Assembly: GCA_025965915.1 (NCBI GenBank)
Contig: JAOPWA010000036.1
Coordinates: forward strand, 1-35,343
DNA from: Dactylosporangium sp.
GTDB taxonomy: Bacteria; Actinomycetota; Actinomycetes; Mycobacteriales; Micromonosporaceae
Reading direction: 5' to 3'
DNA length: 35,343 nt
Shown: positions 1-35,343 of the stretch, one piece after another
Layout: each line of letters begins with the position of its first letter
Position numbering within the stretch: position 1 is the first letter of the stretch
Notes under the pieces: generated by a model
Told to the model about the DNA's origin: nothing
Database searches by the model: none
Seen by the model: the letters and a program-made list of their open reading frames with translations, nothing else
Position numbers and translations under genes: made by a program

Positions 1-708
1 CATGACGTAAGCCGGCATGATCGCGGCCATCATCAGGGCGGCGAAGTACCCGAACTGTGCCGAGCCGCTCAGGCCGTCGCCGGCGCCCTGCGTGGTCACC
101 ACGACGCCCGGTCCGCGCTTGTACTGCAGGGCGAGCATCACGATGACGAGGACGACACCGACCAGTTCCGCGGCGACGCCGACGTTGTTGACCCGCGAGA
201 TCACCTTGACGCCGGCCACGTTGAGCGCGGTGGTGAGGGCGATGGTGCAACAGCCCAGGAAGACGGCGTTGGTCGCGTCGTCGGTGAACACCTGGAAGCC
301 AGACCAGATCTGGGGCAGCACGATCTGCATCGCGATGGACACGGCCGCGACGCTGATGATCGAGCCGATCAGCATCGTCCAGCCGGAGAAGAACGAGCCG
401 ACCCGGCCACTGATGTGCTTCGACCAGGTGTAGACCGAGCCCGCGATCGGGAACCGGGCACCGAGTTCGGAGAAGCACAGCGCGACGCAGAACTGCCCCG
501 CCAGTACGAACAGCCAGGCCCAGAACAGTCCTGGCCCGGCGAAGCCGTAGCCGAACCCGAACAACTGGAACATGCCGGTCAGGATCGAGATGTAGCTGAA
601 GCCGGCGGCGAAGGAGGAGAAGCTGCCCAGGCTGCGGCTGAGCCGCTGCTGGTAGCCGTAGGTTGCGAGGTCATGGGCATCGGTCGCCCGGACGCCGTGA
701 TCGTTCAT
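1..708 (-). CDS. APC-superfamily permease, amino acid/choline transporter type (3' end cut off)
   Basis: This frame is absent from the ORF track because it has no stop inside the window. Reading from the ATG at 706-708, preceded by AGGAGG at 715-720, gives an uninterrupted 236-codon protein beginning MNDHGVRATDAHDLATYGYQ. It has a hydrophilic N-terminus followed by alternating hydrophobic segments, including SLGSFSSFAAGFSYISILTG, LFWAWLFVLAGQFCVALCFS and the loop FPIAGSVYTWSKHISG. This layout is typical of the amino acid/choline transporter branch of APC permeases, which are secondary importers in the cytoplasmic membrane. The family has about 12 membrane helices and 450-520 residues, so roughly half is missing. 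It lies 114 bp downstream of, and on the same strand as, the choline-kinase-like gene, so co-transcription is likely and the permease may import the substrate of that locus. The substrate itself is not readable from the sequence. Confidence 0.85.
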   Translation of the reverse strand, partial: MNDHGVRATDAHDLATYGYQQRLSRSLGSFSSFAAGFSYISILTGMFQLFGFGYGFAGPGLFWAWLFVLAGQFCVALCFSELGARFPIAGSVYTWSKHISGRVGSFFSGWTMLIGSIISVAAVSIAMQIVLPQIWSGFQVFTDDATNAVFLGCCTIALTTALNVAGVKVISRVNNVGVAAELVGVVLVIVMLALQYKRGPGVVVTTQGAGDGLSGSAQFGYFAALMMAAIMPAYVM

Positions 709-822
709 GCGTAGCCTCCTGTGACGGAGCGGGACCGGACGGCATGTCCGGTTGGGCGGAACGGATGCGGAGCCTCGGTGGTGCGGCCGGTCCGGGTGCT
801 ACTCGGTCGGGCATCGCTGGTA

Positions 823-1791
823 CTAGTCCGGACGTTGTGCCTCGTCGAGCAGCCGCTCGAAATCGGGGCCCGTGAACTCCTCCACCGCGCGGTCGTACTT
901 CTCCATCCCCCAGGACCAGAAGTCGAAGTCGATCGTGCTCACGGCGTCCTGGATCGACGCCCACAGCGTCCATCCGTACTTGGACATCAGCCCCAGCAGG
1001 CGGGCGCGAGCGAGCTTGTGTCGAAGATGCCGGCCGTAATAGCTGTCGACCAGCTCTTCCAGATGTTCCAGCGTCAGGTTCGACTCGCTCCAGATGTTGC
1101 CGAGCTCGAAGCACGCGTCGTTGTTGCCGGAGTACTCGTAGTCGATGAGCCACAGTCGCGACCCGTCGTCGAGGAAGTTGGCGGCGAGCAGGTCGTTGTT
1201 GCAGGGCACGGTGCCCTCGTCGCGTACAGCCAGGGCGTCGGCGAGCCGGTCGACCTGCGGCATGAGGTCCAGGTACCCCGTCGGCAGGCGGAAGCCGCGC
1301 GCCCGCACGATGTTCAGGTAGTCACGCTGGATGCGGAACATGTTGAAGTCGTTGCGGAACCTGGGCCCGGTGTGGAGCAGTCGGCAGGCCCGCGCCACCC
1401 GGGCGAGCTGCCCTGAGTCGCGAAGGTCTTGGGGGGCAAGGGTCTTGGCGTTGACGAACTCCACGACCAGCACGTGCAGTTCGGGTACGTAATCGAGGAC
1501 GCGAGGCGCGGCGCCGGACTCGGCCGCGGCGACCGAGTTGGCGTACTCCGCGTCGCGGTTGATGGACAGTAGGTCACCGTCCGAACTTGAGTGGCGGACC
1601 ACGACAGTGCGCTCAGGGGTGGTGACCTTGTAGTTGAAGTTGGTCAGGCCCCCGTCGAGCCGCTCGACGGTCCTCGACTGTCCGGCCAGGCAGGGCAACA
1701 GGTCGAGAGTCTCGTCGATGCTCAGCTCCCGCTGGGCGGCCGACGAACCGGGCGCTATCTGCGTTTGTTGCGCAAGGTGCTGTTCGGCCAC
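823..1791 (-). CDS. Choline kinase-like / aminoglycoside phosphotransferase-fold small-molecule kinase
   Basis: This is a 322-aa protein of the choline/ethanolamine kinase (LicA-like) branch of the APH fold. Visible motifs are a nucleotide loop RLDGGLTNFNYKV (about 44-56), the catalytic loop PCNNDLLAANFL (196-207, Asp200 as likely base) and the metal-binding LIDYEYSGNND (215-225). The family usually has His before the Asn-Asp of the catalytic loop (HND); here it is NND. The ORF track starts at a TTG at 1911, but that extension has no good ribosome site and contains a 17-bp tandem duplication that shifts frame between copies, as expected of untranslated leader. The GTG at 1789-1791 has GAGGAG six bases upstream and is preferred. 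It probably phosphorylates a hydroxylated amine brought in by the adjacent permease; this is inference. Two GTCTAGAC operators lie in its leader. Confidence 0.8.
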   Translation of the reverse strand: MAEQHLAQQTQIAPGSSAAQRELSIDETLDLLPCLAGQSRTVERLDGGLTNFNYKVTTPERTVVVRHSSSDGDLLSINRDAEYANSVAAAESGAAPRVLDYVPELHVLVVEFVNAKTLAPQDLRDSGQLARVARACRLLHTGPRFRNDFNMFRIQRDYLNIVRARGFRLPTGYLDLMPQVDRLADALAVRDEGTVPCNNDLLAANFLDDGSRLWLIDYEYSGNNDACFELGNIWSESNLTLEHLEELVDSYYGRHLRHKLARARLLGLMSKYGWTLWASIQDAVSTIDFDFWSWGMEKYDRAVEEFTGPDFERLLDEAQRPD

Positions 1792-1849
1792 GGCGAGCTC
1801 CTCGGTTTTGCCTGCCGGGAGTGGCAGCTGATCGGGCGCGGCTGCAGTT

Positions 1850-1883
1850 GGCGGTTGGCTCTGTTGGGCGGTTGGCTCTGTTG
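1850..1883. repeat. 17-bp perfect tandem duplication in the kinase leader
   Basis: GGCGGTTGGCTCTGTTG occurs twice in direct succession (1850-1866, 1867-1883). The period is not a multiple of three, which argues against the raw ORF's upstream TTG start and for the GTG at 1791. It lies between the operators and the coding region. Confidence 0.9.
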
Positions 1884-1914
1884 GACGCTCAATGTATCGA
1901 CGTTTTGTCAATGA

Positions 1915-1948
1915 GTCTAGACTTAAACATTAGGCGAAATGTCTAGAC
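1915..1948. promoter_or_regulatory. Paired GTCTAGAC operators in the kinase/HAD divergent promoter
   Basis: Two perfect 8-bp palindromes GTCTAGAC lie at 1915-1922 and 1941-1948, with centres 26 bp apart, in an AT-rich stretch unlike the surrounding DNA. The second continues as GTCTAGACCGAAAAGGTC, very like GTCTAGACCGAATGGGTC at 11257. GTnTAnAC is the known core of operators bound by HutC-subfamily GntR regulators (the DasR/NagR dre sites contain GGTCTAGACC). A HutC-type GntR is encoded at 8958-9773. The second site ends about 31 bp before the HAD start codon, so binding there would likely repress both directions; that is inference. Confidence 0.75.
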
Positions 1949-1979
1949 CGAAAAGGTCTGGAGAGGCTAGCCTGCTGAC

Positions 1980-2726
1980 ATGGTGAACAGCCCGTCTGAC
2001 ATCGCCAGCCCGGCCCATCTCACGCCCTTGTTACGGGGCTGGGCCGCCTCACCCGGACGCGGGGTCATCTTCGACTTCAACGGGACGCTGTCCAACGACG
2101 AGCCGATCCTCCTGCGCATCTTCACCGAGTTGTTCGCCGAGCATCTGCACTGGACCCTGTCCCCGGACGACTACTACTCCAGGCTGGCGGGCCACAGTGA
2201 CCGCGAGATCATCGAAATGGTGGTCGGGAACATCGGGCCCGGTGACGGTGCCCCGAAAGACGATCCGCTCGTCGACCTGCTCCTGACGCAACGCCGCCGC
2301 CGTTACCGCGAACTCGTCGAGGCTTCGTCGCCGATCACTCCCGCCGCCGCGGCTCTGGTCCGGCGACTGTCGCGGGCCGGTGTTCCGCTGGCGATCGTGA
2401 CAGGTGCCCAGCGACCCGACGTCGAGTTCGTACTGGAGCGCAGCAGCATCGCCGACCTCATCCGGCTGATGGTGACCGAAGAGGACGTCACGCGGGGCAA
2501 GCCCGACCCTGAGGGCTTCCTGGCGGGCGCCGTCGGCCTCGGCCTCGACCCCCGTGACCTGTTGGTGTTCGAGGACTCGGTGGCCGGCATCCGCGCCGCG
2601 AAAGCCGCTGGGATGGCATGCGTCGCGGTCGTTGGCACGCGTGACGGCACTGCCCTCGCCACCGAGGCGGACTGCGTCGTCGCCGGCCTCAGTCCGTCCC
2701 TCATGGACGGCGTCCTGCCGGACTGA
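1980..2726 (+). CDS. HAD-superfamily hydrolase, beta-phosphoglucomutase/phosphonatase-like
   Basis: This 248-aa protein has all four HAD motifs: motif I FDFNGTLSND (Asp32 nucleophile), motif II AIVTGAQ, motif III Lys in TRGKPDPEGF, and motif IV VFEDSVAGIRAAKAAGM. A helical cap follows motif I (about 45-110), placing it in the HAD-IA group with phosphoglycolate phosphatase and beta-phosphoglucomutase. The second motif I aspartate, the usual general acid/base of phosphatases, is Asn34, so simple phosphatase activity is not assured; other HAD proteins with DxN do exist. It starts at ATG 1980 just after the paired operators and is followed 88 bp later by the FAD/GcvT gene. Co-regulation with a divergent kinase suggests it acts on the phosphorylated intermediate or removes a dead-end phosphate. 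The substrate is unknown. Confidence 0.85.
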   Translation: MVNSPSDIASPAHLTPLLRGWAASPGRGVIFDFNGTLSNDEPILLRIFTELFAEHLHWTLSPDDYYSRLAGHSDREIIEMVVGNIGPGDGAPKDDPLVDLLLTQRRRRYRELVEASSPITPAAAALVRRLSRAGVPLAIVTGAQRPDVEFVLERSSIADLIRLMVTEEDVTRGKPDPEGFLAGAVGLGLDPRDLLVFEDSVAGIRAAKAAGMACVAVVGTRDGTALATEADCVVAGLSPSLMDGVLPD

Positions 2727-2758
2727 CCCCGACGTGCCCCGTTCACCCATTCAGCTGA

Positions 2759-2790
2759 CCGACACCGCGTACAACCGACACCGCGTACAC
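2759..2790. repeat. 16-bp tandem duplication before the FAD/GcvT gene
   Basis: CCGACACCGCGTACA followed by A or C occurs twice in succession (2759-2774, 2775-2790), between the HAD stop and the ribosome binding site of the next gene. It may be a simple duplication or a paired protein site. Confidence 0.85.
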
Positions 2791-2814
2791 CTGGCATGAA
2801 TCGAGGACGAGCCG

Positions 2815-5304
2815 ATGTCCACTGACAAGCAACTGCCCACTTCCGCGAGCGTCGTCATCATCGGCGGCGGGGTCGGCGGCGCGAGCATCGCCTACCACCT
2901 CGCCGAACTCGGGCAGCGCGACGTCGTGCTCGTCGACCGCGACGAGCTCACGAGCGGGTCGACGTTCCACTCAGCCGGTCTCGTGGGTCAGCTACGCGCG
3001 GATCCGACCCTGACCCGGATGAACATGTACTCGGTCGAGCTGTACCGCACGCTGCAGCAGACCGACTTCGCCCCCGCCTGGGTGGAGTCCGGTGGGATAA
3101 AACTCGCGTCGACCCCCGAGCGGATGGAGGAGATCCGGCGCCAGATCAGCTGGTCGCGTACGTTCGACCTCGGTCTGGAGGAGATCTCCGCCGAGCAGGC
3201 CCAGGAGCTCTTCCCGCTCATGGACACCAAGGGCATCGTGGGAGCGGCCTACCTGCCCTCCGACGGCTACATCGACCCGTCGCAGCTGTGCTACGCGCTG
3301 GCCAACCTCGCCCGCCGCAACGGCGTCAAGATTCACACGCACACTCGGGTACTCGGCATCGACGCCGAGAAGGGCCGCGTCTCGCGCGTACGCACCGACC
3401 GCGGTGACATCGAGTGCGAGACGGTCGTCAACTGCGGGGGCATGTTCGCCGCCGAGATCGGCCGCATGGTGGGGGTACGCATCCCGCTGATCCCCATGTC
3501 GCACCAGTACCTGGTGACCGAGGCTTTCCTGCCGCGGCGCGAGCGTCCGCTGCCGACCCTGCGCGATCCCGACCTTCTGGTGTACTACCGCCAGGAGGTC
3601 GACGGCCTCGTCATGGGCGGCTACGAGCGCGACGCCGAACCGTGGACGGCCGACGCCAACTCCTACGACAACATCCCCGCCGACTTCAACGGTCGCCTGC
3701 TCCCCGACAACTGGGCGCGGTTGGAGGAGATCACCGAGAACTCCCAGATCCGGGTACCGGCAATGGGTGACGTGGGGCTGCGCAAGCTGATCAACGGGCC
3801 GGAGGCGTTCACCCCCGACAACGAGTTCTGCCTCGGCGAGACAGAGGTCGACGGATTCTTCGTCGCCGCCGGCTTCTGCGCGCACGGTATCGCAGGCGCC
3901 GGCGGCATCGGCAAGGTGATGGCCGAGTGGGTGGTCGAGGGGGAGCCGAGCCTTGACGTGTGGCACATGGACATCCGCCGTTTCGGTCGGCAGTACCGCT
4001 CGCCCTCGTACACGCTCAAGCGCACGCTCGAGACCTACCAGACCTACTACGACATCAAGTACCCCAACCACGAGCGCTCGGCCGGGCGTCCGCTGCGCAT
4101 GTCCCCAGCGTACCCGTGGCACGCCGCCCACGAGGCGTTCTTCGGTGAGAAGTCGGGCTGGGAGCGGGTCAACTACTACCGGTCGAACGCCGACCACGGC
4201 GACGAGTCGCTGCGCCCGCGTGGCTGGGCCGGACGGAACTGGTCGCCGGCCATCGGCGTCGAGCACGTAGCCACGCGGACCACCGCCGCGCTCTTCGACG
4301 AGACGTCGTTCGCCAAGATCGAAGTCAGTGGGCCGGACGCCGCCGATCTGCTCGAATGGGTCTGCGACAACCGGGTGGCGCGCGAAGTCGGCTCCGTCAC
4401 GTACACCCAGGCGCTGAACAAGCGCGGCGGCATCGAGGCCGACTTCACCGTCACGCGTACCGCGGACGACAGCTTCCTTGTCGTCACCGGTACCGCCTTC
4501 GGTTCGCATGATCTCGCCTGGCTGCGTCGGCAGGCGCGCCGGCGGTCGGCGGACGTGCGCATCACCGACGTCACCGGCCAGTACGTCTGCTACGGACTTT
4601 GGGGCCCGCGTAGCCGGGAGATCCTCAGCAGGCTGACTCCGGCCGACCTGAGCAACGGGGCGTTCCCGTTCATGACCGCACAGGACGTCGCGGTCGGCGA
4701 CGTCCCGGCGCGGGCGTTGCGCGTGACCTTCACCGGCGAGTTGGGCTGGGAGATCTATGCGCCCGGTGAGTACGGGGCGGGGCTCTGGACAGCATTGTGG
4801 GAGGCGGGACAGGACCTCGGACTGGTCGCGGCCGGTTACCGCGCCATCGACAGCCTCCGGCTCGAGAAGGGCTACCGGGTATGGAGCACGGACGTCACGC
4901 CCGAGACCAACCCGTACGAGGCCGGTCTCGGCTTCTGCGTGAAGCTGGACAAGCCCGGTGGCTTCCTCGGTGCTGACGCCCTGCGTGCGGCCAAGGAAGC
5001 CGGCGTGACCAGGCGGCTGCGATGCATCACCCTGGACGATCCCCGGTCCATCGCACTGGGCAGCGAGCCGGTCCGCGTCGGGGACAAGGTCGTGGGCCGG
5101 GTGACCTCCGGCGGATACGGCTACACCGTCGGCTCCTCGATCGCCTACGCCTACCTGCCGACGGCGGAGGCGGAGCCGGGCTCGAAGGTGTCGATCGACA
5201 TCTTCGGGCAGTGGGTGGACGGCGTCGTCGCACCTGATCCGTTGTTCGACCCCCGGTCCACGCGGGTCCGCCTGGATGTGGGGGAGCAGCCGGCCAGCCG
5301 GTGA
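2815..5304 (+). CDS. FAD-dependent amine dehydrogenase with C-terminal GcvT domain (dimethylglycine/sarcosine dehydrogenase-like)
   Basis: This 829-aa protein has an N-terminal DAO oxidoreductase domain with dinucleotide-binding VVIIGGGVGGASIAYHLAE (13-31), then STFHSAGLVGQLR (49-61). The His52 position matches the histidine that carries covalent FAD in dimethylglycine and sarcosine dehydrogenases. From about residue 425 to the end is a folate-binding GcvT domain with GELGWEIYAPGEYG and YRAIDSLRLEKGYR. Proteins of this build oxidatively demethylate N-methyl amino acids or amines and pass the one-carbon unit to tetrahydrofolate. The length matches full-size bacterial members, and the start has GAGGA 8 bases upstream. 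It sits downstream of the HAD gene under the GTCTAGAC promoter. The N-methyl substrate is not known; dimethylglycine or sarcosine are the default guesses, but the kinase and HAD partners do not belong to the standard betaine route. Confidence 0.88.
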   Translation: MSTDKQLPTSASVVIIGGGVGGASIAYHLAELGQRDVVLVDRDELTSGSTFHSAGLVGQLRADPTLTRMNMYSVELYRTLQQTDFAPAWVESGGIKLASTPERMEEIRRQISWSRTFDLGLEEISAEQAQELFPLMDTKGIVGAAYLPSDGYIDPSQLCYALANLARRNGVKIHTHTRVLGIDAEKGRVSRVRTDRGDIECETVVNCGGMFAAEIGRMVGVRIPLIPMSHQYLVTEAFLPRRERPLPTLRDPDLLVYYRQEVDGLVMGGYERDAEPWTADANSYDNIPADFNGRLLPDNWARLEEITENSQIRVPAMGDVGLRKLINGPEAFTPDNEFCLGETEVDGFFVAAGFCAHGIAGAGGIGKVMAEWVVEGEPSLDVWHMDIRRFGRQYRSPSYTLKRTLETYQTYYDIKYPNHERSAGRPLRMSPAYPWHAAHEAFFGEKSGWERVNYYRSNADHGDESLRPRGWAGRNWSPAIGVEHVATRTTAALFDETSFAKIEVSGPDAADLLEWVCDNRVAREVGSVTYTQALNKRGGIEADFTVTRTADDSFLVVTGTAFGSHDLAWLRRQARRRSADVRITDVTGQYVCYGLWGPRSREILSRLTPADLSNGAFPFMTAQDVAVGDVPARALRVTFTGELGWEIYAPGEYGAGLWTALWEAGQDLGLVAAGYRAIDSLRLEKGYRVWSTDVTPETNPYEAGLGFCVKLDKPGGFLGADALRAAKEAGVTRRLRCITLDDPRSIALGSEPVRVGDKVVGRVTSGGYGYTVGSSIAYAYLPTAEAEPGSKVSIDIFGQWVDGVVAPDPLFDPRSTRVRLDVGEQPASR

Positions 5305-5333
5305 CGAGGCGGACCGCCAGGTGATGCGAGGCT

Positions 5334-5732
5334 ATGGTCATGACAACGGACCGGAACGTGCTTGGTGGCGACCTGGAACCCTGCGGGACCGACCCGGTGA
5401 CCGGGTTCTACCGTGACGGGTGCTGCAGCACCAGACCGGAGGATCTCGGCAGTCATACCGTGTGCGCGGTGGTCACCGCGGAGTTCCTGGCCTATCAGCA
5501 GCGGGTCGGCAACGACCTGACCACGCCCAGACCGGAGTACCGGTTTCCCGGGCTACGCCCCGGGGACCGCTGGTGCGTGGTTGCATCGCGGTGGTTGGAG
5601 GCCTACGAGGATGGCGTCGCGGCGCCGGTGGTGCTTGCCGCGACCCATGTCCGTGCCCTGGACATCATCCCGCTCGAAGCGCTGAAACAGCAGGCGGTGG
5701 ATGTGCCGGCAGACCCCAGTTCGCTCGGCTGA
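5334..5732 (+). CDS. DUF2237 family protein
   Basis: This 132-aa soluble protein is recognisable as DUF2237 from the conserved NVLGGDLEPCGTDPVTGFYR, DGCCSTRPEDLGSHTVCAVV, GNDLTTPRPEYRFPGL and GDRWCVVASRWLEA blocks. The four cysteines (in EPCGT, DGCC and HTVCAV) and the GDRWC motif are typical. The family has no established biochemical role; it is widespread as a stand-alone gene of about 125-135 residues. It follows the FAD/GcvT gene by 29 bp on the same strand and could be the last gene of that operon, but the family occurs in many contexts, so no functional link is claimed. ATG 5334 and a second in-frame ATG at 5340 are both possible starts. Confidence 0.88.
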   Translation: MVMTTDRNVLGGDLEPCGTDPVTGFYRDGCCSTRPEDLGSHTVCAVVTAEFLAYQQRVGNDLTTPRPEYRFPGLRPGDRWCVVASRWLEAYEDGVAAPVVLAATHVRALDIIPLEALKQQAVDVPADPSSLG

Positions 5733-5734
5733 CG

Positions 5735-5778
5735 CTGGTCACAGCGCTGGGTTGCTGGATCTGGTCACAGCGCTGGGT
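5735..5778. repeat. 18-bp direct repeat, 26-bp period
   Basis: CTGGTCACAGCGCTGGGT occurs at 5735-5752 and 5761-5778, immediately after the DUF2237 stop codon. The core AGCGCT is palindromic, so the pair may be a two-site operator or just a duplicated segment. It precedes the nitroreductase remnant. Confidence 0.8.
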
Positions 5779-5827
5779 CGCCGGGTCCGGTGTAGCCAAC
5801 GCGTCAGGGCGCGGTCAGACTGTCACG

Positions 5828-5992
5828 ATGACCGCTCACTACCGCGCTCCGGGTTGGCTCACCCGCAACGTCTTCAACCGCCTGGTCGCGCTCTTGACCC
5901 GGCACGGCGTGAGTGGACCGGGCTCCAGCGACGAGCAACTCCGCGCGATCGCACCCGACCACCCCGCGTTCGAGGTCGTGCCGCTGAGCTGA
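5828..5992 (+). pseudogene. Internally deleted deazaflavin-dependent nitroreductase (DUF385/Ddn-like) remnant
   Basis: The reading frame from ATG 5828 encodes 54 residues. The first 28 (MTAHYRAPGWLTRNVFNRLV and onward to RHGVS) match the usual N-terminus of nitroreductase family deazaflavin (F420)-dependent proteins. The last part, SSDEQLRAIAPDHPAFEV, matches their usual C-terminus. The intervening 80-100 residues, which in the family carry the beta-barrel and cofactor contacts, are absent, and the two ends are joined in frame. No good ribosome site precedes it. The most economical reading is a relic of an in-frame internal deletion, not a functional mini-protein. The family identification is from memory of the pattern and needs an alignment. 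Confidence 0.6.
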
Positions 5993-6085
5993 CCGGCGCC
6001 GCCACCACCAGCGGCACCGCCGGTGACGCAGCAGCCCTGGCCCAGGCGATCACCACCCGTACTTCGGCACAGCTACGCTCGTCGA

Positions 6086-7000
6086 GTGCCTGAGGTTCCC
6101 GTTCGATACCGATCGTCCGACGAGGACAGTGGCCGATGGCTCGGCTTCCCGTTCCGGCCAGGCGACATCGTGATCAGTACTCGGTCCAAGAGTGGCACGA
6201 CGTGGATGCAGATGATCTGTGCCCTGCTGGTCTTCCAGACCCCGGACCTGCCGGCGCCGCTGTCGACGATGTCACCGTGGCTGGACTGGCTGATCACATC
6301 CCGCACCGAGGTGTATGCGCGGCTGTCTGCCCAGGAGCATCGCCGGTTCATCAAGACCCATACGCCTCTCGATGGAGTACCGCTGGACCGGCAGGCCACC
6401 TACATCGTGGTCGCCAGGCATCCGCTCGACATGGCGGTGTCCCTGTACCACCAGAGCGACAACCTCGATCATGAACGGATCCGCAGTCTCACCGGCCAGC
6501 CCAAGTCGAACCGGCCGCCTTCTCCACGCCAACCCCTGGATGAGTGGCTGCTGTCATGGATCGACCGGGAGGTCGACCCGCGTGAGGAACTGGACTCCCT
6601 GCCCGGGGTGATGTGGCACCTGTCCGACGCCTGGACGCGCCAACGTGGCCCAAACGTCGTGCTCGTTCACTACGACGACCTGTCTGCCGACCTGGAGAAC
6701 GAGATGCGCCGCCTCGCCGCGCTGCTCGGGATCACCGTGCCCGAGCAGACCTGGCCGCAGCTCGTCGAGGCCGCCACGTTTGAACACATGCGGGCCCGAG
6801 CTGACCGGCTCGCCCCAGACCCGTCGGGCGTCTTCAAGAACCGCGAAGCCTTCTTCCGACTGGGAATGTCGGGGTCAGGTCGCAAGCTGCTCAGCAACGA
6901 AGAGCTTGGGCACTACCGCGCACGCACGGCAAAGCTGGCACCACCGGACCTGCTGGCCTGGCTCCACCGCGAGGACCTGACGACAGCTACCCATCCGTAA
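6086..7000 (+). CDS. PAPS-dependent sulfotransferase (cytosolic SULT-like)
   Basis: A 304-aa sulfotransferase. The 5'-phosphosulfate loop is ISTRSKSGTTWMQ (about 30-42), the catalytic-histidine motif is FIKTHTPLDG, the 3'-phosphate site is VVARHPLDMAVSLYH, and the C-terminal loop is FKNREAFFRLGMSGSGRKLL. It would transfer sulfate from PAPS to a hydroxyl or amine of a small molecule. The ORF track begins at GTG 6023, but the extra 21 residues are basic and lack family similarity; the GTG at 6086, giving (M)PEVPVRYRSSDEDSGRW, fits how related actinobacterial proteins begin. The ribosome site is weak in both cases. It stands alone after the nitroreductase remnant, with no sulfate-activation genes nearby, so the acceptor is unknown. 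Confidence 0.88.
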   Translation: MPEVPVRYRSSDEDSGRWLGFPFRPGDIVISTRSKSGTTWMQMICALLVFQTPDLPAPLSTMSPWLDWLITSRTEVYARLSAQEHRRFIKTHTPLDGVPLDRQATYIVVARHPLDMAVSLYHQSDNLDHERIRSLTGQPKSNRPPSPRQPLDEWLLSWIDREVDPREELDSLPGVMWHLSDAWTRQRGPNVVLVHYDDLSADLENEMRRLAALLGITVPEQTWPQLVEAATFEHMRARADRLAPDPSGVFKNREAFFRLGMSGSGRKLLSNEELGHYRARTAKLAPPDLLAWLHREDLTTATHP

Positions 7001-7054
7001 TCACCATGGGCACCAGCAAGCGCCGGCAGAGGCGCGACGATCGCGAGGGTCGAT

Positions 7055-8362
7055 TCAGGCAGTGAACCTCACCGAGTTTCGACGTCGATAGGCAACGAAC
7101 AACACGGTACCGATACCCGCAAGCAGGAGTCCGCAGCCGGCGATGATCCCGACGTTGGTCCCGGTAATGGGGAGCGCGTCACCACCGGCAACCCCGTTCG
7201 CGGCGGCCGTCGGCGAAGGAGCGCTCGTAGTGGCCGGCGGGGCAGGAACGACCGCGGGGGTAGTCGGCGAAGGAGTGCTTGGAGAGGTCTCGGGGGAGGG
7301 AACCTGGTTTGGCTTGAAAACGATGTCGACCCAGTAGTTGTGGTTGGACCGACTGCCTGGGAAGCCAGCGCCGACGTGGTAGGCGCCGCCCGCGGCCGGT
7401 ACGTGCAGAGGGCCGCTGTCGAGGCCGGTACCTGCGAAGCCGTTCAGATTCACGGAATAGAACCCGGTGGACGTGTGGTAGGACGCGACGTACGTGGTAT
7501 CGGCGGTGATCGCGACCGGTGGCGTGAAGGTCACGGTCTGCCAGCCGGCGCCGGTCTCTCCGGAGAAGGTCGCGGTCGCCAGTAGCCGGCCTTCCGATGT
7601 CCACATCGAACCGGTGTGCGTGCCGGTGTTGTTCGAACCCTTGTAGAACCGCAGCGCCGTGACCACGCCGCTCACGTCTGAGCTGAACTTCAGACCGAGC
7701 TCATTGGAGGTGGAATCATCCCAGTTGGCCGTGGTCGGGGTGTCCCCGTCGGCGAAGAGGCTGAAAGTCGACGATTGGGCCCCACCCGCGACGAAAAGCG
7801 GGTCCACCCAGTAGTTGGTTGCGCTGTACGAACTCGTGGGGAAACCGCTACCGCCGTAGCGGAAGACACCGTTGTTCGTGGCCGGAGCGGTCAAGGGCCC
7901 ATTGGTCAAGGGCGCGGTGAAGAAGTTCGGATCAGCGGCGTAATGGCCGTTCGGAGCGAGGTACGACGCCACGTAGGTCATACCGGCTATTACGGGAACC
8001 GGGGTGGTGAAGTTCGCCATTCGCCAGCCCGTGCCCGACGAGTCCCCGAAGGTCAACGTCGCGAGCTGCGTTCCGCTGGACGTCCACAGGCTGCCGCTGT
8101 GGGTCCCGGTGTTGCCCGGTCCCTGGTAGAACCGCAGCCCGGTCACAGTGCCGTTGACGGCGGACTTGAATCGCACGCCCACTTCTGCCGCGCTGGCGTC
8201 GTTGAAGGCGGGGACCGTCGGAACCGCGTTAGTGGCGAACAGCGTAGAAACCGGCTCATTGGCGGCAAGAGCGGGCGATGGGGTCAATGTCGTGGCCGCC
8301 ACGCAGAGTACGGCTGCGGTCAGGCCGACTACGCGCAGTAGTACCGGACGCGATTTGGGCAT
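7055..8362 (-). CDS. LPXTG-anchored surface protein with two DUF4082 domains
   Basis: A 435-aa exported protein. The ATG at 8360-8362 starts MPKSRPVLLRVVGLTAAVLC, a signal peptide with basic start and hydrophobic core ending near SPALAANE. Two homologous beta-rich DUF4082 modules follow, each with GVRFKS or GLKFSS, (L)RFYxGxxNTGTHxGS(L/M)WTS and a YWVD ending. A Pro/Ser/Thr-rich stalk leads to LPITG, a perfect LPXTG sortase signal, then a membrane helix and the basic tail YRRRNSVRF. DUF4082 domains usually occur in large secreted glycan-related proteins and are thought to be binding modules; the two here have no catalytic partner. The raw ORF start (8551) would place the signal peptide internally and is rejected. 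No sortase gene is in the window. It precedes an AT-richer spacer on its 5' side. Confidence 0.85.
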   Translation of the reverse strand: MPKSRPVLLRVVGLTAAVLCVAATTLTPSPALAANEPVSTLFATNAVPTVPAFNDASAAEVGVRFKSAVNGTVTGLRFYQGPGNTGTHSGSLWTSSGTQLATLTFGDSSGTGWRMANFTTPVPVIAGMTYVASYLAPNGHYAADPNFFTAPLTNGPLTAPATNNGVFRYGGSGFPTSSYSATNYWVDPLFVAGGAQSSTFSLFADGDTPTTANWDDSTSNELGLKFSSDVSGVVTALRFYKGSNNTGTHTGSMWTSEGRLLATATFSGETGAGWQTVTFTPPVAITADTTYVASYHTSTGFYSVNLNGFAGTGLDSGPLHVPAAGGAYHVGAGFPGSRSNHNYWVDIVFKPNQVPSPETSPSTPSPTTPAVVPAPPATTSAPSPTAAANGVAGGDALPITGTNVGIIAGCGLLLAGIGTVLFVAYRRRNSVRFTA

Positions 8363-8808
8363 AAGCCTCGTCCACGACGGTCGAGGCAAACCAGAAAAAA
8401 GTGCCACATTGACCCCTACGCGCCGCTTGCCGCCCACGGATTCTGCCCCTCGAATACTGTTTGTAGAAAACCTAACTACGCAAGGTTGCGCAGCGTCCGA
8501 TATGCCCCTCGACCAGCAAAAAGGCACGGCGAAAGATAGCCCGGCAGGCAACTTGCCACCATGACCTATTCACACTGCTTAATCTGCTAAATTGGCTAAT
8601 GCGAATTAACCGTTCGGACCTTCTGGTGAAAGACGGTGTGGACTATTAGCCCCGGTCAGCTCGGCGCCCTGGTTCGGCACGGCGGCCTGCTGGCCGTACG
8701 TTCTGTGGCGCCCCGGCGTGTTCCTGTTGACGCGGGTACGGTCCACACCGCGCCAAGCCCGCAGTCGGCCTCGGCGATGTTCGAGAACTCCTCGCAGCCG
8801 AGCCCGGG
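8363..8808. other. Spacer: AT-richer promoter region of the surface protein plus unassigned DNA
   Basis: About 450 bases between the surface protein and the 8809-8957 fragment. The part from 8380 to 8640 is clearly less GC-rich than its surroundings (for example CTGCTAAATTGGCTAATGCGAATTAACC near 8585) and is the likely promoter region for the leftward surface protein. From 8640 to 8808 the DNA returns to high GC and has short overlapping open frames on both strands, none with a convincing start or recognisable product. It may be decayed coding sequence. Confidence 0.5.
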
Positions 8809-8957
8809 TCAGGGAGCGCCCGTGGCGATCCGTTCCAGTGCCTCGCGCCAGTGCTTGCGCATCGCTTCACGAGCGTTCGCGTCGGGGAGCTTTTCCAGGT
8901 GAGCGTGGATGGCGGTGACCGTCCCCCTGCTGCCGACCCGAGCAAGATGCGCACTAG
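8809..8957 (-). pseudogene. Orphan C-terminal coding fragment (family not recognised)
   Basis: On the minus strand a frame ending at TGA 8809-8811 reads SAHLARVGSRGTVTAIHAHL followed by EKLPDANAREAMRKHWREAL and ERIATGAP. The composition is protein-like: two amphipathic helices and no frameshift. It has no ATG, GTG or TTG start, and in the upstream direction the frame runs out of phase into the 3' end of the GntR gene. This looks like the tail of a lost gene abutting the GntR stop, perhaps through a deletion. I do not recognise the family, and chance remains possible in high-GC DNA, where long spurious frames are common. Confidence 0.3.
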
Positions 8958-9773
8958 TTATGCGGACGACGGCTCGCCGTCCACAGCAGACGCAATCTGT
9001 GTCCGCGCCGCGTCTCCGATTCCGGTACGGATGGAGATGCGGATGCGGTCGGAGCGAAAGAGGTCGCGGGCGAACTCCACGGGGAGCCCGGCCGCGGTGA
9101 AGGCGATCCGCTCGATCAGCATGAGCGGCGCTCCGGGTTCGATGCCGAGCATCCCGGCCTCCTCCGCCGTCGCGATGACCGGCTCGAGAGACTCGTTGGC
9201 CGTGTACGGAGTCTGGCCGTACCGGCGGGTGAGAACGTCGTAAATGGAGCCGGACAGACGGTGTGACAGCAGGTCCGGGAAGGTGTCGGCGGGGAAGTAG
9301 GACCGCTCCAGCGCCAGTGGTTCGCCGTCACCGGAGCGCACCCGGACCACCTCGTGAACCGGGGCCCCCGGCTCCAGACCGAGTGCCTTCGCGGCCGCGC
9401 GGATCGCGGGTTGGGTCGACGCGCTGATGCGCCGTGCTCCGGCGCGCAGCTGTGCTCTGCGCATCTGTTCGGTGAAACCGGCCAGGCCGGTCAGGTCGCA
9501 TTCGATCTTAGGCTGGGCGATGAACGTGCCACCCGTTCTGCCGGGCTTTCGCTTCAGTACGCCCCGACCGGCCAGGCTCGCGAGGGCCTGTCGCAACGTC
9601 ATCCGGCTCACGCCGAGGGCCGTCGCCAGTTGCTGCTCCCGCGGCAACTTGTCGCCTGGTACGAGGTCACCCTTGCTGATGGCCTTCATCAACCACTGTT
9701 CGATCTGCACGTGAGCCGGCAGATCGGAATCCCTGCTCAGGTCCGGCGTACTCGCCAGGACGCTATCCGCCAT
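8958..9773 (-). CDS. GntR-family transcriptional regulator, HutC subfamily
   Basis: A 271-aa regulator with an N-terminal winged helix (about 18-88) containing the GntR signature PGDKLPREQQLATALGVSRM and TLRQALASLAGRGVLKRKPG, and a C-terminal UTRA ligand-binding domain (about 100-260). UTRA hallmarks are PVHEVVRVRSGDGEPLALER, NESLEPVIATAEEAGMLGIE and PLMLIERIAF. ATG 9773 has GGGAGGG about eight bases upstream. HutC-type proteins bind GTnTAnAC palindromes and release on binding a catabolite. The only GTCTAGAC palindromes I find in the window are in front of the FAD oxidase that precedes this gene (53 bp upstream in the same operon) and in the kinase/HAD promoter, so it is very probably the local repressor and autoregulated through the shared transcript. 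The effector is unknown. Confidence 0.92.
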   Translation of the reverse strand: MADSVLASTPDLSRDSDLPAHVQIEQWLMKAISKGDLVPGDKLPREQQLATALGVSRMTLRQALASLAGRGVLKRKPGRTGGTFIAQPKIECDLTGLAGFTEQMRRAQLRAGARRISASTQPAIRAAAKALGLEPGAPVHEVVRVRSGDGEPLALERSYFPADTFPDLLSHRLSGSIYDVLTRRYGQTPYTANESLEPVIATAEEAGMLGIEPGAPLMLIERIAFTAAGLPVEFARDLFRSDRIRISIRTGIGDAARTQIASAVDGEPSSA

Positions 9774-9826
9774 CGTGAGTTCCCTCCCCAGCGGCCAACA
9801 GTATCGGGAGGTCCATGTGAGCCGAC

Positions 9827-11164
9827 CTAAGGGCTCGTACTCGTCGCGTCAGCCAGGCCGTCAGCGCCGGCCATGCCGTCAGCGCCGGCCATGCCGTCAG
9901 CGCTGGTCTGGGCGGCATGGTTGACGCTGCCGCCCTGTGCGGCGGAGCCGATACCCGCGTAGTACTCCTCGTACACCCGCTGCGCGGCGGCGCGGGCCCC
10001 CGCCCACGACCAACCGCCGTCCATGAACCGCGCGGGACTCAGCGATCGCGCGTACGGCGACGGGTGTGGGCCGAGGCTGTCGAGGACGTGCTCGGCGATG
10101 CCGGCGGACCCGGAGACGCCGTGCGCGTTGCATCCGGCCGCCATGACGAAGCCCCGGAGGCCGGGCACGGGGCCGATGATGAACCGCCCATCGGGCGTGA
10201 ACGTGGGCCAGCCGCGGAAGGTCTGCCGGATGCCGGTGTCCGTGGCGTCGGGGATCACCGTTTCCAGTCCCTCGGCGAAGCCCGCCAGCACGTCCCAGTC
10301 CGGTACCGGGTTTGTCGCAACCGCGTCGCTCGACTCGCGCGGATCGAGGCTGACCGCGCCCGCCTCCCAGCCGCCGCAGAGAATGCCGGACACCTCGGCT
10401 CGCGCGTAGATACGTTCGTCGGGGATGCGCAGGACGGGAAGGTCGGCGTGCCAGCCGGGCGCGGACTCGGTGACGTAGTACTCGTGCCGGACCGGAACGA
10501 TCGGCAGGTCCACCCCGACCATGCGGGCGACCTGCCAGGCCCACGGCCCGGCCGCGTTGATGACCAGGCCGGTTGTGATGCTGCCACGGTCGGTCTCGAG
10601 GCCGATGACGGCCCCGTTTTCCGTCCGCACGTCCAGCACCCGGGTGTTCGTGACGACGTTCGCACCCAGTTCGCGGGCGGCGCCGGCATAGGCCGTAGCG
10701 AGGCTGTTGGGCTGCAGGTAACCGTCGGTGGGGCACCACAGCGCGGACCGGACGTGCGCCGGGTCGATGGGCGGGAACAGTTCCTTGAGCCGGGCGGGGC
10801 GTAGAAACTCAACCTCGAGCCCGACGGACCGGGCCACCTTGGCCATGAGCTCGAACTCTTCGGCCCGCTCATCGGTGGACGCGATCCGGATGCTGCCGGT
10901 CTGCCTCCAGTCGACGGGCCAGCCGGTCTCCTGCTCGAATCGGGAGAACAGCTTGACCGAGGCCATCGCGAGCAGGGTCCGCTCGGTGCTGGCGCGCACC
11001 TGTCCCACCAGGCCCGCGGCCTGACTCGAGGTGGCACCCGCGAGCTCTCGCGCCTCGATCAGTTGGACGCTCCGGTGCCCTGCCCTGGTGAGCATGTACG
11101 TGACGGCGCAGCCGATCGCGCCGCCCCCGATCACCGTGATGTCGGCGTCCCGCAGTTCCGCCAT
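9827..11164 (-). CDS. FAD-dependent oxidoreductase, DAO family (sarcosine/glycine oxidase-like)
   Basis: A 445-aa single-domain amine oxidoreductase with the dinucleotide fold DITVIGGGAIGCAVTYMLTR (8-27), SSQAAGLVGQVR (46-57), a typical DAO C-terminal FAD motif VPGLRGFVMAAGCNAHGVSG, and no GcvT domain. The position that carries covalent FAD as His in the 829-aa protein (FHSAG) is Gln here (SQAAG), so FAD is probably bound non-covalently. The last residues are a low-complexity ADGMAG repeat after the fold ends. ATG 11164 is preceded by GGGAGG. It heads a leftward operon with the GntR gene, 92 bp downstream of a GTCTAGAC operator. Its similarity to the first part of the 829-aa enzyme (shared AGLVGQ(L/V)R block) suggests paralogues acting on consecutive or related N-alkyl amines. 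Confidence 0.88.
   Translation of the reverse strand: MAELRDADITVIGGGAIGCAVTYMLTRAGHRSVQLIEARELAGATSSQAAGLVGQVRASTERTLLAMASVKLFSRFEQETGWPVDWRQTGSIRIASTDERAEEFELMAKVARSVGLEVEFLRPARLKELFPPIDPAHVRSALWCPTDGYLQPNSLATAYAGAARELGANVVTNTRVLDVRTENGAVIGLETDRGSITTGLVINAAGPWAWQVARMVGVDLPIVPVRHEYYVTESAPGWHADLPVLRIPDERIYARAEVSGILCGGWEAGAVSLDPRESSDAVATNPVPDWDVLAGFAEGLETVIPDATDTGIRQTFRGWPTFTPDGRFIIGPVPGLRGFVMAAGCNAHGVSGSAGIAEHVLDSLGPHPSPYARSLSPARFMDGGWSWAGARAAAQRVYEEYYAGIGSAAQGGSVNHAAQTSADGMAGADGMAGADGLADATSTSP
9857..9905. repeat. 18-bp in-frame tandem repeat at the FAD oxidase C-terminus
   Basis: GCCGTCAGCGCCGGCCAT is repeated at 9857-9874 and 9875-9892 with a partial third copy. It encodes ADGMAG ADGMAG ADGLAD just before the stop, beyond the conserved fold. 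Confidence 0.9.
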
Positions 11165-11232
11165 GTCGCCTCCCTCATCGCGGCGCTACCACCCCGGTCG
11201 GTGCGACAACGCCGCGTTGTGGACCACCGCAA

Positions 11233-11264
11233 TGCTAGACCGGATGACTCACATAGGTCTAGAC
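11233..11264. promoter_or_regulatory. GTCTAGAC operator plus degenerate copy upstream of the FAD oxidase/GntR operon
   Basis: A perfect GTCTAGAC lies at 11257-11264 inside the longer palindrome GGTCTAGACC, and a degenerate TGCTAGAC at 11233-11240, with centres 24 bp apart. The downstream flank CCGAATGGGTC matches the flank of the 1941 site (CCGAAAAGGTC). The position, about 93 bp before the FAD oxidase start, and the paired layout mirror the kinase/HAD promoter. This supports one regulator, the HutC-type GntR, for both transcripts. Confidence 0.75.
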
Positions 11265-11307
11265 CGAATGGGTCACCGTGGGAGGTGGGCCTCCGTCGCC
11301 GCTACCG

Positions 11308-11799
11308 CTACCCCGTCAGGCTCTGGACCAGCGCCTCGAGTTCCCGCATGAGGTGGTCGGTACGCTCGGCGCCGTAGGCCGCCTCGATCGCGGTGTGGTG
11401 TTCAGCCGTCCGGCGGTCCAGCCGGGCGACCAGATCGCGACCGAGGTCGGACAGGTAGACCGCCACCCGACGACGGTCGGCGATGTCCTGGCGGCGGTAG
11501 ACCAGTGCGTTGTCGACCAGTCGGTCGACCGCCTTCGTCACGGTGGGATGCGGCATCAGGACCGCTTCGGCGAGATCGGTCATCGAGTGCCCGTGGCCGT
11601 CGGAGAGCGCCCGCAGGATCCGCGCCTGTTCCACGCTGACCTGCTCGGCTGCCAGTGACTCGGCCAGGCCGCGGTTGACCTCACGTTCGGCCTCGCTGAG
11701 CAGGTACGCCAGATGCGTGCGCAGTTTCGGCTCAGCCACCTTCGGCTCAGCCACCTTCGGCTCAGCCAACGTCGTCTCAGCCAACGTCGTCTCGGCCAA
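11308..11799 (-). CDS. MarR-family transcriptional regulator
   Basis: A 163-aa winged-helix regulator. Its core reads THLAYLLSEAEREVNRGLAE, EQARILRALSDGHGHSMTDL, AEAVLMPHPTVTKAVDRLVD and the wing YRRQDIADRRRVAVYLSDLG, followed by a C-terminal dimerisation helix. The ORF track extends it to 473 residues through the complementary strand of the next gene, which is an artefact. The TTG at 11797-11799 has a strong purine tract AAAAGGGGGG just upstream and is chosen as start. The N-terminus LAETTLAETTLAEPKVAEPK is a tandem repeat with alternative GTG starts inside it, so copy number could affect expression. It is divergent from the AmiC-like gene, with 51 bp between starts, and is the obvious candidate regulator of the amide module. 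Confidence 0.88.
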   Translation of the reverse strand: MAETTLAETTLAEPKVAEPKVAEPKLRTHLAYLLSEAEREVNRGLAESLAAEQVSVEQARILRALSDGHGHSMTDLAEAVLMPHPTVTKAVDRLVDNALVYRRQDIADRRRVAVYLSDLGRDLVARLDRRTAEHHTAIEAAYGAERTDHLMRELEALVQSLTG

Positions 11800-11800
11800 C
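11731..11800. repeat. 15-bp tandem repeat at the MarR N-terminus (four copies plus partial)
   Basis: Two copies of CTCAGCCACCTTCGG (11731-11760) are followed by two copies of CTCAGCCAACGTCGT (11761-11790) and a partial fifth. Translated on the minus strand these are (L/V)AE(T/P)(T/K) repeats spanning the start codon region, with a TTG or GTG possible start in each unit. Confidence 0.92.
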
Positions 11801-11850
11801 CCTGACCGCCCCCCTTTTCCTCGCGCCTGCAAGCGAAGATACTCGGCGCC

Positions 11851-12960
11851 GTGACCGACGACGTCGCGCTCATCACCGACCTGCTGGAAGCCCGGCTGTT
11901 GGCCCCGGAGCCGCACCGGGTGGCGCGGGTCGGTGTCGTCGTGCCAACCTCCGGCACCCTCGGGATGTTGGCTCCCTGCGCGCTGAACTGCGCGTCGCTG
12001 GCGGCGGCGGAGCTCAACGCGGCCGGCGGAATCCTCGGCCGCCCGGTCGAGTTGGTCGTCATCGACGGCGGCAGAACGCCGGCGAAGGTGGCCGCGGACG
12101 TATCCGGGTTGGTGCGGGACGGCGCGATCGCGGCAGTGGTCGGCACTCACGCCAGCGACGTACGGGTGGCGACCGCCCGGGCCATCGGTGCCGCCGCGCC
12201 CTACGTCTACACCCCGCCCTACGAGGGCGGCGAGCGGAGCCGGGGCATGTTCCTTCTCGGCGAGACACCCGGCCGGCAACTGCGTCCGGTCGTCGACTGG
12301 CTGGTCGGGCGGCGTCGGGCCCGGCGCTGGTTCCTGCTGGGCAACGACTATGTCTGGCCCCGGCGCTCGCATGCGGCGGCCCGCCGCTACCTGGACCAGG
12401 CCGGCGCGGAGGTGATCACCGAGCGGTACGTACCACGTGGGATCGTCGACCCGTACCCACTGGTGGAGGCGGTGGGCGCCGCCCGCGTCGACGCTGTGCT
12501 GCTCACCCTCGTGGGCAGTGACCTGGTGACGTTCAATCGGGCGTTCGCCGCGAGCCGGTGGGGTAGCAGGGTACTGCGGCTGTGCGGGGCGCTGGAGGAG
12601 AACGGTCTGGTCGGCGCCGGCGGAGACGACAGCGGCGAACTGTACGCGGCGATGGGCTACTTCGGGGCGGTGGCGACCGAGTCGAGCCTCGCGTTCGGCG
12701 AGCGCTACACCGCCCGGTTCGGCCCGCACTCCCCGCTGCTCAACGGGTACGGGGAGGGCTGCTACGACGGCGTGCGGCTACTGGCCGCGCTGGCGCAGCG
12801 GGCCGGGACGCTCGCCACGTCGGCCCTGGACGCCGTCGCCGACGGTACGACGGTGGTCGGCGGGCGGGGCCGGTTCACGCTGCTGGACCGGCACGCCGAC
12901 CAGCCAGTTTATCTGGCCCGCGCGGAAGGCCTGGACTTCAACGTGATCGCCGCATTCTGA
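11851..12960 (+). CDS. AmiC-like cytosolic ligand-binding protein (Leu/Ile/Val-binding fold)
   Basis: A 369-aa type I periplasmic-binding-fold protein with VARVGVVVPTSGTLGMLAPC (about 24-43), a cofactor-like loop LAAAELNAAGGILGRPVELV, AVVGTHASDVRVATARAIGA, and YVYTPPYEGGERSRGMFLLG. It has no signal peptide or lipobox, so it should stay in the cytosol. This is the property of AmiC, the amide sensor of the Pseudomonas amidase operon, as opposed to transport-binding proteins. The gene starts at GTG 11851, and its downstream neighbours are a permease and an acetamidase/formamidase, which matches an amide-sensing role. No ABC transporter genes accompany it. In Pseudomonas, AmiC inhibits the antiterminator AmiR; no AmiR-like gene is present, so the partner would have to be different, perhaps the divergent MarR protein. 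That last step is speculation. Confidence 0.8.
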   Translation: MTDDVALITDLLEARLLAPEPHRVARVGVVVPTSGTLGMLAPCALNCASLAAAELNAAGGILGRPVELVVIDGGRTPAKVAADVSGLVRDGAIAAVVGTHASDVRVATARAIGAAAPYVYTPPYEGGERSRGMFLLGETPGRQLRPVVDWLVGRRRARRWFLLGNDYVWPRRSHAAARRYLDQAGAEVITERYVPRGIVDPYPLVEAVGAARVDAVLLTLVGSDLVTFNRAFAASRWGSRVLRLCGALEENGLVGAGGDDSGELYAAMGYFGAVATESSLAFGERYTARFGPHSPLLNGYGEGCYDGVRLLAALAQRAGTLATSALDAVADGTTVVGGRGRFTLLDRHADQPVYLARAEGLDFNVIAAF

Positions 12961-12974
12961 CCGGGCGCGACGCA

Positions 12975-13020
12975 TCAACAAAGTTTGCTATGGAAAACTT
13001 TTCAAATTCAAGCTTGTTGA
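12975..13020. promoter_or_regulatory. AT-rich promoter/operator region before the amide permease
   Basis: This is one of the few AT-rich stretches in the module. It contains the inverted repeat AAGTTT-8-AAACTT (12981-13000), nested in an outer repeat TCAACAA (12975-12981) / TTGTTGA (13014-13020). A MarR- or AmiC-dependent site here would place the permease and amidase under a separate promoter from the AmiC-like gene. No clear -35/-10 pair can be assigned. Confidence 0.5.
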
Positions 13021-13067
13021 CTATCGTCCGGCACACCTGATCCATGCCCGAGAAGGGAAGTCGCGCC

Positions 13068-14525
13068 GTGGCCCACCCACCCGACCAACCGGCGGCTGCC
13101 GCGCAGTTGCAGGAGTTCGGCTACCGCCAGGAGCTCAGCCGCTCGCTCAGCTTCGCCGACCTGCTCATCTACGGCCTCATTTTCATGGTGCCGATCGCGC
13201 CGTTCGGCATCTTCGGCAGTGTGTACGCCGGTTCCGGCGGCATGGTCGCGCTCGCGTACATCGTCGGCATGGTGGCGATGATGTTCACCGCCCTGTCGTA
13301 CTCGCAGATGGTCCGCGCGTTCCCGATGGCCGGGTCGGTCTACAGCTACGCCGGCCGGGGCATCGCGGCACCGGTGGGCTTCCTGGCCGGCTGGGTCATC
13401 CTGCTCGACTACGTGCTGATACCCGGCTTGCTGTACCTCGTGGCCAGCGTGGCCATGCACACGTTCGTGCCTGTCATCCCGGTATGGCTGTGGCTGGCAG
13501 CCTTCGTTGTCCTCAACACGGTGGTCAACTACCTCGGCATCGAGATGACCGCCAGGATCACCCGCATCATGCTCGTCGTCGAAGTGGTGATCCTCGCCGT
13601 CTTCCTCGCGGTCGGCGTCGCCGCGCTCGCCCAGGGCAAGGGCGCCGGCTTCGCGCTGAGCCCGTTCTACAACGCCGCCACCTTCAAATGGTCGGTCGTC
13701 TTCGGCGCCGTCTCGGTCGCGGTGCTGTCGTTCCTCGGCTTCGACGGCATCTCGATGCTCGCCGAGGAGAGCCGCGAGGAGGCCCGCAAGATCGGTCGAT
13801 CCATGATCGTCGCGCTGCTGCTGGCCGGCACCCTGTTCATCGTGCAGACCTGGGTGGCCGCGCTGCTGGTACCCGACCCGGGCAAGCTGCTGCACGACGG
13901 CGACCCGGCGGGGACCGCGTTCTACGACGCCGCCCGGGTGGCCGGCGGCGGCTGGCTCGCCGGCCTGGCCGCGCTCGCCACCGCGATCGCCTGGGGGTTC
14001 GCCAACTCGCTGGTCGCCCAGGCCGCCACATCCCGCCTGTTGTACGCGATGGCCCGCGACGGGCAGATGCCCCGGTTCCTGGCCAAGATCAACCCCAAGC
14101 ACAAGGTACCGGCGAACGCCACCTTCCTGGTCGCGGCGGTGTCACTGGTGCTCGGCATCTGGATGGCGCTGCGCAGCGACGGGTTGACGCTGCTCACCAC
14201 GCTGGTCAACTTCGGCGCGATGACCGCGTTCCTGGCCCTGCACGTCTCGGTGGTCGTGCACTACGTCATCCGGCAGGGCAGCCGGGACTGGCTGCGCCAC
14301 GTCGTCGTGCCCGTCATCGGCTTCATCATCCTCGCGTACGTGGTCATCAACGCGAAGGTGGCCGCGCAGGTTCTCGGCTTCATCTGGCTCGGCATCGGCG
14401 TGATCGTCCTGATCACGATGTACGCCCGCGGCCGGCGTCCCACGCTCGCCGGCCTGACCGAGACAGCGGCCGGCGAGACAGCGGCCGGACCGCAGAACGA
14501 AACCTTGAGGAGCGTTGGTGACTGA
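13068..14525 (+). CDS. APC-family amino acid/amide permease
   Basis: A 12-helix permease of about 485 residues: SLSFADLLIYGLIFMVPIAP, the consensus loop MVRAFPMAGSVYSYAGRGIA, and AVLSFLGFDGISMLAEESRE, which is characteristic of bacterial APC members. The raw ORF begins at ATG 13044, but that codon has no ribosome site. GTG 13068 follows AAGGGAAG by seven bases and gives MAHPPDQPAAAAQLQEFGYR. The C-terminal tail after the last helix is low complexity and includes a duplicated ETAAG. Its stop overlaps the start of the formamidase, so the two are translationally coupled. It likely imports an amide or amino acid amide that the amidase then hydrolyses. Confidence 0.87.
   Translation: MAHPPDQPAAAAQLQEFGYRQELSRSLSFADLLIYGLIFMVPIAPFGIFGSVYAGSGGMVALAYIVGMVAMMFTALSYSQMVRAFPMAGSVYSYAGRGIAAPVGFLAGWVILLDYVLIPGLLYLVASVAMHTFVPVIPVWLWLAAFVVLNTVVNYLGIEMTARITRIMLVVEVVILAVFLAVGVAALAQGKGAGFALSPFYNAATFKWSVVFGAVSVAVLSFLGFDGISMLAEESREEARKIGRSMIVALLLAGTLFIVQTWVAALLVPDPGKLLHDGDPAGTAFYDAARVAGGGWLAGLAALATAIAWGFANSLVAQAATSRLLYAMARDGQMPRFLAKINPKHKVPANATFLVAAVSLVLGIWMALRSDGLTLLTTLVNFGAMTAFLALHVSVVVHYVIRQGSRDWLRHVVVPVIGFIILAYVVINAKVAAQVLGFIWLGIGVIVLITMYARGRRPTLAGLTETAAGETAAGPQNETLRSVGD
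14460..14489. repeat. 15-bp in-frame duplication in the permease C-terminal tail
   Basis: GAGACAGCGGCCGG(C/A) occurs at 14460-14474 and 14475-14489 and encodes ETAAG ETAAG, after the last membrane helix and close to the stop codon. Confidence 0.85.
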
Positions 14526-15531
14526 CGTATTGAGCTACCGGCCGAAACCGGACGAGCTGTCCTACACATTCGGCGGGCGGGAGCCGGTACGTCGGGTAAG
14601 CCCCGGCACCGTGCTGGAGCTCTACACCGAGGACTGCTTCGGCGGGCAGGTGCGCGGGGTCGACGACCTGCCCTCCCGGGTGTGTGACCTGTCGTCGCTC
14701 AACCCGGTGACCGGACCGTTCCACGTGGAGGGTGCCGAGCCCGGGGACACCCTGGCCGTGCACTTCGTGTCCATCGAGCCGGCCCGCGACTGGGCGATCT
14801 CCTCGACGTTCCCGCACTTCGGGGCGTTGACGGGTACGCACACCACAGCCATGCTGCACGCGCCGCTGGAGGAGCGGGTCTGGGTGTACGACGTCGACGT
14901 CGCCGCCGGTATCGTCCGCTACCATGCCCGGCGCGGCGAGTACACGGTGGAGATGCCGCTGGACCCGATGCACGGCACGGTCGGGGTCGCGCCGGGGGCG
15001 TCCGAGGTCCGCATGACCATCACGCCCGACGTGCACGGCGGCAACATGGACACCCCGGAACTGCGCGCCGGTGTAACCACGTACTTCGGCGTCAACGTGC
15101 CGGGCGCGCTGTTCGCCCTCGGTGACGGGCACTGCCGGCAGGGACACGGTGAGGTGTGCGGCACCGCCGTCGAGGCGGCGATGAACACGACCGTCATCGT
15201 CGACCTGATCAAGGGTGTCGGCACGCCGGTGCCACGCCTGGAGACCGATGCCGCGCTGATGTCGACCGGCTCGGCCCGGCCCCTCGAAGACGCGTACCGG
15301 ATCAGCCAGCACGACCTGGTGACCTGGACGGCCGACCTGGTCGGCTTGGACACGCTGGACGCGTACCAACTGATCAGCCAGGCCGGCGAGGCGCCGGTCG
15401 GCAACGTGTGCGACCCGAACTACACGATGGTCGCCAAGCTGGACAAGCGGTACCTGGGTGGCGTCAGCGCGTACGAGGGCGTGCACGCGCGACTGCGCGA
15501 CGCGGCGGCGGTATACCTCGCCGGTCGTTGA
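14518..15531 (+). CDS. Acetamidase/formamidase (FmdA/AmdA family)
   Basis: A 337-aa amidohydrolase of the FmdA/AmdA family, which releases ammonia from formamide, acetamide and similar short amides in the cytosol. Family blocks are PVTGPFHVEGAEPGDTLAVH, SSTFPHFGALTGTHTTAMLH, PLDPMHGTVGVAP, GGNMDTPELRAGVTTYFGVN and ALGDGHCRQGHGEVCGTAVE. The acidic, histidine and glycine residues of those blocks form the known metal and active site region. GTG 14518 has GAGGAG five bases upstream and overlaps the permease stop by eight bases; the TTG at 14515 is less likely. The length is slightly below many formamidases (about 400) and nearer to short bacterial acetamidases. It is the catalytic end of the AmiC-like/permease/amidase module and is followed by a strong hairpin. 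Confidence 0.92.
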   Translation: MTDVLSYRPKPDELSYTFGGREPVRRVSPGTVLELYTEDCFGGQVRGVDDLPSRVCDLSSLNPVTGPFHVEGAEPGDTLAVHFVSIEPARDWAISSTFPHFGALTGTHTTAMLHAPLEERVWVYDVDVAAGIVRYHARRGEYTVEMPLDPMHGTVGVAPGASEVRMTITPDVHGGNMDTPELRAGVTTYFGVNVPGALFALGDGHCRQGHGEVCGTAVEAAMNTTVIVDLIKGVGTPVPRLETDAALMSTGSARPLEDAYRISQHDLVTWTADLVGLDTLDAYQLISQAGEAPVGNVCDPNYTMVAKLDKRYLGGVSAYEGVHARLRDAAAVYLAGR

Positions 15532-15540
15532 GGGACCGGA

Positions 15541-15581
15541 TCCGAGGGCCGGTTCCCGACTTTCCGGGAGCCGACCTCGGA
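15541..15581. terminator. Bidirectional hairpin between the formamidase and methyltransferase genes
   Basis: TCCGAGGGCCGGTTCCCG, a six-base loop, and CGGGAGCCGACCTCGGA form an almost perfect 17-18-bp stem in the gap between two converging genes. There is no T-run, as is common for actinomycete terminators. Confidence 0.8.
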
Positions 15582-15598
15582 CGCGCTCGACAACCCAC

Positions 15599-16462
15599 TC
15601 ACGGCTTGCGCGCGACTCCGGCCCAGTAGTACGCGGCGTTCGGGTCGGCGGGCGGACCGTCCTCGGGACGCCATGCCATGACCGGCACCACGCCCGGTTC
15701 GGTGATCTCCCAAGCACCGAAGAACCGTTCGACCTTGGCGCGGGCCCGCGGTACCAGCGTCATGTGCCCCCGGTTGGCGGCCGCGACGACGCCCGCCATG
15801 GCCTGAGGGTTGAAGTCCTGACCGGGGTGGGTGATCGCGAGGTAGCTGCCGGCGGGAAGGGCGTCCATCAGGGTGCGGGTCTTCCCCCATGGATCGTCGG
15901 CGTCGCTCAGCAGCATGAGGACCGCGACCATCATCAGACCCACCGGCCGGGTCAGGTCCAGCGTGGCTGCCAGGGCCGGGTCGGCGAGGAGCCGGTCGGG
16001 CCTACGCAGGTCGGCATGGATGTACTCGATCGTGCCCGGCTCGCCGCCGGCTATCAGCGCCCGCGAGTGAGCGAGCACGATCGGATCGTTGTCGACGTAG
16101 ACCACGCGGCAACCGGGGTCGGTCTCCTTGGCGATCTCGTGCACGTTCGGGCTGGTCGGAATGCCGGTGCCGATGTCCAGGAACTGGCGGATGCCGGCCT
16201 CTCGTGCCAGATACCTGACCACCCGCTCAAGGAATTCGCGGTTCGCCTGCGCCATGCTGCGGATGGTCGGGATTGCCTCGATGAAGGCCTCGCCCATGGC
16301 CCGGTCGGCGGCGAAGTTGTGTCCGCCGCCCAGCCACCAGTCGTACATCCGCGCCGAGTGCGCCACGCTCGTGTCGATCCCGGGCGGGGCCGATTCTCGA
16401 TCAGTACTCTTGGCATCGCGATTTTGGACATCCCGATTCTTGACATCACGGCTCTGCGACAT
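15599..16462 (-). CDS. SAM-dependent methyltransferase, DUF574/SAV2177 family
   Basis: A 287-aa methyltransferase with SARMYDWWLGGGHNFAADRA near the N-terminus (the family's Y-(D/E)-x-x-L-G-G-x-x-N-(F/Y) hallmark), SAM motif I IRQFLDIGTGIPTSPNVHEI, VVYVDNDPIVLAHSRAL, an EYIHADLRRP acidic loop and VGLMMVAVLMLL. This family is abundant in actinomycetes, often in many copies per genome, and its methyl acceptor is not established. ATG 16462 follows CAGGGGGC, and the 23 residues added by the raw ORF are rejected. Between the start and the fold is a repetitive charged stretch RDVKNRDVQNRDAK. It faces the formamidase across a terminator and has the TetR gene 105 bp upstream on the same strand. A paralogue lies at 26088-26891. 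Confidence 0.9.
   Translation of the reverse strand: MSQSRDVKNRDVQNRDAKSTDRESAPPGIDTSVAHSARMYDWWLGGGHNFAADRAMGEAFIEAIPTIRSMAQANREFLERVVRYLAREAGIRQFLDIGTGIPTSPNVHEIAKETDPGCRVVYVDNDPIVLAHSRALIAGGEPGTIEYIHADLRRPDRLLADPALAATLDLTRPVGLMMVAVLMLLSDADDPWGKTRTLMDALPAGSYLAITHPGQDFNPQAMAGVVAAANRGHMTLVPRARAKVERFFGAWEITEPGVVPVMAWRPEDGPPADPNAAYYWAGVARKP
16411..16455. repeat. Degenerate 15-bp tandem repeat at the methyltransferase N-terminus
   Basis: Three diverged 15-bp units (TGGCATCGCGATTTT, GGACATCCCGATTCT, TGACATCACGGCTCT) encode the RDVKN RDVQN RDAKS series, before the conserved domain. Confidence 0.75.
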
Positions 16463-16567
16463 GATTGCCCCCTGGCTGCGATGGGCGGGTCTCGTCGACG
16501 TCGACGCCGTCCCCCAACGGCGGCCGGGCATCGCGCCCGTCTTACGCCTTTCGACCCGGAAGGACTC

Positions 16568-17272
16568 TCATTCTTCCGGCGTGAGGGCATCTTTGCGCCC
16601 AGTCGTCGGAATAGGTGATGCGTCGTGTTTTATCCCAGTCCAGTGGCGGGCGCCGACGATGATGAGCCGTAGTTGCCTGCTGGCGCTGTCCCGGATCTGG
16701 CGTTCCATGGCGGGTCGCGCGGCTGGAGCGTCCAGGAGCGCCGCGGCGGTCGACATGATGTGGTCGACCATCAGGTCGGTGAGCATGCGCACGTCCTCGG
16801 CGTCCCATCGACCGAGTACCGGTGCGGCGGCGGCGTCGCCGCCGAGCAGGTCGGCCGCGAGTTCGTCGCTGAAGAGTCGAAGTTGTTCACGGATCGCCTG
16901 CCGGACCCGGCTCATGCCTCCGTAGCGTTCGCGGGCGATGAAGCGGAACTGCTCGCGGTGGGCGCGGACCTCGCGGGCCAGTACCCGCACGGAATGGCGG
17001 GCGATCTCATCGCTCTCGGTCAACCCCGAGCGGACGGCTCGGATGGCGGTGCGCAGGCCACCCAGCGACTGTTCGACCAGCGCCACTCCGAGACTCTCCA
17101 TGTCGGGGAAGTGTCTATAGAACCCGGCGGGCACGATGCCCGCGGCCCGGCTGACCTCGCGCAGGCTCACGCTGCTCAGGGTCTGGTCCTCGGTGAGCGC
17201 CAACGCCGCGTCCAGCAACGCCTGTCGCGTCTGCAGTTTCCGCGCCGCCCTCGGGCCGAGAATATGGGTCAC
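16568..17272 (-). CDS. TetR-family transcriptional regulator (FabR-like)
   Basis: A 234-aa regulator with an N-terminal TetR helix-turn-helix: RQALLDAALALTEDQTLSSV, SLREVSRAAGIVPAGFYRHF and PDMESLGVALVEQSL, followed by an all-helical ligand/dimer domain. The PAGFYRHFPDMESL block and the general length resemble the FabR-type group that controls membrane lipid genes; this is a resemblance only. The start is GTG at 17270-17272. It is divergent from two small membrane protein genes, and the 84-bp gap contains a 13-bp direct repeat that may be its operator. The C-terminal tail TTGRKDALTPEE is hydrophilic. Confidence 0.88.
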   Translation of the reverse strand: MTHILGPRAARKLQTRQALLDAALALTEDQTLSSVSLREVSRAAGIVPAGFYRHFPDMESLGVALVEQSLGGLRTAIRAVRSGLTESDEIARHSVRVLAREVRAHREQFRFIARERYGGMSRVRQAIREQLRLFSDELAADLLGGDAAAAPVLGRWDAEDVRMLTDLMVDHIMSTAAALLDAPAARPAMERQIRDSASRQLRLIIVGARHWTGIKHDASPIPTTGRKDALTPEE

Positions 17273-17279
17273 GTCACTG

Positions 17280-17337
17280 AGTAAACACCTGTTCGCGCGA
17301 AGCCGAGTGGTCCAGGCTGAGTTCAGTAAACACTTGT
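17280..17337. promoter_or_regulatory. Direct repeat AGTAAACACYTGT between TetR and the small membrane genes
   Basis: AGTAAACACCTGT (17280-17292) and AGTAAACACTTGT (17325-17337) are 45 bp apart, one near each divergent start codon. AGTAAACAC-type AT-rich sites stand out in GC-rich DNA. One site per promoter would let the TetR protein control both itself and the membrane genes. Confidence 0.6.
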
Positions 17338-17355
17338 ACGCCGAAAGGGGTAGTC

Positions 17356-17514
17356 ATGGTCACCCTCGTGGGTGCGTTCCTGGTAGCCCTCCTGGTCGTT
17401 GGTACGGCCGCGTTGAGCGGCTACCCGCTGCACCTGATAGCGGCAGCTCTCGTGGTCGGTTGCACGATCCTCGCCGTCATGTGGCGCGTGCGGAGGGTCA
17501 AGGAGATCTCATGA
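17356..17514 (+). CDS. Small two-helix membrane protein (52 aa, not in the ORF track)
   Basis: ATG 17356 with AAAGGGG six bases upstream opens a 52-codon frame: MVTLVGAFLVALLVVGTAAL, then SGYPLHLIAAALVVGCTILA and VMWRVRRVKEIS. Two hydrophobic stretches (about 2-20 and 26-42) with a basic C-terminal tail predict a small integral membrane protein with the tail in the cytosol. Its TGA overlaps the next start in ATGA, so it is translationally coupled to the DUF4190-like gene. It falls under the size limit of the supplied track. The frame, ribosome site and coupling together make it convincing. Function is unknown; TetR control is likely from the shared gap. Confidence 0.75.
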   Translation: MVTLVGAFLVALLVVGTAALSGYPLHLIAAALVVGCTILAVMWRVRRVKEIS

Positions 17515-17789
17515 ACGTGGCCAAACGTCCGACATCCGCCCGGCTCGATGACCGCGCGGCCGCGGCGTTGCTCAGCGGCGCGGTCGGCCTGTTCCTGTTC
17601 AACGTCGTGTTCGGTCCGCTCGCGATAGTCCTGGGCGCCATCGCGGTACGTCGAGGTGGGCCGGGGCGGCTCGAGCGTGCGGCCGCCCTGCTCGGCATCG
17701 CACTCGGTATCGCCGACCTGGTCGTCCTCGTCTTCCTGGTGGCCGGCAGGGTTCACGACGGTACGTTCGACTGGCATCTCGGTCGCTGA
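17511..17789 (+). CDS. DUF4190-like small membrane protein
   Basis: A 92-aa protein starting at ATG 17511 with AAGGAG five bases upstream: MNVAKRPTSARLDDRAAAAL, then a first membrane helix GAVGLFLFNVVFGPLAIVLG followed by AIAVRRGGPGRLERAA, and a second helix GIALGIADLVVLVFLVA. The pattern of a hydrophobic segment, a short basic RRxG loop and a second helix is that of DUF4190, a family of small actinobacterial membrane proteins without known activity. The ORF track shows only a larger frame (17136-17789) whose N-terminal part is a shadow of the TetR gene. It is co-translated with the 52-aa protein, so the two may form a complex. Confidence 0.8.
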   Translation: MNVAKRPTSARLDDRAAAALLSGAVGLFLFNVVFGPLAIVLGAIAVRRGGPGRLERAAALLGIALGIADLVVLVFLVAGRVHDGTFDWHLGR

Positions 17790-17812
17790 GCAGCCCGCAT
17801 CAGGGGTCGCGG

Positions 17813-18568
17813 TCAGCTCACCGTTCCCAGCCACGGTACGGCGGTTTCCCATACGCGTTCGAAGCTGCCCAGGTAATGATCGAACAGGCTGCCGCCGTCG
17901 AGCCTGCGGAAGTGGAACGTGGGGTTGAGGCTGGCCGGCTGACCGTAGAGATGCGGGTTGATCAGGATCTGATCGTCATAGCGGAACATCGAGGCGTAGA
18001 GCGTGGTGTCGTGCAACCGGATCTCGCAGCCGTCTTGGCCGGCCAGTTCGCAGTAGTAGGCCAGGCTGGCCCGAATCTTCGCCGCGAGCGTTCCGGCGAG
18101 CCCTTCCTCCCGGTCCCGGAACGCGACCGACCCACCTGTCGGATTGCCGATGCACAATCGGACCTGTACGCCGGCCCGCATCCGCACGGCGAGCATCGCG
18201 GTCACCCGAGGCTGTTTGCGGGCGAAGAACGTCCCGGAGCACACCAACACGTCCAGACGCTCCTGCGTCCCGGTCAGCAATCGCAGCAAGGTCTCGCCTG
18301 GCACTGACGCGCGATCAGGATAGACGGCCACCAGTTCGCCCGCGCCGACCTCTTCACGGCGACCGCTGCCGGCGGACAACACCTCGGGCCACAGATAGGT
18401 CTCGTCCACATCAAGACGGTGGGCCGTCGCCCATCTGTGCCGGCGGTATGGTACCCGGCCGAGCCTGATCCACCGCTCAACCGTCTTCGGGTCGACACCG
18501 CAGGACGCGGCCAGTTCATGCGGTCCGACACCTCGCCGGAGCATCGCGGTGCGCAGCCGCTCGTTCAT
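17813..18568 (-). CDS. HTH DNA-binding protein with C-terminal sensor-like domain (XRE/DUF5919-like)
   Basis: A 251-aa protein. Residues 1-60 form a helix-turn-helix: MNERLRTAMLRRGVGPHELA and ASCGVDPKTVERWIRLGRVP, with the recognition helix around KTVERWI. A linker is followed by a domain of about 155 residues from LLTGTQERLDVLVCSGTFFA to the end, with IRLHDTTLYASMFRYDDQIL and FHFRRLDGGSLFDHYLGSFE. This combination is common in actinomycetes and resembles proteins annotated XRE regulator with DUF5919; the C-terminal part recalls phospholipase D-like folds but has no HKD motif, so catalysis is unlikely. ATG 18568 is preferred to the raw start at 18604. It has no obvious partner gene. Confidence 0.7.
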   Translation of the reverse strand: MNERLRTAMLRRGVGPHELAASCGVDPKTVERWIRLGRVPYRRHRWATAHRLDVDETYLWPEVLSAGSGRREEVGAGELVAVYPDRASVPGETLLRLLTGTQERLDVLVCSGTFFARKQPRVTAMLAVRMRAGVQVRLCIGNPTGGSVAFRDREEGLAGTLAAKIRASLAYYCELAGQDGCEIRLHDTTLYASMFRYDDQILINPHLYGQPASLNPTFHFRRLDGGSLFDHYLGSFERVWETAVPWLGTVS

Positions 18569-18611
18569 GCCCTGATTGGACTCGCACGTCCTGGGATGTA
18601 TCAAGTACGTG

Positions 18612-18636
18612 CCGGGACGCCTGGTACATGTCCCGG
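18612..18636. promoter_or_regulatory. Inverted repeat upstream of the HTH/DUF5919-like gene
   Basis: CCGGGAC-11-GTCCCGG lies about 44 bp before the HTH start codon. It could be an autoregulatory operator or a hairpin ending the leftward Pot operon. Confidence 0.45.
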
Positions 18637-18722
18637 ACGTTCACGATGCGTCCCTTGACGCGGATGCGCGGTGCGTCCCGTATTTGCTCTGCTACTCGCA
18701 GCGGCCCGGCCCGCCGCCCCTC

Positions 18723-19538
18723 CTACCGGCGGCCGCCGCTGGCGGTATCCGCGGAGATCCGCTGCGCGAGGTAGATCGGGACCACCGACGCCACGATGAG
18801 CACCGCGGCCACGACGTTGATGACCGGTGCCTGGTTGGGCCGGAACAGGTTGTCGAAGATCCACAGTGGCAGCGTCCGTACCCCGGCGCCAGCGGTGAAC
18901 GTGGTCACGATGATCTCGTCGAACGACAGTGCGAAGGCGAGCAGGCCGCCGGCGAACAACGCCGATCGGATCAGCGGAAACGTCACGTACCGGAACGTCT
19001 GGAACGTCGACGCGCCCAGGTCGGCCGAGGCCTCCTCCAGGCCGGCGCCGGTACGCCGCAACCGCGCCAGCACGTTGTTGTAGACGACCACGACGCAGAA
19101 CGTGGCGTGTCCGATCACGACGGACAACAGGCCCTTGCCGACGCCCAGCGGCGCGATGACGGTACGGAAGGCCGTGTCCAGCGCGATACCGGTGACGATG
19201 CCGGGCAGTGCGATGGGCAACACGACTACCAGCGAGAGCGCCTCCCGGCCGAAGAACCGGTACCGCTGCACCGCGAAGGCGATCATCGTGCCGAGGACCA
19301 GCGCTACCACGGTGGCGCCGAGCCCGGCCTTCACCGACGTCAACAGCGCGTCGCGGGCGCCGGCGTTGTGCCACGCCCGCATCCACCAGTCCGTCGTCCA
19401 ACGCGGCGGCGGCCACGCGAACGTTCGGTCGGCGTTGAACGAGTTTGCCAGCACGATGGCCAGGGGCACGTAGATGAACGCCAGGCCCAGCGCCATGGCG
19501 CCGCGAAGCAGCCACCGGGCGGTGCGAGACAGGGTCAC
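18723..19538 (-). CDS. potC: ABC transporter permease, PotC-like
   Basis: A 271-aa inner-membrane permease of the spermidine/putrescine class: an N-terminal helix GLAFIYVPLAIVLANSFNAD, then six predicted helices in total and the ATPase-contact EAA loop EEASADLGASTFQTFRYVTF near residues 170-190. GTG 19538 overlaps the stop of the PotB-like gene (GTGA), so the two are coupled. It is the last gene of the potA-D-B-C-like operon. The family also transports opines, 2-aminoethylphosphonate and other cationic or zwitterionic solutes, so the gene symbol denotes family position and not a proven substrate. Confidence 0.9.
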   Translation of the reverse strand: MTLSRTARWLLRGAMALGLAFIYVPLAIVLANSFNADRTFAWPPPRWTTDWWMRAWHNAGARDALLTSVKAGLGATVVALVLGTMIAFAVQRYRFFGREALSLVVVLPIALPGIVTGIALDTAFRTVIAPLGVGKGLLSVVIGHATFCVVVVYNNVLARLRRTGAGLEEASADLGASTFQTFRYVTFPLIRSALFAGGLLAFALSFDEIIVTTFTAGAGVRTLPLWIFDNLFRPNQAPVINVVAAVLIVASVVPIYLAQRISADTASGGRR

Positions 19539-20464
19539 AGTTCCTCCAGTGCGCCGCTGCGCCGTACCGCGACCAGGTAGATCACCATGATCAGGACCGG
19601 GATCGTCGCGAGTGCCGCCGAGAACGGCAGGTTGTTCGCGGCGCCGATGTTGGCGTACACGAGGTTGCCGATCAGTTGGGTCTTGCCCCCGACGATCTGC
19701 ACCGCGATGTAGTCCCCGAGCGACAGCGAGAACGTGAAGATCGAGCCGGCCACCGCGGCCGGGACGAGGGTGGGCAGCACCACCGAGCGGAACGTACGCC
19801 CGGTCCGCGCGCCCAGATCGGACGAGGCCTCCAGGAGGGAGTCGGGCAGCCGTTCGAGGCCGGCGTAGATCGGCAGCACCATGTACGGCAGCCAGAGGTA
19901 CGCCAGGACGAGCACGGTCGCGGTCAGCCCGTAGCCGGGCCCGTTGCCATCACCGCCCAGTAGCCAGTCCACCGGGCCGCCGTTGGCCAGCATCACCCGC
20001 CACGCGTACGCCTTGACCAGGTAGCTGGCCCACAGCGGGGTGAGGATGGCGACGACCAGCCAGCGACGCCACCGAGGTTTGGCGACCTTGGCCATGAAGA
20101 ACGCCATCGGCAGCGCGATGGCGGCGTCGATCAGGGTCACCGCGGCCGCGACACCGAGGCTGCGTAGGGTCACGGTCCGGTAGACCGCCTCGGTGACGAT
20201 CGCGCGGAAATTGTCCAGAGTGGGCTGGCGTACCACCTCGCCGGTGAACGAGTTGACCGTCCAGAACGCCGAGATGAACAGCACCGCGAGCGACCCGAGG
20301 TAGGCCACGCCCAGCCAGAGCAGCGGCGCGGACAGCAGTGCCGACAGCCGCGCCGACGGGTGGCGGTGCAACCAGGCGGCCAGCCGACGGGCCGGGCCAT
20401 CAGGTTCGGCCCGCCGGGCCGGGACTGCAGACCCAGCCCGGCCCGTCGGCGACAGTAAGCTCAT
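19535..20464 (-). CDS. potB: ABC transporter permease, PotB-like
   Basis: A 309-aa permease. After a proline/arginine-rich cytosolic N-terminus (MSLLSPTGRAGSAVPARRAE), it has membrane helices from about residue 42 and the EAA loop LLEASSDLGARTGRTFRSVV. ATG 20464 shares one base with the stop of the binding-protein gene (TGATG). The longer raw ORF (to 21124) is a shadow of that gene and is discarded. With PotC it forms the heterodimeric channel of the importer. Confidence 0.9.
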   Translation of the reverse strand: MSLLSPTGRAGSAVPARRAEPDGPARRLAAWLHRHPSARLSALLSAPLLWLGVAYLGSLAVLFISAFWTVNSFTGEVVRQPTLDNFRAIVTEAVYRTVTLRSLGVAAAVTLIDAAIALPMAFFMAKVAKPRWRRWLVVAILTPLWASYLVKAYAWRVMLANGGPVDWLLGGDGNGPGYGLTATVLVLAYLWLPYMVLPIYAGLERLPDSLLEASSDLGARTGRTFRSVVLPTLVPAAVAGSIFTFSLSLGDYIAVQIVGGKTQLIGNLVYANIGAANNLPFSAALATIPVLIMVIYLVAVRRSGALEEL

Positions 20465-21666
20465 CAGCCCTTGATTCCGGTCCAGGCCTGGGTCCAGGCG
20501 GCGTAGTCCTTGCAGGTGACGTTCGTACGCCCGTCCAGGCACTGTGCGGTCGGCGTCGTCCAGTACCAGATCTTGCCTGCGTACGCCGCGTCGGCGGCGT
20601 GGTAGGTGTCGCAGAAGCCCTTGTCGGACGTGAGTCCGCACGCCTTGGCGTTGGCCGGTGCCTCGCCGAACCACTCCGCCACCTGGGCGTTCACCTGCGG
20701 CGAGACGACCCAGTCCAGCCACTTGTACGCGCAGTTGGGGTGCTTGGCCTTGGCCGCGACCATCCAGGTGTCCGACCAGCCGGTCGCGCCCTCGGAGGGC
20801 AGGACCGCGGCGACCGGCGCCTTGTCGGCCTGCGCCAGGTTGACGATGACCTGCCAGGCGGTGCCGATCACGGTGTTGCCGGATTTGAGGGCCGAGACCG
20901 CCTTGGTGTAGTCCGACCAGTACTCGCCGACGTTCTTGTTCTGCGCCTTGAGCAGGTCGACGGCCGCGTTGAACTGCTTGTCGTCCAGCGCGTACGGGTT
21001 CTTGATCCCCAGTTCCGGCTTGTGTGCCATCAGGTACACCGCGGCGTCCGCGATGTAGATGGGCGAGTCGTACGCGGTGACGTGCTTCGCGTTGGCCTGC
21101 GCGTTGTCGAACACGGCGCTCCACGAGGTGGGAGCCGGGTTGACCTTGTCGGTGCGGTACGCCAGCAGGTTGGCGCCCCAGCCGTGCGGGATGCCGTAGG
21201 CCACGGCGTCGACCGAGTTCCAGGACTTCATCTTGAGGAAGTCCTGGACATCCTTGTAGTTGGGCACCAGGTCGGTGTTGATCGGGGCGGCCACCCCGCC
21301 GTAGACCATCCGCAGCGAGGCGTCACCGGAGGCGGAGACCACGTCGTAGTCGCCGGACTTCATGAGGGTGACCATCTCGTCGGACGTACCGGCGACCTTC
21401 GAGTTGACCTTGCAGCCGGTCTGCTTCTCGAAGTCGCTGACCCAGTTCACCTTGGGGTCGTTCGTTCCGTTCTCCACGTACCCGGCCCAGGCCACGATGT
21501 TGACCTGGCCCTCGCCGGAGCCGAGCGACGCCAGCTTGTCGATTTTCGGGGGCTTGACGCCACCGGGGCCGGCAGAGCCGCTGCCGGAGCCCGAGCCGCT
21601 GGAACACGCCGACAGGACAAGCAGCCCTGCCGCGGCGAGGCCGGTGATGATGCGCGCTCGACGCAT
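20464..21666 (-). CDS. potD: Extracellular solute-binding lipoprotein, PotD-like
   Basis: A 400-aa lipoprotein: MRRARIITGLAAAGLLVLSA followed by Cys21 (lipobox LSAC) and a Gly/Ser-rich tether. The mature part is a spermidine/putrescine-type binding fold, with VNIVAWAGYVENGTNDPKVN, FEKQTGCKVNSKVAGTSDEM, DYDVVSASGDASLRMVYGGV and a C-terminal region with several cysteines (NCAYKW, KACGL, GFCD, AQCL, VTCKD), probably disulfide-bonded outside the cell. Strong GAGGAG precedes ATG 21666. It follows the ATPase gene across 52 bp that hold a 16-bp triple repeat. The cargo should be a cationic or zwitterionic amine, but the exact ligand cannot be told. Confidence 0.92.
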   Translation of the reverse strand: MRRARIITGLAAAGLLVLSACSSGSGSGSGSAGPGGVKPPKIDKLASLGSGEGQVNIVAWAGYVENGTNDPKVNWVSDFEKQTGCKVNSKVAGTSDEMVTLMKSGDYDVVSASGDASLRMVYGGVAAPINTDLVPNYKDVQDFLKMKSWNSVDAVAYGIPHGWGANLLAYRTDKVNPAPTSWSAVFDNAQANAKHVTAYDSPIYIADAAVYLMAHKPELGIKNPYALDDKQFNAAVDLLKAQNKNVGEYWSDYTKAVSALKSGNTVIGTAWQVIVNLAQADKAPVAAVLPSEGATGWSDTWMVAAKAKHPNCAYKWLDWVVSPQVNAQVAEWFGEAPANAKACGLTSDKGFCDTYHAADAAYAGKIWYWTTPTAQCLDGRTNVTCKDYAAWTQAWTGIKG

Positions 21667-21680
21667 GGGTTTCTCCTCGG

Positions 21681-21728
21681 GATTTGTCAGGCGGAGGATT
21701 TGTCAGGCGGAGGATTTGTCAGGCGGGC
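21681..21728. repeat. 16-bp tandem repeat, three copies, at the potA stop codon
   Basis: GATTTGTCAGGCGG(AG/GC) occurs at 21681-21696, 21697-21712 and 21713-21728. The third copy contains the potA stop codon, so each copy carries the same TGA context on the minus strand. It fills most of the potA-potD gap. Confidence 0.92.
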
Positions 21729-22786
21729 AGGCGGATCGTGTGTTCGCGCCGCCAGCGCAGGGTGACCGAGGTGTCGCGGTACGACTGCACGTCCAAGGAC
21801 GAGGTCTGCAGGTTCTGCTGCAGCGCGACCACTCGGGCGCCGGCGTCGAGTTGCACCACGAACCGGGTGGTCGAGCCCGCGTAGACGGCGTCGACGATCC
21901 GCCCGGTCGCGGTGACGTCGCCGGGCTCAGGTTCGCCACCGAGCGCGATCTTCTCCGGCCGGATGGCGAAGCAGCCGTCCTCACCGAGGATGGCCGTGGC
22001 CGCGTCGCCGCGCAGCAGGTTGGAGGTCCCGACGAAATCGGCGACGAAGGCGCTGCCCGGCTGGTCGTACACCTCGGCGGGGGTGCCCACCTGCTCGATG
22101 CGCCCGGCGTTGAACACGGCGATCCGGTCGCTCATGGTCAGCGCTTCCTGCTGGTCGTGTGTTACGAAGACGAACGTGATGCCGATCTGGCGCTGGATCT
22201 GCTTGAGCTCGAGCTGCATCTCCTCGCGCAGCTTGAGATCCAGGGCGCCCAGCGGCTCGTCGAGCAGCAGCACCTTGGGTTCGTTGACGAGTGCGCGCGC
22301 CAACGCCACCCGCTGACGTTGGCCGCCGGACAGCTGGCTGGGCTTGCGGTGGGAGTACCCGGCAAGCCGGACCGTGGCCAGTGCGGCCTCGGCGCGCTCG
22401 CGCCGCTCGCGACGACCCACCTTGCGGACCTTGAGCCCGTACTCGACGTTGTCGACCACGGTCATGTGCGGAAACAGCGCGTAGTCCTGGAAGACCGTGT
22501 TGACGTCACGCTCGAACGGTGCCCGCCGGGTGACGTCGGCGCCGGCCAGCTCCACGACGCCGGAGGTCGGCAGCTCGAAGCCGGCGATCAGGCGTAGCAC
22601 CGTGGTCTTACCCGAGCCGGACGGGCCGAGCATCGAGAAGAACTCCCCGTCGGCGATCTCCAGATCGACGCCGGTTACCGCGTCGACGCTGCCGAAGGAC
22701 TTGCGTAGACCGGCCAACCGGATCGCGGGTGTTTTCAACGCGGGTGTATCCAATGCCGGTGTATCCAACGCCGGTGTTTTCAACAT
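21719..22786 (-). CDS. potA: ABC transporter ATP-binding protein, PotA-like
   Basis: A 355-aa ATPase with Walker A LGPSGSGKTT, Q-loop VFQDYALFPH, signature LSGGQRQRVALARAL, Walker B VLLLDEPLGALD and H-loop FVTHDQ, followed by a C-terminal TOBE regulatory domain (FAIRPEKI and onward). This is the energising subunit of the importer. ATG 22786 with AAAGG just upstream is chosen; the raw start (22897) lies in the divergent promoter. The N-terminus before the ATPase fold is a tandem repeat, LKTPALDTPALDTPALKTPA, which is not part of the family. It is the first gene of the operon and is divergent from the PucR-type regulator. Confidence 0.92.
   Translation of the reverse strand: MLKTPALDTPALDTPALKTPAIRLAGLRKSFGSVDAVTGVDLEIADGEFFSMLGPSGSGKTTVLRLIAGFELPTSGVVELAGADVTRRAPFERDVNTVFQDYALFPHMTVVDNVEYGLKVRKVGRRERRERAEAALATVRLAGYSHRKPSQLSGGQRQRVALARALVNEPKVLLLDEPLGALDLKLREEMQLELKQIQRQIGITFVFVTHDQQEALTMSDRIAVFNAGRIEQVGTPAEVYDQPGSAFVADFVGTSNLLRGDAATAILGEDGCFAIRPEKIALGGEPEPGDVTATGRIVDAVYAGSTTRFVVQLDAGARVVALQQNLQTSSLDVQSYRDTSVTLRWRREHTIRLPA
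22725..22784. repeat. 15-bp tandem repeat, four copies, at the potA N-terminus
   Basis: Four 15-bp units of the form GC(G/C)GGTGT(TT/AT)(T/C)CAA(C/T) run from 22725 to 22784 and abut the start codon. They encode repeated (K/D)TPA(L/I) directly after Met. Confidence 0.92.
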
Positions 22787-22873
22787 CGCCGCCTTTCGTG
22801 CGCCAACAGCGCCCGCCGCCGGAGCTGATGGGATGGCGGACGCGCCGGACATTAAGCGACGAACGGGGCGGCA

Positions 22874-22907
22874 CTCAATGGATATATGCACAACCATTTG
22901 TATTGAG
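22874..22907. promoter_or_regulatory. Inverted repeat in the potA/PucR divergent promoter
   Basis: CTCAAT (22874-22879) and ATTGAG (22902-22907) flank an AT-rich core that contains a second inverted repeat ACAA-CCAT-TTGT (22890-22901). It lies between the divergent potA and PucR genes, 26 bp before the PucR start, and is a natural candidate for the PucR binding site. Confidence 0.5.
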
Positions 22908-22932
22908 ATTGGTCACGGCTACAGTCCCGTGC

Positions 22933-24387
22933 ATGGTGCTCCCGCTCGCCGAGATCCTCGCCGCGCCCCGGCTGAACCTGGTCGCACTGACCGGCTCACC
23001 CGAGGCGCTGCGGCGGCCCGTGCGCTGGTGCGCGGTGACCGAACTGGCCGACCCCCGCCCCTGGCTACAGGGCCATGAGCTGGTGCTGACCACCGGGCTG
23101 CGCCAGCGCTCGGTCGCCGCGCAGCGCGAGTTCGTGGACCTCGTCGCGAAGCGGGGCGTCGCCGGCATCGGCTTCGGCACCGGCCTCACCCACGAACGGG
23201 TACCACGCGCGATCATCGCGACCGCGCGGGAGCATGACCTGCCGGTGCTGGAGGTGCCGTACGAGACGCCGTTTCTCGCGGTGGACCGGTTCGTCGCCGA
23301 CCGGGTCGCCGCCGAGAGTCACGCCCGGCAACGTGATCTGCTGCGCATGCACGAATCCCTGGCCAGTGCCCTGCTTTCCGGCGGGGGGCTGGACGGGCTG
23401 GTGCACACGCTGGCCCAGCTCGTCGGCGCTCCGGTCGCGGTGACGGACGCGTACGGGGTGGTTCTCGCCGCCGCGCCCACCGGCTCTGCATGGTCGGAAG
23501 GGACCGGACTGGCGGCCCCGATCGAGGTCGCCGGCGCGGTGATAGCGCACCTGTGCACCCGCGCCGGGCACGAGGTGCTGCCGTACGCCGCCAGCCTGGT
23601 CGGGTTGGAACTGGCCCGCCGCCAGGCCGTCCTGGCCGCCCGCCGGGAACTCGTCGGCCAGGTGATCGAGGACATCGTGCGGGCCAGCCTCTCGGAGGGG
23701 GAGGCCGCCAGGCGCCTGTCCACGTTCGGGGTGGACGCCGCACGACCGCACACCGTCCTGCTGGCCGCCGCCAGCAGGGACGCCGACCCCGGTGGCGACC
23801 GGCTACGCGGCCTACCCGGCGGCGCGTACCCGCTGTCCGCGGCCGGTGCCGAGCCCGTGGTCACCGCGTACATGGGGGAGCACCTCGTGGTGGTGGTGGG
23901 CGAGGGCCGGCCGGTGGCCGAGGTCGCCCGCCAGACCCTCGGCTACGTGGCCCAGCTCGGGGAGAACGCACGGGTCGGCATCGGCGGGGCGTACCCCGGC
24001 GCAGCCGGCCTGCGGTGGAGCTTCTACGAGGCGCGCGAGGCCCTGAGTCGGGGCCCGGGAATCAACGCCCGCGAACCGCTGTCACTGCCCGGTCTCCTGC
24101 TCGCCAGCGAGGCGCTGCCCCTGACCGAGTTGGGTCGAGCGGTGCTGGCGCCACTGCTGGACTTCGACGAACAGGGTGGTGGCGGGGACCTGGTGGCGAC
24201 GCTGCGCGCCTACCTGGAGGAGGACGCGTCGGTGGCGCGGGTGGCTGCGCGGCTGTTCGTGCACCGCAACACCGTCCGGTACCGGCTCGACCAGATCGAG
24301 CGGCTCACCGGGCGCACGCTGGCCTCCACCCAGGACCGGGTGCAGTTCTGGCTCGCGCTGCAGGCGGTGACGCTGGGGGCGCGTTGA
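22933..24387 (+). CDS. PucR-family transcriptional regulator
   Basis: A 484-aa regulator. The N-terminal PucR domain (about 1-125) reads PLAEILAAPRLNLVALTGSP, VRWCAVTELADPRPWLQGHE and LVLTTGL. A central GGDEF-like region follows, and the C-terminal HTH_30 domain reads YLEEDASVARVAARLFVHRN, TVRYRLDQIERLTGRTL. ATG 22933 is chosen because the raw ORF start lies inside the divergent potA gene. PucR-type regulators often control import and breakdown of nitrogen compounds (purines, polyamines, GABA), which fits the divergent potADBC-like operon. It probably activates or represses potA from the intergenic inverted repeat. Its stop codon lies within a degenerate 17-bp repeat. Confidence 0.9.
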   Translation: MVLPLAEILAAPRLNLVALTGSPEALRRPVRWCAVTELADPRPWLQGHELVLTTGLRQRSVAAQREFVDLVAKRGVAGIGFGTGLTHERVPRAIIATAREHDLPVLEVPYETPFLAVDRFVADRVAAESHARQRDLLRMHESLASALLSGGGLDGLVHTLAQLVGAPVAVTDAYGVVLAAAPTGSAWSEGTGLAAPIEVAGAVIAHLCTRAGHEVLPYAASLVGLELARRQAVLAARRELVGQVIEDIVRASLSEGEAARRLSTFGVDAARPHTVLLAAASRDADPGGDRLRGLPGGAYPLSAAGAEPVVTAYMGEHLVVVVGEGRPVAEVARQTLGYVAQLGENARVGIGGAYPGAAGLRWSFYEAREALSRGPGINAREPLSLPGLLLASEALPLTELGRAVLAPLLDFDEQGGGGDLVATLRAYLEEDASVARVAARLFVHRNTVRYRLDQIERLTGRTLASTQDRVQFWLALQAVTLGAR

Positions 24388-24440
24388 CTTTGGAGGCGCG
24401 TTGAGCTTGGAGGCGCCTTGGCCTTCAGGGCGCGTTGACG
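24381..24440. repeat. Degenerate 17-bp tandem repeat at the PucR stop codon
   Basis: Units GCGTTGACTTTGGAGGC, GCGTTGAGCTTGGAGGC and GCCTTGGCCTTCAGGGC (24381-24431) are followed by a partial GCGTTGACG. The first unit contains the PucR TGA. The repeats lie downstream of the gene, so the period need not be a multiple of three. Confidence 0.8.
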
Positions 24441-24485
24441 CCGGGCGTCAGGTGACGCTCACCGCCGCGGGGGTACACATCCGGT

Positions 24486-26018
24486 ATGGCCGACAAACTG
24501 GCGACGTACCGCAGTAAGCGGTCGGCGTCGCGTACACCGGAGCCGGTGCCCGCGCCGGCGCCGGCGCCGCTGCCACGCGGCGACGACGACACGTTCGTCA
24601 TCCAGGAGCACCATGCGCGGCGGCTGCACTGGGACTTCCGACTGGAGCGTGACGGGGTCCTCGTGTCGTGGGCGCTGCCCAAGGGCCTGCCACCGGACCC
24701 GAACCAGAACCACCTCGCGGTACACACCGAGGACCATCCGCTCGACTACGCGACGTTCGAGGGTGAGATCCCGAAGGGCGAGTACGGCGGTGGCCAGGTG
24801 GAGATTTGGGACCACGGCACGTACGAGTGTGAGAAGTGGACCGACCGCGAGGTGAAGGTCGTCCTTCACGGCCGGCGGGCCAGCGGCCGCTACGTGTTGA
24901 TCCACACCCGCGGTGACAACTGGCTGATCCACCGGATGGAGCCGCCGTCCGCCGACGGGCCGGAACGGGAACGCGAGCCGGAACGGCAGGTGAAGGGTCA
25001 GCGGAACCCGCGGCCGGCACCGGGGTCGACGCGGGAGCCGAAGCGGGAGCCGATGCCGGAATTGATCCGGCCGATGCTGGCCACGTTGGGGGAGTTGCCG
25101 CCGCCCAGCGAGGACGACGAGTTCGGTTACGAGATGAAATGGGATGGCCTGCGGGCTGTCGTGTACGTCGCCGATGGCCGGGTCCGCGTGGTGTCACGCA
25201 ACGACCGGGACGTCACGGTCGCCTACCCGGAGATATGCGACCTCGGCGGGGCGCTCGGCGACGTCCCTGCCGTACTCGACGGAGAGATCGTCGCGTGCGA
25301 CCCGGCGGGGCGGATCTCCTTCATGGCGTTGCAGCCACGGATGCACGTGCGCGACCCGGCGGAGATCCGGCGGCTACGCGAGGAGGTACCGGTGACCTAC
25401 AAGGTGTTCGACCTGCTCTACCTCGACGGTCACATGACGATCGGGCTGCCGTACGTGCAACGCCGCGAGCTGCTGGAGTCCCTGCGGCTGGAAGGCCCGC
25501 ACTGGGACACCCCGCCGTACCGCAAGGGCGGTGGTGCGCAGGCCCTGGCAGCCTCCGAGGAGCAGCAGCTCGAAGGGATCGTGGCTAAACGACTCGACTC
25601 GGTCTACGAGCCGGGTCGACGCTCCAGTGCCTGGATCAAGGTCAAGCACACCCGGACCCAGGAGGTCATCGTCGGCGGCTGGACGCCCGGTAAGGGTCGG
25701 CGCGAGGGCACGATCGGCGCCCTGCTGCTCGGCATCCCGGGACCCGAGGGGCTGGAGTACGTCGGGCAGGTCGGTACCGGCTTCACCCGGGAGACCCTCG
25801 ACGACCTGTACCGAAGGCTGCGCCCACTCGAACGCAAGACCCCGCCGTTCGCCCATTCGCTGCCCACCCGCGACGCGAAGGACGCGCACTGGGTCACGCC
25901 GAAGCTGGTAGGCGAGGTGGAGTTCGGCGAGTGGACCCGCGACGGCCGGCTGCGCCAGCCGAGCTGGCGCGGCCTACGTCCCGACAAGACGCCGGACGAG
26001 GTGGTCAGAGAGAGCTGA
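24486..26018 (+). CDS. ligD: LigD-type DNA repair protein: 3'-phosphoesterase plus ATP-dependent DNA ligase
   Basis: A 510-aa fusion. After an Ala/Pro-rich linker, the phosphoesterase domain (about 35-155) has FVIQEHHARRLHWDFRLE, with His42, His48, Asp50 and Arg52, and HTEDHPLDY with His84, the known metal and catalytic set of LigD phosphoesterases. A charged linker leads to the ligase: motif I YEMKWDGLR with nucleophile Lys218, VLDGEIVA, the EGIVAKR motif, then the OB fold with WIKVKHTRTQEVIVGGWTPG. It would clean 3' ends and seal breaks in non-homologous end joining. The polymerase domain found in mycobacterial LigD is missing, and no Ku gene is nearby, so those would be encoded elsewhere. 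It ends before a strong hairpin. Confidence 0.92.
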   Translation: MADKLATYRSKRSASRTPEPVPAPAPAPLPRGDDDTFVIQEHHARRLHWDFRLERDGVLVSWALPKGLPPDPNQNHLAVHTEDHPLDYATFEGEIPKGEYGGGQVEIWDHGTYECEKWTDREVKVVLHGRRASGRYVLIHTRGDNWLIHRMEPPSADGPEREREPERQVKGQRNPRPAPGSTREPKREPMPELIRPMLATLGELPPPSEDDEFGYEMKWDGLRAVVYVADGRVRVVSRNDRDVTVAYPEICDLGGALGDVPAVLDGEIVACDPAGRISFMALQPRMHVRDPAEIRRLREEVPVTYKVFDLLYLDGHMTIGLPYVQRRELLESLRLEGPHWDTPPYRKGGGAQALAASEEQQLEGIVAKRLDSVYEPGRRSSAWIKVKHTRTQEVIVGGWTPGKGRREGTIGALLLGIPGPEGLEYVGQVGTGFTRETLDDLYRRLRPLERKTPPFAHSLPTRDAKDAHWVTPKLVGEVEFGEWTRDGRLRQPSWRGLRPDKTPDEVVRES

Positions 26019-26045
26019 CAGATCGAGAGCTGAGAGGTCCAGGTC

Positions 26046-26091
26046 GTGACACCCGCCGGCCGCGGTGCAACGGACGACCGGCGGGTGTCAC
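26046..26091. terminator. Perfect 14-bp hairpin between ligD and the second methyltransferase
   Basis: GTGACACCCGCCGG, an 18-nt loop, and CCGGCGGGTGTCAC are perfectly complementary. The right arm overlaps the stop codon of the leftward methyltransferase, so it should end both converging transcripts. Confidence 0.85.
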
Positions 26092-26891
26092 GGCTTGCGG
26101 CCCACTGCTCCCAACATCAACGCCGCGCCAGGAGAGTCGTCCGTCCCACCCGGATCCGGATGCCAGTGCGCGACCTCCACGACTCCCGGCTCGACGATCT
26201 CCAGGCCGGCAAGCAACGCTTCCACCTGCTTCGGTGTCCGCGGCTGTCCCGGCGTCGGGGTGTGTTCGTAGAGCCGCCGGATCTCTTCGATCTCCTGCTT
26301 GTGTGAGGACTCGGTGACGTGCGAGATCGCGATGTAACTTCCGGACACCAGGCCGTCGCGGAGTTGGGCGATGACGCCGGCGGGGTCGTCGTCGTCGGAC
26401 ACGAAGTGCAGCACGGCCATCAGCAGCACCGCCACCGGCTGGGAGAAATCCAGAAGATCGAGTACCTGGGGGTGGTAGAGGATCTCGGCGGGTCGCCGCA
26501 GGTCTGCCTCGATGGAAAGGGCGCCCGGGTTGTTGGACAGGATCGCCTGACCGTGCGCGACGGCTACCGGGTCGAGGTCGACATAGACCACCCGGGCGTC
26601 CGGTGCGGACTCCTGGGCCACCTCGTGCACGTTACCGAGGGTCGGGATGCCCGAGCCGATGTCGAGGAACTGTCGCACGCCCGCGTCGACCAGCCAGCGA
26701 ACGGATCGGCCGAGAAACGCGCGGTTAGCGGAAGCGGCCCGGCTGAAGCCGGGCATGACCGCCTCGACCCGTGCGACGAATTCCCGGTCGACGGCGAAGT
26801 TGTGGTATCCGCCCAGGAAGTAGTCGTAGGCCCGGGCGGCGTTGGGAACGGTGACGTCCACGCCGTCAGGCACCCAGCTCGGCAGTTCCAA
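26088..26891 (-). CDS. SAM-dependent methyltransferase, DUF574/SAV2177 family (second copy)
   Basis: A 267-aa paralogue of the 15599-16462 protein: AARAYDYFLGGYHNFAVDRE, motif I VRQFLDIGSGIPTLGNVHEV, VVYVDLDPVAVAHGQAIL, SIEADLRRPAEIL and VAVLLMAVLHFVSDDDDPAG. The raw ORF starts at 27101, but that extension is rich in Cys, Met and His and crosses a 17-bp tandem repeat. The TTG at 26889-26891 has GAGGAG six bases upstream, giving LELPSWVPDGVDVTVPNAAR, and is preferred. The ending, VVEVAHWHPD, is typical of the family. The methyl acceptor is unknown. Confidence 0.88.
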   Translation of the reverse strand: MELPSWVPDGVDVTVPNAARAYDYFLGGYHNFAVDREFVARVEAVMPGFSRAASANRAFLGRSVRWLVDAGVRQFLDIGSGIPTLGNVHEVAQESAPDARVVYVDLDPVAVAHGQAILSNNPGALSIEADLRRPAEILYHPQVLDLLDFSQPVAVLLMAVLHFVSDDDDPAGVIAQLRDGLVSGSYIAISHVTESSHKQEIEEIRRLYEHTPTPGQPRTPKQVEALLAGLEIVEPGVVEVAHWHPDPGGTDDSPGAALMLGAVGRKP

Positions 26892-27016
26892 CTCACGCTC
26901 CTCATGTCGTGGCAGGGCTTCAGCAGTGGCAGGGACTGAACAGCGGCAGCCATCACTGTTCCTCAACACGCAGGCGCCTGCCAAGGCCCGAGGTCGGAAA
27001 ACGGATGGCAGATCAA

Positions 27017-27060
27017 ATGAAGCATGATGCTGAATGAAACATGATGCTGAATGAAGCATC
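27017..27060. repeat. 17-bp tandem repeat upstream of the second methyltransferase
   Basis: ATGAAGCATGATGCTGA (27017-27033), ATGAAACATGATGCTGA (27034-27050) and a partial ATGAAGCATC. The units are AT-rich and contain the near-palindrome GCATGATGC; they lie in the untranslated leader about 130 bp before the start codon. Confidence 0.88.
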
Positions 27061-27125
27061 GTCTTGAGCAGCGCTCTGCACATTGCCTTGAATGAGGGCA
27101 CGTGCCTGGCCGTGTACCGGGGGGC

Positions 27126-27725
27126 TCACCGCCGGGCGGCCTGCAACCGCACCTGACGGTCGGCGACCAGCACCATGGCATCGACCTGTGCCAGGATCGC
27201 CTCACCGAACCCGCGCATCCAGCGCGTCAGGAGCAGCAATTCGGCTCCGGCCCGGGACCGGTTGTGGGGATCGGACACAAAGGCCGAGATCAGGTCCTCG
27301 ACGAGCAGTCGGGCGCGGACCCGGGCGTGGTAGAGATGCTGTTCGCTTGTCTCGGCGTCGTCCTCGACTGTGCTGTCCGCGCATGCGGCCGCGAGATCGA
27401 GGATCGAATCGGTGTAGCGGTCCGCCTCACGGACCAGCCAACTCTGTGGTCGGCGGGGTCGCGGCTGTCCAACGGCACGGTCGACATCGGTGCCGTGGTC
27501 CCGGTAGAAGTTGCGCAGCCGATCGATCTCGGCGCGCAGCGCGGATTGGTCGCGCTCGGCCATCTCGAGCGCGTTGGCGGCGCGCTGGACGAAGTCGTTG
27601 ACATCGTCTTCGGAGTAGCCGCGCCAGGCCAGTTGGGACTGCCGGAAGGCGGTCGCGCGCGCCTCTTTGGCGGTAAGTGCGCCGCCGTGCCGCCGGACGG
27701 AGCCCGGGTTGACAGGGGTACTCAT
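27126..27725 (-). CDS. DivIVA-domain coiled-coil protein
   Basis: A 199-aa protein with the DivIVA-like block FRQSQLAWRGYSEDDVNDFV (28-47) and then a coiled coil QRAANALEMAERDQSALRAE onward, and a C-terminal helical part without known domain. DivIVA proteins bind curved membrane at poles and septa and guide growth; this short divergent version lacks the long C-terminal coiled coil of the main DivIVA/Wag31, so it is more likely an accessory protein. ATG 27725 follows GGGAGG by seven bases. It stands between a methyltransferase and the alpha-mannosidase on the same strand. Confidence 0.75.
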   Translation of the reverse strand: MSTPVNPGSVRRHGGALTAKEARATAFRQSQLAWRGYSEDDVNDFVQRAANALEMAERDQSALRAEIDRLRNFYRDHGTDVDRAVGQPRPRRPQSWLVREADRYTDSILDLAAACADSTVEDDAETSEQHLYHARVRARLLVEDLISAFVSDPHNRSRAGAELLLLTRWMRGFGEAILAQVDAMVLVADRQVRLQAARR

Positions 27726-27829
27726 CGACGCCTCCCGCGTGCGGCCGTGCCGGAGGCGGGAACGAGCTTCCGAGTCATTGTTCCAACGTTATCGGCGGCA
27801 ACGACGCACAAAGATCGTTTAACCTGCGC

Positions 27830-30800
27830 TTAGGGATCGCCGGAGATTGATTTAACCTTACGGCGCAGCCGCAGGGTGACGACCTGGAACGGGCGTAGGG
27901 ACAGCCGCAGGCCACCGTCGGGTTCGACGACCGGTCCGGCGCGACGCTGCCGCTCGGCCAGTGCGCGTTCGAGCAGATCGACCTCGGCCACTGAGGAGAT
28001 CGGGAAGCCGGCACGTACGGTCGTGGCCGCCCGCCCACCGTGCGACTCGTACAGCCGCACGACCACGTCGCCGCAGCGGTCGTCGGCGAGTTTGACCGCC
28101 TCCACGCGTACCGCCGGATTGTCGACCGTGAGTAACGCCGGGAACGGGTAGCCACCGGGCGCCGGACGAAGCGGCAGGTTGAGCGCGTAACCGGCGTCCG
28201 CGGCGGCACCGACGTCGGCGCCCACGACCAGGGCGTACGTGAAGCGGTGTAGATCCTGGTCGGTGCGCGGGTCGGGGCTGTGCGGCGCGCGTAGCAGGGT
28301 CAGCCGCACTGTCGTGGTGGTGCCGCCGTCGCAGTCACGGGTCGTCCGCGCCACGTCGTGGCCGTATGTCGAGTCGTTGGCGACCGCGACGCCGTAGCCC
28401 GACTCGGCGACATGGATCCAGCGATGAGCGTAGATCTCGTAACGGGCGTGGTCCCAACTGGTGTTGGTGTGAAGTGGCCGATGCACGTGACCGAACTGGA
28501 TCTCCGCCGTCGACCGGTCGGCGTGGAGGTCGAGGGGGAAGGCGGCCTTGAGTACCTTTTCCGACTCGTGCCAGTCGATCTCGGTGTCGACGTCGAGGCG
28601 ACGGGCCCCGGCGGCCAACCGGTAGATCTGCGTCACCCGGGACCGGCCGACGCGACGCTCGACCCGGACGGCGGCCAGCAGCGGGCCCGCCTCGGTCACC
28701 GTCACCGAGTCGGCCGCACTCAGGTCGGTACACCGGTGCAGGTAATGCCGGTCGATGTTCCACGCGTCCCACTGGGCGGGGTGATCGGGGTGCAGTTGCA
28801 GCAGGTTGCCGCGGGCTCCGGGCGCGATCAGTTCCCGGTCGGCGACCAGGTCGAGTACAGAGCGCAGCAGTCCGTCGGTGTCGACAGCCACGCGTACCAG
28901 GCCGTTGTCGAGGATCGTGTCGCCCCCCGCGGCCGTACCACCCTGCGTCGGCGTACCACCCTGCGTCGGCGTACCACTCTCCCTGGGCGTGCCGCTGTGC
29001 GCAGGCGTGCTTTCGACGGTCACCGCTGCGACCCGGTCCGGCACTACCGGACTGACCGGGCCGCCACCCTGGGCCGGTGCCGTCGCCCACACTGCCCACC
29101 GGTCGTCGGACAACCGTTGACCGGGCTGGAGGTCTGGCCGCTGACCCGGCTGATAGCCGGCCAGCACGAGCACCTCGGCCCGGTCGGTCGGCGCGGCGTT
29201 GAGCACACCCCACCGGTCCTGGTCGGCGCGGAGCGCCACCGTCTTGTCCTGGTCGGCGCGGAGCGCCGAGGTCGCCCGGGTGATCAGCGCCTCCAGGTCG
29301 GTACGTATCCGCTCGTAGGTCTCGCGCGCCTCGCGGTGCACCCAGGCGATAGACGAGCCGGGCAGGATGTCGTGGAACTGGAGCAGCAGCACCAGCTTCC
29401 AGACGCGGTCGAGTTCGTCGTAGGGGTAGGACAGGTTCGCGTACACGTGGGCGGCGGTCGACCAGAGTTCGGCCTCGCGGAGCAGATGCTCGCTGCGCCG
29501 GTTGCCCGCCTTCATCTTGGCCTGCGTCGTGAATGTCGCCCGGTGGTTTTCCAGGTAGAGCTCACCGGTCCAGGTCGGCGCGTCGGGATACTCCTCGTAC
29601 GCGCGCTGGAAGAACGCCGCCGGCGCCTCCACCGTCACCCGCGGCGAGCCCTCCAGGTCACGCAGCCGCCGGGCGCGCTCGAGCATCTCGCGGGTGGGGC
29701 CGCCGCCGCCGTCGCCGTACCCGAACGGCACCAGTGACGTCGTCGCGGCGCCCTTCTCGGCGAAGTTGGCCACCGCGGACGCCAGTTCCGCACCGGAGAG
29801 CTGCGAGTTGTAGGTATTGACCGGAGGGAAGTGGGTGAAGATCCGGGTACCGTCGATGCCCTCCCACCAGAACGTGTGGTGGGGCATCGCGTTGGTCTCG
29901 TTCCACGACAGCTTCTGGGTCAGGAACCACTCCACCCCGGCCAGCCGGGCCAACTGGGGGAACGCCGCCGTGTACCCGAACGAGTCCGGCAGCCAGATCT
30001 CCCGGGTGTCGATGCCGAACTCGTTTGCGAAGAACCGCTTGCCGTACGTGATCTGGCGGACCAGCGCCTCGCCGGTGGGCAGGTTGGCGTCGGCCTCCAC
30101 CCACATCGAGCCGACCGGCGCCCAGTTGCCCGCGCGTACCGCCGCGCGGATCCGCTCGTAGATGTGCGGCTGGTTCTCCTTGACCCACGCGTACTGCTGC
30201 GCCTGCGAGCAGGCGAACACCAGCTCCGGATAGTCGGCTGCCAGGGCGGTGACATTGGCGAAGGTACGGGCGGCCTTGCGTACCGTCTCGCGCAGCGGCC
30301 ACAGCCAGGCCGAGTCGATGTGCGCGTGGCCCACGGCGGAGACGCGATGGGCGCTCGCATACGCCGGGCGGGCCAGTACGTCGGCGAGTACGCGGCGGCC
30401 GTCAGCGGCGGTCCCCGCCACGTCGTGCAGGTCGATCACGTCGAGCATGCGTTCCAGCGCGCGCAGGATCTCGTGCCCGCGCGGTTCGTGTGACGGCAGC
30501 GCGGCCATCAGCTCGGCCAGCACCTCGACGTCGAGTACGAGCTGCCAGACCGGCTCGCAGAGCACAGCCAGGTCGGCCTGTGCGAGCCGGTACAGCGGCG
30601 CGGTCGGCGCGGTCAGCCGGTCGCCGAGCTCGGTGGGCGCGAAGTCCCGCAGCACGACCGGGTTGGCCGCCGCCTCCAGCAGCACGTCGACCCGGTCGCC
30701 GGTCACCGGAATGTAGCGGTTGAGTGGATGGACGCCCTTGATCGGTACGCCATCCGCGGTGTACGCCAGCGCCTCGGCCTGGAAGCCGGGCGCGGCGCCG

Positions 30801-31099
30801 CCGGTCCCGTGGCCGCCGAACCCCAGGTCGAAGACGGCCTCGACCCGTTGATCGGTCCAATCGGCGGGCACCTCACCGCGTACCCGAAACCAGGTCGTCG
30901 ACCAGGGCGACCCCCAGGGCTGGCCGATCATGACCGGTTCGTAGCTCGCGTCGAGCGCCTGCCACGCGGGAACCGGTTCACCGGGCGCCGTCCAGGCCGC
31001 GACCTCCAGCGGCCGGTACATGGAGTACCGGGCGGGGCGCAGGTACTGCTCCAACGCCCGCCGCAGCCGCTCCTCGACCAGCGCCCGGTCGTCGTGCAT
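27830..31099 (-). CDS. Alpha-mannosidase, glycoside hydrolase family 38
   Basis: A 1089-aa GH38 enzyme. The N-terminal jelly-roll-like region precedes the catalytic domain, which has SAVGHAHIDSAWLWPLRETV (metal-binding His and Asp), EIWLPDSFGYTAAFPQLARL (nucleophile Asp), SWNETNAMPHHTFWWEGIDG, and LVLLLQFHDILPGSSIAWVH; C-terminal beta domains follow. It should cleave alpha-mannosides in the cytosol, since no signal peptide is seen. ATG 31099 has GGGAGG eight bases upstream and replaces the raw start at 31156. A linker near residue 700-720 contains 18-bp repeats (GTPTQG), and another repeat with 30-bp period lies nearby. It is divergent from a PHP-domain gene. Confidence 0.92.
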   Translation of the reverse strand: MHDDRALVEERLRRALEQYLRPARYSMYRPLEVAAWTAPGEPVPAWQALDASYEPVMIGQPWGSPWSTTWFRVRGEVPADWTDQRVEAVFDLGFGGHGTGGAAPGFQAEALAYTADGVPIKGVHPLNRYIPVTGDRVDVLLEAAANPVVLRDFAPTELGDRLTAPTAPLYRLAQADLAVLCEPVWQLVLDVEVLAELMAALPSHEPRGHEILRALERMLDVIDLHDVAGTAADGRRVLADVLARPAYASAHRVSAVGHAHIDSAWLWPLRETVRKAARTFANVTALAADYPELVFACSQAQQYAWVKENQPHIYERIRAAVRAGNWAPVGSMWVEADANLPTGEALVRQITYGKRFFANEFGIDTREIWLPDSFGYTAAFPQLARLAGVEWFLTQKLSWNETNAMPHHTFWWEGIDGTRIFTHFPPVNTYNSQLSGAELASAVANFAEKGAATTSLVPFGYGDGGGGPTREMLERARRLRDLEGSPRVTVEAPAAFFQRAYEEYPDAPTWTGELYLENHRATFTTQAKMKAGNRRSEHLLREAELWSTAAHVYANLSYPYDELDRVWKLVLLLQFHDILPGSSIAWVHREARETYERIRTDLEALITRATSALRADQDKTVALRADQDRWGVLNAAPTDRAEVLVLAGYQPGQRPDLQPGQRLSDDRWAVWATAPAQGGGPVSPVVPDRVAAVTVESTPAHSGTPRESGTPTQGGTPTQGGTAAGGDTILDNGLVRVAVDTDGLLRSVLDLVADRELIAPGARGNLLQLHPDHPAQWDAWNIDRHYLHRCTDLSAADSVTVTEAGPLLAAVRVERRVGRSRVTQIYRLAAGARRLDVDTEIDWHESEKVLKAAFPLDLHADRSTAEIQFGHVHRPLHTNTSWDHARYEIYAHRWIHVAESGYGVAVANDSTYGHDVARTTRDCDGGTTTTVRLTLLRAPHSPDPRTDQDLHRFTYALVVGADVGAAADAGYALNLPLRPAPGGYPFPALLTVDNPAVRVEAVKLADDRCGDVVVRLYESHGGRAATTVRAGFPISSVAEVDLLERALAERQRRAGPVVEPDGGLRLSLRPFQVVTLRLRRKVKSISGDP
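28935..29006. repeat. 18-bp in-frame tandem repeat in the mannosidase linker (four copies)
   Basis: GTACCACCCTGCGTCGGC occurs twice identically (28935-28952, 28953-28970), followed by two diverged 18-bp units to 29006. It encodes GTP(T/R)(Q/E)(G/S) repeats in a non-conserved linker. Confidence 0.92.
29217..29267. repeat. 30-bp period repeat in the mannosidase
   Basis: TCCTGGTCGGCGCGGAGCGCC is found at 29217-29237 and 29247-29267, encoding ALRADQD twice. It lies between the catalytic domain and the repeat linker. Confidence 0.9.
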
Positions 31100-31280
31100 G
31101 TGCGCCTCCCGAACTGTGGCATGGCGTGATCTCGCCATTACGGGCAAGATATGCAAGCGGACCGATACGCGACGTTGCGCCGCTTCGACCGTACGTCACG
31201 TTCCGATCGGACAAGAGGTTTCTCGAGCAAAGGACTTCTCGGGGAGGGACGATGCGACGACGCATCGCGGGGCACGGATC

Positions 31281-32486
31281 ATGAGGAGCATCCACAGTGG
31301 CGTGTGGCGCCCCGAGGACCGGGCCGAGTCGAGGTACCGGTACCTCCCCGTTGACGTGCCGCCCGGCGCCCGGAGCTTGGGGGTGTCGCTGGCCTATGAC
31401 GCTGGCCAGGGTGTGCTGGACCTCGGCTGTCTGGACCCTGACGGTCAGTTCCGTGGCTGGTCGGGCGGCGCACGGTCGGAGTTCACCATCACGCAACGGT
31501 GGGCGACACCCGGCTATCTGCCCGGTCCGGTCACCCCCGGCTCCTGGCGCGTGGTACTCGGCCTGCACCGCGTACCGCCGGAGGGCGTCAGCTGGACGGT
31601 CACCGGGGAGGCCGCGCTGGCGGTTCCCGACGCGCCGGAGGTAGGTGCCGTCGCGACACCGGCCCGGCCGCCGTCCCGTAATCTGCCCGCCCCGCCCGGC
31701 CTCACCTGGCTCGCGGGCGACCTGCACTCCCACACCGTGCACTCCGACGGGGCGTTGACCGTCGCGCAGTTGGCCGTGCTCGCCGCCGGCAACGGCCTGG
31801 ACTTCCTCGCGGTGACCGATCACAACACCGTCTCTCACCACGGCGAGCTCACCGCGGCGGGCGAGGCGGGAGGGCTCGTGCTCGTACCGGGGCAGGAGAT
31901 AACCACTGATCGTGGACACGCGAACGCCTACGGCGACATCGGTTGGGTCGACTTCCGGCGCCCCGCGAACGAGTGGCTGTCCGCGGTCGACGCGCGCGGC
32001 GGCCTGCTGTCGGTCAACCATCCGCTCGGCGGGGACCTCGCCTGGCTGCACCCGCTCGACGAACGGCCACCCCTTGCCGAGGTATGGCACTCCGGTTGGT
32101 GGGACCGCACGTGGGGAGCGCCACTCGCCTGGCTGCTCGCCTGGGGAGCCGACACCGTCCCGGTCGGCGGGTCGGACTTCCACTCGCTCGTCCAGCCGGA
32201 GCGGCCGGGTCACCCGACCACCTGGGTGGCCTGCGAGGAACGTACGGTCGACGGTGTACTGGCCGGGCTCGCCACGGGACTGGTGGCGATCACGGAGTCA
32301 CCGACCGGACCCGCGCTGCTGCATATCGGCGACGAACTGATAGCGGTTGACGCCGACGGGACACTGCTGGTCGACTTCACCGGCCGGCGGCGGCCGGTCC
32401 GCGGTGACCGGGTGGCATTCGCGGCAGGTAGCGGGCCGCACTGGTTGGAGGACCATCGCGCCCAGGTGCTCGCGCTGTCCGCCTGA
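31281..32486 (+). CDS. PHP-domain metallohydrolase, CehA/McbA-like
   Basis: A 401-aa protein. The N-terminal 130 residues are a beta-rich domain, and the PHP catalytic domain begins at WLAGDLHSHTVHSDGALT (His149, His151). Further metal ligands are in FLAVTDHNTVSHH, LVPGQEITTDRGHANAYG, LLSVNHPLGGDL and VGGSDFHS. PHP proteins with this N-terminal arrangement are grouped with CehA/McbA, which hydrolyse carbamate or phosphoester bonds; the substrate here is unknown. ATG 31281 is chosen, although its ribosome site is weak; the raw ORF extends into the mannosidase. The 180-bp gap to the divergent mannosidase suggests a shared promoter region, so a sugar-phosphate or glycan-derived substrate is possible, as inference. 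Confidence 0.82.
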   Translation: MRSIHSGVWRPEDRAESRYRYLPVDVPPGARSLGVSLAYDAGQGVLDLGCLDPDGQFRGWSGGARSEFTITQRWATPGYLPGPVTPGSWRVVLGLHRVPPEGVSWTVTGEAALAVPDAPEVGAVATPARPPSRNLPAPPGLTWLAGDLHSHTVHSDGALTVAQLAVLAAGNGLDFLAVTDHNTVSHHGELTAAGEAGGLVLVPGQEITTDRGHANAYGDIGWVDFRRPANEWLSAVDARGGLLSVNHPLGGDLAWLHPLDERPPLAEVWHSGWWDRTWGAPLAWLLAWGADTVPVGGSDFHSLVQPERPGHPTTWVACEERTVDGVLAGLATGLVAITESPTGPALLHIGDELIAVDADGTLLVDFTGRRRPVRGDRVAFAAGSGPHWLEDHRAQVLALSA

Positions 32487-32565
32487 CCGGATCGGTACGG
32501 TTCGCCAGATCCCATCTGTGCCATCCGCGTGTTTGGGCTACCCGTCCGGATGGTAATCGAGATCC

Positions 32566-33366
32566 ATGTCCGTCGCACACAAGTCCATGCTCATCATCCA
32601 GCAGGCCGCGCTGGTCCAGCTCGCGCTCGTCGCGTTCGCCGTGCTCTCGGTCGCGTGCATGATGGTGCCCGAGGGGCGCCGCCGACTGTTCGAGACAGCG
32701 ACCCGCATGGGCGCGGCACGGCTACGGCGCAGCCGTCAGGCCACGCGGGCCGCGGACCTGCGCCGTTACGCCGACGAGGTGGCGGTGGCCGCCGGCCGGG
32801 CGGCGACGACCGCCGAGCGCCGGCGCGAGGAGTGGATGGTGGCGCAGCGCAACCGCGAGGCGGCGTGGCAGGCGTACGAGGCCGCGGACGCCGCCGCGCG
32901 GCGGGCGACGGAGGCGGCGGTGTACCTGACGCCGGACACCTCCGCCGCGCCCGGTGACGTCACCGCCAATCAGCGGCGCCTACACGACGCGGCCACGGAG
33001 GCGTACCGGCGCGGAGAGCTGTCGGCCGAGCAGTTGGCCGATGTGCTGGCACACCGCAACGGCTGGGACCCGCGGCTACACCCATGCGAACAGGAGGCGA
33101 GGCTGCGCCGGGTCGTCCGCGAACGGTTGCTCTCGGCATACCGGACGGCGTCGGAGATGGAGCGGGCGGCCCGGCATGCGGCCGATACGGCGGCAACGGC
33201 CAAGCGGAGCCTGGACGACGAGGCGTTTGCCGCGGCCGAGCGGGCGCGACGGACCCGTAACCGGCCCGCGCCGGAAGAGCCGCGCCGCACGGATGATGAC
33301 CACCGGCGCCCCGTGGGCGTACCGGCTCAGGTTCGCAGATCGCTGACGGCCGAGCCGCGGCACTAG
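32566..33366 (+). CDS. Membrane-anchored coiled-coil protein of unknown function
   Basis: A 266-aa protein that I do not recognise. It has one N-terminal membrane helix (QLALVAFAVLSVACMMV, about 18-34) followed by a long Ala/Arg/Glu-rich helix (about 40-125) with coiled-coil character, for example RRYADEVAVAAGRAATTAER. A middle segment with ANQRRLHDAATEAYRRGELS follows, then a second helical region and an Arg/Pro-rich charged tail. The topology suggests a scaffold or cell-envelope factor with a cytosolic helical body. It follows the PHP gene by 79 bp on the same strand but has no domain linking it to that activity. Conserved hypothetical proteins of this layout are common in actinomycetes. 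Confidence 0.65.
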   Translation: MSVAHKSMLIIQQAALVQLALVAFAVLSVACMMVPEGRRRLFETATRMGAARLRRSRQATRAADLRRYADEVAVAAGRAATTAERRREEWMVAQRNREAAWQAYEAADAAARRATEAAVYLTPDTSAAPGDVTANQRRLHDAATEAYRRGELSAEQLADVLAHRNGWDPRLHPCEQEARLRRVVRERLLSAYRTASEMERAARHAADTAATAKRSLDDEAFAAAERARRTRNRPAPEEPRRTDDDHRRPVGVPAQVRRSLTAEPRH

Positions 33367-33406
33367 GAGTCGAAGACCACGACGGAGCGGGCGCCCTCGC
33401 CGCGAC

Positions 33407-34084
33407 TCATGCGGGCGGGGCCGGCAATATGCCCTCCGCCGGCGGGGCCGGCAGTGGGCCGACGACCTGCTCGTACACTGCTGTCAATCCGTCGATCAGC
33501 GAGTCCAGACCGAGGGCGAACGCGCCCTCGTCGACGCTCTTCTGGTGCTCGGCGAGCCGGTGCGCCTGGGTCAGGTGCGGGTATCGGTCGGCGTAGAGTC
33601 GGGGATCCTCGACGAAGCCGCGGGCGAACGAGCCAAGCGCCGAACCGGCGACGAAGTAACGCATGAGCGCTCCGATGTGGGTGGCGCGGGCCGGCGGCCA
33701 TCCCGCGTCGACAAGCCCGCCGTACACCGCGTCCGCCATCGCGAGCGCCGCGGGCCGCCGGCCGGGGCCCTGTGCGAGATAGGGAACGATATTCGGGTGC
33801 GCTGCCAGGGCGTCGCGGTACGAGCGCGCCCACCGGCGCAGCGCCATCCGCCAGTCGTGCCGGCTGAAGATGGAGACATCGACCTGTCCGGTGATCGCAT
33901 CCGCGACGGCATCGAGGATGTCGTCCTTGGTGGCGAAATGGTTGTACAGCGACGGCCCCTGCACGCCCAACTCGGTGGCCAGGCGGCGGATGGACAGCGC
34001 GGCCAGACCTTCGGAGTCGATGAGCGCGGTCGCGGTCTCGACGATGCGCTGCCGGTTCAGCAGGGCCTGGCGCGGTCGAGCCAT
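33407..34084 (-). CDS. TetR-family transcriptional regulator
   Basis: A 225-aa regulator. ATG 34084 with GGAGG seven bases upstream gives MARPRQALLNRQRIVETATA, LIDSEGLAALSIRRLATELG and VQGPSLYNHFATKDDILDAV, a canonical TetR helix-turn-helix. A C-terminal domain like that of TetR itself (TetR_C) follows, with ending PAPPAEGILPAPPA. The raw ORFs in two frames (to 34145 and 34237) over-extend. It is divergent from the acyl-CoA dehydrogenase with a gap of 134 bp and probably represses it. Confidence 0.88.
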   Translation of the reverse strand: MARPRQALLNRQRIVETATALIDSEGLAALSIRRLATELGVQGPSLYNHFATKDDILDAVADAITGQVDVSIFSRHDWRMALRRWARSYRDALAAHPNIVPYLAQGPGRRPAALAMADAVYGGLVDAGWPPARATHIGALMRYFVAGSALGSFARGFVEDPRLYADRYPHLTQAHRLAEHQKSVDEGAFALGLDSLIDGLTAVYEQVVGPLPAPPAEGILPAPPA

Positions 34085-34218
34085 GAGCGGCCTCCGGGAA
34101 CTTCGAGATTCGAGTCGACGAGACTTGGGCCGAACTCTGCCACACCAGGGGACTGGACGTCGAAAAACTTGCACCGCTAGTTTAAAGGGGTTCGGGGCGA
34201 CAACACGACGGAGAACAC

Positions 34219-35343
34219 ATGGATCTGGCGCTCTCACCGGAGCAGGCGGCCGTACGGCAGCTCGCCGCCGACTTCGTCAACCGCGACGTGATGCCACACG
34301 CCGCCGAGTGGGACCGCCGGGAGTCGGTCGACATCGGCATCGTCAAGAAACTCGGGGAGCTCGGCTTCCTTGGGCTGACCATCCCCGAGGAGCACGGCGG
34401 GTCCGGCGGCGACCACCTGGCGTACTGCCTCGTCCTTGAGGAGCTGGGCCGTGGCGACTCGTCCGTACGCGGGGTGGTCTCGGTGTCGCTCGGGCTGGTC
34501 GCGAAGACGATCGCGACCTACGGCACCGAGGAACACAAGCGCGACTGGCTGCCGCGACTGTGTGCCGGTGAGGCCCTCGGGTGCTTCGCGCTCACCGAGC
34601 CGGACACCGGCTCCGACGCCGCTTCGCTGCGTACCCGCGCGGTACGCGACGGCGACGACTGGGTCATCTCCGGTACCAAAATCTTCATCACCAACGGCAC
34701 CTGGGCCGACATCGCGCTGGTCTTCGTGCGCACCGGCGGCGACGGGCACCGCGGCGTCACCGCGCTGCTCGTGCCGACCGACGCCCCCGGCCTGCGCCGC
34801 AGGGAGATCCACGGCAAGCTCGGACTGCGTGGGCAGGCGACCGCCGAGCTGGTCTTCGACAACGTCCGGGTGCCCGACTCAGCCCGCCTGGGTGAGCCGG
34901 GCAAAGGCTTCAGCATCGCGATGGCGGCCCTGGCGAAGGGCCGGATGTCGGTCGCGGCCGGCTGCGTGGGCATCGCGCAGGGCAGCCTGGACGCGGCAGT
35001 CTCCTACGCCCGCCAGCGGGAGCAGTTCGGCAAGCCGATCGCCTCGTACCAGCTCGTCCAGCAGCTCATCTCGAACATCGCCGTCGACACCGCCGCGGCG
35101 CGGCTGCTGGTCTGGCGGGTCGCCGACCTCATCGACCGCGGTGAGCCGTTCGCCACGGAGTCGTCGATGGCGAAGCTGTTCGCCAGCGAGGCCGCCGTGC
35201 GCGCCGCCAATGACGCACTGCAGGTCTTCGGCGGCTACGGCTACGTCGACGAGTACCCGGTCGGCAAGTACCTGCGCGACGCGCGCGTCACCACGCTCTA
35301 CGAAGGCACCAGCCAGATCCAGCAGTTGCTTATCGGGCGCGCG
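34219..35343 (+). CDS. Acyl-CoA dehydrogenase (3' end cut off)
   Basis: The frame from ATG 34219 is open to the window edge (375 codons) and is not shown in the ORF track. It begins MDLALSPEQAAVRQLAADFV and carries the ACAD FAD/substrate block CFALTEPDTGSDAASLRT, the QREQFGKPIASYQLVQ region, and QVFGGYGYVDEYPVGKYLRD. The catalytic Glu is in TLYEGTSQIQQLLIGRA near residue 365, so nearly all of a typical 380-residue enzyme is here. It oxidises an acyl-CoA at the alpha-beta bond, passing electrons to ETF; chain length or branching cannot be told. It is divergent from the TetR gene. Confidence 0.93.
   Translation, partial: MDLALSPEQAAVRQLAADFVNRDVMPHAAEWDRRESVDIGIVKKLGELGFLGLTIPEEHGGSGGDHLAYCLVLEELGRGDSSVRGVVSVSLGLVAKTIATYGTEEHKRDWLPRLCAGEALGCFALTEPDTGSDAASLRTRAVRDGDDWVISGTKIFITNGTWADIALVFVRTGGDGHRGVTALLVPTDAPGLRRREIHGKLGLRGQATAELVFDNVRVPDSARLGEPGKGFSIAMAALAKGRMSVAAGCVGIAQGSLDAAVSYARQREQFGKPIASYQLVQQLISNIAVDTAAARLLVWRVADLIDRGEPFATESSMAKLFASEAAVRAANDALQVFGGYGYVDEYPVGKYLRDARVTTLYEGTSQIQQLLIGRA

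Follow-up and report, generated by a model that had tools for sequence, protein, structure and literature searches.

The 35,343-nt stretch of DNA analysed here (the window), from a soil actinomycete, contains exactly three copies of the 8-base palindrome GTCTAGAC, at 1915–1922, 1941–1948 and 11257–11264. These palindromes are very probably operators of the HutC-type GntR protein encoded at 8958–9773, placed on three promoters, one of which drives the operon of the GntR itself, so that it would also repress its own synthesis. The sites, their position on the promoters, their conservation, their dependence on this GntR and the covariation of their ±5 bases are observed in the sequences; from these we infer that the GntR binds directly and that it represses rather than activates. 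Together, the rarity of the sites, their footprint in relatives, their presence or absence with the GntR, their promoter position and the residue covariation support one HutC-type GntR regulon joining both intergenic regions, as the initial annotation had proposed.

Three promoters with a putative operator on the -35 region

The putative operator O1 (1915–1922) lies over the -35 region of the kinase promoter, whose -10 box, TACATT, is found on the minus strand at 1891–1896, 18 bp from O1. O2 (1941–1948, followed by CGAA) places TAGACC (1944–1949) at the -35 position of the promoter of the HAD and FAD/GcvT genes, with the -10 box TAGCCT on the plus strand at 1968–1973, 19 bp from O2. O3 (11257–11264, also followed by CGAA) lies over the -35 region of the promoter of the DAO-gntR operon, and the -10 box TAGCAT is on the minus strand at 11232–11237, 19 bp from the core. 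In each operator a TAGACC or TAGACT portion falls at the -35 position, with a spacer of 17–18 bp. There are thus three promoters rather than the two initially described, each with an operator on its -35 region 18–19 bp before a TANNNT -10 box. A degenerate fourth copy that had been placed at 11233 (TGCTAGAC) overlaps the minus-strand TAGCAT at 11232–11237, and is better read as part of the oxidoreductase -10 box.

The same arrangement is seen across relatives. Among 59 distinct sites, TANNNT peaks at 18/19 bp past the core, being present in 66 of 118 flanks against a background of 0.7%, and 46 of the sites have such a box on at least one side. A scan of 1700–2100 for the sigma-70 consensus found no promoter; it demands a near-TTGACA hexamer, and therefore has no bearing on the overlap of -35 region and operator seen across relatives. 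The HAD transcript from the O2 promoter is probably leaderless, judging from the ATG at 1980. Mechanistically, with an operator over each -35 region, a GntR dimer would block RNA polymerase at all three promoters, that is, leftward into the kinase and permease genes, rightward into the HAD and FAD/GcvT genes, and leftward into the DAO and gntR genes, where O3 would allow the GntR to repress its own operon.

Rarity of the sites in the window and the genome

In 100 dinucleotide shuffles of the window, GTCTAGAC occurred 0.26 times on average and never three or more times (0/100), which bears out the earlier description of three perfect palindromes. One-mismatch copies were not enriched in the window (9 against 10.5 expected); this form is at chance level, so the signal resides in the exact core. 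The genome searched comprised 6.13 Mb in 685 contigs and was 86% complete. It contained 13 exact copies, three on the 35 kb contig and 10 occurring singly on other contigs, and this is not the random frequency that would have spoken against the regulon. The 12-mer GTCTAGACCGAA has only two copies in the whole genome, at 1941 and 11257. A flank shared by these two sites (CCGAA..GGTC) had been pointed out in the initial annotation; its GGTC part does not recur at the other sites in Planosporangium and is not conserved.

None of the 10 other exact genomic sites has the CCGAA flank, and these sites are unlike regulon members. A core followed by TANNNT 18–20 bp downstream was found at four places genome-wide, three of them in the window, compared with 2–3 for a reversed-pattern control. 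Relaxed scans told little: a genome-wide search for GTCTAGACCGWW allowing one mismatch gave 37 strand-wise matches against 34 for its reversed control, and a scan for dre-like sites (TGGTNTANACCA) gave few matches, none above its control. Of the 10 exact sites on other contigs, one (L005) is near-tandem, another (L008) overlaps a likely start codon, and neither has related genes nearby. The latter (L008 1501, contig C544:11346–11357) reads GTCTAGACCGAT, overlaps what is likely to be the start of a small gene, lies ~ 740 bp from an ORF resembling a class-III aminotransferase and has no -10 box at 18–19 bp; it is possibly another target.

Genes under the three promoters

Genes were assigned from Pfam and NCBIfam profiles. 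The kinase gene (823–1791, minus strand) encodes a choline/ethanolamine-kinase-like protein (PF01633, 3e-22). Its start was initially set too far upstream. The ORF can be extended to a TTG at 1911, but the alignment with orthologs begins only near residue 25 of the 322-aa form and GAGGAG precedes a GTG at 1791, and we therefore place the probable start near 1791. Behind it, after a gap of 114 bp, the permease gene (1–708, minus strand, 3' end cut by the contig) probably comes second in the kinase operon. It had been called "ACT-type", while its profile match is APC-type (TIGR03428-like, below cut-off). Rightward from O2 are the genes for a HAD-type hydrolase, a phosphatase (1980–2726, plus strand; PF13419, 5e-26), and for an enzyme with DAO, FAO_M and GcvT domains in a single chain (2815–5304, plus strand), a core regulon member in relatives. 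Its architecture is matched full length by dimethylglycine dehydrogenase and N,N-dimethylglycine oxidase (PDB 4pab, 1pj5), which places it in that family by sequence likeness; unlike those enzymes, it has kinase and phosphatase genes beside its own. A DUF2237 gene (5334–5732, plus strand) is possibly co-transcribed with these genes and is not conserved in the regulon.

The gntR-holding operon begins with a gene for a DAO-type FAD oxidoreductase (9827–11164, minus strand; PF01266, 2e-66), followed by the gene for the GntR (8958–9773, minus strand). This protein has the HutC arrangement of an N-terminal GntR winged helix and a C-terminal UTRA domain (PF00392, 9e-19, and PF07702, 3e-39, both over cut-off), and the GTnTAnAC core characteristic of the subfamily is found at the three promoters.

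Several other genes of the window were noted in passing. Between the two target operons are a sulfotransferase gene (6023–7000) and, on the minus strand, a gene (7055–8551) whose product combines two DUF4082 domains with a hydrophobic anchor at the C-terminus, this second gene lying outside the conserved regulon. Following the regulon, 11308–15531 encodes a MarR-type regulator, an ABC substrate-binding-like protein (11851–12960), an APC permease (13044–14525) and an acetamidase/formamidase-family enzyme (14515–15531), and resembles a separate amide-utilisation cluster without GTCTAGAC. Minus-strand genes at 18723–22897 resemble an ABC transporter (membrane permease and lipoprotein substrate-binding protein) by eye only.

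Conservation of the sites and dependence on the GntR

The exact core is present in 46 of 55 related loci from named genomes, with 58 occurrences compared with 0–5 for every other xxCTAGxx palindrome; it is missing from nine loci, some of which are on cut contigs. Counting the window, the sites adjoin FAD/GcvT genes in 40 loci, kinase genes in 36 and a glutamine-synthetase-like gene in seven, and more rarely permease (four), gntR (four), HAD (two) and DAO genes (two). In Tamaricihabitans, the DAO, kinase and HAD genes are each preceded by their own site, the DAO protein there being a 66% ortholog of the one in the window; these separate sites support DAO and HAD as regulon members. The regulon locus of Planosporangium flavigriseum also holds electron-transfer flavoprotein alpha and beta genes (L025 10816–12597), pointing to a dehydrogenase role for the FAD enzymes of that locus.

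The presence of the site follows this GntR. The protein is rare, being encoded in only three of the 301 genomes from this family, of which the other two match P. flavigriseum and P. thailandense; GTCTAGACCGAA occurs once in each of these two, at the GntR locus, and was not found in a congener without this GntR. Across 395 genomes of the class, the kinase is encoded in 19/20 genomes with the GntR and in 41/375 others (p = 3e-16). Among 29 kinase loci, the exact site was found in 10 of the 13 from GntR-carrying genomes and in none of the 16 from genomes lacking it (p = 1.4e-5). The three GntR-carrying exceptions are congeners whose GntR is 47–49% identical and which have GACTAGAC near the kinase start, in the same intergenic gap (L181 4301, L182 5479, L144 1023), a possible operator shift from GTCTAGAC. 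A one-mismatch site was observed in two of the 16 GntR-lacking loci, making that form weaker evidence.

Covariation of a recognition residue with the ±5 bases

The solved structures closest to the window GntR are those of NagR and then DasR. In NagR, Arg48 reads G-4 and Arg38 reads G-5 (PMC4333415), and the authors of the DasR structure anticipated that a HutC protein lacking an Arg38 equivalent might need one guanine only (PMC4918961). The window GntR has Arg57 at the Arg48 position, which is invariant across its orthologs, and Gln47 at the Arg38 position. Where the Arg38 equivalent is Arg, the G-5/C+5 pair was found in 38/38 sites, compared with 7/22 where it is Gln, Glu, Asp, Gly, Ala or Pro, although this trait has switched on the tree no more than some three times and Fisher p-values therefore overstate independence. 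In a second sample, which overlaps the first in part, the pair was present in 7/7 sites with the Arg38 equivalent and 2/8 without it. The window sites read A..T, T..C and G..C at ±5, O1 and O2 lacking the G-5/C+5 pair. The ±5 bases thus covary with the Arg38-equivalent residue in the direction expected from the NagR and DasR structures. Changing Gln47 to Arg is predicted to make the window GntR favour GGTCTAGACC over AGTCTAGACT.

Relation to DasR and NagR, and other explanations

The window sites have exactly the core of the dre sites of DasR and NagR, a likeness absent from the initial annotation. Might they simply be dre elements for the GlcNAc regulator DasR, with the local GntR incidental? 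The dre consensus, A(G/C)TGGTCTAGACCA(G/C)T, does contain the GTCTAGAC core (PMC4398421), and the same genome encodes a separate DasR-like protein with Arg38 and Ser226 and a ROK-type kinase gene adjoining. We nevertheless consider this very unlikely. Only the core matches the 16-bp consensus: the bases at ±7/8 are A/T, +6 is mostly G, and the ±5 pair is broken at O1 and O2. DasR sites would be expected irrespective of a local GntR, whereas these track the GntR, down to their absence from the kinase loci and the congener that lack it, and the ±5 pair is relaxed where the GntR itself has no Arg38 equivalent. No nag, pts or chitinase gene is among the targets, and Gln47 in place of Arg38, with only the Arg48 equivalent kept, departs from NagR and DasR orthologs. 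Flanks, Gln47 and the replacement of Ser226 by Asp argue for a regulon separate from those of DasR and NagR.

A DasR ortholog could still cross-bind, above all at O3. This operator matches GGTCTAGACC, the 10 bp at the centre of dre, without a mismatch, and so do all sites in lineages with the Arg38 equivalent. That DasR acts on some of these operators beside the local GntR as main regulator, coupling the regulon to GlcNAc status, is in our judgement unlikely, the outer dre bases being missing at every site and the G-5/C+5 pair from two of the three operators. Palindromes can also arise upstream of genes by chance or as restriction or recombination sites, and the one-mismatch form is indeed at chance level in the window; with the exact core clustered in the genome, conserved far beyond any other palindrome of its type and held at 18/19 bp from the -10 box, such an origin is extremely improbable.

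The reading we favour, control by the local GntR, has parallels among known systems, with differences from each. Like NagR (YvoA) of Bacillus subtilis, it is a HutC/UTRA protein with the Arg48 equivalent and the phosphate-pocket residues kept (PMC4333415); besides the substitutions at Arg38 and Ser226, its wing is two residues longer, and it targets amine-type genes where NagR targets nag genes. DasR of Streptomyces coelicolor shares the operator core and the HutC/UTRA protein type (PMC4398421, PMC4918961), and differs from the window regulon, which is small and local. A third likeness is to the Streptomyces GlnA4 ethanolamine cluster, SCO1610–SCO1615, with its repressor EpuRI (PMC6529630): in several relatives the GntR locus has a GS-like ligase, ALDH, SDR, glutamine amidotransferase and permease together with GTCTAGAC. 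None of these four enzymes is encoded in the window, and the published listing of the Streptomyces cluster has no kinase or FAD/GcvT enzyme (PMC6529630). A GlnA4-type cluster with these four enzymes, a permease and its own GntR-type regulator is found elsewhere in the genome of the window (contig C285, L185 5970–12634), without GTCTAGAC.

Effector and substrate

The NagR/DasR residues that contact the effector phosphate (T90, R133, R135, S165 and Y167), together with E145, are kept in the GntR. They make an anionic effector plausible, though such phosphate ligands are common among HutC proteins (PMC4918961). In place of S226, which lies close to the acetyl group of GlcNAc, the window GntR and 52/52 orthologs have Asp, unlike a GlcNAc-6-P pocket. 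The gene set is probably amine-degrading. Taking the kept phosphate ligands, the core choline-kinase-like kinase and the dimethylglycine-dehydrogenase-like enzyme together, the simplest interpretation is that a positively charged amine bearing a phosphate acts as the inducer and that the substrate is an N-methylated amino alcohol. We propose this only tentatively, at less than even confidence: the inducer may be a compound such as phosphocholine or phospho-(N-methyl)ethanolamine, produced by the choline-kinase-like enzyme of the regulon itself, and the genes would serve to take up the amino alcohol, phosphorylate it and strip its methyl groups. In some relatives, the products would feed a GlnA4-type gamma-glutamyl ethanolamine pathway.

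Discussion

The type of switch, a repressor on its operator, is familiar, and this regulon, conserved across dozens of actinomycetes, appears to be undescribed; no description of it was found in the open-access literature. The broader picture is also tentative, one to which we give somewhat under even chances: an actinobacterial regulon for N-methylated amino alcohols in which a HutC-type repressor, a relative of DasR and NagR, has kept the dre core, senses a phospho-amine and controls a folate-dependent demethylase, with a GlnA4-type pathway captured in several lineages and co-evolution of the Arg38-equivalent residue with the ±5 bases. In practice, scans with GTCTAGAC that are aimed at DasR sites will also collect this other regulon. 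Its regulator, operator and gene set can now be tested together for a catabolic route that is not evident from gene order alone.
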